Shown piece by piece: positions 1-64,000 of a stretch of 64,000 nt of DNA. Position numbers and translations under genes: made by a program. The notes under the pieces are model-generated. The model saw nothing but the letters and a program-made list of their open reading frames with translations, was not told where the DNA came from and made no database searches. Within the stretch, counting starts at the first letter, position 1. Each line of letters starts with the position of its first letter. Source of the stretch: Cubamyces lactineus (taxonomy: Eukaryota; Basidiomycota; Agaricomycetes; Polyporales; Polyporaceae). Location: positions 372,001 to 436,000 of the forward strand of contig JACDTU010000007.1 in assembly GCA_022376465.1 (NCBI GenBank), in the 5' to 3' direction.

Positions 1-885
1 GTCGGCGTCGCAGGGGAGGAGCCCTTGACACGCGCTGGAGTTGCCGTCGACGATGCTGCAGGAACGGAGACCTTCACCTTCTTCCCCTTGGCGGAGGCTT
101 TGGTCGGCGACGAGGGCGGCTGCTTAGACTTGGGCTTCACAGGAGATGCAGCTCGCGATGGCGGAGGCGGTGCATCATCGGAGTCATTGGGAGCGTCGGG
201 AGCGTCATTCGGATAGGGGAACTCTGGGGGAGGGAGCCGTTCCCCCAGGGGCAGAAGGGGCATATTGTAACCGGGCTTCATGAGCATGAACTCGAGAGCC
301 AATGCGAGGGAGGGAAAGCCTTTGTAGACGTGCTTCTGCGCAGGCACTAGGTGGGAGATCATCTGCCTGCTCACCGGTCAGCAACTCAGTTGGTGTAGAG
401 GATGTACTCACCAATGGAAGCCGATGTAAATGCCCGTCTCAATTCCATAGCGTATGGCGTAGTAGGGCCCGGGAGTCTCCAGCCTGACCTTGGGGACAGG
501 CCCTTCCTCCCACTGGATGAGTTGTACGAGCCGGTATGCGTCCTTGGGCGGCGTAACCGAGAATATCGCCAGGTTCAGCTGTTGGATGGCGTTCGCGTCT
601 TCAGCGACAGAGCAGACGACGACGATGGGGACGAGCGAGGCGAACTGCCCGAGGGCAGTATTGGAAGGGCTTTGATAGATCAGTCGGAATACAGAAACGT
701 ACGAGAGGCACTCACCGTGTCTTTTGGTATATGCCTGCTTCCGGGCCTCCAAGAAGGACGTAGAATGGCCCCTCGTACTTCACAGTAGAGCTCTGAGGAG
801 GAATGGAACTCAAAGGAGCGTTGGCAGCCATAGCGGAGTCGTTCTCAGCGGGAGCGGGAGATTGGGAGATGGCGGGAATGTGCAT
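1..885 (-). CDS. Protein with two RNase H1 N-terminal-like domains (3' part outside window)
   Basis: Three exons join in frame: 885-716, 669-412 and 366-1; the rest lies beyond the window edge. Exon 1 contains YEGPFYVLLGGPEAGIYQ. Exons 2-3 contain GPYYAIRYGIETGIYIGFHW, followed after the second intron by HVYKGFPSLALALEFML. Both blocks fit the small RNase H1 N-terminal / caulimovirus-VI type fold (YYVV-GxxxGIY-W ... V-GF-s--eA), which binds RNA-DNA hybrids in RNase H1. No RNase H catalytic core is visible. The C-terminal part is rich in Pro, Ser and Lys and looks disordered. The start is uncertain: the frame stays open to 1023, and 885 was chosen as the ATG nearest the conserved part. It lies about 390 bp downstream of, and on the same strand as, a KDZ transposase gene, so a transposon-linked accessory role is possible. 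That role is inference. Confidence 0.6.
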
Positions 886-1275
886 TCCTAGAGAGACGCT
901 CGTGTGGACGAGTGCGCGGGGTAAATCAAGTTCGCGCTCACAGTCCCCTGCACACCTGAATGTCATCACATGCTCACACGGCGTGTATTCTGGCGCAGAT
1001 AATAAACACGTAAAGCCTCTCATCAGATGACAAGGCTTCTTGATTAGCTGCGTGAGTGCGGAATGCAGGAAGCCTGGAGACGTGCGTTAGTGCTCTCCGT
1101 TGCACTCGGCATCTGACTGGTACAGAACCGGCGTGCGCGTATCTGGCATTGTATGTCAAGCCAGTGTCAGGATGTTGCCACACAGAACAAATTTTCTATT
1201 CCACTTGTTCTGACCATGCTACAATCTCGAATACTATCCTATCACGTTATGATGCAACTTCCTAGTACATGTGTA

Positions 1276-4200
1276 TCAAGTACGCAGTCCAGCCAGGAAT
1301 TCCATGATGGCGGTAACCTCCTCGTGTACCAAATCGTCCCCATCGTCCAAACTAGCCTCGCCTTCCTCCGTTCTCGCCACGACCTGAGCATCATGAGTCA
1401 GCGATGAAAGGCCACCTGGCTGAGTTGCATCGAGCTCGTGTGAGGGCTGGAGAGTGCCAATGCCGGGTGAATGGGGTCCCGCGCGTAGCTTCCGGGTGAC
1501 ATCTGCCCGTCAAAGCCATCAAGCGCATGAATGCGCAAAATGTATGCGAGGTTCTTCGCATTCGCCGCTCGCCGATGTCTTACGTAGTCTTGGACGGCAC
1601 CATACAAATAGCTACCTTGTGTCTTGAGGTCAGCGAGGACGGCGGCGAAGATTTTCTCCTCGTCACGAATAAACGTGTGGACCCTGCGAGCTTCGCGAGA
1701 AGCGTTGGATATCTCCTCCTGTGCGCGCGTGATGCGTCGGGCCATGCGCATGGTCTCCCGCACGGCCGGCTGGGACCATGGCTTTGCGCGCAAGTCGTTT
1801 CCAGTATCTTGCAAAAGCGTGAACTCTTCGAGGAACGCGTAATGAGATACCTTCGACCAGTCGAGCGGGTCGCGAGGAGGATCCAGCTCCCTCGCCGCAG
1901 CATTGTATTGCTTGACTGCCTTGCGAATAGCCCGGCAACGACGCTGCAAATTCTTCGCGATATACGTGCGCATACGGTATCCTGCTCGCGGGTGCGCGGT
2001 GCGTCAGGTGTCAGTAATCAATACGCGAGTACCCCGTCAAGATGCGGGGGGATCGATTGGTCGCTTACCTGTTTGAGCAAGGTTTAATTTATTTAATTCG
2101 AATAGCCGCTGTATCACCAGTCGCTGGAGCTTGCCGAGGGCGCGTTGATACTTTTGAGTGGCGATGTATTGCAGGGTCTCCCTGTATGCCGTATCGCCAG
2201 GTTGCCATCGGGACGTGATATTGAGAGCGACCTCCATAGCGTTCACCTCCTCCGTGAGCTGCTTGACGCGCTCGCGAAGGTACCGCCTACGCGTTTCTAA
2301 CTTCCGCGTTTGCGAGAGGTCGGCGTCGTAATCTGTCGCTCCAGATCTCGGGGCCTCCCAACGGAGGGCGGTAGGCTGATCCGGCGCTCTTTGATTGAAC
2401 CGACGAGAAGCATCCGATAGTTCCTCGCTGAGCAGGTGTTGTCGCTTATCAGCATAACGTGTTCATATCTGATGGAAAGCGCGTCAATAAAGTACGTACC
2501 TTGCTGTGCGTAGCTCCTGGAGTGCCTCGACATAAGCAACTGCGTGGAGGTTACTGTCGCTCTCGTCGCGTAGCTCCGCGAAGAATTTGCGCTCCTCCTC
2601 CTCGAAGCGCACTAAGTCCTCACGAGTTAGCTCAAGAGCGCTGAGAGTTTGCTCTAGAGACGAGGTCTGACTATTGACGATGTCAAGGGCTTGTACAATG
2701 TTGTTGTACAGCATTAGGCCGATATTGCTGTATTTCTCGTGATCCCACTGCTGGAAGTGGAGATCGATCAGTACCCGTCGGAGATAGGGGGTGGAGTACC
2801 GGATGACGGGCGCGAGCTGATTTGATGCCGAGAAGACCCGCTCAAGAACCTCTCCGTCCTCGAGGCCCATCCCCTGGATGGTGTTCGGATGGTTCATGAC
2901 TTGGCAGTCGTACGCATGGGAATATCCATGGAAGGCATTGACACAAAAACGAGTCCCAAGGGCATGCATTTGAGGCCCGAGGGAGCTGTTGCGCACTGTT
3001 TCCTTGAAGGCGCACCCAATATCGTACCCGATCATGATATTAGCGCCGAGTACCTCATGCGCCTTCGCTACGATCGCTAAGGCGTACTTCGCTCTGTAAG
3101 CGAGATTAGTGTCTCTCGGGCGTAGATCATTATGAACTACTCACAATTCCCCACTCCGCACCATGTCTACTAGCCAGAGGATCAGCCCGTGGCGGCACGC
3201 GCAGGCAAATATGCCAGTCTCGTCGAAGATTCCCCAGGTGTGCTTCTTCTCATCCGCCGCCGCCGCCTTCCAGGTCTTCGCGCACGGAGAAGGAGCGGCA
3301 GTACTGCCGTCCGTGGGATCACCCTCCGTATTGTTTCGCTGACTATCCTCTTCTTCATCAGACTCCTGGTCGGATGGCGCAGCGCCATCCGGGCTGGACG
3401 CGCGGGATTTCATATGTAGCTTGGGTTGTACCTGGCGGGCCTTGACTTCGGCGCCGAAGCGATCAACATACTCGCGTGAGAGGAAATAGTCACTCTCTTC
3501 GAATACGCGGATATCCCCGGGGGTACGTCGGCCGGTAGTCGCGAGGCGCTTCAGTGAATTATTGCCATCAATGCAAATGATGCGCGAAAACGTGGGAGGA
3601 TCTTCGCCTTCCAGCTAATAACATTGAAGTCAGTTGTTGCGCTGTAAGCAGGATATGCATTTGACCACCTTATAAGAGCATGCTGGGCAAGCGTTTCGCG
3701 CTCGCCAATTAGCTGTGTCGCGGGCGAGGGTACGCAGAACTTGGCTCTGCACGAGGCGCTGAATCCTGAGGTAGACGGCAAAAGCGTCTGATATAGCCGT
3801 CCGATAAGACGGACGATATGGGATCTAGATCGAATCAATCGAGTTGTCCGAGACCGCGTAAGCAGAACTTACCGAATACATAAGACAAACTAGCTTGGCG
3901 AACGCCTCCACGCTGAACGACGGCTTGACGAGTTTGAGGCAACGGAGTAACTCGAGGGTCTTCAACGAGATTGCGACCGAGGGATTCACTGGAGAATTGC
4001 CCACGAATCCGTGGCGGACGAGTGCCTCGGACGCGGATTGGTTCGCAGTACGGGACACTGATAACGATGAGGTCATCGCGTAGATGTCGATTGTGTCGAT
4101 TGTGAATGCATAATTATCGTCGGTTTGATCGGGCGGGGGCACAGCCGTGGATGAATAGCGCCAAGCGAGATAGGCGTCGACAAGCTGAGGGAGCAACGGG

Positions 4201-5429
4201 TCCCAGTTTTTCTGTGCATTCTGTACCCGTTGCTTCCATGTTCTCTTGTCTTTGACGTGACGTACACCTGAACTACGTGGTCGCGTTAGAATGGAATATC
4301 TGTGAAGAGCAGGGGAGAGAGCTTACTACGTGGCCATGATATCCCGGATCGCATGCATGATGGCCTCGGCGTGTTCATCGGGATCAACGTCGATCCAATC
4401 GTCGTCGTCATCGCCGTCACCGGCAAGATATTGATGTGCGTCTTCCTCTATTGCCGGCGGAGGCGTCTCGCCACGCAGATCTGCTAGTGCCTGCAGATGG
4501 TCGCTCCCAAGCCCTACTCCTTCTATTAGCTGCTGTTTCCTGAGGACGTGCTTCAAATTACCTCGGATTACTTCTTTATATTGTTGTTCTTGCTTCTCCT
4601 TCTCCCGCTCGATGTCCTTCAGACCGTATCTGCGTTCCTCTATGATACGAAGGTAGCGTTGTGCGCCTGGACGATTCTGCGCACTTGGATGCGTTTGCGG
4701 TCCCGCGGTACGAACCTGTCGGGAGACACCAGTTGATGCTTTCTCTTTAGGCATTGATGGGGATAGGTATAGGGACATGAGTTGTACCCAGTGTTTATAT
4801 GCCATTTGCTCAGCCGCACGTTTGGCGCATGGCAAGGCGTGTTGTACGGTATGCATGCCGTGCAGTGGATCTGATCGTTGATCGGGTCCTCTCGGATCAG
4901 CAGGTAAGGACCGCATTCCAGCACGGAGGAGAGGCTGAGGAGAGGGAACTGGTATTCATGAGATTTTACACATTGGCAACCGTATGACTTTAGTATGCGA
5001 GCACGACCGTTCCTCCTTCCGTGTTCTACGGGCTGCGAAATTTACCTTGTATACATTCAATCCAGCCACAGCTTGAGCATGAGAGGTAGAGATTCCCGAG
5101 GGACTCGTGGCGGTGTTGACAACCGAGGGGGTTGTCTCGCCGCCGCCGGGCGCGTGCCTAGATGACAAGGGAGATGAGTACAGGCTCAGAGGAGGGGTCG
5201 ACTGCGCGCGAAACTCACCATCAAGGCCTCGGCGCGAACTGAGGATGAGTGGGGAGTTGTGTATACGACCGCGGCGAGCGTCGCCGGCGGGGACGCGCGA
5301 TTGATGCTTGTACGCAGTCGAGAGCGCGTTGCAGAGAGGCGCTGTGGCGGTGAAGTGTCTTTGCCGACGCGTATCTGTGGTGAGATACTCGGTGAACAAG
5401 GGACGCGGCACCGTGCTCGCTACACTCAC
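1276..5429 (-). CDS. KDZ-superfamily transposase with CxC1-type cysteine cluster
   Basis: A multi-exon DNA transposase gene. In order from the 5' end: a low-complexity N-terminus (exon near 5429-5050); a Lys/Glu-rich segment (about 4934-4326); the pre-core RHGFVGNSPVNPSVAISLKT (about 4010-3950); the cysteine cluster NACPACSYK (near 3690); CIDGNNSLKR (near 3570); GIFACACRHGLILWLVDMVR (near 3180); GYDIGCAF (near 3030); and GLEDGEVLERVFS (near 2850). The Asp of CIDGNNS, the Asp of GYDIG and the Glu of DGEVLER occupy the positions expected for the catalytic triad of Kyakuja-Dileera-Zisupton transposases. A long helical C-terminal region follows, ending about 1276 after a short last exon (LDDGDDLVHEE...). 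Introns are short GT-AG introns and not every junction was resolved. No frame break was found in the core, so the gene may be intact. The transposon's inverted repeats were not located. The 5' end (5429) is the least certain part. Confidence 0.82.
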
Positions 5430-5497
5430 CGTGGGGTCTATAATGTCTCCGTCGCGGTCGGTTCGTCGATGTCGTCGCTTGGGGAGCAGGTAAGCGA

Positions 5498-5521
5498 GGT
5501 GGTGGTGGTGGTGGTGGTGGG
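5498..5521. repeat. (GGT)n microsatellite
   Basis: About eight uninterrupted GGT/GTG triplets just upstream of the KDZ/CxC1 gene. No function is visible. Confidence 0.9.
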
Positions 5522-5754
5522 AGACGTTCGGAGGCGCCCGTGCGCGTAGCCGCGCTGTAATCTTATCTTCAAGTTTGTGTTTATCTAATCTGCTGGTCAG
5601 TTAGTAATTGGTAGTGAATAGGACGCGCATTACTGACCTTCTGAAGCAAAGTATCGTGAATCTGTAAAATAAATGGGCTATATTAGTAGAAATGACAAGC
5701 ATAGTGGCTGTCACGTCGTGCTCACTGTGGTGGACAGCGTCGAAGGCTTAGCGC

Positions 5755-5960
5755 GCGTTGAGGAGGGACAAGCGCCAGTGGACAAGCGCCAGGGGAAGGG
5801 TACAAGCGCCAGGGGGAAGGGGACAAGCGCCAGGGGAAGGGGACAAGCGCCAGGGGGAAGGGGACAAGCGCCAGGGGAAGGGGACAAGCGCCAGAGAGGG
5901 CGGGGAGGGCGGGAGGCGGGGGGCGGGAGCGCCAGGGGAGAGAGACAAGCGCCGTCGGCG
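5755..5960. repeat. Minisatellite, unit about 20-21 bp (GGGGACAAGCGCCAGGGGAA)
   Basis: Roughly eight to nine tandem copies of a GC-rich unit built around GACAAGCGCCAGGGG, degrading at the right end into GGGCGGGAGG-type sequence. All six frames stay open through much of it, giving spurious ORFs such as repeated TSARGKG. I treat it as non-coding. It sits in the 1.5 kb gap between the KDZ gene and the transcription factor. Confidence 0.85.
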
Positions 5961-6167
5961 GCGGGGAGAACAACGTTGCCGAGGTAGCCGGAGGGAGCGC
6001 CGGAGGGAAGAGGTCGGAAAGGAGTTCGGAAGTTGCCGGGAGGAGGACTTGTGTGACCCGGCGAGCACTACTGTATATGGGAGGAGAGCCTACTTTCTTT
6101 GTAAGGTAAGAGGGGGGGGTATCGGTAGTGGAATCTGTAGTGGGCGGTTACTGGGCTTTCAGGTTTA

Positions 6168-6204
6168 ATAAAGCTGCCAAACCCGGGGCGCTTGGCAGCT
6201 TTAT
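6168..6204. other. Perfect 13-bp inverted repeat (hairpin)
   Basis: ATAAAGCTGCCAA (6168-6180) and its exact reverse complement TTGGCAGCTTTAT (6192-6204) flank an 11-nt GC-rich loop. It lies about 780 bp upstream of the transcription-factor start. It could be a cruciform, a protein-binding palindrome or the footprint of a small transposon. The sequence does not decide between these. Confidence 0.75.
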
Positions 6205-6980
6205 CAAACTTGATGTATGTGATGATCAGGTGGACGGGATGTGTGATGTCTGGTATGTTGGCCAGGAAAGGCAAGCCGACGCGCCCCTGCTGGACGTCCA
6301 GGCCACAGTCTGCCACTCGCCGTTTGGGTGCCAGGACGGACGCGCAGCCAGTGCGAGGCTCGGCGTATCCGCGTGTCTAGCTTTCTGTCTAATCTAGGCC
6401 CAAAGGGACGCCCGGTGCTGGCAGACGCGAGTCCCGTTATACAAGCTCTCGGGCCAACGTTCACCACCCCTCGTCCCTGCCCTCTCCCGCGGCCCGGGAA
6501 ATCCGCGAGGGCATCCCGGAGGAGAGACAAAGAGTACGTGCTGATCACGAACGGCCTCCCTCTTTCCTCCCCCATCCGCCTCCGCGCCAACTAGGACCCG
6601 CAATCCCCTCGCCTGGGAGTCCTCCGCCACCACCACCAAGCCCAGCCTACCTCGACGCCTTCCAAGCGATCCCTTCCACCGCTGCCCCCACTTGGACCAC
6701 CGTGGACCAACAACCTGACCTAGCCGATCAGATCGACCGTCCCCTCTCCCTCGGCTTGCACTTGGCCGACTCTGCCTCTCCACTCAGCCGTCCGTTACAC
6801 TCATCCTCCATTCCTCCGCCTCCTACCTCCTCCTCCGGCTATTCCCACTCCATTTACGTACTTTCTTGGCCGTAATTCCGCCACCGCTGCGCCCCAGTCG
6901 ATCTCTGTCTCTCCCTTCACAGCCTCCCGGCTCTCGGTGGCGCACATCCTAAGCACCGCTCACCACACGCGCTCCTCCCG
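6205..6980. other. Upstream region of the transcription factor, no gene seen
   Basis: A C/T-rich plus strand (many CTCC and CCTC tracts, especially 6590-6980) of the kind common in fungal promoters and 5' leaders. Short ORFs exist but show no domain or splice logic. Confidence 0.5.
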
Positions 6981-9900
6981 ATGCCGGCGGGAGAAGCTCT
7001 CCGTTCGGTAATCCCGCCTCTCTCTGCGGACAGGTCCGACGACGACGATCCTTCTCCGCCACCCGTTGCCAGTTCTTCTACCTCCGGCCAGACCGCTTCC
7101 AAGACTCAGAGAAGTGCGAAAGGCGCGTTCTATTATTTATTTTTGCCTTGCCAAACGGGTGATCTCCGTGCTTATCGTGAATCCTATAGCTTGCGATAGG
7201 TGTAGAAAATCCAAGAGTAAGTGCGAGCCTTCCGCTGCTGAAGGCGAGCCATGCAAGGCTTGCGCAGCTCTCGGCGCAGGTAGGTACATTTATCGCAGCC
7301 CGAGTTACGTCCGTCGCTGAGCTCGTTTGTACGTGCTAGAGTGCGCCTATACCAGTACGTCCTCTCTACTAACGACCTACGCGACTTTTGAGCTGGACAT
7401 GTTCCAGCCCCGAGCTTCCGCAGAGGCCCTCCGAAAGGGTACATCCAAGCACTGGAGCATCGGCTGCATCAAGTAGAGAGCGTCCTGGCCGCTATCATGT
7501 CCTCCACAGACATCCGCTCCCGGTCCGTCATAGACGAGCTGAGGAAGGACGAGCTCGCCGCGCACATCCTCGAGACGGTCGACGCCGGCCCCTTCGTGAG
7601 TGCTGCTCTCCTCCTCTTCTCCTCATCGGCGCGGAAACGCTCAGCCTGTCTATCGGCCGTGGCCGTGGGAGCAGGGTATTTCAGGCCGCCAGAAGCGCGC
7701 GATCGACACGACGAAGGACAACTTTTTTTCGTCCATCGTGTCGGACAAGCCTAGGGCGCAGAGCCACCGCTCGAGAAGAGAGTCGCGCGCCACTCGCGAG
7801 AACGTCATCGAGAACGTCATTGCTAGAGGTCAGGTGGCACAGAAACTCCAGATGTGGTGTGTGGTTGGATGGTGACGCTGACGGACCCGCTCGTTGCTAG
7901 ACCCGCAAATCCAGACGACGCGTCCTACATTAGCGTGGCAGGACAAGCTGTCCGAGCGCCTCGCTCGCTCGTTTGGCGGTATCCCCTCTAGCCCTTCGAC
8001 GTCGATGCGTTCGTCGATGCAGAGAGACATTCAGATTGGTACGGACGCCGCTGCGGTTGCGGCGGAGCCCCCTAGAAATAGACGACGTCTAGACACGCAG
8101 GCGGCGGAAGATGCGGTACACCTGGTATCACCATACGGGCCGCAAAGAGAGGGATTCCCCTCAGGCTCTCAAGCGGGTAAGTCCCCCGATCCTTATGGCG
8201 CATCCTCCCGCTACATACTACATGCTCACCTCACGGCACTGTCTCTACAGCCGGGGACGACGACGACCTGCAGGACTGCGCGGATGCGTTCGGGAACTTG
8301 TCCATCGACGAGAACCGCGAGGTGCGTCTGCGACTTTGGACCTCTAGTATATCCACACTATCGCCGACAGCTGGGTGTCCGATACTGTAGGTACGATACC
8401 ACGGCAACGCGTCCGGACTCCAGCTCCTCGCCCTCGCGGACCGTACAGACGGGCGGAACATCCAAGGAATCTGGTACGCCCACTCCCCTCCCTCCCTCCA
8501 TCCCCGTGCTTCAGCTCACTCCCCGCACCCAGGAACTTCCCGATGGGCCGGGTCTGGCCCGGGCCCGTGCAGGGCGGGCAGCAGTTCCTCGATTCGGTCC
8601 CCGCGCGGAGCTTGGAGACGCTCGTGCGCCTGCCCCCGGCGCACGTCCGGGAGCGGCTGCTGGAGGTGTACTTTGCGTATGTGAACCCGGCGGTGCCGGT
8701 CGTGGACGAGGAGGCGTTTAGGATGGAGTATGAAATGATGTGCGTGGGCTTTCTCTCTCTCTTTTTTTTCAGAATTGTTTTGAAGGGCTGGGGTTGAGGG
8801 GGTGAGGGGTTTGACGTGTTGTGACGGTGCTGATTGTGTGCTGTTCTCGGTTTGCTGCTGCGTTCAGGATCGCGGGGTGAGTTTCCTTCGTACGTCTATC
8901 CGTCAGCGAGACACACATCTCACCGCTCTCTTTTTGGCATAATGAACACAGCTCTGCGCCTGGGGGCAACGCTCGCGACTCATCGTACCCTCAAGGGAAC
9001 ACCGCGTCCACAAGTACCGCTACCACTAGCAATACCCCCACATGCGCGGACGAACCCGCCCTCCGGCCCGAACACCCACAGAAACTCACGAACCTCCTCC
9101 TCTTCGCGATCTTCGCGGTCGCCGCGAGCTACGTCGACCGTCTCCCCCACCGAGGGCCCGGCGGAATTGTGGAAGGCGTGTCTGGGGAGGACGAGTCGGG
9201 GGCGACGGCGACGGCGACGGCGGCGGACTATGCGGCGTGCGCGAGGCGGATACTGGATACGGTGTATCATGAGAGCCGGTCGGCGACTGTGCAGGCGCTC
9301 GTGTTGCTCGGGACGCGGGAGTTTGGGATCGGTGAGATTTTGGATCGGCGGGTTGTGTGTCGTTCTAGTGGGCTGATCATGTTTGGCTTGGCTTTGAAGG
9401 GAGTCTGGAGGAGGGCTGGCTGCACATTGGTGCGTGGCTGATTCTTCGAATTTTTTGTGCACCGCTTGCGTGACTGACTGACGCGGTGGGTGTTGGTAGG
9501 TATGGCCATTCGTATGGTGCGCATGTTGTGGCGATTGTGTCTCGGTCCGCACGATTGACTGTTTTGAGAATAACCAAAAAGGCACTCGACTTGGGCCTGA
9601 ACCGGAACCCGGAGAAGTGGACGCACAACGGCCGGCAGCTGTTCACCCCGAAGGAGATGGACATCCGGAAGCGGATATGGTGGGCGTGCTGCATAGCGGA
9701 CAAGTGAGTGTTCAGGTTGATGCCACCTTTCGTAGATCGCAGATCGACTGCGAGCACGCGAGCTTACGGCGAGGCTGGCAGGTTCTCCGCCCTGTTCTTG
9801 GGACGGACGATCGCGATACACGAAACGGACTTTTCTACGCCGTTGTTGGAGGTCCCTCCGGTATGTCTGCACCTGCGTTCGCTGCTGATGTGCCCCTGCT

Positions 9901-11993
9901 TGTTCTACGAGACACGTTGATGAATGACGCATCGTTATGGTTCCAGGACGATCTCGAGACGCTATGGCGCCAGAGCCCTATCGACCCTCGGTACGGCACC
10001 GTCCCGCCTGCGCCTGCAGCATACGTGAGCTATCTGCGACACGCGTCGTCCCTCTGTACGTCTGCACTACCTCATCCTCTCGTGCAGCTCCTCTGAACCG
10101 ACTTCTACCCATCCCGCTCTCGGCGCAATGCAATGCGATGTGATGCGACTTCGCGCCTCGCGCCTCGCGCCTCGTGGCTTCAAAAATGGCAGACATCATC
10201 ATCGGCGAGATCCTCGCCAAGGTCTACCGCGTCTCGCGCGCACACGTCGTGCCCTCGCGCGACGTCCGCCAGACGCTGTATGCGCGGCTCATGCAGTGGT
10301 CGCTCGAGCTGCCCGACTGTCTCACCTGCTCCGCGTCCGCCGCGGGAACGGGAGCCCGAGCGAAGGCGGGGAGCAGCCCGGGCACGCGGACGTGTCCGCC
10401 GCCCCATGTGCTGGCGCTGCATATGCAGTATTGGGCGAGCGTGTTGCTGTTGCACCGGCCTTTGTGAGTACTCGTGTCTGTCTTTGCTTGCGCTTCGAGA
10501 AGCGGGGGATCTGGGAGACTGCGGTGGCTGACTGCGTGGATTTGTGGGCGTCGCGATTGTGCGATGCGGGATGCAGCATTCCGAAAGGCGAACAGTACGT
10601 GTTTCCGCATTCGTACGGGTTTCTCTGATTGAATGATCGATACCTTTGGTGCGGATAGACTGGCCCGACAAGACTCGCCCTCGTTGGACCCGGACTCAGT
10701 GCCGTGGGAGTCCTACGACATCTGCCAAGGTGCTGCCAGCCAGCTGGCTTCAGTAGGTCCGTATGCTCTCCGTTACCATTGTCGAGACATCGGTATGGGG
10801 CGAATGCTGAGGGATCGTGTGATATGTGGGATTAGCGATGCTGTACCACGAAAAGTACGACATGCGCTGGGCACCGCCGTTCCTGGCTTCCTGCTTGCAA
10901 GCTGCCGGGTAAGTCTATGCACTCTGCCCTTCCGAATGATGGATGTTTAGCTGTGCTTGTTGTGGGGGCGCTTGTAGGATCATGCATATCGTCACGCGTA
11001 AGCTCGTTCATTCCGCCTATCGCCAGGACTCGTACTGATTCGGGGATGCTGAGCAGTCAAGTACAAACCACTTGACACGCAAGCTAGCGTCGGGCTGCAG
11101 CGATGCATCGCCGCGCTCGCCGGCATGGAGGTACGCAACATTCAACGCTCGGTTCATCTCGGCACAGCAGCACTCATATCATCGCCCTCCGCCCTCCGCA
11201 GGCAACGTGGCCGTTCGCGCTGCGCGTGAGGCATCTCATCCAGAATGCGAAGGTGAACATCGACCAGGCGCATGCCTCCGCCACGACGGCGAGGCGCGGG
11301 GCAGGCCGTCGTCAGAAACGGCCTGCTCAGGTTGCGTTCGAGTATGACCAGGCCTACGATGGCCCCACCGTCCCTTCCCAGGCGAGCGTGCCCCCAGTCG
11401 CTCAGAGGGCGCCTTCGTCTATTCCGTCGTCTTCGGCTATTCCGCCTGTGCACCACCCTTCGATTCCTGCTGTTGTGCCTACCCCCGCACGACACCCTTC
11501 TCGCGCTCCTTCGGCTCATGCCCAACTCCATCCTCATCCGATGCACGTCGCCCCGCCTTCGCGGGCGCAAACACAGCACGCCGCAGTACAAGCATACCCT
11601 GCGCTACAGCCACACCAGCAACCCTACCCACACCAGCATCATCAGCCACACCCACAACCACAATCTCACCACGACGCGGCGCCTTTCACGGGATACGTCA
11701 CGCCTGGGTACGATTCGTGGTGGCCCGTCATGGAACAACAACCGGATGACGTCGGCGTCGCGGGCGCGCACGTCCCAGGCCCTTTACCACCCGGCGCCAG
11801 CGGGGTGACCGCGCCAGGCAGCACCGGGGTGGTACACGCTATCGCGCCCGCAGGAGGGGATGGCGCGGGGATGGCGCCTGGATTGCCGAGCCAGGAGTTC
11901 ACGTTTGACCAGCAGCACTTCTCGCCCGAGTTCTTGCAGGCGATGAGGGACCCGATGCTCCATTTCCCGTCCGTGTTCGCGCACCAGTATTGA
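6981..11993 (+). CDS. Zn(II)2Cys6 fungal transcription factor with fungal-trans regulatory domain
   Basis: A nuclear sequence-specific transcription activator or repressor. A frame-consistent model has 23 exons: 6981-7113, 7190-7279, 7340-7354, 7408-7595, 7675-7858, 7901-8176, 8251-8321, 8391-8473, 8533-8739, 8868-8876, 8952-9331, 9400-9429, 9500-9516, 9582-9703, 9782-9860, 9947-10055, 10193-10463, 10577-10594, 10659-10756, 10836-10908, 10978-10997, 11057-11130 and 11202-11993 (3,339 nt, 1,112 residues). The binuclear zinc cluster is CDRCRKSKSKC plus CKACAALGAEC near residues 45-75. A linker follows (FRRGPPKGYIQALEHRLHQVE), then coiled-coil-like sequence, then a fungal-trans domain (LLLFAIFAVAASYVDR; GLNRNPEKW; IRKRIWWACCIADK; GRTIAIHETDF). 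The last exon is rich in Pro, Gln and His and looks like an activation domain. Least certain are exons 5-6 (7858/7901), the 10055/10193 junction and the start; 6981 is the in-frame ATG before the zinc cluster. It resembles XlnR-type regulators, but the target is unknown. Confidence 0.85.
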
Positions 11994-12953
11994 GGGCTGT
12001 GGTCTTTAATTGCACTGGCTTGTACTAGTATGGGCTGGCTTCGCCGTCGCTCGTTGGATCGACTTTGGGCGGGGATCCGGCTAGAGCGAGGGCCAGCTTG
12101 GACCGAGTGTGAGCGTCTAACTAGATATTCTGCCTTATTGACTGCGTGATAGGTTTCATCAGGCTGCGGTATAGCGAGAAACTCCGAGGCCGAGTCGGTG
12201 GCATGGGTGGTCAGGGCTCTACAATAGCACCCAGTCTTCAGCTTGTAGTTTTTGAGCCCGCAGATATCGGGATGGCGGAGCACTCGAGTGCATATCGAGT
12301 CAACAGCAAGGAACGACAAGTCGGCCCAGACGGGATATGCACAAGTTAGTGGCAGCATCGACACTGGTAAGCCAATGGCAGACTTCGAGCCCAAGATGTT
12401 GCATATGCATGGGGGCGCAGGCCGGCTGAAGATAGGACGCGGAGTACTCGATACATGTCCTTGCGATAGCCGTGGCCGAGTCTCCGAGGATGTGTATCTG
12501 ATGAGGATTCGGGTGACATGACTCCGAAGGAATACGAATACACAAAAAGGAGCAGATCATGTACAACTGTACCATGAGTCACGCTGGTTATGCACCGGCA
12601 CAGAAGACGAGGTCCCCGGGTGCTACAGCTGTTCAAAGTTCAGTGATTGCTGCTCCCTTAACGTGCGACGCAAGTGCACCAAACGCAGGCTAGGCTCAGG
12701 ATAACTCAAAGAGACGGGAGCTATCAGACTTTGGGTCCACGTACATCTACACCACATACAGCCACCCTCTGCACTCTCGACTAGCCTCTTTCAAGTCAAC
12801 AAGAAGTTACAAGCTATACATACACTGCGTTCTTCCGACGTTGGTTTTGAACCCTGTTGAAGTCGACATACTCGGAAGCTCTAGTTTCCTTCAACCCTAC
12901 TTCACGATCCACTCCACTCTGCCAGGACTCCTGCGGGATTGTCGTCGAGCTCA
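11994..12953. other. Intergenic region between transcription factor and KEP1
   Basis: The convergent 3' flanks of the transcription factor (plus) and KEP1 (minus). No conserved coding, RNA gene or repeat was recognised. Short ORFs on both strands lack domain or splice support. Confidence 0.5.
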
Positions 12954-14328
12954 CTAGACGTCGTTAACGCCTTCCGAGTCCACGCTGTCCTCTCCGCGCT
13001 TCGAGATCCAGCGACCAGCGCCTCCCCATGTAGCAACAGAGTCGGGGGTTTCCTCTCCGCGCTTCGCAATCCATCGGCCAGCTCCTCCCCACGTAGCGAT
13101 AGACTCGGGGGCGTCCTCACCGCGCTTTTCAATCCAACGGCTTCCCCATATTTCGGCCGTACCGGGAGCATCGTCGCTGTGTTGCGAAGACCAAACGGCC
13201 CCCCGTCCACCGGCGGACTCGGGTTTGGCCTCATCGCGCTTCCGGCCCCAGATGACGCCCCAATTGAGTGCTGGAGAGACTACTGCATCATCGTTGCGCT
13301 TCCTCCCCCAGGGGTAGTGCCAAGCGCCTGGGCCTCCGGCCGGATGCAGGTTGTATTCAAGAGGGCTCTTTGTGTCGCTCTCGAGCTCGTCTGGGGTCGG
13401 ATCATCATGCTTGCTACCCTCAGCATGGTCAAGATCGGAGATCCTTTCGTTGAGAGTACTGGAGTCAGTCACAACGGCCGCATCGCGCTGAATGACGAAC
13501 GACGAATCAGCGTCACTAGCATCGCATAGACAGCTTCGATGATGAACCTCACTTTTGCCAGTTCACCAGTGAGATCCCGCTTGTACACATTCTCGGCAAA
13601 CGTGCGCGTAGTCCGGTCATACGGCTACAGGTCACCAGAGTTCGGCATACCGACGAAAACGCGTATCGTGAGAGAAGATGGTGGACGCACTGTGGCAAGA
13701 CCGAGGTACGGAGCACCGCCCTCTTCACCAGTGGCGTCGCGGAAGTTGGTGAGGTGTCCGCATTGAGAACAGTAGACATCATGGCCGAGCTTCTTCAGCG
13801 AGTTTCCTAGCTTGAGAGACTCGACGATGAACTCGGGGGAGTGAATTCCTCGAGCGAGTGCAGTGAAGACCCTGAACGTGCGTGAAAGGCGATTAGCTAC
13901 GTTTCAGAGCATATTCGTGCGCGAAGGAACATGGAACCCACCAATCGACAAACTCGGTTGCCTTTCCACAGACAGGGCAGTGGCGAGGCGGGCCTGTCAC
14001 CTTCGTGGCAATGAGTCCGACGTCGAGGTACTCGGGTCCAAGCAGCTCGACGATACGGCGTTCTTCATCCGCGTCTATCAGCATCTCGTATGTATGCGCG
14101 TCCGTCTTCCGGTACTTCAGTTCTTGTTGCTCTAGTGTCAGTCGGGCGTGGGCAAGATCGTCCGAGGTCACTGCAGCAGACGACTAGTTCGTCGATGCAC
14201 GGACAGGGTGTAGTGATTGATCAATAGGAGCATTCACGTGCGTATGAGATAATGCATACCGTCACCGTGATTGCAGCGAGAACGTGCAGGAGTAGCACAG
14301 AGAAGGCGTAGGTACGAATGGCGACCAT
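12954..14328 (-). CDS. KEP1: secreted Kex2-processed repeat peptide precursor
   Basis: Exons 14328-14266, 14183-13942, 13871-13691, 13624-13553 and 13487-12954 join in frame to 363 residues. It starts with a signal peptide (MVAIRTYAFSVLLLHVL...), then LKYRKTDAHTYEMLIDADEE. Two cysteine pairs follow (CPVCGK and DVYCSQCGH), a possible zinc ribbon. The last exon is a tail divided by Lys-Arg sites (YKR, AKR created at the last splice, GRKR, GRKR, EKR, AKR, SKR). The released cores are Trp-rich. The last two complete ones, GEDAPESIATWGGAGRWIA and GEETPDSVATWGGAGRWIS, are near-identical 21-residue repeats when KR is counted; earlier cores end HYPW and GVIW before GRKR. This is the layout of secreted proteins matured by the Golgi protease Kex2. 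Cleavage is inferred from motif only. An alternative donor at 14260 would add two residues to exon 1. The function of the peptides is unknown. Confidence 0.78.
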
Positions 14329-14470
14329 GGCGGCGTGCGCGGTGTCCTTGCCGACTCACGACGAGGTATCGGGGAGGAAATTTAGCAGGGATGCGCCAGT
14401 GTTCCTATAGACCGATGCCTCACTGCGAAGAGGGACTGGCTGCCTATCGAGAGCTGAAGTTCACGACCGT

Positions 14471-14478
14471 TTATATAA
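14471..14478 (-). promoter_or_regulatory. TATA box of KEP1 within a conserved promoter block
   Basis: TTATATAA lies about 145 bp upstream of the KEP1 ATG. The flanking 14471-14502 block (read on plus: TATATAACGGTAGTTGCGGG...TATTCGAG) recurs upstream of KEP2 at 17583-17614 with few changes. Similarity continues patchily to about 14870 and 17930, so the promoter was duplicated with the gene and retained. Confidence 0.6.
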
Positions 14479-15099
14479 CGGTAGTTGCGGGATATTCGAG
14501 GAACCTGGACAACTCCTCTCAGAACCGGCGTCTTACTCTTCGCTTTCACGGACGTGAAGCGCTTCTTTTTGACAGCTCTTGCGTAGCTCGAAGTACCAGC
14601 GACCTTAAGTACAGGCACCTTGTCACCTATGATAGTCTGTATATGCAAGTGAGTCCGAGTTAGTAATACAAACGTGGAGTCCGACGTCTGCTCGACTTGT
14701 CACACTTGCTGTCGTTCAGACAAACGTTTTGGTACATGTTGCGTACCGGTACAACAGTCAAAGTTGTCGGGCGCTCAATCTACATAGAGCGGCAGCTCTT
14801 TGATAGCTTGTCACCCACGAGGGGCACGATCGAGCACACTTGTACGTTGAGACGGAAGATTTAGCGCCAAGTGTAGCAAACGAAGTGCTGAAAGTGTCTA
14901 CTCACATCATATGAGCACTTGCATAGTTGCACGTTGGCTATATACCTCTCTTCCGGAGTGTAGGATGACGTTAGATAGAAGCCTGAGGTATGTCATGAGG
15001 TCGCGGTGTTGACCATAGTCGAAGGTAAGTGCGGAAATGCGACTCTAAGCGCTCACTTGCGCTACGTAGCTCTAGCGCCAGCTCGCTAAATACTTGGAA

Positions 15100-16371
15100 A
15101 TACTTGGAACGTCCTGCTCGCGACTGACCGGACGCTCGAGCTGGGCCTAGTCTCGCGCTCGGGGGTTCGTAAACGTTACGACATTATGGACGGCTCTGCC
15201 AAGGCATAGGACGACCACCGCAACTTATGGCCACGGTATCTCACAGTACAAACTATTAGGCCTGAGTCAGTGTAGACGCAGATGAACAGCAAGTACCGTT
15301 GAGCTTTGATTGGGAACTGAATGTAAGTCCTTGTGAAGAGCAGCGCCTTGTATTTGTTCGAAGACCTATCCAACTTCTGGTCTCCAACCTGACTTATGGT
15401 AAATTCACATGGGAAGCGCCTCACAAAGGCTGCATCGCGGCTTCTTCTGAGCGCGACGAGACAGGACGAGACCAATCCCCACTAGTGTTTCAGGCTAGTC
15501 ACCGAGTCACCGGCCGTCAGGCGCGACTTTATACCAACCTGAACGACAACGCTAAATCAGCGTCAGACTGTGGGAAGGCGAGGTACCTACATACCGGCAT
15601 GTCATGCCAATAGTGTCTAAGAGGAGAAACGAGTGTGTGCTGGGGCTAGAAGGCGTCCTCGTTGTAACGCTTTGCAGGCCAGTTCGGGGGGTCATAACAG
15701 AAGTTCGCGTCTAGCTGCCTTGGGTGGGCCTGATTGAAGGCCAAAGCCTGCTGGCAGTGGATTCGCCGCTGGCTTCGCTCATCGTAGTCGCGCAACGAGG
15801 GAGTCGGCCATGCGCAACCGAGCGCGACAATCTCGTATCGGCTCAGCCTGGGTGCTCTCCCCAATATGGAAGGTGTATTACCATGTTTGGAACCATGTTA
15901 GATTGAACCTCGCGTCTGCAGTGGGACGCACCAGTACCGTGACGCCGTATTCTATCTCAAAAAGGACGTCAATGCTATCCTGTAGAGGTTACACAACTTC
16001 TACTAGGTTTATACTGTGTTAATGCGGCTGAAACCGAAGAAATCTCGCCCACAATCCAACCAAGGCGACGGCTGGCATGCTGTGATTTCGCCTTTGACTA
16101 GAGCGGGATGACGAGCTACGGAAAGCCGTTCTGTTGTCGGCTGAGATTCATGTTTTATATGCAATTGGAATTGATGTACACAGCTTCCGCCAAGTCTTGA
16201 GCTCATACACAGACAATTCCGATAGACGACCTCAACTGCATTCCTCACAATTGTGTACAAGGTCCCTGGTGATTCGAACAAACGTAAGACAAAAAATCAA
16301 GCAATGGACTCTCCATCGGGGAAATCTAAGCTGCCAGTGCTCTTGATAGGAAGATGAAGCTAGTTAGGACG
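15100..16371. other. Spacer between the two KEP genes, nothing recognised
   Basis: Distal promoter of KEP1 followed by the 3' flank of KEP2. Several ORFs of 60-104 codons occur but none has a recognisable domain, a signal peptide or KEP-like motifs. Confidence 0.45.
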
Positions 16372-17485
16372 CTATACATAGGTATGAGTTGCCACTGGTT
16401 CAGCACTCGCGGATTGTCCGTCGATGGTATCTGTATCAGGATCGTTTTCTCCACCATCGACATGCCGTTTGATGAGGTAGATCCGGGTAGCCCACGCGGT
16501 TTCGTCTTGCCCAGGACTTGCCGAATAGTCGGTTTCTTCTTTGGCATCGCCTGTTAGGCCTCTCTGAGCGGTACAAAGAGCGTAATAAGCAACATCACAA
16601 GTGACACCTTTCATGTGAGAACTCATTCACCTTTGCGGGCATAGCCTCTCCGCCCCGCTGGCAGACATCGGTGTTCGCCTCAATAGGAGAAATCTCCACA
16701 TCCTCATCTGCCGAGGGCGAGTTTCCGTTTGCGTTGCTCTCGAGCCTGTCTTTCTTACAGATCCAGACGGGCCCCCACTTGGACGGGGTGGGTTCATCAC
16801 GCTTATCGCCCACATGGCCATGGTTCCGTCCATCGGGAACTTCTTCGTGACGGTCGACTGAGCTCATTATATTGCGCTGGTTTGTAAGCAGCGAGTCAGC
16901 ATCATGTTTAGCTGGGAGATCGTACGTCATATGAATCCATGAACTTACTCTGGAGTGCCGAAGTTCAGGTTCACGCTTGTATAAACTATTGGTAAAAATC
17001 CGTGTAGCCCGGTCATACGGCTACGGCGTCAAGTTCAGCCTGAGCGTGTTACTCGGAAAGTACTAGACGTACTGTAGCCAAATCTAGGTACGGGGCACTG
17101 CCCTCTTCTCCAGTAGCGTCTTGGAAGCCGATGAGGTGTCCGCATCCAGAACAGTAGACGTCGTGACCGCGTTTGTTCGGTGTATCCCCGCGCTTCAGCG
17201 ACTCGACGATCCGGCGTTCTTCGTCCGCATCTATCAACAACTCGTAGGTTTGTGCATCTACTTTTCGGTACTTCAGGTCCTGCTGCCCCAATGCGACTTG
17301 ATCGCGTGCGGGACCGGCGTCGGTCACTGCAGCTGATGACTATCGCATGTAGCACACGCATCAACGCAGTTTATAATCAGTAATTTGCGATAGCAATGAG
17401 CGCCCAAGGTTGCACTTACCGTGACTACCGCAGCGAGGACGTGCAGCAGTAGTACAGGGAAAGCATAGGTACCAATGGCGACCAT
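16372..17485 (-). CDS. KEP2: paralogous secreted peptide precursor, degenerate cores
   Basis: Exons 17485-17420, 17339-17073, 17020-16949, 16876-16631 and 16563-16372 join in frame to 280 residues. Signal peptide MVAIGTYAFPVLLLHVL, then LKYRKVDAQTYELLIDADEE and DVYCSGCGH, all close to KEP1. Exon 3 is 72 nt, as in KEP1, and encodes PYDRATRIF...LYKRE. Dibasic sites remain (LKR, NKR, YKR, GDKR, CKK, LIKR) but only Trp-containing relics of the cores survive, such as SKWGPVWI and ETAWATRIYLIKR. The segment carrying the first cysteine pair and one intron of KEP1 is missing: the sequence goes directly from ERRIVE to SLKRG. No stop or frameshift was found. It may be functional with altered products or may be decaying. 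Confidence 0.68.
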
Positions 17486-17581
17486 GATAGCATGTGCAGC
17501 GTGTCTGCCAGGGTGTAGGAGGAATTGACTCTCGGTATGTGGAGGGACTGGCTTGCTTTCGAGAGCGGGGGTCCACCATGA

Positions 17582-17590
17582 ATTATATAG
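17582..17590 (-). promoter_or_regulatory. TATA box of KEP2
   Basis: CTATATAAT on the minus strand, about 97 bp upstream of the KEP2 ATG, inside the promoter block shared with KEP1. Confidence 0.5.
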
Positions 17591-18355
17591 CCGTAGTCGT
17601 GGGATACTCGAGAACAGGTAACTCATCTCCGAGCGACAACCAGCGTCTTGCTCGTCGCTTTCACAGATTTGTGGCGCCTTTGTTGACAGCACCTTCGCAA
17701 CTCAAGGTCTCCTGACGGGTCTTCGACGGGGATGTCCTGTCTAGACAGATTATCATCCAGAGTATGTCCACGATGCAAGCGAGTTGTGTCGCAGGTTGGC
17801 AACGCCAATACCATCGTCGAGAGTCGCTCGTAACCTAAATGACAGCATTCAATAGTTTGTCGGCCTACGGGGGTACGATTTGGCGCACCTGTACGATGGG
17901 TCGGAAGATTTGGTTTCAGTTTCAATGATTGTAGAAGCCCAGAAGGTGTCTGCTCACGTTATGCGACTATTGGCATGGGTGCACGCTTGCTATATGCTGA
18001 TATCCTCGTGATGAAGATTCCGTTAGTACAGAAGTCCAAGGAATATCATGGGTTCGCCGTGTTGAACATGGTGGGAGAAGATGAGTACGCCGTCCCCTCT
18101 AGGCGCTCAGCCACGCCATGAGAGACGCCAGCTTCACTTCTGCCAACGCCTTCCATGACATCGAACGTTCGCTGTTCAGACGTTCAACGCTACTCGCATG
18201 TGCGAGAAAAGTCCACTTGCGTGCTCGTTGATGTATATCATGTCAAGCGCCTTATAAGACACATCCACTACCATTCGAAATACTTTCGAGTTCCTTCATA
18301 GCCCTTGAAATAGGACCAGATACAGAAACAGGATACCATAGCTAGCTTTCGCCTT

Positions 18356-18553
18356 GAGTCACATACTGATCCACGGCCACCGTCCACCCCGCTCCACCTG
18401 GATCTTTACATGTTTGCCGTGTGCCTGTCAGATTCTCCGATGCCGACCAAGTCCGTGCTGTCCTTACCCACGCGTTACTCTCCATTGGTCAGTAAACCAA
18501 GTAGGCGATTCGGGTACGTCCTCCGAATGGTCGTCGCGCTTGGAGAAGATGTT
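18356..18553 (-). pseudogene. KEP4: fragment of a KEP peptide-precursor tail
   Basis: Reading away from the SINE 3' end on the minus strand gives SKRDDHSEDVPESPTWF followed by TDQWRVTRG and a stop. The spacing KR-acidic-PES-x-TW matches the KEP1 repeat (KRGEDAPESIATWGG). A second weak match (RGGRWPWIS) lies further down in another frame. No upstream KEP sequence adjoins it; the SINE does. It is either the detached 3' end of KEP3 or a separate degenerate copy. Confidence 0.45.
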
Positions 18554-18990
18554 TTTAGTTTGTTTAATAGATCCCCATTAACTAATGGAGTAGGCCTCTC
18601 CCAGAGCCGTTAATTTTTTGCACCTTAATCACGGCCCGGATTAACTCACCTGTTTATCCCGTCGCGTCCCGGGCAGCCCAGAGGATTAACCACTCGGCGT
18701 TGGTTAGCGTGCGTTGAGCACCACCCCACGGCCCTCCGTCAGCCTCAACGACGACGATGAGCACAGGATAATCACAGGTTTATCCTTGAGATCATCCCCA
18801 GAGGTTCATCCTCGCAATCATCCTCGAGATCATCCTCAAGATTATCTCGAGATCATCCTGGAGGCCGAGTTCAACACCACGCAGCAGCGCTTGTGCGGGT
18901 AAAAAAGCGCCTTTAAAAACAACCAACTGAGGGTTCGAACCATTGTCATACACAACGGCAATAGAGAAATAACCATTACGCCACTAGTCC
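18554..18990 (-). mobile_element. tRNA-derived SINE, copy 1
   Basis: Read on the minus strand. The head has an A-box-like TGGCGTAATGG and a perfect B box GGTTCGAACCC (18931-18941), followed by T-runs. The body is nearly identical to 44660-44944 and includes GCTGACGGAGGGCCGTGGGG. The shared 3' end is CTATTAAACAAACTAAA. Between head and body are short reiterated GATGATCTCGAG/GGATAAAC motifs. It is non-coding and about 0.43 kb. No target duplication was found. Confidence 0.7.
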
Positions 18991-19238
18991 TTGCTTACTG
19001 TTATACCTCGTCTCTATATGTCGCATTGACGATGTCCTTTATCACTACATGCCTGGTGATTATCCCCCAGTTAGTGTACTCAACACCTCCTGATTAACTG
19101 CTGCTAAACACGCCGGTACTAATCCACCGTAAACCGCCGCGTATACGCCGTGCATCCAGCGCGCTCGGGCTCACACCAATACAGTCCATCCCCGACCTGA
19201 TATGTTAATGTACCACAACACGTAGTTACGTAGTATAG
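18991..19238. other. Short intergenic stretch, nothing recognised
   Basis: Lies between the SINE 5' end and the 3' end of the next minus-strand gene. No coding or repeat signal is seen. Confidence 0.4.
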
Positions 19239-21423
19239 CTATGCCTCGCCGCCCCCAGCTGTCTCCGTATCGCCCACCGAGTCTGCCGCTGCACTGCGCC
19301 GTGTTACTCTGTATGGTAATAATCAGTCAGGCACTTCTCGCTCCATAGTATTGCAACGTACCTTCTCGGCATTGGAGGACCCTGTTCTCTTCTCCTTTTG
19401 TGGCTCTTCGCCGATGGAGTTGCCGACATCTCTTCCCCCCCCGTACCATCCATCGCATGATCACGCTCAGTATTCATCGCGCCATCCTCAGTAGTCTCGG
19501 CCGCAGGACCAGCGGTTGTGGCCGTCGTGTTGGTGGTATGGCCCCCGTCGCCTTGTCCACCTTTTGCACTTGTTGCACCGTTCGCCCCCGACCCATCTCG
19601 CCGTCCTCCCCTCGCTCCCCTCGCTCCCCTTCCTCCCCTTCCACCTCTGCCCCTTCTACCGTTCCCATTGTGCACAATTACTTGCTCGCGTTGACTGTTC
19701 GTCGTTGAGAGAGGTTTCAATCGAATCTTGAGGCTCGTCTCGCGCTCGCAGACCTCCAGTACAGCTCCTTCACCGCGCAACCGTTCTTCATCGCATGCCT
19801 CCTCCTCGCAGGGGCTTGTGGGTCGCTCAGCGGCACTGCCGATGGCTTGAACGCGCCGCCCGAGGTGTGATGCGCGCGAGGGTGCGCATCAGGCATAGGT
19901 GGGCGAACGTTGGCCACGGGATGTGGCGCGTCAGGTTCTGGAGGGCGCGCGTCTCGTTCGCACGCGCCAGCTTCCGGAGGGCGAACGTCGGCCACTTCAC
20001 GGGGCGTGTCAGGTTCTGGAGGGCGCGCGTCCGGTTCTGGAGGGCGCGCGTCTCGTTCGCACGCGCCAGCTTCCGGAGGGCGAACGTCGGCCACGGCACG
20101 GGGCGCGTCAGATTCTGAAGGGCGCGCGTTGGGTTCTGGAGGACTCGCGTCTGGTTGAAGAGGGCACGCGTCGGGTTGAGGAGATCTCGCGTCGGCCTCG
20201 GGAGGGCGAACGTCAGCCACGGGACGGGGAATGCCATGTTCTGGGGGGCGCACGTCGGGTTCTGGAGGAGACGTAATGGGTTGAAGAGGCCCCGCGCCAG
20301 CTTCCGGAGGGCACGCGTTGGATTGATGAGATCTCGCGTTGAGGTCACGCTGACGAGCTTCGGACGCAGTATGAGGCGTACCGACGTTTGACGAAAGAGG
20401 CTGAGGCGCGATGAGGTTCGCAGCGAGGGCTGGGAGGGCAGCGTCACGCGCCGTAAGGACGGTGTCGAGGGCGTGAAGGGGGGTGTTGAGGGCTGGAGTT
20501 CCAGTTGCAGTGTTCTCGTTGAGTCTGTCCTTGCCCACATGCTCGACACGCCGGCTTTGGCCCAATTCGCCTGCTGCTTCATCGCAATGAACGGGCCAGG
20601 TCTCCTCGTCCACTGTGCTCAGGGGCAGGTCTCTCGACGAGGCATTGCGGCTTGGTGTGCGGGACGGTGTTGCCGATAATTGGCGCGAGTTCCTCCGTGA
20701 TGGTGTGCCATGTTCTGGAGTTGGAAACACTGACACCCTGAGCGTTCTCGCATGAGCGCTCGGCGTCGATGGAGTCGCAGATGCACTGCGTACTCCGGTT
20801 GCCATGGCGGTTGTCTTCATGAGGCTTTCGTTGACCGCCGCGCTTTCGTTCATCGCCGCAGTGACCTTCGGCACGAAGCGGACCGTCGGACCACTTGCTT
20901 GAGCATCGTAAATCCTGCCATACAATGTCGCGGCCTGCACGAGATTGAGCTCGCTCGGAGCTTTCAAGGTGATGTCTTGCCAACCCTCGTCCACGTAGTT
21001 AGACGGGTCGCTTTTGACCGCGTCCCAGTCCAGCACGCCGTCCGTTGTCCGTCTTCCAGCATGCTCTATCCCAGAGTCAGTATCTGAGGACATCAGCATC
21101 GTTTAAGAACTACTCTCACCCCATGCAGCGTTGAAGAATGCCGCCAGGACATCTACCACCTGCTGTTTCGACCACGTGTCGTCGATCTGTGGCAGTTGAG
21201 GTGTACCGTCTTCCGTATATACCAGCCGACCATCTTGAATTGTGGGATTGAGAGCTGACAAGAACTGGTCAGTGAGTCTTATCGTAAGGAGTTGGGTCGT
21301 GGACGTATGCAAAGCCGAGCGTAGAAACGACTCCCATCGCTGCTGTTCTCTGAGATCAGGGCCTCCTTCCCACGTTGCGAATGCTGGATGTCCCTCCGGG
21401 GCCCCAATGGTCAGCCTGTGCAT
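19239..21423 (-). CDS. Unknown protein with Pro-rich tandem repeats and RGG-like tail
   Basis: Not recognised. Exon 1 (21423 to about 21120) begins MHRLTIGAPEGHPAF and ends NAAW. A GT-AG intron joins it in frame to the exon starting near 21089 (DTDSGIEHAG). The N-terminal half is globular-looking (DWDAVKSDPSNYVDEGWQDITLKAP; LYGRIYDAQASGPTVRFVPK). The middle consists of imperfect repeats of VRPPEADARPPEPDA type. The downstream coding frame (EEEACDEERLRGEGAVLEVC) differs from that of the repeats, so an intron or a frameshift lies near 19850. It then continues through RGRGGRGGRGARGARGGRR (an RGG-like box) and a KSHKRRREQ basic stretch. A last exon (about 19310-19239) ends GDTETAGGGEA. The RGG box and basic run suggest a nuclear or RNA-associated protein. 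That is inference. Confidence 0.5.
19905..20345. repeat. Coding minisatellite encoding (R)PPEPDA-type repeats
   Basis: Tandem, imperfect GC-rich units (GGAGGGCGCGCGTC and GTCGGCCAC variants) inside the preceding gene, some as nested higher-order copies of about 60 bp. They translate as alternating VRPPEAxA and ARPPEPDA blocks. Confidence 0.7.
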
Positions 21424-22975
21424 CTATCAGCTCACACGACTGAGTCAATGTGCGTGCGACGAACGCTTACTGCTCGCGGTGTCGCGAGTGAGGTCGGGGT
21501 GGTGGTTGTTTGTGTGGTGTGAAAGTGAAAAGGGGGTGAAAAGAGGGTTGTGTGAGAAACTACCTACTCAAGAACAATCAAAATCTTCGACCGAAAGCGG
21601 TAATGCCAACGATCCTACGAAGAAGGTGAATGAAAATGAGAAGCACTCAGAAATACGTCTCTTAGTCACGCGTCTTTCGAAGAACTCAAACCAATACACC
21701 TCACGTTGCCGCAAAGCTTGTCGGTTTTCCTCCTTTCCAGACAGTGGCTCTGCCGAGTTCGGGGTCTGCCCTTACTTGGCGGTGATACGCAAACGAACCT
21801 ACGGAACACGAAACAAACAAAGTCTACTGTACCTTTGCGAGATCTGACCTCTTCTCCCTAGGCCCTGTAGATCTCAGAATCCTCCTTGAGAAAATCTTCC
21901 GGCAAGTCCCAGAAGCTTCCTCTACCTACCCTAGAACGCACCGATAGAGCTGGCAGAGTTTCCCCTAGCTAACCCGCTCGGCTGCACGTCCTGTCCGATG
22001 GTCAAACGACCTGAGAACCTTCCTATCCTGTTCTCCTTTATCCCTATCCCAATCCTATCCTTCAACAATGTCTGCACTCAGGCTGCTAAACCCCGGACTC
22101 TGCCGCTAAGGTCCAACCTGCAGTGGCTTACGACGCACGAAGTCCTACCGAGCGACGGTAAGGCTTAATCGAACCTGTTCTGACACAGAGAAATCAGCGA
22201 ACGATTAACACCACGACGACTCACCTAGAAATCCACTTGCTAACTTGCTGAGAACTTGATGGTTGGTTGCTGAGGTTGCTGACTGTCGAACTGAACTTGC
22301 TGCCTTGCTGGTTTGCTGGTGCTTGCTGGTACTTGCTTTCAGATCTTACTCGCTTGTGAGAAAATCCTTCTGAGTTGTTGTTCTCCCGGGGGGCTTTGCC
22401 AGTCGAGTATATATACTCTCCCAGAAAGCTTCCGGCGCATTCTATCTACATTACAAATCGCTACCTACTGGCTGACTAACAATGTCCTTGAACCTTCCAA
22501 CACATTCCGTAACTCTCCAGGGTATTCTTGACAAGGACCCGGGCTGACCCGGCCCTGTAAGTTCCCTGCCATTCGGCTGTGCGCGCTGCCTCACGGCTGT
22601 GCACTCACTGCCCCGTCTATTGTCTTGAAGATTCCAGAAGGTCCCGGGCCATGAACTGCCTGGAGAACCTTCCAGCACCTTCTCGCGTTTTCTTGGATCT
22701 CCTAGATCCTGCTAGAACATTCCAGAACGTTGCATGGCTGCGTCGTTGGCTGTCCCTTCAAGGCTGTTCAAGGCTGTACACACGCAGCTTCGCATAGCCT
22801 CAATGGATACCATCAACGTAGCCTCGCACTGCCTCTGTTGCTACTTCCGCTACCTCAGATACCTTGGTGGGTGCTGTGGATGCGTATGAGGAAGACAACG
22901 AGTGGCCATTCGAGATTTCAAAAGAGTGACTGTCCGAACGAGTGTCTAAGGAGTCCATGTCCGTTGCCCATTCCC
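21424..22975. other. Gene-free stretch
   Basis: No coding signal with domain support. It includes a low-complexity run of CTTGCTG/CTTGCTGGT repeats at 22236-22340. I looked here for a long terminal repeat matching the far side of the neighbouring Gypsy pol and found none. Confidence 0.45.
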
Positions 22976-23595
22976 TCAGCCTGCGTACAGATACCGGAAC
23001 TCTCCCTGGATGTAGTCGTCCAGCTCCCATTCGTCGACGTTTGGGGACTGTCCAACCTCTGCGGGTGTGGGTGAGTACTTGTATCTGCGCACGTCAAAGG
23101 AAACTCGCCTGAGTTGTGCCGGTCGTTGTCGGGTCGCAGACATCCGAACCAGCTCCTCAACCGAATGTACCACCACCGTGTGCCTTCGAAGAACGGGTAG
23201 GGTACTGCCAGCGTGATGCTCGCAGGGGAGTGCGGGTGTTCTACCCACAAGATGACGCGCGTCTGTTGGTATTCCACCACGCGACTGATCCGCCCCGTGA
23301 AACGTCGTTGGTCGGGGAGAACCAATCGGCAGTAGCTTCCCACTCGGGGAACAAACCATCGTGGGCGCACCTCCTTGCCGGTAGGCTCAACGTCGACCCA
23401 CACTTCCTGCTCGCCGACTTCCTCGCCTAACGCGACTGGTCGTAGTCGATGCGGAAAGAGTCCGTCTGGCCGAAAGAGAACGTGGTAGTCCAGTCCGTAT
23501 GATACTACGGGGCAGCGGGGTATTTGGTCGGCCTGCACACTTCGGGGAATCGCGTGTTGCACGGCCGCAGGAAGATCGAATGACACACCGACCAT
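22976..23595 (-). CDS. Hypothetical protein downstream of a Gypsy pol
   Basis: Starts MVGVSFDLPAAVQHAIP. The core is VPRVGSYCRLVLPDQRRFTG followed by ISRVVEYQQTRVILWVEH and EGTRWWYIRLRSW. A 41-nt GT-AG intron near 23150-23110 joins it in frame to RVSFDVRRYKYSPTPAEVGQ and the acidic end DEWELDDYIQGEFRYLYAG. No family was recognised. It lies about 220 bp downstream of and co-oriented with the Gypsy pol, so it could be a 3' ORF of that element or a host gene. The intron is at the short limit for fungi, which lowers confidence. Confidence 0.4.
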
Positions 23596-23812
23596 GATGG
23601 GTGATGATGAGAAGCTGTCAAACTGAGCGCCTACGTTTGATCACGTCGTTGCTCAGTCATCCGCTTACTCACGGTCCGCACATGACTTTTAGGTAATATC
23701 TTCCCACTGACCTGCGTCTGCTTCCCTGCCATGTCCAGGTACCAATCCAAATTGGTGCATGACATCCGCCCCACAGTCCTACGGCCGTCCCCGGTCGTCT
23801 ATCCACCAAACT

Positions 23813-26800
23813 TCATCCTTGCATCCGACTTCGGGTTCGCTGACTTACAGGCAACATGTCCATCTCGTCCTCAGATTCCCCCTCGGAAGAATCTTCTCCT
23901 ACAATCTCATGGAGATCCTCTCCTTCCTCCTCATCACTTCCCAAAACATCCTCCTCTGGCTGTGTTTCGTCATTATCTACTGCATCAATCGGGTCACTGA
24001 CCAGGCTCTCCAGGTTTCTGTCTGATGGTTGATATGCGAGCAACCGGAATGCTGCCACACTCTCCCGCGAGACATCACCATTGAGCTCCTTGATCACATA
24101 GGAACCATTCTGGGTCCGTCGCACGATCTCATACGGTCCTAGGTATCTTGGCTTATGCTTCCTATTCATCTCCCTCTCAATAGCAGAGTTTCTGACGAGA
24201 ACAAGATCTCCACTCTCAAAGACTTCTTTGCGAATGCGATGTGCAAACCGCTTCTCAAAGTGCTCCTTTGAGGTGAGCCTAGACATGCGCAAGATTTCAG
24301 CCGCACGTGCTACATCTTCTGGTCTCCGCTCTAGTTGACGTATGCGTAGCGCCAGTAGATCAGCATGTGACATGTTCCGTCTGAAACCTTCCACCATGAA
24401 CGTAGACTCCCGGAGGTCCATAGGCAAGACTGGGTGCACTCCGTGAAGTAGGAAGTATGGGCTGAAACCAGTCGCCCTCCGAATGGAAATCCGATCTGCA
24501 AATACAGTGAGTGGTAACAGCTCCGGCCATCTCGAGATATTCCCTTCACAAGACTTGATCAAAGCCTCCCTGAGTATGAAGTGACCTCTCTCTACGACTC
24601 CGTTTGCTTTCGAGTTGTACGGAGATATACGGATGTGGTGTACCCGATATCTTCGCACTAGGGCCTCAAAAGCTCCCTTTGTCTCCGAACCGTTGTCCGT
24701 AACCACATGATGAACTGCGCCGTATCTACATATGATCTGCTCCCAGAAGAACTTTGCAACTTCCTTGGACGATGCTCCCTTTAGAGCCCTCGCCTCGGTT
24801 ACACCGGACAAGTCATCTCAACAGGCCACGATGCAGTTATAGCCACGCACAGTCGGCATGAACATGACGTCCATGTACACCTTATAGAACAGATCCACAG
24901 GTGTAGAGATGATGAGCGGGACTTCTACTTTCTTGACACTCCGGATCTGACATTCTCGACATCCGCCAACGTGACGACGAACATCTCCATGGTAGAATGG
25001 CCAGAAGAAACGTAACCGGACTGTCTCAAAAGTTGCTCTCACTCCCTTGTGACCAAACTGATCATGCGCCTCTTCTAGAATCCTTCTCCGTTCATTCTCC
25101 TCAAACACAACCTTCACAGGCATCCGCTGGGCGTATCGCCTGTACATCGCTCCATCTTTCACAAAGTAGTTGTGACACTTCCGGAGGAACTTAAAACGTG
25201 CACGGGGTGTGGAGAATTCTGGAACCTCTAGGTCTGATAGGAACCTGAAAATCATCCGCAATACCTGATCCTGGGTGGTGGTAGGAGTCAGATACACCTC
25301 GGCAGTCTCGTCGTATCCCGATAGCATCTCAAACTGATCCTTCGCTTCTGATGGAGTAGTGCCGATGTACAATGCAATGTTGTCCAGCCACTCATCGCCA
25401 TCATCATCCTCAACAACTTCTCCTTCCCCTAGAGGTCGTCTCGACAAGGCATCTGGTCCCTTATGCTGAGCTGCGGGAACATGAACCAACTTAAAGTCGA
25501 ACAGCAGGATTCCCTGAATCCATCGGTTGATTGTTGCATTCGGCTGTAAGTCTGGTTCGTTCAGCATACCTTTGATGTACTTGGCATCAACTTCGACGTG
25601 AAGTGTCTTGACTCCGACTAAGTATAGCCTCCATCGCCGTAGAGCTCGATAGAGTCCATACAACTCTAGCTTGGGTTGGCTGTAGTTGGACTCTGTCTCG
25701 TTCATTGGCAACGATCCATACCTTGCCGGCCTCCGTCTGCCTTCGTCGTCTATTTGGGAAAGGATGAACCCAACTGCGTACTTGCTGGAGTCCACTGACA
25801 GTATGACTGGGTTGGATGATGAGTAGTCTATTGGTCGTAGGGCTGGTGCGGAAGCAACCAGGTCCTTCAGCTCGTCAAAGGCACTCTGACGACGGTCATC
25901 CCAGATAAATTCAGCCTTCTGAAGCGTGAGCTCCCGTAAAGGCCTTACCTTCTCTGAGAAGTCCTTGATCCAGATCCTGACTGTCCCACACAGACCAATA
26001 AACCCTCGTACATCCTTGACTGTCCGTGGTACCGGCCAGTTGCGAATCTTGTCCACCTTATCGTCTTCCGGCATCCTACCTTCAGGCGTACACTTCTGTC
26101 CAACGATGATGACATCTGGCTTGCAGACCTGGGCTTTCAAACCTGAGAACGTGATACCTGCATGCCCGACTCTGTGAAGAATCCGATGCACATCATTGGC
26201 GTGTTCCCAAATAAACCTCCGAATGCCTCCATTCTCCTTCAATACTTCTGGATTGCCTTCGCTATCGGGGTAGCATGTAGCTGGTCCTTTGATGGGTAAA
26301 TCATCAATGAACACGTTTGCCACATGTGGAATCTCATCTTGGAGAATAAATGTCATACAAGCCTGGAATTCAGCAGGTGAGTTCGTGAATCCCATCGGCA
26401 TCGAAGTCAGGCGCAGCAATCCGAGTGGTGAATGGAATGCTGTGAGATCCCGGCTCACGATGTCTAGCTTACGTGCGTCAAAGGCCCAGAACAGGTCTAG
26501 CACTGTATAACACTGTCTTCCCGCAAATGGTTCCACGAAATCGTCAAGACTCGGAGGTAGTCCCGCATCACGGATAGTGATGGCGTTCAGTGGTTGCAGG
26601 TCATGAACCAAACGGAGCTTTCCGTTCTTCTTCAAAACACAGAACCACTTAGACCTGTACGACGACTGACATCGTTCGTACACTCCTGCCTCCAATTTTC
26701 CTCGAAGTAGCTCTATTACTTGCTCCCTAATCCCAGGCGGAATCGGAATATTCTTGTCCATCCACGGAACATGTGGAATGGTAGGGATTATGTAGGGAGA

Positions 26801-27310
26801 GAAGTAATCTTCTCGGAATGTCCCACGATCTCCTTCCTCGAAAGCTAGGACTTTCTCGTTTAGGGAGAAGATATGCTTGAACAGCTTCTCTTCTTCCGGC
26901 CAGAGAAATCCATCTGCATTGATCTTCAAGCCTTCCATACGTTCTCTCGTTAACTTCATCGTCGGCACAAAGTCGGGTGGATGCGGAGTGAGAGGCTGCA
27001 GCGACACTAGAGGGTCCTCCGGAAATTGCCGAACGACGCGGGCGTCTTCCGGAAACACTCCAGGCACTGGCTTCACTCTCCGATCTACTGGCTTGTACGC
27101 TCCGTACACGTGACAACGCTGGTCTTCCACTTGGCTCTCTTCGTCTTCCATCTCATCAGCCTCCTGTGCTTCTTCGGCGTATTCCGAGTCAGGGTCTTCC
27201 AACGCTGACTCATCCTCTACTAACAGAAACACAATTGGCCCTCTAGCGTCTTCGAGAAGCTTCGGCGGAGACCCTGGCTGGTCTCCGAACATTCTAGCAT
27301 GTCCTTCCAT
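23813..27310 (-). pseudogene. Ty3/Gypsy pol (element D), interrupted by one stop codon
   Basis: An 830-codon ORF (27310-24818) and a 332-codon ORF (24811-23813) lie in the same frame, separated by a TGA at 24815-24817. Order: N-terminal acidic region; reverse transcriptase (KWFCVLKKNGKLRLVHDLQP; active site NVFIDDLPIKGP with Phe for Tyr in the usual YxDD); RNase H (ILSVDSSKYAVGFIL); integrase HHCC zinc finger (QFGHKG...CRECQ); and integrase core (VYMDVMF, VVTDNGSETKGAFEAL, SPYNSKANGVVERGH). The stop sits inside the integrase core at VAC-stop-DDLSG; a CGA-to-TGA change is the simplest origin. No protease motif, gag or LTR was found nearby, so the copy is disabled and probably incomplete. Confidence 0.85.
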
Positions 27311-28640
27311 ATCAGAATCTGCTCTTGTCTGGGTGTTGCGGGTGTTCTAGGTGAATTGCAAGGTCTTCGCGTGCTGGATGCCGAGATCTAGATTGATCGC
27401 CGTATCCACAGGATGGTCTAGCCAGTTTTCCGTCGTAGCAAGGACGGCACGTGAATTCCCTGCTCTTCTCCTATATAAACCCACCAGCTTCCGATAGGTC
27501 GTTCATACTCATCTGCTCTGCACCTTCTGCTTCTCAATACTGTGATGGAACAACGGAGAACAGGGTTCCCTGCTGTTTCATCACGGTATTGAAGCTGACG
27601 TGTCGCGCCTTCTGCTTCGAAGCTCGTGTCCTTGTGTACTGTGAGAAATCATTTAGTCACCCGACTACGGGAGGGTTCCATCGATTTCTGTCACTGCACA
27701 TGTGAACGAGTGCTATGGTAACTATGACATACTTCCGATAAAACCTGCCCGATGCGGTTGGCCACCCGCCCCACAGTCAGAGCTTGACACTAGGTCTGGT
27801 ACGATAACTCCGGCTGTGGTCCAGGCCGCAGCAACTTCCCACGCATACTACTAGGACTGTACATTGGTCTCTGAGCCTCCTGCTTCAGTGCGTGACTCGC
27901 CTGCTTCATCCGACGCATCATCTGCCGCATCACTTCGGTCCGTGAACGGATACTTTTCGGCTTTCGCTTACTAAGTATTACCGCAGCACGACCCTCCTCG
28001 CCTTCTCTTCTTTCTCAATCTGACGTAACCTGCCTTCCAGAACGGTGTCCTTCATGGCTGGATAGTGGGGGGCCTGTTGGACTTGCATGCTGGCTTATAT
28101 ACTAGTCCTACGAGGCTGTGTATCCCATTCCGTACCATTCTAGCACCTTCCCTTGAACAGTCGTTACTAAGCAAGTATTCCATCGTATTCTGGTAATTTC
28201 CAGCTACCTGTTCGTACCGGAATCGTCCAGAACAGACCAGAATTGAGTGAAATACAGCCTCGCGCTGCCCAGACATAGCCTTGATGAGGCCCGGCCAGAC
28301 CACGTGGTTGCCATGTGGTTGCCATGCGAGAGCCACGCTCCCCTGCCTTTCTGGGTAGCTCGGTGTCTAGCTCTCGCTGCAGCACAAATTCGGTCTTTTC
28401 GGGCGTCTCGGCCATCTCGGACATCGGTCAGCTCGGTCCACTCCTCCGGTCACGTGATCTCACACTTTGCAGTTCACGAAAGAATCGTCCTTAACGTCTT
28501 CGGCGCTTGCTTGACCGTCCTTATCTTGTCCTTAACTTCAGTCTGCTTTGCCTCCGACGTTCAGCACAGTCCTAATCACGTCTTGCGCAGCCCACAGGTA
28601 GTACAACACGCTTATATCTACTAATTCCGACAGGTCCGAG
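27311..28640. other. Flank of Gypsy D, no gene or LTR identified
   Basis: Should hold the 5' LTR and gag if element D were complete. I saw neither a gag-like reading frame nor a match to the 21.4-23 kb side. Short TATA-like strings (TATATAA near 27473; TTATATACTAG near 28096) occur. Confidence 0.35.
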
Positions 28641-29480
28641 ATGTCTGGGAGGTCAGCAAGTGCCTCCCCGACGCTCGTCTCGTCGTCCTCAGCGACATCC
28701 ACGTCCTCTTCCACCTGCTGTTCGCGTCCTTGCCTCTCTCACGCTTGACTTCGCTTCGCAAACCCTCGGACTTGGTTCCTACGACCTCCTTCGCATCTCA
28801 GATCTTTCTCTCTTGTCCGCCGACACGTCTGGTTGCCTAGGAACACCAAGCCTTCGCATTCGCTTGCTCCGTCCACCTCGATCGCTCAGGGCCTCAAACT
28901 CTCGGATTAGCTGTGGAATCTATTGGATTAGCGGGAGATTGGCAGGGTCCGACAATCTGCAGGTAAGTACTAATGATTTGCGCTGCGTACTGACCCATAG
29001 CTCGTCGATCCAGCCTATCTCGCCACTCTTCCGTCGATACCTGTCAGTTTAGGCCACTCAGAAGACATCCCTTGGCCTCGCGCCGCAGCCTGTGACTCAA
29101 GAATACGTCAAGAACGACTCACAGAGTCTCCCCAGCCGTCTTATCTGCCATTCTCGTATCACACGCCTTCGCCGCACGCCGCAGTCTATCTCCCTTGTGC
29201 CTCAACATTCCCCGTATCCTCTCGACGTCGCGCTCGCGCCCTCAACGACCACAAGATCCTCTCGGACAACTTCCGGCGTAGTCTACTTAACTCATCCATT
29301 GCCCAGGAGTCCCTCGTCATCGTCAAGATCCCACGCGCGTCGCCATCGAGCTCAACAGCTCTGGCGATGTCCCAGATACCGCGACCTCAGACGACTTCCA
29401 TACCTCGCATTCTACTAACATCCTACAGTACTGCGCGCCTTCGGGCGTAGTCTTAACTCTTCCAGCACGCATTCCATTCG
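28641..29480 (+). CDS. Possible plus-strand gene, unrecognised and unresolved
   Basis: Several open stretches with plausible GT-AG junctions occur: donor CAG/GTAAGT at 28962; a reading containing ARALNDHKILSDNFRRSLL; then NSSGDVPDTATSDDF and LQYCAPSGVVLTLPARIPFG near the right end. Which frames join is unclear and no domain was identified. It may be a gene, or a relic linked to the mobile elements on either side. Confidence 0.25.
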
Positions 29481-29650
29481 GATTGTATACTAACCAGGTA
29501 CGTCCGCCGTCGAGCTCCGCAGCTCCGGCGCATCCTCTCCCCTTGCACTTTCGCTTTGCCTCGCGCCTTCGCGCCTCCATGCCTCGTCTCTCCTCTCTCC
29601 ACACACACATCTCGTTGGGCCTCTGCCTCTTCACACTTCGCCTCGCCTCA

Positions 29651-29670
29651 TCTCTCTCTCTCTCTCTCTC
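29651..29670. repeat. (TC)n microsatellite
   Basis: About ten uninterrupted TC dinucleotides. No function is visible. Confidence 0.85.
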
Positions 29671-29939
29671 GCGAGCGCGCCGGGCAACACAGGTAAGACC
29701 ATAGGTGAGTACCCGTCGCCGCGCCCCCTTGTCTCTTTTCTTTTTCTTTTCTCCTCCGTGTTCCACTAACATTCTACCCCTCTTCCTCATCCTCCTCGAG
29801 CGGCGGCGGCGCGCGAGCGGTCCACAACCGAGGCTTTTGCCTCGCGAGTAGCCGTTCGCGCTCTTGCTGTCTTGCCCGAGCGTGGGGGTCCCGTACATTC
29901 GTCTATGCGGCCAGGCCGCTTTTCTCCCATTGTTCTAAA

Positions 29940-30266
29940 CTAAACGTCCGTAATACAAAGCCCCGGTCTACATGATAACGAGCCATTCGAGTACCTGCGA
30001 GACGAACAAAACGAGAACTCGTAGCAGTAGGTCCATACACTCCGCGCGCGCACCGTAGATGCGCCGCGTCTGTTCAATCCTCGCCCTACCATGTAGTCAC
30101 AACCGCGCGCGAATCGAGTCCATCGCGTCGTCCGCCATCCGCTCCCACAAAGGAATGTCCTGCACCGCGCCGCTGTCTTCATCGTCGTCGTCGTCGTCGT
30201 CCTCGCCGTCGCCGTCCAGCTTCAGCAACTCGCCGTGTCCAACTCGTTCCCGCAGAGCCCGGCCAG
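29940..30266 (-). other. Possible minus-strand coding remnant
   Basis: The frame containing ELLKLDGDGEDDD (an Asp run from a GTC microsatellite on plus) and IPLWERMADDAMDSIRAR reads like real coding sequence but ends in a stop near 30097 and is cut on the 5' side at 30266 by the inverted-repeat unit. It is probably the 3' part of a gene broken there. No family was recognised. Confidence 0.3.
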
Positions 30267-30850
30267 CAGTAGTTTCCACTTTTGTATTACAAACTGCCAC
30301 ATAGGTGGTAGAATGGTTGTGCATTTTTAGATCACACATTGTAATTGTCAATGCAGAGTCTATTGTATTATAAATGGGAAGCCTGTTGTAATTGTGTTAA
30401 TGTACAATCACACCTGTTGTAATACTGCCAGGAGCCTGTTGTAATACTGACCAGGGCCCATTGTAATTGTTGTAGTACTCTCCGGAGCCTGTTGTAATTG
30501 TTGTAATACTCCCTGGAGCCTGTTGTAATACTCTCCGGAGCCTGTTGTAATTCTTGTAATACTGCCAGGAGCCCGTTGTAATACTGCCAGGGACCTGTTG
30601 TAATTGTTGTAATACTCCCCGGAGCCAGTTGTAATTGTTGTAATACTCCCCGGAGCCTGTTGTAATACTCTCCGGAGCCTGTTGTAATTCTTGTAATACT
30701 GCCAGGAGCCCGTTGTAATACTGCCAGGGGCCTGTTGTAATTGTTGTAATACTCCCCGGAGCCTGTTGTAATACTCTCCGGAGCCTGTTGTAATACTCTC
30801 CGGAGCCTGTTGTAATTCTTGTAATACTGCCAGAGGCACTCATTGTTGCA
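30267..30850. repeat. Left inverted-repeat arm with 22-bp minisatellite
   Basis: Unique terminal part 30267-30400, then about 450 bp of tandem GTTGTAATACTCYCCGGAGC variants, with spacers GTTGTAATTCTT and GTTGTAATTGTT. Its reverse complement forms the right arm. Long ORFs here (repeated YYNNYN) are artefacts of the repeat lacking stops. Confidence 0.88.
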
Positions 30851-30921
30851 CACCTAGATGATCCTTGTGTATATCATGTCCTCTGTCCGACTCAGGCTTG
30901 TATTACAGACAAAAGATGTAG

Positions 30922-33900
30922 CTATAATTGCTCAGAATCAGAGTCCAATTCACTTTCATCTGAGCCAGACCCTTCTGCATCATCCCCCAGACTGCTTATA
31001 TCCTCTCCCTCCACCTCGCCGTATACCATGTGAATGTGAGAACGTCGAGGATGGTACTCTTTTGACAGAGAGACAAAGGGCGACAGGAAAGCGGGAACAG
31101 CCATGATGGTCTTGACGTAAGAGCACCAGCGCGTTCCACACCTTGTCACCAGGCTATCAAACAAGTCTGCCTGCCTGTTAGCATACACCGTTAATGCACG
31201 TTGCAGGGTAGTGCGTGTTACCACCCTCCGTGCCACCTGATCTCTCCACCACTTAGCCTGCCATCTGAAATACTCAATGACCCGTCGCATCTCCTCAAGT
31301 AACAACTTCTCTTCCTCCTCCCAACGGATCGCCCGAGCCCTGCATCGTGCCCATTCCGATCGCATTGATGTTGAGAATTCTTCCGCTGAAGTACGGTGGC
31401 CCGCGTTGGCGCCATGGACGCTATCAGGTGACTGGCCGACCAGCCAGATCCAGCTGATCTGATATCGCCCTTCACTGGCGGTGCGAGGGTGAAGGTCGTC
31501 GTCTTGCTTCCGTGGGCCACGGAGGTCTTCGTCCAACAGCGGCCGGTAGGTATGAGTCCAGTTGCCATCTGGATCAAGCGCCTCTAGAGCAGTACGAGCA
31601 GCGCGATACCGGTTGACAGCCCGCCGTTCCTTTGCTTTGAAACGAGCGTACAGATCTTGCATTCGAGTTGTCGCCCGTTGACCAGTGCCTGAAACATTGA
31701 CTTTTGAGTAGTCGATGATCGCGGCGAGGATGCGACGGACGCGACGAATGTCGTCAAGACTATCTGCGAGTTGCGCGGAACGAAGTCGATGTTCCTTCTT
31801 CTGGATGTCAGTGAGAGTGTCCAAGATACGCATGTGAGGTGGCAGAGCGGAGGGCAGCCAGAGCATCGTGTTCTCGGGTCTCGTGGGGGCAGAGGGAGTC
31901 AGCGACGGTGACAATGAAGAGGAGGAGTGTTCGGGAGGTGCGCGCAGAGATGCAACCATTGGCATATGGACATCTTGCATCAACTGCCACGCTTCGATAC
32001 GCTTCGTAAGCACATTTCGCTTTTCTTGTTGCTCAGCGAGTTCCGATATTGTCCTCATGCCGGAGGCTATGCGGGCTCGCAAAGCCCGCCTATGCATTGG
32101 TATCAGCACAAGGAGCTACGAGACTGGTTCACAGGAATCAGAAAACCTACTGTCGGTCTTCGAGCTCGAGGCCAAGCTGCAGAAAGACGCCAGGAGTGAC
32201 TTCATGTTGGGGAAACTTTCCCTCTCGTGCCTCAATAGCCTCCTCCTCGTTCAGAGCCTTCTTCGCCGTAGCGTACGAAACCGCTAGTGTATACATTGTT
32301 CAGTACGTTCGCAAGACCATCAGAGATTGAGAACGTACCAACTTGAGGCTCTTCGTAGGGATCGGGCTTATCGGGATCTTCCTCCCATGCCTTGATCATC
32401 GCTTCCCACTCTCGAATGACCTTGACATCGAACGTACTTGTGTACTGGTCGTATGTCTTGCGCTGTTGTACTTTCATAGCGTGTGCATCTTCTAGCGAGT
32501 GCAGTAGTGACTCTTCTGTGAACAAGCAAGAGTCTCTATCAGCCATTATTTGTAGAATCACCGAAAGCACACGTACCAAATGCAATGGTCTTCTGCCAGT
32601 TCCACGCGCCCCAGTGATCGTTGTAGACCTCATGGCGCATCCCAAGGCTCATCTCCCGTGTGCTCAAGGCCAGGGGGTTCATATGGGACCAATGTGACTC
32701 GATTCCTTCACCGTAAGTCCGCCCAACGCGCGGCAGGAGATTGAGGGAGAACCTGGAGTGGTTCGGACCATGCACTCGGTAGTGCTTCTTCGGTATCGTA
32801 AAACGGATCTCCTTAATCTTTGAGAGATCTAATCGAGTATCCGGAGGGAACTCAGCCATCCTCTTGAAGAAGTTGCGGTACCATTGGCATGCAATATCGT
32901 AGGAGATGAGCAGGAAGAGGTATAAAGTGCCGGCGAGGGTCGAAACAAGCAAGTAATCCATATTAGCATACCTGGTTAGCGCAGAAGGTTGAGAATCAGT
33001 CGCGTATTCACTTGCACATACGTTACCTCATACCTCTCGCCGAGCTGCAAGTCACCAGCTCCATTTCGGCGTACAAGTGCATGCCGCGCGCATAGCACCG
33101 CGCCGATCCCGGAGGCGACGTATCCTTCCTTGCGTAGGTGTGCCTTGGTGATGGCATTGTGCTCGGCAGAACATGTATTATCCTGTATGCGCGCAGTCAG
33201 CTCAGTGTCTGCCTGATCCAGGAACCAGTCATTCCATGCACCTCCTTCCGATCGATGGTGTTCTTGAGATGTGTTTGATAGCTTGACTCCTCGACATAGT
33301 AAGACCAGCCCGGGGCGAGCTCGAAGGGATCGAGGTTTCGGTCTTTGCAGCGTGCTCGGAAGTTGGCATCTATCATCAAGAAGAGGGTGTATAGCCAACT
33401 GTACTCGGGAGGCAAGATTAGAAGCGGATATCGAGGATATACGGAAGGTCACATACCGCATATGCAGCGGTGCAGTCTCCCATCCATGCGGCAGATTTTT
33501 CCCGGGGTGGGGGCATGCTGCGCATTCCACTACAAGCTCTCCCGGTTTTGTTCCAGCTGCTCCGGTCGGGTCGTGAGCGCGTCCTGCTCTCTTGAGCATG
33601 ATGAGGTGGCGCCAAAGGCGGATTACATGGGCCAGCTGTTTGTACCGTTCCTGACAAGGGCCTCTAATTAGTATATATCCGTCTAGTATGTAAGGCGCAC
33701 TTACGAAGTTCTTGTGATCACCGGAGTTGTCCGTCAGACGCTCAATAGTCCTCCAGAAGTCGAACAGATTGGTCTTGCCTTGGAAGTTCAATTCTTGGAA
33801 CGTGTCGAGGAGTTGGAATGTGAACGCGGTCTTTGGCCGAAGTGTTGTTGCCGGGAACCACCCTTGGCGTAAGAGTTGAGCCCATTCCCGCGTGAAATCG

Positions 33901-34831
33901 TTCGAGCCGTCCAAGCATTCGCAAAACCGAACCGTTACTGCCTGCACACCGGTGACGTCGCCGACGACAATCCGTCGTGTGTGGCTTGAAGGGCTCGGGC
34001 ATTCTGTCCCGTCATTATGCCCTAACTGGACGACGAGGCCTAGATCCCGCAGCGAGGAGCGACGGAAGGTCTCTCCAGTCCACATCTGTAGATATGATTA
34101 GTTATGATTAGTATTACGGAGCGCGCATAGACGGGTACTATGCTTACCTCAATACGGTGTAATGGATAGTCATGCACATGTTGCTTGACTAGGCACTGCT
34201 CGCAAGAAAGGCGGCGACGGAAGCAGTCTCGACATCGCCCCTGCGCCTGCCTCTCGCAACATATGGCGCATAGAACGCCACCCTCAGCCTCAATTGGCTC
34301 GTCACATCCTTCGCGACCAAGAACCTCGTCAAGAAAGTCTTCCCTGAAGGGAAGCCATGCGCGCACTTTGTTCTATCCATGAGTTAGTGCCTGCGATCGA
34401 ATGAACGCAAGACCTCAGCTTACTGCAGCACGAAGTTCCGGGCGACTACGACTTTCTTGTTTGCGCCTTTTTTCGCTTACTGGTGCTGTGACAAGCCCCT
34501 CGCCTTCGTCCACGGGCAGCCCAGTGATGATATCCTGAAGTTGGCTGTCCACCGCATCGGCTGCAGTACTGGCGTCTGCGTTGTCGTGTTCTATGGGTGC
34601 AAAATACTTTTCTGCAGGATTGGGGGATACCTCTCGACGACTTGACCTTTGACCTTGTCGTCCAGAAGAGGCGATGTAGAAGTGGATATTATCAACGACG
34701 CTGCGCGAGGCGGAGGGCTTCGATTCGTCCAAAGTCGGCTCTGCGCAAGTGCTGGGATGCATGATATCCTGGAAACGAGCCTTTTTCGTGTTTTGACTAC
34801 GACCTGGGCCTCTCTTCTGCCGTTTTCTCAT
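30922..34831 (-). CDS. KDZ-superfamily transposase with CxC2-type cysteine cluster
   Basis: Multi-exon. The N-terminus is basic and nuclear-localisation-like (MRKRQKRGPGRSQNTKKARF, 34831). The CxC2 cluster follows: CAICCERQAQGRCRDC, then CEQCLVKQHVHDYPLHRIE near 34250-34150. After it come AWLPF/GEC-type sequence, VVECAACPHPGKNLP near 33530, FLMIDANFRARCKDR near 33370, DNTCSAEHNAITKAH near 33180-33130, VLCARHALVRRNGAGDLQ near 33070, ISYDIACQWYRNFFKRM near 32890, and YGEGIESHWSHMNPLALSTR near 32700. The Asp of MIDANF, the Asp of SYDIA and the Glu of GIESHW are the likely catalytic triad. A long helical C-terminus ends with an acidic tail (DSDSEQL, 30922). Short GT-AG introns explain the frame changes. 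No disabling mutation was noticed, so this may be an active transposase. Confidence 0.83.
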
Positions 34832-35335
34832 CGCTTCAATTGTAGGCGGAGCAACTGGCTTGATATGGAACGCGCTGTGGGGAGAGCTCGAGCTTGATGA
34901 GGGTCAGGCGGGCTCCTGTTCGAAGGCGCGCCGCGCGAACAAGCCCTGCACATTTCAGGCGCCCGGCGCTCTGCAAACCTCGGACACACATTCCTCTGCC
35001 CTACCCTTCTAGCCGGCAACACCGGTTTAGCCTACTTCTGGCGGAGAGGTGCACAGAAGTATACCACAGCTTAGTGATGTCAGGGGTCCGTTGTAAGACT
35101 CGCGGTATTCTGCCCGGGTCTCGCCGCCGTAGTACTTCACTCAGCCTCAGTGCCAATCCACTGGCTTGAAGGGAACACAAAGCTCCCGGTAAGTCGCCAT
35201 TACATACGGATCCCGGCCTCTTGTGCGGGCTTGAACGCATGAATTACACAGTCCGAACACACTATGACGGCGTGATACTGCAGTAGCGCCTTTGATTTGT
35301 TCGTGCTGATAGCAGCAGTAATGGTATGGCTGGGC

Positions 35336-36056
35336 TTAGTAAACAAGTAGCCGCACACGTCCCTCCCGTTTTGCCTCGAAGTAGATCCTCTCTGCCTCCT
35401 CGCGAGTGCCACATGACTGGTAACGCCTCCCTGGCACATCTATATAGTCCTCCATATCTAACCAGTTCCTCCAGATTCCAACGCGCAGCCCTGCCGTTAT
35501 TACATACCATTTGCGGGTATGCATTGGATCTGCTGGTGCGATGTATTCGACTGGCGGCCGGGATGAGGATGAGTACCCATGTAAGCGCGTGGTAGATATA
35601 CTTACGAGAGGGGTCCCAAGAACGGACTTTGCCGCCACCACGCGAGGTTACAACAGGGCGACGAGGTTCGCTCGGCGACGAGGTGGGTGAAAGCGCGGGT
35701 TGAGAGGCATGGGAGTCTTGAGGGGCACTGACGTCTTTGTCCGTCGGATCGTCGTCGAGGGGAGGGGCAGTCGGAGTATCACATGAGCTTGAGTTTCCGG
35801 TATTGATGTGTACGGGTGCCGAAGGCGAGTTGACATGTACATTGATAGTGACCTGAGGGACTACCACGCAGACAGGCTCACGCTGACCGCGTACGCGGAC
35901 CCATCGACGTCTGGGAGAGGGCGGGATAGCATATGGTAGCGACTGAGGGCTCGGGTTCGGGATAGAGGAGGGCTGCCGGTCGTCAGACAAGCTGAGATGT
36001 GTAAGATCGGGGAGAGGGTGTTGATCGCCTTCTCCAGTGGTTTCTGGCTCTCGCAT
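35336..36056 (-). CDS. Protein with one RNase H1 N-terminal-like domain
   Basis: Exons 36056-35606 and 35550-35336 join in frame (221 residues). A disordered Pro/Ser-rich N-terminus (starts MREPETTGEGDQHPLPD) precedes a C-terminal domain: KWYVITAGLRVGIWRNWLDM followed by PGRRYQSCGTREEAERIYFE. This follows the RNase H1 N-terminal pattern (YYVV-G---GIW--W ... F-T-EEAE-Y). No catalytic RNase H core is present. It lies about 500 bp upstream of and co-oriented with the KDZ/CxC2 transposase, inside the same inverted-repeat unit. It may help the element handle RNA-DNA hybrids, but that is inference. Confidence 0.6.
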
Positions 36057-36422
36057 CTGTATAAGTAACTTCAGCCTCTTTGTGAGTACACGACTGACTT
36101 GAGTCGACTGTGTACATACTTGCTCTGGGCTGTCGAGACGATGATGGTTGAAGACGAAGTAGCTCAAACCAGGAAGCTACTGATTATCCGATCATGGTTA
36201 TTGCTGTGTCGGAAACCCCCGGGAGCCCGATCTGAGTCGGCCACGAGCCACGAGCCCGATCCCAGTGAGCACAGGCCACCTACCCATCGCTTCTGGTGCC
36301 AGCGGACTTGTGCTACCTTTCCGCCGCATCTGGTGGAATATATCTGATATCTGTTCCCTTTTGCCTCGTTCTCATCACGGCTCTCTTCATCTTCTCCTCG
36401 CGCCACATCTGCTTGGTGGATC

Positions 36423-39274
36423 ATGGGACGTCGTTCTTGGGCCGACGACGACGAGCTGGAATGGCTTCAGAATCAGCTCCCAGGCTTCAGGGATGCGCAG
36501 GCGGACGGCACGACGAAGCGGTACATCACCTCCTGTCAACAGGACTTCTTTGATCGTTTCTGGAAAGACCCGGAGACCGGACAAGTGAAGGAATCCGTTG
36601 CAGGCCATGATGGCGAGACTGTCACCATGAAGAAGAGGTGCCAGGTGAGTTTCATATTGTCTACTCGCAGATGCACAGACGCCGATACGTACGTTATAGC
36701 AAATTCACGATTGGCTTTGGAACCGCCGCGTCGGGAAGAGCACCGCGCAAACGAAGGCATTCGCCGAGTTAGAGCTGCAACCCAAGAGAGCGGGCTATCG
36801 TCAGCCATATCAAGTCTACATGAAGCTGTATAAGAAGGACATCATGCCGAAGATAAAGTCCGCGTACAAGACTTACCTGGAGAACGTTTCTGAGGACGAC
36901 GACGTCGTTGGGTGGTGGAAGTTCGCATGCGCGCGCACTAAGGAGATGCTTGCTGAGGAGACAGACGAAGTGAAGAAGAAAGTCAAGGGATACAACGGGA
37001 AGGACTTGGACGAAGGGCTGGAAGACTTCTTGGAGATGCTCGACGGAGATATTCCTCCGGAGGTCCAGGCCGAGCTTCAAGAGCGTGCTCGGAAGATCCA
37101 ACAGTACGTTTTCCACCGTATTGAGGGTTTGAATGGCCCGCTCACACAATTTCAGGATCCTAGACGGCTTGCCAAAGGTTTTGCAAGGTGTTCTCGAACG
37201 CGTGGAGGAGCAAACAGGGTGGAAGGCCACTATCCTCTTAGGAGGCCCGCGTCCTGACACCGGAGGACTGGCAGCCATGTAGTAAGTCGTTTGAACTGTC
37301 GCATTCACATGCTATAGAGCGATATTCACACCTTTTCCCCTAGTTTACACCAAGGAGAGACGATGCAACTCGGCCAGCAATTCGGTGATGTCTGCAAAGT
37401 ATGGTCAGATATCGAAACTTCGTGGAACAAGTTCATCGTGAACTGTTTTCGTACGTACGCGCAGGTCCTTTGGCATGATAGATAGCTGACTGTTAGGTTG
37501 CTCAGCATTGAAAGTCCGAGAGAGATTGCATAGGACGTACCTTGGCAAGTCCGTGAGTGACCCGGACAGCGAGTCCCGCCAGACGTCAATCCAGCCGGCA
37601 TCTGCCCCCTCTGTGAATGGCACAGACCCTCAGGCACCCTCAGACGGTGCCCGCCGTGTTGTTGAGGTGACAGTCACCGGTACTGGCGCTACTACCGTCG
37701 GTTCTTCTAGCGACACTGCCACTGCGACTAGTGGTACAACGCGAGGGGGCTCGCCGGACGATGACTTCGAGGCTCAACGTAGAGCGACAATCCTCAAGAA
37801 CCAGGAGCATCTCAAGGCGCTCGGTCTGGCGTCGAATTTCCTCTCACAGTCTCCCAGCGGCAACAAGGCACCGAAGCCGCGCAAGCAGAAGGAAGCACAG
37901 GCGCCTGCACCCACACAGCGCAAAACGAGAAGCCAGGCGTCATCTCCAGCCACGTCTACGACAAGAGCCTCCGCACCGGCGACTACCCCCGATCCTTCAG
38001 ATCCCTCCTTGACGAAGTGCGTCCCGGACTCTACTGCGGCTCATGCTACTCCACCTTCACCCGCTGCGTCTACTCCACCTCCGACGTCTGAGGACCCCGG
38101 GAGGACCCCATCCGATTCATCAACGACGGTTCCATCCTCAGCATCCGTACCGCAGCTGCCCTCACTGAAGGCTCCTTTGACGGCAGCTGTCTCCCCCGGG
38201 ACGACACCTTCCGAACTCACAGCGCACGTGCCTACTTCCATCGAGACAACACCATCTGAATGCGCAGTAGTCCCTGCGCCAACACCGACGTCTAGCAGTG
38301 GCCTGGGCTCTGATCTTGGAACTTCAACACCTCCTTCTGGCTACCAAACGACCCCGCCGGTATCTACAGCGCCTGTGGAGGATACCCCGAGCTCGACTTC
38401 TGCAGCGTGTGTGCCAGCGGCACTGGACTCTACGTCCTGTGATTTGGCGTCCTCGACATTGTCCTTGACCACGTCAAAGACGTCGACGCCTGACATCTTG
38501 TCCGTGTCCCGCGTGGATGCGCTCACAGCTACGGATTTGGAGCCTTCTCTGGACAGAAATACACACTCTTTCCCCTCGGGTGCTGCTGCGACTGCGAATC
38601 AGGATCCTTCTGCAGCTATTCTATCTCTGGTATCTGATGATCTACCCCCGTGGATGAACGACGCACTGGCTTACTTCGCGTTGATTGACGGTGGAGATGA
38701 GTGGAAGCAACTTGTGAAAGAGTGGGTCGGGTTTGAGAGGGCACTCGGGTTTCCACATGGCCAGGTGAGTACTATCTGGCTGCATGTTCATGCAATATCT
38801 GACTTATGTATGCGGATATAGGAAGCTCAGAACCGTCTGCCAACTGAGCTACGCCCTGCGGAGGTACGGATCTGGATGAAGAATCATCGGTCCTATGAGA
38901 AGATTGCCCCTATTCGATCAGCCCAGTTCGCGGTCGAGTGGAAAGACTGGTGGCGGCATCTCCAGCCTTCGTTACGTCTACCACAGGAGGGGATGTGGCC
39001 TCTCCCTCGGGTCACCCCCGTCGATCCTGATGAGTGGGATGCCTTGTGCCGCGGCGGGAACAATGGCTTCTTTCTCATAGTTCTCACTCTGGCTTGGTGG
39101 ATCTCTGCATGTCATGTGGAGGAGCAGCCTCTTGATGATGTATTACAGGCCGTGGAAGATGTGTTGTGGGTATGTCTTACTTTACGTGCAGGCAGGACCG
39201 CACACAATGGGAAGAGGCGTGCCAATGATGTGGGGAAGTCTGAGAAGCCTCCGAGCAAGCGTGTCAGGGTTTAG
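36423..39274 (+). CDS. 856-residue cargo protein of the KDZ unit, function unknown
   Basis: Exons 36423-36644, 36700-37103, 37156-37281, 37344-37450, 37506-38764 and 38822-39274 join in frame. The N-terminus (MGRRSWADDDELEWLQNQLP, then ...FFDRFW) looks like a helical DNA-binding module. HDWLWNRRVGKST and YKKDIMPKIKSAYKTYLENV continue the helical part. A long low-complexity Thr/Pro/Ser linker spans roughly residues 300-640. The C-terminal domain starts near DDLPPWMNDALAYFALIDGG and continues with VEWKDWWRHLQPSLRLP and LTLAWWISACH, ending in a basic tail (KKR-like, PPSKRVRV) that could be a nuclear signal. It is divergent to the transposase and shares its inverted-repeat boundaries. Proteins of this type are, to my recollection, common near agaricomycete transposons. 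No enzyme motif was recognised. Confidence 0.65.
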
Positions 39275-39349
39275 TAGATCTTTGGATACCTTTTCTAGTC
39301 TGTCCGTTATCGTACTTTAGAAGTTGAATAATCATTGTGGTGCGCAGTC

Positions 39350-40182
39350 AATCTAGCTCCTGATAATATTACAACGGGCTCCTGGCAGTATTACAACAAT
39401 TACAACAGGCTCCGGAGAGTATTACAACTGGCTCCGGGGAGTATTACAACAATTACAACGGACCCCGGAGTGTATTACAGCAGGCCACGGGGAGTATTAC
39501 AACAATTACAACAGGCCACGGGGAGTATTACAACAGGCTCCTGGCAGTATTACAACGATTACAACAGGCTCCGGAGAGTATTACAACTGGCTCTGGGGAG
39601 TATTACAAGAATTACAACAGGCTCCGGAGAGTATTACAACAGGCTCCGGGGAGTATTACAACAATTACAACAGGCCCCTGGCAGTATTACAACGGGCTCC
39701 TGGCAGTATTACAAGAATTACAACAGGCTCCGGAGAGTATTACAACAGGCTCCGGGGAGTATTACAACAATTACAACAGGCTCCTGGCAGTATTACAACA
39801 ATTACAACAGGCCCCGGAGTGTATTACAACAGGCCCCTGGCAGTATTACAACTGGCCACGGGGAGTATTACAACAATTACAACAGGTCCCTGGCAGTATT
39901 ACAACGGGCTCCTGGCAGTATTACAAGAATTACAACAGGCTCCGGAGAGTACTACAACAATTACAATGGGCCCTGGTCAGTATTACAACAGGCTCCGGGG
40001 AGTATTACAACAGGCTCCTGGCAGTATTACAACAGGTGTGATTGTACATTAACACAATTACAACAGGCTTCCCATTTATAATACAATAGACTCTGCATTG
40101 ACAATTACAATATGTGATCTAAAAATGCACAACCATTCTACCACCTATGTGGCAGTTTGTAATACAAAAGTGGAAACTACTG
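39350..40182. repeat. Right inverted-repeat arm with 22-bp minisatellite
   Basis: The reverse complement of the left arm but longer (about 700 bp of repeats). The copies show the same GGCTCCGGAGAGTATTACAA consensus, and the unique terminal 40060-40182 matches 30267-30390. Confidence 0.88.
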
Positions 40183-40192
40183 GTGGCTGCAA

Positions 40193-42065
40193 ATGCCCGA
40201 CGTCAGCAAACCCTTTGTCGTCGAATCCGACGCTTCGCAATGGGCCACAGGGGCAGTACTCCGGCAACGAGACGCCAACGGCGACCTGCACCCGTGCGCG
40301 TATCTATCCGAAGGATTCACCGAAGCGGAACGGAACTACGAAATCTATGACCGAGAACTACTTGGCATCATTCGAGCCTTGAAGGCCTGGCGACACTACC
40401 TCGAAGGATCAGGGCACCCGGTTACGATCCTATCCGACCACAAGAACCTCACCTACTGGCGCAACCCGCAACAACTGAACAGACGACAAGCACGATGGGC
40501 CCTCTTTCTCTCCCAGTTCGACATCCAACTCGTACATACCCCCGGCACGGCAATGGTACAATCGGATGCGCTATCCCGAAGACCCGATCACCGACAAGGA
40601 TCAGAAGACGACAATACTGAACGAACCATGCTACCTGACAACCTCTTCGTACGACTAGTGGACACCCGACTGGCACCGAGGTTCCGACACTTGGCCACGC
40701 AAGACAGACTCTTTTGCGACGCACTTGCTGCCATCCAACACGACGGACCACCCCCGATCAGAAGTGCACTCACCGATTGGCAAGAACGAGACGGCTTAAT
40801 CTTCTACAAGAACCGATGCTACGTACCGGCCGACGAAGCCCTGCGACGAGACCTGATCAGTCAACACCACGACTCCCCGGCAGCCGGACACCCTGGGAAA
40901 TTCAAGACTCTAGAACTGATACGACGGTCATACTGGTGGCCCGGCATGTATGCCATGGTATCCCGATACGTCGAAGGCTGTGCCACATGCCAGCAGAACA
41001 AGCCAAACACACACCCGACCACCCCGCCCCCACAACCAATCCCCGCTGACGATGTTACTCGGCCATTCCAGAACGTCACGATGGATCTCATCACCGATCT
41101 CCCCGAATCCCACGGCTACGATAGTATTCTGGTCGTGGTCGACCATGGCCTTACGAAGGGGGTGATTTTCGCACCATGCAAGAAGACGATCGACGCAATC
41201 GGCACAGCGGCGCTTTACCACCGGCATGTCTACCGACGCTTTGGACTACCCAGCAAGATCATATCCGACCGAGGGCCACAATTCGTATCCAACGTCACTC
41301 GTGAACTAGGAAGACTCTTAGGCATCACCCTTTCCCCGTCTACCGCATATCACCCGCAGACCGACGGACAAACTGAACGAGTGAATCAAGAACTGGAAGT
41401 CTACCTCAGGATATTCTGCGAAGGCCGACCAGACGAATGGGCAGAACACCTTGTCGACGCAGAAGTCGCACACAATCAACGGACCCACTCAGCACGGAAC
41501 GCATCACCATTCTACCTCATGATGGGTACAAGAACGGCTAGTGAACCTCCAGAAGGCCCGAGACGAAGCCCTAGCAGCCCACGAACTAGCCCGACACGTC
41601 ATACGCGACAGGTTCAAGGGAAAGTTCGTCCAATTCAAGAAAGGACAGAAGGTCTGGCTCGAAGGGAAGAACCTCAAGCTCGCTTACGCATCCCGGAAAC
41701 TCGCACCCAAACGGGAAGGCCCCTTTGTCATCACCGAAGTACTTGGACCCGTGACCTATCGGCTGGAGCTGCCGAAACACTGGAAGGTACACCCCGTGTT
41801 CCACGCATGCTTCCTCACCCCATACAAGGAAAACGACACCCACGGACCGAACTACACGAGGCCACCACCTGACCTTATCGACGGAGAAGAAGAATATGAG
41901 GTCGAAGCGATCGTCGGACACAAGACCACACGAGGCGGAATCCGCTACCAAATCAAGTGGAAAGGCTACTCCAGCGCCGAGAACACATGGGAACCCGAGT
42001 CCGCTCTAATTCCGAACGCCAAAGAAATCCTCCAACGGTATAAAAGAGCGAAGAAGCTGCTGTAA
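40193..42065 (+). pseudogene. Gypsy pol C: RNase H, integrase and chromodomain, frameshifted
   Basis: Begins at [20 protein letters not shown] (RNase H). It continues through the HHCC finger ([16 protein letters not shown] ... CATCQQNK), the integrase core ([34 protein letters not shown]) and, in the shifted frame from 41541, the C-terminal chromodomain [20 protein letters not shown]. Compared with element B, 53 bp are missing at about 41526 between two GTAC-containing sites, so the frame is lost in the integrase C-terminal region. Confidence 0.88.
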
Positions 42066-42071
42066 TCTGCA

Positions 42072-42230
42072 ATGCTCTCTCTCGCCATCCTCTTCGCCAT
42101 CTACTGCCTCACCCTCCTCGCTATCACCCTCCTCTTTCTCTGGTATATCCTCCGCGACCTCTTCAACCGCATCATCGAGCACACTCTCCACAGCCGTGAC
42201 TACCCATCCCGATCAGCGTGGGGATCGTGA
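42072..42230 (+). CDS. Accessory ORF a of element C: 52-residue membrane protein
   Basis: ATG lies 6 nt after the pol stop. The N-terminal half is one strongly hydrophobic helix (MLSLAILFAIYCLTLLAITL, then LFLWYIL). The rest is a short basic tail ending SAWGS. The same ORF is intact at 54283-54441 in element B. It sits at the env position of a Gypsy element. No homologue was recognised. Confidence 0.6.
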   Translation: MLSLAILFAIYCLTLLAITLLFLWYILRDLFNRIIEHTLHSRDYPSRSAWGS

Positions 42231-42235
42231 AGCCC

Positions 42236-42424
42236 ATGATCGTCGCGCTCTTCACCTGCATGACCCTCGGCTACCTCCTTGCCCTTGCCTTCATCGCCAC
42301 TCACCTGCGCCTCTCCATCAACATCCTCGAAATCGCTCTCGAACACCGCGACCCTCTCGACCCCGCAAACGACAAGCTCGACCAGGCCGACCGCACCCTC
42401 AATAACTCCAGCTGGGACGAGTAG
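42236..42424 (+). CDS. Accessory ORF b of element C: 62-residue membrane protein
   Basis: ATG lies 5 nt after the stop of ORF a. One transmembrane helix (MIVALFTCMTLGYLLALAFI) is followed by a charged amphipathic tail (RLSINILEIALEHRDPLDPA). Element B has the same ORF with one residue change near the start (MIIALF). A GTG at 42218 could extend it; ATG 42236 was preferred. Confidence 0.6.
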   Translation: MIVALFTCMTLGYLLALAFIATHLRLSINILEIALEHRDPLDPANDKLDQADRTLNNSSWDE

Positions 42425-42425
42425 A

Positions 42426-43460
42426 ATGGGCCGCCCCCTCTATAGCACCCAAGTCGCTGACGACAATGCAAGCGACCAGGAAAACCAACAGCCGCTACCC
42501 ATTCCTCCCCCACTCGCCAGACGCCTCTCGTCGCCTCCACCGGAATACACCTCCAGGTCACCATCGCCCGCCTCCTCGACGTCGGACCTCAGCACGGTTG
42601 GTGTCGAAGACTCTCATCTGGTAGACCACTCCCGGCACCCCGACGTCAACCAGTTGCTCCGTGCGCTCCTCACCAACCCTATCCCAGTCGTCAATGCCAC
42701 CGAGCGAGGCTTGCAGTACTTCCTTAGAGAGTATCGATGCCTCCACAACGAGCAACGGGAACTGGACGCACTGGAAGGGAACCTTGTTGACGCAGCTGGC
42801 ATCGCAGAGGACGCTCTAGACGCTCTTCACGAGGCGTTTGGTGAAGAAGAGGAGCAACGGCAAGTCTCGGACTACGACATCGCAGAACGGCAGGCGCGCG
42901 CCCTCGAAAACGTCGGGCACCATGCCCACGAGTTACGGAGGTTGGCAAGACACTCTTTGAACACCACTCGACGGCTCGCCCGGACCACACGCGCGTGGAG
43001 GAACTTCCTCATACAAACATTTGAACTCCCCGCATTCCGTGCAAGGATGGCGCCACTGGCCTCGGTCATCGACGACGCGGCCCCGCCTCCTGGAGAACTC
43101 CCAGCTGCGGCGAGAAGAGTGCCTGGCGAAGCCCGACGCCAAGGGACCTATCTGCCCTTGTTCCACACCAGAGTCTCTGCAGGAAGCCGTCGGCCCCGTG
43201 ATCCATCCCCCGACGAGCGTAACGTAGGAGCTCGAAGAGACACCTCGCCCGCCCCAATGGACGCTTCGCCAGCTCGACCTGAGTCCCCGCCGTCCCTCCA
43301 CCCTATTGGCCGCAGCTGCCTAGTCTGTGGGTCGCCCGATCACGAGTACCTGTGGTGCCGAGACTGGCGATGTGTCTGGTGTCGCGCCACCGCCCCTGGC
43401 CATCACCCGTGGGAGTGCCCTCTGCGCCCAGAAGATATGGACGAGCGGTTTACGAGTTGA
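42426..43460 (+). CDS. Accessory ORF c of element C: 344-residue CCHC zinc-knuckle protein
   Basis: ATG lies 1 nt after the stop of ORF b (MGRPLYSTQVADDNASDQEN). A Pro/Ser-rich start is followed by a long helical, Glu/Arg-rich middle (about residues 90-230), an Arg/Pro linker and a C-terminal pair of zinc-knuckle-like motifs: CLVCGSPDHEYLWC (exactly CX2CX4HX4C) and CVWCRATAPGHHPWEC (CX2CX6HX4C). The architecture (helical body plus terminal CCHC) resembles a Gag, but it lies after pol in an element that already has its own gag with a knuckle. The element B copy is open at the same length with about nine residue differences. Confidence 0.65.
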   Translation: MGRPLYSTQVADDNASDQENQQPLPIPPPLARRLSSPPPEYTSRSPSPASSTSDLSTVGVEDSHLVDHSRHPDVNQLLRALLTNPIPVVNATERGLQYFLREYRCLHNEQRELDALEGNLVDAAGIAEDALDALHEAFGEEEEQRQVSDYDIAERQARALENVGHHAHELRRLARHSLNTTRRLARTTRAWRNFLIQTFELPAFRARMAPLASVIDDAAPPPGELPAAARRVPGEARRQGTYLPLFHTRVSAGSRRPRDPSPDERNVGARRDTSPAPMDASPARPESPPSLHPIGRSCLVCGSPDHEYLWCRDWRCVWCRATAPGHHPWECPLRPEDMDERFTS

Positions 43461-43509
43461 GCTGGATATTCCGCTGGTGGAACAGCGTAGAAGCATACGA
43501 AGGGGGTAA

Positions 43510-43926
43510 TGTTACGACGCTCAGCACGTCACGGTCACCCAGTTTCCTTTTCCTCTCTCTCCCTCGTGCCTCCGTTATGCCACGTCATCCTTTCCCATGC
43601 CACGTCACCCTTTCCCACCGGTTCACACGGCTGTTGTATTACTACCCTATCACCTTCCGCCACGTCATCGCCACATCATCTGTATTCCCAGCCCTGACTC
43701 TACGTAGTTATACTGGACTCTCACGGTACGTGGCGCCTACGTGGCGCTGACGTGTCCATGTCTCTCTTCCTGTATTTAAGACCAGAGGATCCACTCGGGA
43801 TCCTCAGCTCGACCTGGTTATCCATTGCCTATTCCTCTGAACCTCTACTCGACTCGAACTACTGGAGACCTCTGGTCCGATCCCTAGGACGTCGCTCGCT
43901 GTGACCGATCTAGGCTCGTCGTAACA
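43510..43926 (+). repeat. 3' LTR of element C
   Basis: 417 bp, bounded by TGTTACGACG and CGTAACA. Contains TATTTAAG followed by the AGCTCGACCT start-of-R block, and several GCCACGTCA motifs. About 50 bp separate the ORF c stop from the LTR. Confidence 0.9.
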
Positions 43927-44211
43927 GCAACGAGGGCGAAATCGCGTTGTGCTCGAAGGCGTGCACCTGTTTGCATCGCAAGACGCTGCTCGTCCCTCTG
44001 CCAGCGGACGACGGCGCATGGTGGCCGTACGAATACAGCACGTACGTCGCTAAGTTCTGCGTTCATCGCGGGGTTGTTTGTGCTGACGACTGTTCGTAGC
44101 GTGGCGGACACCCTGCGCGAGATCTTCAACTTGCAAGCGAGCGACTTCATCGAGCTCCCGGACGACGGCACGATTGAAGGGCCCGGTTTCGTTGTTCCGG
44201 CGTTCAACTAG
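43927..44211 (+). pseudogene. 3' end of a broken host gene
   Basis: Immediately after the LTR an open frame reads NEGEIALCSKACTCLHRKTL followed by LVPLPADDGAWWPYEYST. A clean GT-AG intron (44040-44099) joins in frame to VADTLREIFNLQASDFIELP and ends GPGFVVPAFN-stop. The 5' part is missing, removed or displaced at the LTR of element C. Family not recognised. Confidence 0.55.
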
Positions 44212-44529
44212 GTCGGATATAGCACAAGTTAGACGGTGACTTTTCTTGGGTTGGCGGGCTTCGCGAGGAGAACCGAATACGTTTGCGTGCACCAACTAGA
44301 CGGGAACGAAGTATATTGTATGTAACATACTGACGGGGTCTACAGAATGTATGTGTATCTACGAATGCCAAGCCGATCGGTGGGGGTGGCAGTGCGGGTC
44401 TGGGGATGCAGTGCGTGCCTGGCTGCTGGGTGCGAGGGGTTAATCAATGCTAATCAATAGTTCAACGGATGGCGGCAGGAAGGAATAGAAGGACTACCAC
44501 TATATGAGGAGCACGCTATAGCTACGTAC
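44212..44529. other. Intergenic stretch, nothing recognised
   Basis: 3' flank of the broken host gene, up to the SINE head. No coding or RNA-gene signal is seen. Confidence 0.4.
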
Positions 44530-44944
44530 AGAGGCCTGATTGAGTAACGGGATGGCGCCATGACTGGGTTGCAATGGCCTGTTGTTCGAGTCCCGTGCAG
44601 TCGACTTTTTACTTCTGCAGTTGGCAGCCGCGTCGTGTTGACTAAACAACGAAGTTTAACCTCCGGGATAAACCTCCGGGATTATCTCGAGATGATCACC
44701 GGGTTTATCCGAGGATAAACCTGTGATTATCCTGTGCTCATTGTCGTCGTTGAGGCTGACGGAGGGCCGTGGGGTGGTGCTCAACGCACGCTAACCAACG
44801 CCGAGTGGTTAATCCTCTGGGCTGCCCGGGACGCGACGGGATAAACAGGTGAGTTAATCCGGGCCGTGATTAAGGTGCAAAAAATTAACGGCTCTGGGAG
44901 AGGCCTACTCCATTAGTTAATGCGGGTCTATTAAACAAACTAAA
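44530..44944 (+). mobile_element. tRNA-derived SINE, copy 2
   Basis: The plus-strand head has an A-box-like GATGGCGCCATGACTGG and B box GTTCGAGTCCC (44584-44594), then TTTTT. The body from about 44730 on is almost identical to copy 1, ending CTATTAAACAAACTAA. The head sequence differs from copy 1. It is inverted relative to copy 1 and abuts KEP3. Confidence 0.7.
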
Positions 44945-45888
44945 TGAAGTCCCTGCGCGCTTGACCTGCCACGATGCATGCAGCACCCACCCCGCGGTGG
45001 AAGACGACACAGGTTCTTCGCCGGTCAACTCGGAATGCAAGCCGGCCTCGCCATTGTCGCGCTCCAAGAGCCAACGCGATGTCCTACCAGAGTCAGATGA
45101 GATAGGCTCGTCGCGCATCATGACCCAAATGGGGCCCCATGCGCTGGCGGGTGAGTTGGAGATCTCTGACACTGGCTCGGGCTCGTTGCCGTGCCTTCCC
45201 TCAGGCTGAGCCCAAGGCCAAGCCCACGAGTAGGAGGGATCTGCGACTGCCGGGTGCAAATTGTCCTCGAGAGGACTCCTGGCTTTGTGCTCTAGATCGT
45301 CTCCTTTTTGGATCCAGTCGTACGAGTACCAGACGTGATCACGCTTCCAATCCAACCGAGTGGGTGCTTCCTCGCCGTAGCCGGTTACGCAAGAGTGCGC
45401 TTTGCCACTTGCGGCGCGCTGGGTATGACAGTGTCAGTGTGACGAGCATGGGGTAAACGTTGGGTCAGAGAACTTACCTTCGCCTGCTGGTCGGTGTGAT
45501 CTCGTGTATCAACATCCTTGGCAAATGTGCGCGTAAAGCGGTCATACGGCTACAGATCCCCCGAGTTCAACGTACGGAAGCAAATGCTGAAAGTAGACGT
45601 ACAGTGGCAAGACTGAGGTACGGTGCTCCACCCTCTTCTCCTGTGGAGTCGCGACGAAAGTTGGTGAGGTGTCCGCATTGAGAGCAGTAGACATCGTGCC
45701 CGAGCTTCTTCGGCGAATGTCCTAGCTTCAGAGACTCGATGATGAATTCTGGTGAGTGAATCCCTCGAGAGAGCGCAGTAAAGACCCTGTGCGTGCAACC
45801 AAAACGATGAGCTACATTTCTTTGAACGACCCTGTAGGTGGAGAGAACCCACCAATCGACAAACTCCGTTGCCTTTCCGCAGACAGGG
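44885..45888 (-). pseudogene. KEP3: peptide-precursor copy truncated at both ends
   Basis: Exons 45786-45603, 45549-45478 and 45418 onward match KEP1 (VFTALSRGIHSPEFIIESLK; DVYCSQCGHLTNF; PYDRFTRTFAKDV), plus the end of exon 2 (CGKATEFVDW) up to 45889. There the 5' LTR of chromovirus A cuts off the signal peptide exons. The tail has KR/ER sites and Trp cores (LDWKRDHVWYSYDWIQK; SPLEDNLHPA, shared with KEP1 SPLEYNLHPA; SAWGPIWVM; GWVLHASWQVKR). It then runs into SINE 2, which supplies the last 21 codons (FSLFNRPALTN... to a stop at 44885). Confidence 0.75.
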
Positions 45889-46323
45889 TGTTACGACGCT
45901 CACTGTGTCACGGTCACGAAGTTTCCTTTTCCTTCCTCCTTGCGCTCCCACTATGCCACGTCATCTTTTCCCATACCACGTCATCCTTTCCCATGCCACG
46001 TCATCCTCGTTCCCACCGATTCCACGGTTGTTGTATTCCTAGCCTATCCTGTTTTGCCACGTCATCGCCACATCACCTGTATTCCCAGCCCTGACTCTAC
46101 GTAGTTATACTGGACTCTCACGGTACGTGGCGCCTACGTGGCGCTGACGTGTCTATGCCTCCTTTCCTGTATTTAAGACCGGAGGATCCGCTCGGGATCC
46201 TCAGCTCGACCTGGTTATCCATTGCCTATTCCTCTGAACCTCTACTCGACTCGAACTACTGGAGACCTCTGGTCCGATCCCTAGGACGTCGCTTGCTGTG
46301 ACCGATCTAGGCTCATCGTAACA
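45889..46323 (+). repeat. 5' LTR of element A
   Basis: 435 bp, TGTTACGACG to CGTAACA. Longer than the LTRs of B and C because of an extra CCATGCCACGTCATC-type unit at 45950-46010. It inserted in exon 2 of KEP3. Confidence 0.9.
46170..46212 (+). promoter_or_regulatory. LTR promoter: TATA box and predicted start of R
   Basis: TATTTAAG at 46170-46177. AGCTCGACCT at 46203-46212 lies about 33 nt downstream, where transcription would be expected to begin. That 10-mer is complementary to the primer-binding region at 46326-46335. Confidence 0.5.
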
Positions 46324-46325
46324 TT

Positions 46326-46335
46326 AGGTCGAGCT
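46326..46335 (+). promoter_or_regulatory. Candidate self-complementary primer-binding site
   Basis: AGGTCGAGCT, two nt after the 5' LTR, is the exact reverse complement of AGCTCGACCT at the predicted 5' end of the transcript. It does not start with TGG as tRNA-primed sites do. Self-priming as described for Tf1-type chromoviruses is the likely reading. The same arrangement is present in element B. Confidence 0.5.
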
Positions 46336-47299
46336 CACCAGAACCCGTCGATCTACCCAGATCTCGACACACGACACCCGCTCAAGACGGAGCGGCCCCG
46401 AACCGAACAACACGGCGTCGATACCGAAAGAATTTGCGGTTGACAAGGAAGCCAAGCTAGTCTACTACGAAGGGCAACAAGTCTTCTGGAAGAACAAGTC
46501 CTGGCACTTCACTGAAGTCCCTCTCACCTGGCGGAACTGCCTTGACATCGACCCCGACTACCGAAGACGTTACCGCGAAATATCACTTGGAGACGAACTT
46601 CCGGAGGAACCAGCGGCCACCCCAGAACCGAGAACAGAACCAGAACAGCCTTCCCCGGTAGACTTCACTACTCCCAGACCAGCTCAAGCGGAGATACTCG
46701 AGGAGAGTGAACCAGAAAGCAAGAACGCTACAAGAACTTCGAACAACGACCACGACCCGGAGGGAAGCGAAGCCGCACCAGAACCCGTAGGGAAGACCCC
46801 TCAAGAAGAATCGAACCGAACTGCGAACGAACCCAAAGGCCGAACCGAAGCCACGATGGCTGAAGAAAAGACGAACGAGATCAAGCTCAAGATGCCCCCA
46901 GAGTTCTCAGGGAAGCGGGGCGAAGTAGTGGAGTGGTTGCAGAAATGCTCCCTCTACCTCACGATGAACAAGAAGACCTACGCCACTGACGAAATGAAGA
47001 TCGTCTTCTGCCTTATGCTGATGAACGGAGGCACCGCCGGAACCTGGGCCCGCACCTTCATTGAAGACCACTAGTGGTCACCACTCATTGTTAACAATAG
47101 CCCACCTAGGTAGCAAAACCATTGTGGAAGACGTGGCCACATCAAGTACAATGATAAAATGCCCACAAGGTTTGATAATGAAGAATCACTGAATTGTAAT
47201 TGGACGTGGGCTCTTTGTCAATACAATATGAACAATCGTGGGGGTATTGTACATGGTTCTGAATTACAATTGGCCCACGTAGGGATGATAATAGCTGCG

Positions 47300-48070
47300 T
47301 TGTAGATGTTCGTGGGGGTATTGTACATCGTCCTGAATGACAATTGGCCCACGTAGGGATGATAATAACTGGATTGTCGATGTTCGTGGGGGTATTGTAC
47401 ATCGTCGTAGGGGCATTGTACATCGTCCTGAATGACAATTGGCCCACGTAGGGATGATAATAACTGGATTGTCGATGTTCGTGGGGGTATTGTACATCGT
47501 CGTAGGGGCATTGTACATCGTCCTGAATGACAATTGGCCCACGTAGGGATGATAATAACTGGATTGTCGATGTTCGTGGGGGTATTGTACATCGTCGTAG
47601 GGGCATTGTACATCGTCATGGGGGTATTGTACATCGTCCTGAATGACAATTGGCCCACGTAGGGATGATAATAACTGGATTGTCGATGTTCGTGGGGGTA
47701 TTGTACATCGTCGTGGGGGTATTGTACATCGTCGTGGGGGTATTGTACATCGTCGTAGGGGCATTGTACATCGTCGTGGGGGCATTGTACATCGTCCTGA
47801 ATGACAATTGGCCCACGTAGGGATGATAATAACTGGATTGTCGATGTTCGTGGGGGTATTGTACATCGTCGTGGGGGTATTGTACATCGTCGTAGGGGGA
47901 TTGTACATCATCGTGGGGGCATTATCAATGATCATGATTTACAAAATGCCCACGTAGGGATGATAATAACTGGATTGTCGATGTTCGTGGGGGTTATTGT
48001 ACATCGTCGTACAGACATTGTACATCATTGTGGGGGTATTGTACATTGTCGTACAGGCATATTCAACACC
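47300..48070. repeat. Minisatellite of the IR1 left arm
   Basis: Short unit GTACATCGTCGTGGGGGTATT (variants GGGGCATT), interrupted by a longer unit beginning GACAATTGGCCCACGTAGGG that recurs about six times. Its mirror is at about 50010-50720. Copy numbers differ slightly between the arms. Confidence 0.85.
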
Positions 48071-48380
48071 TTCCTGCCACTCCTTCTCTAGGGCCACATT
48101 GGGGCACCCTGTTGGGCTAAATCTATATATAACATATATGTATTTGCTTTAACACATATATCTGTTTATAGCAACACATTTGGGCAGGGAAAGTAGCCTA
48201 AAAATGCGACCCTAGGGTAGGGGCCATCAGGAGGGGACCAGTGCAGGGTGCGTAGCATGGCTCCCTCTCGGTCAATTTCTATGAACAATATATCATTGGA
48301 AAGGTGCTTGAAAGGGCTTTCCAACGCATATTATTGCATGAGGAATAATGCAGTATTGGTAGAGATATGGACCATCGCAT

Positions 48381-48398
48381 TTTCGCCCAAAATGGCCA
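48381..48398. other. Perfect 18-bp palindrome in the IR1 core
   Basis: CCAAAATGGCCATTTTGG. The homologous site in IR2 (near 61391) is AAAAATGGCCATTTT, so the inner 14 bp are kept. Confidence 0.6.
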
Positions 48399-50009
48399 TT
48401 TTGGTTCCTTGATTGCTTGGCAACCAGGCATTCCCTCATGCTCCCCTTGGTACCGTTGGATTCGCGTTTTTAAGGGCTATCTAATGGTAGTAAATACATG
48501 GTATTCTGACCACATGCATTGTCACCCTCCTCCTGCCCCTCCCCCACTTTACCACCTCATAGCTCTTGCAGTTCTTTGTCTTTCTCGGTAATCTCTTTTG
48601 ATCCTTGTAGTATACATAGAGAACTATGTATTTACCGCTTTTTACACCCTAATATGGCCTACTCCCAATGGAATTCATGTAGGTGCATTTTCGCACTTTT
48701 CAGATTCTCCCCTCCATATCTCTGCACCCAGAGCAGCCATTGCCTTCGTTCTTTTTTCATTTTGTGCCTAAACACTGCTACTACATGTCTGTGGAAGCTC
48801 ATTCTTATCGAATGCAGTGATCAGAATTGAGCTCCTTATCAGCTGGGGGAGGCAGATCCTGTTTTGGTTTACATCCAGCGAAATATTTTCTAATCAGATG
48901 GCACATTCATATTCTACTCGTCTATACCTACCTGGCACAACAAGAATCATGGGATTTGGTGAAGAACTGAGTGAGCTACAGGAAATGGACCTCCTAGACA
49001 CCCAAAGTTGCAGGATGTGCAGTTGCACTGCTCCGGAAATGCATGCAGTGCATTGCTGAACAGGCAGCATTTGGTGCCTCTGAGCCATATCTCTGCAACT
49101 ACTCATCCAAATCTCATGATTCTTGTTGTGCCAGGTAGGTATAGACGAGTAGAATATGAATGTGCCATCTGATTAGAAAATATTTCGCTGGATGTAAACC
49201 AAAACAGGATCTGCCTCCCCCAGCTGATAAGGAGCTCAATTCTGATCACTGCATTCGATAAGAATGAGCTTCCACAGACATGTAGTAGCAGTGTTTAGGC
49301 ACAAAATGAAAAAAGAACGAAGGCAATGGCTGCTCTGGGTGCAGAGATATGGAGGGGAGAATCTGAAAAGTGCGAAAATGCACCTACATGAATTCCATTG
49401 GGAGTAGGCCATATTAGGGTGTAAAAAGCGGTAAATACATAGTTCTCTATGTATACTACAAGGATCAAAAGAGATTACCGAGAAAGACAAAGAACTGCAA
49501 GAGCTATGAGGTGGTAAAGTGGGGGAGGGGCAGGAGGAGGGTGACAATGCATGTGGTCAGAATACCATGTATTTACTACCATTAGATAGCCCTTAAAAAC
49601 GCGAATCCAACGGTACCAAGGGGAGCATGAGGGAATGCCTGGTTGCCAAGCAATCAAGGAACCAAAATGGCCATTTTGGGCGAAAATGCGATGGTCCATA
49701 TCTCTACCAATACTGCATTATTCCTCATGCAATAATATGCGTTGGAAAGCCCTTTCAAGCACCTTTCCAATGATATATTGTTCATAGAAATTGACCGAGA
49801 GGGAGCCATGCTACGCACCCTGCACTGGTCCCCTCCTGATGGCCCCTACCCTAGGGTCGCATTTTTAGGCTACTTTCCCTGCCCAAATGTGTTGCTATAA
49901 ACAGATATATGTGTTAAAGCAAATACATATATGTTATATATAGATTTAGCCCAACAGGGTGCCCCAATGTGGCCCTAGAGAAGGAGTGGCAGGAAGGTGT
50001 TGAATATGC

Positions 50010-50720
50010 CTGTACGACAATGTACAATACCCCCACAATGATGTACAATGTCTGTACGACGATGTACAATAACCCCCACGAACATCGACAATCCAGTTAT
50101 TATCATCCCTACGTGGGCATTTTGTAAATCATGATCATTGATAATGCCCCCATGATGATGTACAATCCCCCTACGACGATGTACAATACCCCCACGACGA
50201 TGTACAATACCCCCACGAACATCGACAATCCAGTTATTATCATCCCTACGTGGGCCAATTGTCATTCAGGACGATGTACAATGCCCCCACGACGATGTAC
50301 AATGCCCCTACGACGATGTACAATACCCCCACGACGATGTACAATACCCCCACGACGATGTACAATACCCCCACGAACATCGACAATCCAGTTATTATCA
50401 TCCCTACGTGGGCCAATTGTCATTCAGGACGATGTACAATACCCCCATGACGATGTACAATGCCCCTACGACGATGTACAATACCCCCACGAACATCGAC
50501 AATCCAGTTATTATCATCCCTACGTGGGCCAATTGTCATTCAGGACGATGTACAATGCCCCTACGACGATGTACAATACCCCCACGAACATCGACAATCC
50601 AGTTATTATCATCCCTACGTGGGCCAATTGTCATTCAGGACGATGTACAATACCCCCACGAACATCTACAACGCAGCTATTATCATCCCTACGTGGGCCA
50701 ATTGTAATTCAGAACCATGT
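50010..50720. repeat. Minisatellite of the IR1 right arm
   Basis: Reverse complement of the left-arm repeat, with somewhat fewer long units. Confidence 0.85.
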
Positions 50721-51688
50721 ACAATACCCCCACGATTGTTCATATTGTATTGACAAAGAGCCCACGTCCAATTACAATTCAGTGATTCTTCATTATCAAA
50801 CCTTGTGGGCATTTTATCATTGTACTTGATGTGGCCACGTCTTCCACAATGGTTTTGCTACCTAGGTGGGCTATTGTTAACAATGAGTGGTGACCACGAC
50901 TGTGAAGACGTAGAACGGCAGGCAGCCGACCAGAACAAGAACCGAAGACCAGGCGAAGAACGTATCGAACCCAACTATGGAACATGGGACGACTTCAAGA
51001 AGCAACTACTGGAAGCATTCGACGACATCGACCAGAAGGCCAGCGCCCGTGTGCTGCTGCGAAACCTGAAGCAAGGAAGCAAGAAAGTCGAAGACTACAT
51101 CGCCGAGTTCAAGTCGATCATCTCGCGATGCGGAATCACAGAGTTCGAAGTCATTGCTGACTTCTTCTATGCTGGACTCAACCGTCCCCTTCGAGAGAAG
51201 ATCTTCGGGATGTACCCCCTACCGAAGGATGCCAGCGAACTCTACCTCCGAGCCTCCACTCTCGAACAGCAGTATCACCTGGGAAGAGCATACGACGGGA
51301 AGACCTTGACCTTCCGACCTACGTACAAGCCGTACAGACCCCGACCGCAAGAACGCGACCCTGACGCCATGGATGTCGACAAGATGACAACCGAAGAACG
51401 TGAGAAGCACTACCGAGAAGGACGATGCTTCAATTGCCACCAGATAGGGCATCTAGCACGGCAGTGCCCCAACAGAAGAACCAACGACCGTAAGAAGACG
51501 AAGCCTGCTGCCAAGGCCCGCATCACCGAGGTCGAAGAAGACGAGAGCGACGATGATGAAGACATCAAATCCATCGACAGCCAAGCGGCTGACAAGAAGC
51601 AGCTTATCGCAGCAAGGATTCGTACCGCTCTGAAGGGGCTAGAAGAAGACCAAGACGCAAAGGAAATTCTCGCAAGCTTCTCCAACGA

Positions 51689-51695
51689 GGGTTTT
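51689..51695 (+). promoter_or_regulatory. Programmed -1 frameshift site between gag and pol (element A)
   Basis: Gag ends GAG-GGT-TTT-TGA. GGGTTTT fits the X-XXY-YYZ slippery heptamer, and the -1 frame opens directly into pol (TTG AAG AAC). Element B has the same heptamer at 58296-58302. No ATG starts the pol frame there, so frameshifting is the simplest way to make Gag-Pol. Confidence 0.65.
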
Positions 51696-52585
51696 TGAAG
51701 AACCGGCGTGTCTCGACGTCACGACCGCGTACTAAGGTCCGCCGTGTAATAGTAGCGCAGACTTCTCGACAGTCTATGAGAATTCCGTTATCTATCCACG
51801 CGGACCTAAGCGTCGAAACGAAAGCCCTCATCGACACGGGAGCGGGAGAAGTATTCATGGACCACAGGTTTGCGAAAGAGCACAACTTCCCGCTCAAATC
51901 GCTGAAAGCCCCGATCCGAGTATACAACGCTGATGGAACCAGGAATGAAGCAGGCGATATCAAGAAATGCGCAGTTCTTGAAATTGAAGCTGGGCGCCAC
52001 CAACACATTGTGCGGTTCCTGATTACGTCACTAGGAAAGGAACCAATCATCCTGGGCCTGCCATGGCTACAGCGCGTTAACGCCAACATCGACTTCACGA
52101 AAGGGACCCTCGACATCGACCCTGCTCGGGTAAACCGAACAATCGTGGAACATCTACGCGCAATGTGGTTCCCAGATCAAGACCCCTTTATCGGAAGACC
52201 CAAGCCAGTCGAAGAAGAACCGGATGAAGGGACAGACGAAGAACACGAAGATGCAACCACGGAACCAATCTATGAGAACCTTGAACGAGTTACGCTCTCC
52301 GACGTGCACCCAGAAGAAGAACCTGACGACCAAGATCTGCTGATAGCTTATCTTCGCGAAGAACACGAAGCCATGATAGCATCGCACGCGACAGAATGGC
52401 ACGGAGATATGCCTCGACCCGGATTCCCCCTCACCACGGAACACGACTACGAACCCACGAAGATTGGACCTGGACCCACCATCAGAAGAATCTGACGAGC
52501 CCCACAAGGACTTCGATTTGCAGTCGCAGCCAATGTCTGGATTCGAGCGAAAGTCAATCCCGCGATGGCGCTTGCGCAACAGCAA

Positions 52586-53003
52586 TGTTACGACGAGCCT
52601 AGATCGGTCACAGCAAGCGACGTCCTAGGGATCGGACCAGAGGTCTCTAGTAGTTCGAGTCGAGTAGAGGTTCAGAGGAATAGGCAATGGATAACCAGGT
52701 CGAGCTAAGGATCCCGAGTGGATCCTCTGGTCTTAAATACAGGGAAGAGAGACATGGACACGTCGGCGCCACGTAGGCGCCACGTACCGTGAGAGTCCAG
52801 TATAACTACGTAGAGTCAGGGCCGGGAGTACAGATGATGTGGCGATGACGTGGCGGAAGGTGATAGGGTAGTAATACAACAGCCGTGTGAACCGGTGGGA
52901 AAGGGTGACGTGGCATGGGAAAGGATGACGTGGCATAGCGGAGGCACGAGGGAGAGAGAGGAAAAGGAAACTGGGTGACCGTGACACAGTGAGCGTCGTA
53001 ACA
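52586..53003 (-). repeat. 3' LTR of element B
   Basis: 418 bp, TGTTACGACG/CGTAACA ends, TATTTAAG on the minus strand near 52735, and TGACGTGGC motifs near 52847, 52907 and 52925. Confidence 0.93.
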
Positions 53004-53052
53004 TTACCCCCTTCGTATGCTTCTACGCTGTTCCACCAGCGGAATATCCAGC

Positions 53053-54087
53053 TTAACTCGTAAACCGCTCGTCCATGTCTTCTGGGCACAGAGGGCACTC
53101 CCACGGATGATGGCCAGGGGCGGTGGCGCGACACCAGACACATCGCCAGTCTCGGCACCACAGGTACTCGTGATCGGGCGACCCACAGACTAGGCAGCTG
53201 CGGCCAATAGGGTGGAGGGACGGCGGGGACTCAGGTCGGGCCGGCGAAGCGTCCATTGGGGCGGGCGAGGTGTCTCTTCGAGCTCTTACGTTACGCTCGT
53301 CGGGGGATGGATCACGGGGCCGACGGCTTCCTGCGGAGACTCTGGTGTGGAACAAGGGCAGATAGGTCCCTTGGCGTCGGGCTTCGCCAGGCACTCTTCT
53401 TGCCGCAGCTGGGAGTTCTCCGGGAGGCGGGGCCGCGTCGTTGATGACCGAGGCCAGTGACGCCATCCTTGCACGGAATGCGGGGAGTTCAAATGTTTGT
53501 ATGAGGAAGTTCCTCCACGTGCGTGTGGTCCGGGCGAGCCGTCGAGTGGTGTTCAAAGAGTGTCTTGCCAACCTCCGTAACTCGTGGGCATGGTGCCCGA
53601 CGTTTTCGAGGGCGCGCGCCTGCCGTTCTGCGATGTCGTAGTCCGAGACTTGCCGTTGCTCCTCTTCTTCACCAAACGCCTCATGAAGAGCGTCTAGAGC
53701 GTCCTCTGCGATGTCAGCTGCGTCAACAAGGTTCCCTTCCAGTGCGTCCAGTTCCCGTTGCTCGTTGTAGAGGCATCGATACTCTCTAAGGAAGTACTGC
53801 AAGCCTCGCTCGGTGGCATTGACGACTGGGGTAGGGTTGGTGAGGAGCGCACGGAGCAACTGGTTGACGTCGGGGTGCCGGGAGTGGTCTACCAGATGAG
53901 AGTCTTCGACCCCAACCGTGCTGAGGTCCGACGTCGAGGAGGTGGGCGATGGTGACCTAGAGGTGTATTCCGGTGGAGGCGACGAGAGGCGTCTGGCGAG
54001 TGGGGGAGGAATGGGTAGCGGCTGTTGGTTTTCCTGGTCGCTTGCATTGTCGTCAGCGACTTGGGTGCTATAGAGGGGGCGGCCCAT
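53053..54087 (-). CDS. Accessory ORF c of element B: 344-residue CCHC protein
   Basis: The same reading frame as 42426-43460 in element C, with about nine amino-acid differences, and open throughout. A helical acidic/basic middle and C-terminal CLVCGSPDHEYLWC plus CVWCRATAPGHHPWEC. Starts 1 nt after the stop of ORF b. It might act as a second nucleic-acid-binding, Gag-like protein, or in transport or integration. No direct evidence for any of these. Confidence 0.68.
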   Translation of the reverse strand: MGRPLYSTQVADDNASDQENQQPLPIPPPLARRLSSPPPEYTSRSPSPTSSTSDLSTVGVEDSHLVDHSRHPDVNQLLRALLTNPTPVVNATERGLQYFLREYRCLYNEQRELDALEGNLVDAADIAEDALDALHEAFGEEEEQRQVSDYDIAERQARALENVGHHAHELRRLARHSLNTTRRLARTTRTWRNFLIQTFELPAFRARMASLASVINDAAPPPGELPAAARRVPGEARRQGTYLPLFHTRVSAGSRRPRDPSPDERNVRARRDTSPAPMDASPARPESPPSLHPIGRSCLVCGSPDHEYLWCRDWRCVWCRATAPGHHPWECPLCPEDMDERFTS

Positions 54088-54088
54088 T

Positions 54089-54277
54089 CTACTCGTCCCA
54101 GCTGGAGTTATTGAGGGTGCGGTCGGCCTGGTCAAGCTTGTCGTTTGCGGGGTCGAGAGGGTCGCGGTGTTCGAGAGCAATTTCGAGGATGTTGATGGAG
54201 AGGCGCAGGTGAGTGGCGATGAAGGCAAGGGCAAGGAGGTAGCCGAGGGTCATGCAGGTGAAGAGCGCGATGATCAT
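54089..54277 (-). CDS. Accessory ORF b of element B: 62-residue membrane protein
   Basis: One hydrophobic helix (MIIALFTCMTLGYLLALAFI) followed by a charged tail ending NNSSWDE. Lies 5 nt after ORF a. Counterpart of 42236-42424. Confidence 0.62.
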   Translation of the reverse strand: MIIALFTCMTLGYLLALAFIATHLRLSINILEIALEHRDPLDPANDKLDQADRTLNNSSWDE

Positions 54278-54282
54278 GGGCT

Positions 54283-54441
54283 TCACGATCCCCACGCTGA
54301 TCGGGATGGGTAGTCACGGCTGTGGAGAGTGTGCTCGATGATGCGGTTGAAGAGGTCGCGGAGGATATACCAGAGAAAGAGGAGGGTGATAGCGAGGAGG
54401 GTGAGGCAGTAGATGGCGAAGAGGATGGCGAGAGAGAGCAT
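54283..54441 (-). CDS. Accessory ORF a of element B: 52-residue membrane protein
   Basis: Hydrophobic N-terminal helix (MLSLAILFAIYCLTLLAITL) and basic tail. The ATG follows the pol stop by 6 nt. Counterpart of 42072-42230. Confidence 0.62.
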   Translation of the reverse strand: MLSLAILFAIYCLTLLAITLLFLWYILRDLFNRIIEHTLHSRDYPSRSAWGS

Positions 54442-54447
54442 TGCAGA

Positions 54448-57400
54448 TTACAGCAGCTTCTTCGCCCTTTTATACCGTTGGAGGATTTCTTTGGCGTTCG
54501 GAATTAGAGCGGACTCGGGTTCCCATGTGTTCTCGGCGCTGGAGTAGCCTTTCCACTTGATTTGGTAGCGGATTCCGCCTCGTGTGGTCTTGTGTCCAAC
54601 GATCGCTTCGACCTCATATTCTTCTTCTCTGTCGATAAGGTCAGGTGGTGGCCTCGTGTAGTTCGGTCCGTGGGTGTCGTTTTCCTTGTATGGGGTGAGG
54701 AAGCATGCGTGGAACACGGGGTGTACCTTCCAGTGTTTCGGCAGCTCCAGCCGATAGGTCACGGGTCCAAGTACTTCGGTGATGACAAAGGGGCCTTCCC
54801 GTTTGGGTGCGAGTTTCCGGGATGCGTAAGCGAGCTTGAGGTTCTTCCCTTCAAGCCAGACCTTCTGTCCTTTCTTGAATTGGACGAACTTTCCCTTGAA
54901 CCTGTCGCGTATGACGTGTCGGGCTAGCTCGTGGGCTGCTAGGGCTTCGTCTCGGGCCTTCTGGAGGTTCACTAGCCGTTCTTGTACTGTCGGGGTGTTG
55001 GTCTTGGGGTATGCGATAGGAATCAGTGTCGGTTCGTACCCCATCATGAGGTAGAATGGTGATGCGTTCCGTGCTGAGTGGGTCCGTTGATTGTGTGCGA
55101 CTTCTGCGTCGACAAGGTGTTCTGCCCATTTGTCTGGTCGGCCTTCGCAGAATATCCTGAGGTAGACTTCCAGTTCTTGATTCACTCGTTCAGTTTGTCC
55201 GTCGGTCTGCGGGTGATATGCGGTAGACGGGGAAAGGGTGATGCCTAAGAGTCTTCCTAGTTCACGAGTGACGTTGGATACGAATTGTGGCCCTCGGTCG
55301 GATATGATCTTGCTGGGTAGTCCAAAGCGTCGGTAGACATGCCGGTGGTAAAGCGCCGCTGTGCCGATTGCGTCGATCGTCTTCTTGCATGGTGCGAAAA
55401 TCACCCCCTTCGTAAGGCCATGGTCGACCACGACCAGAATACTATCGTAGCCGTGGGATTCGGGGAGATCGGTGATGAGATCCATCGTGACGTTCTGGAA
55501 TGGCCGAGTAACATCGTCAGCGGGGATTGGTTGTGGGGGCGGGGTGGTCGGGTGTGTGTTTGGCTTGTTCTGCTGGCATGTGGCACAGCCTTCGACGTAT
55601 CGGGATACCATGGCATACATGCCGGGCCACCAGTATGACCGTCGTATCAGTTCTAGAGTCTTGAATTTCCCAGGGTGTCCGGCTGCCGGGGAGTCGTGGT
55701 GTTGACTGATCAGGTCTCGTCGCAGGGCTTCGTCGGCCGGTACGTAGCATCGGTTCTTGTAGAAGATTAAGCCGTCTCGTTCTTGCCAATCGGTGAGTGC
55801 ACTTCTGATCGGGGGTGGTCCGTCGTGTTGGATGGCAGCAAGTGCGTCGCAAAAGAGTCTGTCTTGCGTGGCCAAGTGTCGGAACCTCGGTGCCAGTCGG
55901 GTGTCCACTAGTCGTACGAAGAGGTTGTCAGGTAGCATGGTTCGTTCAGTATTGTCATCTTCTGATCCTTGTCGGTGATCGGGTCTTCGGGATAGCGCAT
56001 CCGATTGTACCATTGCCGTGCCGGGGGTGTGTACGAGTTGGATGTCGAACTGGGAGAGAAAGAGGGCCCATCGTGCTTGTCGTCTGTTCAGTTGTTGCGG
56101 GTTGCGCCAGTAGGTGAGGTTCTTGTGGTCGGATAGGATCGTAACCGGGTGCCCTGATCCTTCGAGGTAGTGTCGCCAGGCCTTCAGGGCTCGAATGATG
56201 CCAAGTAGTTCTCGGTCATAGATTTCGTAGTTCCGTTCCGCTTCGGTGAATCCTTCGGATAGATACGCGCACGGGTGCAGGTCGCCGTTGGCGTCTCGTT
56301 GCCGGAGTACTGCCCCTGTGGCCCATTGCGAGGCGTCGGATTCGACGACAAAGGGTTTGCTAATGTCGGGCATTTGCAGCACGGGGGCCGTCGCGAATCG
56401 TTGCTTCAGCATGTCGAAGGCCTTCTGGCATTCCGTTGTCCATTCCCATTTGGCGTCTTTCTTGGTGAGCGCGTTGAGCGGTCGCGCGATCTCCGAGAAG
56501 TGGTCGATGAATCGTCGGTAAAAGTTGCCGAATCCAAGGAATGATCGAACGTCCTTGACGGTTGTCGGTTCTGGCCAGTCGAGTATTCCCTTTATCTTGA
56601 TAGGGTCCATGGAGATCCGATTCTCGCTGATGATCATTCCAAGATACTCCACTTCTGGTGCGTCGAATGTGCACTTCTCTAGCTTGAGGTAGAGGTCGTG
56701 TTCCTTGAGTCGTTCCAGGACACGTAAGGTCCTTCTTTGGTGTTCGTCCAGGTCTGCCGAAAAGATCAGTATGTCGTCCATGTAAATCACTACCCATCCT
56801 TCGTCGATCATGTCTGCGAAGATCGCGTTCATCATAGCTTGAAAAGCCGAGGGGGAGTTCCGCAGTCCAAAGAACATGACCATTGGTTCGTATAGCCCTT
56901 TGCTGGTTCGGAAGGCGGCCTTCCATTGATCACCGTCCTTGATACGGACGTTGTTGTATCCCGATCGGAGGTCCAGTTTGGAGAAAACCTTCGCTCCGCG
57001 CAGCTTGTCGACCAATTCTGATATGAGCGGTAGTGGGTACTTGTTGGGGACGGTTCCTTCGTTGAGGTATCGATAATCTTGGCAGGGTCGTAGTGTTCCA
57101 TCTTTCTTGCCGACGAAGAAGAATGGGGATGCCATCGGCGAGTTCGAGGGTCGGATGTAGCCTTTTCGTAGGTTCTCCCGGATGAATTCTTCCTCGGCTT
57201 CGAGTTCCTTGGGCGTGAGTTGATATCGCTTGAAGTCCTTCGGGGTAAAGCCTTCCTTGAGTTCAATGGCCAGGTCCCAGGGTCGTGATGGTGGGAATCG
57301 TTCGGACGCCTTCTTTTCAAAGATGGCGGCATATCCTCGGTACGGTTCGGGGAGCATCTCTTCGAAAGTCTTCTTCTCTTCCTGTGCTTGGTGCTGTTGT

Positions 57401-58296
57401 GCGAGTGCCATTGCGGGGTTGACCTTTGCTCGGATCCAGACGTTGGCTGCAATTGCAAATCGAAGTCCTTGTGGGGCTCGTCGGATTCTTCCGATGGTGG
57501 GTCCAGGTCCAATCTTCGTGGGTTCGTAGTCGTGTTCCGTGGTGAGGGGGGATCCGGGTCGAGGCATATCTCCGTGCCATTCTGTCGCGTGCGATGCTAT
57601 CATGGCTTCGTGTTCTCCGCGAAGATAAGCTATCAGCAGATCTTGGTCGTTGGGTTCTTCTTCCGGGTGCACGTCGGAGAGGGTAACTCGTTCGATGTTC
57701 TCGTAGATTGGTTCTTGGGTCGATGCTTCCTCGGTCGCGTCTTCGTCTTCTTCATTTGCTTCTTCGTTCGGTTCTTCTTCCACTGGCTTGGGTCTTCCGG
57801 TGAAGGGGTCTTGATCTGGGAACCACATTGCACGCAGATGTTCCACAATTGTTCGGTTCACCCGGGCGGGGTCGATATCGAGGGTCCCTTTCGTGAAGTC
57901 GATGTTGGCATTGACGCGCTGCAGCCATGGCAGGCCCAGGATGATTGGTTCCTTTCCTAGCGACGTAATCAGGAACCGCACAATGTGTCGGTGGCGCCCA
58001 GCTTCAATTTCAAGGACTGCGCATTTCTTGATATCGCCTGCTTCATTCCTGGTTCCGTCAGCGTTGTATACTCGGATCGGGGCTTTCAGCGATTTGAGCG
58101 GGAAGTTGTGCTCTTTCGCAAACCTGTGGTCCATGAATACTTCTCCCGCTCCTGTGTCGATGAGGGCTTTCGTTTCGACGCTTAGGTCCGCGTGGATAGA
58201 TAACGGAATTCTCATAGACTGTCGAGAAGTCTGCGCTACTATTACACGGTGGACCTTAGTACGCGGTCGTGACGTCGAGGCACGCCGGTTCTTCAA
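54448..58296 (-). CDS. pol of element B: protease, RT, RNase H, integrase, chromodomain
   Basis: 1,282 codons read by -1 frameshift from gag; the first codon of the frame, TTG at 58296, is not a true start. Order: aspartic protease DTGAGEVFMD (about residue 47); reverse transcriptase (SKLDLRSGYNN; VVIYMDDILIF); RNase H ([16 protein letters not shown]); integrase zinc finger (H-H ... CATCQQNK); integrase core with Asp in [10 protein letters not shown], Asp in [11 protein letters not shown] and Glu in [15 protein letters not shown]-type module ([20 protein letters not shown]); C-terminal chromodomain ([12 protein letters not shown] ... [19 protein letters not shown]). The chromodomain places it in the chromoviruses, which target integration to modified chromatin. 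All catalytic motifs seen are intact. Confidence 0.93.
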   Translation of the reverse strand: MKNRRASTSRPRTKVHRVIVAQTSRQSMRIPLSIHADLSVETKALIDTGAGEVFMDHRFAKEHNFPLKSLKAPIRVYNADGTRNEAGDIKKCAVLEIEAGRHRHIVRFLITSLGKEPIILGLPWLQRVNANIDFTKGTLDIDPARVNRTIVEHLRAMWFPDQDPFTGRPKPVEEEPNEEANEEDEDATEEASTQEPIYENIERVTLSDVHPEEEPNDQDLLIAYLRGEHEAMIASHATEWHGDMPRPGSPLTTEHDYEPTKIGPGPTIGRIRRAPQGLRFAIAANVWIRAKVNPAMALAQQHQAQEEKKTFEEMLPEPYRGYAAIFEKKASERFPPSRPWDLAIELKEGFTPKDFKRYQLTPKELEAEEEFIRENLRKGYIRPSNSPMASPFFFVGKKDGTLRPCQDYRYLNEGTVPNKYPLPLISELVDKLRGAKVFSKLDLRSGYNNVRIKDGDQWKAAFRTSKGLYEPMVMFFGLRNSPSAFQAMMNAIFADMIDEGWVVIYMDDILIFSADLDEHQRRTLRVLERLKEHDLYLKLEKCTFDAPEVEYLGMIISENRISMDPIKIKGILDWPEPTTVKDVRSFLGFGNFYRRFIDHFSEIARPLNALTKKDAKWEWTTECQKAFDMLKQRFATAPVLQMPDISKPFVVESDASQWATGAVLRQRDANGDLHPCAYLSEGFTEAERNYEIYDRELLGIIRALKAWRHYLEGSGHPVTILSDHKNLTYWRNPQQLNRRQARWALFLSQFDIQLVHTPGTAMVQSDALSRRPDHRQGSEDDNTERTMLPDNLFVRLVDTRLAPRFRHLATQDRLFCDALAAIQHDGPPPIRSALTDWQERDGLIFYKNRCYVPADEALRRDLISQHHDSPAAGHPGKFKTLELIRRSYWWPGMYAMVSRYVEGCATCQQNKPNTHPTTPPPQPIPADDVTRPFQNVTMDLITDLPESHGYDSILVVVDHGLTKGVIFAPCKKTIDAIGTAALYHRHVYRRFGLPSKIISDRGPQFVSNVTRELGRLLGITLSPSTAYHPQTDGQTERVNQELEVYLRIFCEGRPDKWAEHLVDAEVAHNQRTHSARNASPFYLMMGYEPTLIPIAYPKTNTPTVQERLVNLQKARDEALAAHELARHVIRDRFKGKFVQFKKGQKVWLEGKNLKLAYASRKLAPKREGPFVITEVLGPVTYRLELPKHWKVHPVFHACFLTPYKENDTHGPNYTRPPPDLIDREEEYEVEAIVGHKTTRGGIRYQIKWKGYSSAENTWEPESALIPNAKEILQRYKRAKKLL

Positions 58297-59294
58297 AAAC
58301 CCTCGTTGGAGAAGCTTGCGAGGATTTCCTTCGCGTCTTGGTCTTCTTCTAGCCCCTTCAGAGCGGTACGGATCCTTGCTGCGATAAGCTGCTTCTTGTC
58401 AGCCGCTTGGCCGTCGATGGATTTGATGTCTTCATCATCGTCGCTCTCGTCTTCTTCGACCTCGGTGATGCGGGCCTTGGCGGCAGGCTTCGTCTTCTTA
58501 CGGTCGTTGGTTCTTCTGTTGGGGCACTGCCGCGCTAGATGCCCTATCTGGTGGCAATTGAAGCATCGTCCTTCTCGGTAGTGCTTCTCACGTTCTTCGG
58601 TCGTCATCTTGTCGACATCCATGGCGTCAGGGTCGCGTTCTTGCGGTCGGGGTCTGTACGGCTTGTACGTAGGTCGGAAGGTCGAGGTCTTCCCGTCGTA
58701 TGCTCTTCCCAGGTGATACTGCTGTTCGAGAGTGGAGGCTCGGAGGTAGAGTTCGCTGGCATCCTTCGGTAGGGGGTACATCCCGAAGATCTTCTCTCGA
58801 AGGGGACGGTTGAGTCCAGCATAGAAGAAGTCGGCAGTGACTTCGAACTCTGTGATTCCGCATCGCGAGATGATCGACTTGAACTCGGCGATGTAGTCTT
58901 CGACTTTCTTGCTTCCTTGCTTCAGGTTTCGCAGCAGCACACGGGCGCTGGCCTTCTGGTCGATGTCGTCGAATGCTTCCAGTAGTTGCTTCTTGAAGTC
59001 GTCCCATGTTCCGTAGTTGGGTTCGATACGTTCTTCGCCTGGTCTTCGGTTCTTGTTCTGGTCGGCTGCCTGCCGTTCTACGTCTTCAATGAAGGTGCGG
59101 GCCCAGGTTCCGGCGGTGCCCCCGTTCATCAGCATAAGGCAGAAGACGATCTTCATTTCGTCGGTGGCGTAGGTCTTCTTGTTCATCGTGAGGTAGAGGG
59201 AGCATTTCTGCAACCACTCCACTACTTCGCCCCGCTTCCCTGAGAACTCTGGGGGCATCTTGAGCTTGATCTCGTTCGTCTTTTCTTCAGCCAT
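58293..59294 (-). CDS. gag of element B
   Basis: 333 residues: a helical capsid-like gag domain (MPPEFSGKRGEVVEWLQKCS; SRCGITEFEVTADFFYAGL) and one CCHC knuckle CFNCHQIGHLARQC, then an acidic C-terminus (EVEEDESDDDEDIKS). It ends at the TGA of the GGGTTTTTGA frameshift site. Upstream in the same frame about 175 codons remain open back to the LTR without any ATG, including plausible protein (KLVYYEGQQVFWKNKSWHF), so the true N-terminus may be longer if initiation is non-AUG. Confidence 0.9.
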   Translation of the reverse strand: MAEEKTNEIKLKMPPEFSGKRGEVVEWLQKCSLYLTMNKKTYATDEMKIVFCLMLMNGGTAGTWARTFIEDVERQAADQNKNRRPGEERIEPNYGTWDDFKKQLLEAFDDIDQKASARVLLRNLKQGSKKVEDYIAEFKSIISRCGITEFEVTADFFYAGLNRPLREKIFGMYPLPKDASELYLRASTLEQQYHLGRAYDGKTSTFRPTYKPYRPRPQERDPDAMDVDKMTTEEREKHYREGRCFNCHQIGHLARQCPNRRTNDRKKTKPAAKARITEVEEDESDDDEDIKSIDGQAADKKQLIAARIRTALKGLEEDQDAKEILASFSNEGF

Positions 59295-59826
59295 CGTGGC
59301 TTCGGTTCGGCCTTCGGGTTCGTTTGCAGTTCGGTTCGATTCTTCTTGAGGGGTCTTCCCTACGGGTTCTGGTGCGGCTTCGCTTCCCTCCGGGTCGTGG
59401 TCGTTGTTCGAAGTTCTTGTAGCGTTCTCGCTTTCTGGTTCACTCTCCTCGAGTATCTCCGCCTGAGCTGGTCTGGGAGTAGTGAAGTCTACCGGGGAAG
59501 GTTGTTCTGGTTCTGTTCTCGGTTCCGGGGTGGCCGCTGGTTCCTCCGGAAGTTCGTCTCCAAGTGATATTTCGTGGTAGCGTCTTCGGTAGTCGGGGTC
59601 GATGTCAAGGCAGTTCCGCCAGGTGAGAGGGACTTCGGTGAAGTGCCAGGACTTGTTCTTCCAGAAGACTTGTTGCCCTTCGTAGTAGACTAGCTTGGCT
59701 TCCTTGTCAACCGCAAATTCTTTCGGTATCGACGCCGTGTTGTTCGGTTCGGGGCCGCTCTGTCTTGAGCGGGTGTCGTGTGTCGAGATCTGGGTAGATC
59801 GACGGGTTCTGGTGAGCTCGACCTAA

Positions 59827-60244
59827 TGTTACGACGAGCCTAGATCGGTCACAGCAAGCGACGTCCTAGGGATCGGACCAGAGGTCTCTAGTAGTTCGAG
59901 TCGAGTAGAGGTTCAGAGGAATAGGCAATGGATAACCAGGTCGAGCTAAGGATCCCGAGTGGATCCTCTGGTCTTAAATACAGGGAAGAGAGACATGGAC
60001 ACGTCGGCGCCACGTAGGCGCCACGTACCGTGAGAGTCCAGTATAACTACGTAGAGTCAGGGCCGGGAGTACAGATGATGTGGCGATGACGTGGCGGAAG
60101 GTGATAGGGTAGTAATACAACAGCCGTGTGAACCGGTGGGAAAGGGTGACGTGGCATGGGAAAGGATGACGTGGCATAGCGGAGGCACGAGGGAGAGAGA
60201 GGAAAAGGAAACTGGGTGACCGTGACACAGTGAGCGTCGTAACA
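59827..60244 (-). repeat. 5' LTR of element B
   Basis: 418 bp, matching 52586-53003 base for base as far as could be read. Followed on the minus strand by TTAGGTCGAGCT, the self-priming candidate site. Confidence 0.93.
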
Positions 60245-60784
60245 AGCAACAGGCGCAAGAAGAGAAGAAGACGTTCGAAGAAATGCTCCCTGAACCATAC
60301 CGAGAGTATGCGGCGATCTTTGAAAAGAAGGCGTCCGAACGATTCCCACCATCACGACCCTGGGACCTGGCCATTGAACTCAAGGAAGGCTTTACCCCAA
60401 AGGACTTCAAGCGATATCAACTCACGCCCAAGGAACTCGAAGCCGAGGAAGAATTCATCCGGGAGAACCTACGAAAAGGCTATATCCGACCCTCGAACTC
60501 GCCGATGGCATCCCCATTCTTCTTCGTCGGCAAGAAGGACGGAACACTACGACCCTGCCAAGATTATCGATACCTCAACGAAGGAACCGTCCCCAACAAG
60601 TACAGCTGCTGCTGTAGAAATAATGCATTACGAACAGGTAGTTCCCCTACACCGTTATACAACTAAACCTGGCTGGTTCCTAATACTTTACGAATGCCCG
60701 GGGTTTCCGGGATAGCCTCCATAGGTCCGGCTCGGCTTCTCGGCTTCCTTCCTAATATGGTAGGTGTCCCCGGCAGGCCCTTTC

Positions 60785-61055
60785 TCCCGGTCTGGGCGCT
60801 TTTTATGGGCGCTTTTTTCGGGCTTTTTGGGCGCTTTTCTGGGCGCTTTTCCCACACCTTTCTGGGCACTTTTCTGATGCTTTTCTGGGCGCTTTTCTGG
60901 CGCTTTTCTGGGCGCTTTTCGGGCGCTTTTCTGGGCGCTTTTTTGACACTCTTTGGGCGCTTTTTTGACACTCTTTGGGCGCTTTTTGTCAATGATCTGG
61001 GCGCTTTTTGGCTACTATCTGGGCGCTTTTTGGGCGCTTTTTTGCGTCCAAACAG
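60785..61055. repeat. 12-bp minisatellite of the IR2 left arm
   Basis: About 20 tandem GGGCGCTTTTCT/GGGCGCTTTTTT units. Mirrored at 63025-63290 in the right arm. Confidence 0.88.
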
Positions 61056-63024
61056 GGTAGATATATTCTACACCTCCCTGCACCCCCCCTCTGGGGCTCT
61101 ATTAGGGCACCCTGTTGGGCTAAAAATATGCATGTTATGTATGTGTATGCTGTAGTATATCTCTGTGTGCATAGGCATAGAATAGGGCAGGGAAAGTAGC
61201 CTAAAAATGCGACCTCAGGGCAGGAGCCACCAGGAGGGGGACCACTGCAGGGTGGCTGGGCTGTCATCCTCTGGGCCAATTCCTATGAGTAGTATATCAT
61301 TCAAAAGGTGCTTGAAAGGGCTTTCCAATGCATATTTTTTCAGGAGGAACCATGCAGTATTGGCAGAGATATAGACCATCGCATTTTCGCCAAAAATGGC
61401 CATTTTGTTTCCTTTGTTACTCTGCACCCAGGGGTCCCCTCATGTTGCCCTTGGTACCGTTGGATTCGCGTTTTTAAGGGCTTTCTAACAGTAGTAAATA
61501 CATGAAATTCTGACCACATGCATTGTCGCCCTCCTCCTGCCCCTCCCCCACTTACCCACCTCATAGCTCCTGCAGTTCTTGGTCTTTCTCTGTGAAGTTT
61601 TTTGATCCTTGTAGTATACATACAAAACTATGTATTTACCGCTTTTCACGCCCTAATATGGCCTACCCCCAATGGAATTCATCTAGGTGCATTTTCGCAC
61701 TTTTCAGATTCTTCCCTCCATATCTCTGCACCCAGAGCAGATATTGCCTTCGTTCTTTTTGCATTTTGTGCCTAGACAGCGATACTACATGTCTGTAGAA
61801 GCTCATTCTTATCGAATGCAGCGATCAGAACTGAGCTCCTTATCAGCTGTAGTAGGCAGATCCTGTTTTGGCTTACACCCAGGACAATATTCTTTAATCG
61901 GATGGTACATTCATATTCTACTCGTTGATAGCTACCTTGCACAACAAGAATAATGGGATTTGGTTGAGTGGTTGCAGAGATATGGCTCACAGGCACCAAA
62001 TGCTGCCCGCTCAGCTGTGCACTGCATGCATTTCCGGAGCAGTGCAGCTGCACACACTGCAACTTTGGGTGTCCAGGAAGTCCATCTCCTGTAGCTCACT
62101 CAATTCTTCACCAAATCTCATGATTCCCATTGTTACAGGTAGCTATCAACGAGTAGAATATGAATGTACCATCCGATTAAAGAATATTGTCCTGGGTGTA
62201 AGCCAAAACAGGATCTGCCTACTACAGCTGATAAGGAGCTCAATTCTGATCGCTGCATTCGATAAGAATGAGCTTCTACAGACATGTAGTATCGCTGTCT
62301 AGGCACAAAATGCAAAAAGAACGAAGGCAATATCTGCTCTGGGTGCAGAGATATGGAGGGAAGAATCTGAAAAGTGCGAAAATGCACCTAGATGAATTCC
62401 ATTGGGGGTAGGCCATATTAGGGCGTGAAAAGCGGTAAATACATAGTTTTGTATGTATACTACAAGGATCAAAAAACTTCACAGAGAAAGACCAAGAACT
62501 GCAGGAGCTATGAGGTGGGTAAGTGGGGGAGGGGCAGGAGGAGGGCGACAATGCATGTGGTCAGAATTTCATGTATTTACTACTGTTAGAAAGCCCTTAA
62601 AAACGCGAATCCAACGGTACCAAGGGCAACATGAGGGGACCCCTGGGTGCAGAGTAACAAAGGAAACAAAATGGCCATTTTTGGCGAAAATGCGATGGTC
62701 TATATCTCTGCCAATACTGCATGGTTCCTCCTGAAAAAATATGCATTGGAAAGCCCTTTCAAGCACCTTTTGAATGATATACTACTCATAGGAATTGGCC
62801 CAGAGGATGACAGCCCAGCCACCCTGCAGTGGTCCCCCTCCTGGTGGCTCCTGCCCTGAGGTCGCATTTTTAGGCTACTTTCCCTGCCCTATTCTATGCC
62901 TATGCACACAGAGATATACTACAGCATACACATACATAACATGCATATTTTTAGCCCAACAGGGTGCCCTAATAGAGCCCCAGAGGGGGGGTGCAGGGAG
63001 GTGTAGAATATATCTACCCTGTTT

Positions 63025-63290
63025 GGACGCAAAAAAGCGCCCAAAAAGCGCCCAGATAGTAGCCAAAAAGCGCCCAGATCATTGACAAAAAGCGCCCAAA
63101 GAGTGTCAAAAAAGCGCCCAAAGAGTGTCAAAAAAGCGCCCAGAAAAGCGCCCGAAAAGCGCCCAGAAAAGCGCCAGAAAAGCGCCCAGAAAAGCATCAG
63201 AAAAGTGCCCAGAAAGGTGTGGGAAAAGCGCCCAGAAAAGCGCCCAAAAAGCCCGAAAAAAGCGCCCATAAAAAGCGCCCAGACCGGGAG
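63025..63290. repeat. 12-bp minisatellite of the IR2 right arm
   Basis: AGAAAAGCGCCC/AAAAAGCGCCC units, the reverse complement of 60785-61055. Confidence 0.88.
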
Positions 63291-64000
63291 AAAGGGCCTG
63301 CCGGGGACACCTACCATATTAGGAAGGAAGCCGAGAAGCCGAGCCGGACCTATGGAGGCTATCCCGGAAACCCCGGGCATTCGTAAAGTATTAGGAACCA
63401 GCCAGGTTTAGTTGTATAACGGTGTAGGGGAACTACCTGTTCGTAATGCATTATTGTTGCAACATATGGTGACAAGTACCCACTACCGCTCATATCGGAA
63501 CTGGTCGACAAGCTGCGCGGAGTGAAGGTTTTCTCCAAACTGGACCTCCGATCGGGATACAACAACATCCGTATCAAGGACGGTGATCAATGGAAGGCCG
63601 CCTTCAGAACCAGCAAAGGGCTATACGAACCAATGGTCATGTTCTTTGGACTGCGGAACTCCCCCTCAGCTTTCCAAGCTATGATGAACGCGATCTTCGC
63701 AGACATGATCGACGAAGGATGGGTAGTGATTTACATGGACGACATACTGATCTTTTCAGCAGACCTGGACGAACACCGAAGAAGGACCTTACGTGTCCTG
63801 GAACGACTCAAAGAACACGACCTCTACCTCAAACTAGAGAAGTGCGTATTCGACACACCAGAAGTGGAGTATCTTGGAATGATCATCAGCGAGAACCGGA
63901 TCTCCATGGACCCTATCAAGATAAAGGGAATACTCGACTGGCCAGAACCGACAACCGTCAAGGACGTTCAATCATTCCTTGGATTCGGCAACTTTTACCG

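Follow-up and report, generated by a model that had tools for sequence, protein, structure and literature searches.

Predicted secreted tryptophan-peptide precursors of Cubamyces lactineus and their probable origin from a non-secreted PF26731 protein

KEX2-processed repeat proteins (KEPs) are counted at 1193 in PMC6339444 and at 7878 in PMC7329392, and both papers name, among other criteria, a signal peptide and at least three repeats between dibasic sites. An XSDW repeat motif is known from Basidiomycota KEPs (PMC6339444). In four agaricomycetes other than C. lactineus, Vogt et al. detected KEP peptides in linear form; their knock-outs of six kep genes gave no phenotype, and they favour a role of KEPs in biotic interactions (PMC9769878). 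Two further systems share predicted features with the locus described here: dikaritins of the ustiloxin type, which come from a Kex2-cut repeat precursor, and α-factor-type pheromone precursors, which combine a signal peptide, dibasic sites and Trp-containing peptides.

The DNA analysed comes from Cubamyces lactineus, a wood-decay fungus of the Polyporaceae with a genome of 36.3 Mb in 43 contigs. The window, a stretch of 64,000 nucleotides, is C41:372001–436000, on a contig of 1,844,538 bases (C41). An earlier note on the window proposed a four-member family of secreted, Kex2-type precursors (KEP1–KEP4). By layout, a secreted family of the known KEX2-processed repeat class is well supported at the level of sequence, as is the conservation of its cores, but two of the four window members are fragments. 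KEP1 is intact, with five exons and four GT..AG introns encoding a predicted secreted precursor of 365 amino acids, and its layout recurs in paralogues. Its parts are as follows.

KEP1, 12954–14328, minus strand: whole gene
Exon 1, 14260..14328, minus strand: hydrophobic N-terminus, a signal peptide by heuristic only
Exon 2, 13942..14183, minus strand: leader domain with CPVCG; homologues found
Exon 3, 13691..13871, minus strand: leader domain with CSQCG; homologues found
Exon 4, 13553..13624, minus strand: 72 nt, with the first KR of the tail
Exon 5, 12954..13487, minus strand: tail containing five cores of the W-x-x-[KR][KR] type
Cores, 13296–13322, 13236–13262, 13122–13148, 13059–13094 and 12996–13031, minus strand

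The leader segment LKYRKTDAHTYEMLIDADEE and the CPVCG and CSQCG pairs, all claimed in the earlier note, are present in the KEP1 model. The tail in exon 5 likewise bears out the description of Trp-rich cores cut at Lys-Arg: it reads WHYPWGRKR, WGVIWGRKR, WGSRWIEKR and two copies of ATWGGAGRWI[AS]KR. A hydrophobicity score with a threshold of 2.0 served as the sole heuristic for signal peptides; by it the N-terminus of KEP1 is hydrophobic, with KEP1, KEPa, KEPb and KEPe scoring 2.62–2.73 and KEPd 1.94. The database model of KEP1, P0001, ends at 215 amino acids and lacks the tail because it reads into intron 4.

In the whole genome, KEP1 DNA gave 9 matches, the leader protein 14 and the tail 4, every one of them on C41. 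KEP1, KEP2 and KEP3 lie on the minus strand within the window, and further loci lie outside it.

KEPa, C41 79.2–80.5 kb, plus strand: paralogue
KEPb, C41 81.9–83.3 kb, plus strand: paralogue
KEPc, C41 about 440 kb, minus strand: part of a gene broken by a long terminal repeat (LTR)
KEPd, C41 441.3–442.6 kb, minus strand: paralogue
KEPe, C41:443602–445253, minus strand: paralogue

The six modelled loci share a hydrophobic exon 1 of 22–23 codons and the leader exons. The 72-nt exon, described earlier as constant in length, keeps that length in four loci (KEP1, KEP2, KEPa and KEPd); in KEPe it measures 66 nt, and in KEPb it is continuous with the tail. The second KR spans the exon 4/5 junction in KEP1 and KEPa. 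Intron 2 of KEP1 (13872–13941) shares 90% identity with its KEPa counterpart, far above the 59–64% of the other introns, and gene conversion is therefore possible.

The remaining window members are broken to different degrees.

KEP2, 16375..17485, minus strand: five exons (17420–17485, 17073–17339, 16949–17020, 16876 down to 16631, 16375–16563); decaying sister of KEP1
KEP4, 18467..18544, minus strand: 78-nt tail fragment SKRDDHSEDVPESPTWFTDQWRVTRG, resembling the end of KEPd; not a full precursor
KEP3, 44945..45888, minus strand: middle and tail portion of a disrupted gene, with several dibasic sites gone
LTR copy, 45889..46323, no strand assigned: cuts the KEPc/KEP3 gene; sister copy at C41:439513–439947, duplication CCCTG

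KEP2 is a decaying sister of KEP1. An internal deletion has removed 52 leader residues, including the first Cys pair (CPVCG), and thereby fused the leader exons; an early stop precedes the position of the last core of P0003. Its last exon is taken as in the database protein P0013. The earlier inclusion of KEP3 and KEP4 among the working precursors is not supported, KEP3 belonging to an interrupted gene with dibasic sites gone and KEP4 being a tail fragment. Homology between KEPc and KEPa ends at a 435-nt repeat with TG..CA ends, whose flanks have CCCTG (5 bp) in common, and homology between KEP3 and KEPa resumes past a 99.5% identical copy; KEPc and KEP3 are a single gene interrupted by an LTR element. 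At present 22 kb separate the two LTRs, which suggests that later insertions have enlarged the element.

KEP4 adjoins, and KEP3 ends at, 233-nt inverted repeats (18554–18786 and 44712–44944, respectively; 99% identity). These enclose 26.4 kb (18554–44944) containing a frame that resembles KDZ transposases and has CxC2/CxC1 domains (32979–34085) and a Ty3-type reverse transcriptase frame (24821–27310); no target-site duplication was seen at the terminal repeats. Long inverted repeats are dense at 40186–63464, among them 47395–48959 against 49107–50671 (1565 nt, 100% complementary, 147 nt apart). A Ty3-type polyprotein frame with a chromodomain lies at 54451–58296, and 11–12-nt tandem repeats of the AAAAGCGCCC type occur in opposite orientations at 63087–63281 and 60813–60973.

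Dense transposons, the deletion and early stop in KEP2, the KEP3 and KEP4 fragments and the tailless database model of KEP1 would all suit a decaying array in which KEP1 is perhaps as silent as its neighbours. This is very unlikely, given that KEP1 is open across five exons and that its leader has a dN/dS of 0.124 against KEPa. The two ATWGGAGRWI copies, moreover, differ by five extra synonymous codons and only one residue.

The paralogous tails differ in their units. KEPb has six copies of TYGWDTISC[LI][TA]KR, and KEPe has nine of PP[AV]WRPLWT[RK][KR]R interspersed with seven of [YF]PGQS[DV]WRR. Repeat copies within KEPb and KEPe differ mostly synonymously (extra codons against residues: 13/2, 16/3 and 10/2). 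At least three repeats between dibasic sites thus occur in KEPb and KEPe, both outside the window; taken strictly, KEP1, with two near-identical copies and five related cores, has fewer, as does KEP2. Core sequences vary widely among paralogues (TYGWDTISCLT, WRPLWT, WGGAGRWI), and those of KEPb lack the W..W form. From KEPe, cleavage would also yield a second kind of peptide with QSDW at its end, similar to the basidiomycete XSDW motif given in PMC6339444.

Across 21 tails, Trp occupies position P5 in 62 of 133 dibasic runs, repeats within one protein not being independent; 1000 shuffles with the dibasic sites fixed gave a mean of 9.7 for W-x-x-dibasic (sd 3.0, maximum 20). The Trp pair itself, W-x(2-8)-W, showed no clear enrichment, at 75 occurrences against 60.0 in shuffles (sd 5.7, maximum 83). 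Leader dN/dS was 0.041–0.205 in 13 of 15 paralogue pairs and tail dN/dS 0.213–0.568 in 11 of 15, with dS often saturated; the remaining two and four pairs, respectively, were not computable.

Four cross-species pairs, chosen by likeness and not by synteny, separate the cores from their surroundings. For KEPb and P0008, identity is 105/116 in the leader, 60/60 in cores and 67/105 in spacers; for KEPe and P0006, the values are 110/117, 143/164 and 52/80. The pair KEPd/P0002 gives 105/117, 20/25 and 54/98, and KEP2/P0003 gives 95/117, 21/24 and 66/131. Trp cores are thus 80–100% identical and spacers 50–65%. The pattern that the earlier note had named as counting against its reading, drifting KR sites and Trp cores in an otherwise conserved protein, is the reverse of that found in all four pairs.

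In the proposed processing route, exon 1 would supply the signal peptide of a secreted precursor, which is followed by the conserved leader. Kexin would cleave the tail after KR, RR or KK and free several short, Trp-containing linear peptides, typically of the form W-x(3-4)-W-x-x, and a Kex1-type carboxypeptidase would trim them. A kexin-type P domain is encoded on contig C12. Nine genome matches to UstYa (best candidates scored) lie on contigs C1, C23 and C40 and none on C41; unlike in dikaritins, UstYa genes are not beside the precursors, so linear peptides are likelier, and the earlier suggestion of a cyclised, ustiloxin-type product finds no support. Unlike α-factor-type precursors, the KEPs lack regular X-A or X-P dipeptides behind their dibasic sites: in KEP fragments, this STE13 signature was absent after KEPb sites and appeared as one EA in KEPe. 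Compared with described KEPs, the locus shares a predicted signal peptide and the short repeated cores between dibasic sites, but differs in its folded, conserved leader, common to non-secreted proteins, and in KEP1 having two near-identical cores only.

The earlier note did not recognise the leader, which by database annotation is PF26731, precomputed for 12 of 13 database matches, including P0001. No account of the leader or its non-secreted relatives was found in the literature searched, including the available text of PMC6339444, PMC7329392 and PMC9769878. Within that literature, the KEP class itself is known and the leader's link to non-secreted agaricomycete relatives is apparently the undescribed part. 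In the AlphaFold model of P0061, block means are 77–93 over residues 21–150 and 47–59 beyond, and no PDB relative was found. Zinc-ribbon Pfam families match eight proteins and P0061, all under the cut-offs; zf_Tbcl_2 weakly matches 18 of 30 relatives (best E 0.00052), and PF09297 is precomputed for P0017. The leader is probably zinc-ribbon-like, and its two Cys pairs together with these weak matches suggest zinc binding.

Leader searches found homologues widely in agaricomycetes, apparently non-secreted forms among them. A profile of nine leaders retrieved 79 proteins at E ≤ 1, and a profile from 30 relatives retrieved 58 at E ≤ 0.01. PF26731 proteins of Rhizoctonia, Collybiopsis, Boletus, Gloeophyllum and others share CxxCGK..EFxDW and HDVYCSxCG with the KEPs, and P0066 and P0067 have read-through stretches at the position of KEP intron 2. 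Most of the 30 relatives are about 200 amino acids long and start shortly upstream of a conserved FxP..PPTK; unlike the KEPs, they have no hydrophobic N-terminus, 0–2 KR in the tail and mostly one C-terminal WGxWW. A Gloeophyllum homologue gave 12 matches in the C. lactineus genome (E ≤ 1), all at known C41 loci, so no non-secreted member was found there.

Two relatives that lack a signal peptide, Steccherinum P0090 (no KR in the tail) and Panus P0036 (two KR near the end), each contain several W units, and such units may therefore have a use without Kex2 cleavage. These proteins, and the leader being the best conserved part, would fit a product that is the leader itself, a secreted zinc-ribbon-like or disulphide protein whose Trp tail is an uncut binding region or a discarded propeptide. 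Cores and dibasic sites kept while spacers drift, and a Trp fixed in position relative to the dibasic site, make this unlikely.

An unrooted tree of 71 domains has a branch (support 100/100, length 0.65) that splits 37 proteins without a signal peptide from 34 others. The named members of the 34 are from Polyporaceae genera. Of the 37, 24 have WGxWW; none of the 34 does. The signal-peptide label changes eight times over all 71; on the Polyporaceae side, eight proteins score as non-secreted, namely seven truncated or partial sequences and KEPd. Removing the seven leaves two changes, and one if KEPd is also counted as secreted, in a version with 27 secreted proteins and 37 not. The non-secreted form, which is spread over several orders, is for that reason treated as the older. 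Outside the Polyporaceae-type clade, PF26731 proteins thus appear to lack a signal peptide and mostly to end in one WGxWW.

From these comparisons, the best explanation overall is probably that the secreted Trp-peptide precursors arose in Polyporaceae from a non-secreted PF26731 protein. The ancestor would have been an agaricomycete protein with the domain and a C-terminal WGxWW; in Polyporaceae, a signal-peptide exon would have been gained and the Trp motif multiplied, with dibasic sites framing the copies. We infer both the descent of the cores from WGxWW and the direction of change. A less probable alternative is that the precursors are real but acquired their cores independently, so that the resemblance to WGxWW reflects chance or convergence: the motif is short, cores differ widely between paralogues, and Trp-pair spacing alone is not clearly above shuffles. 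Cores and WGxWW are nevertheless both C-terminal behind the same domain, and multi-unit tails exist in non-secreted relatives, which favours descent from WGxWW.

A more specific and rather improbable version of descent from WGxWW has a precursor resembling those of peptide hormones caught at birth. Its non-secreted, zinc-ribbon-like ancestor would have used the Trp tail for docking. The tail would have multiplied first, as in Steccherinum and Panus, and the signal-peptide exon and dibasic sites would have followed in the Polyporaceae ancestor, with the leader still recognising the Trp motif and carrying the peptides. Neurophysin, which carries vasopressin, offers a comparison for such a leader.

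The likeliest use of the peptides would be extracellular interaction with other organisms or with the fungus's own kind; tails that diverge and genes that are lost, together with a leader that is conserved, would fit such an outside role. Origins of secreted peptide precursors are hard to trace because repeat tails change fast. Here, the conserved leader ties the precursors to non-secreted relatives, so that the order in which tail repeats, a signal peptide and cleavage sites were acquired becomes testable across living fungi, and exact predicted peptides are available for mass spectrometry in Trametes-type fungi. If true, the proposed origin would illustrate the birth of a peptide precursor from an ordinary non-secreted protein.
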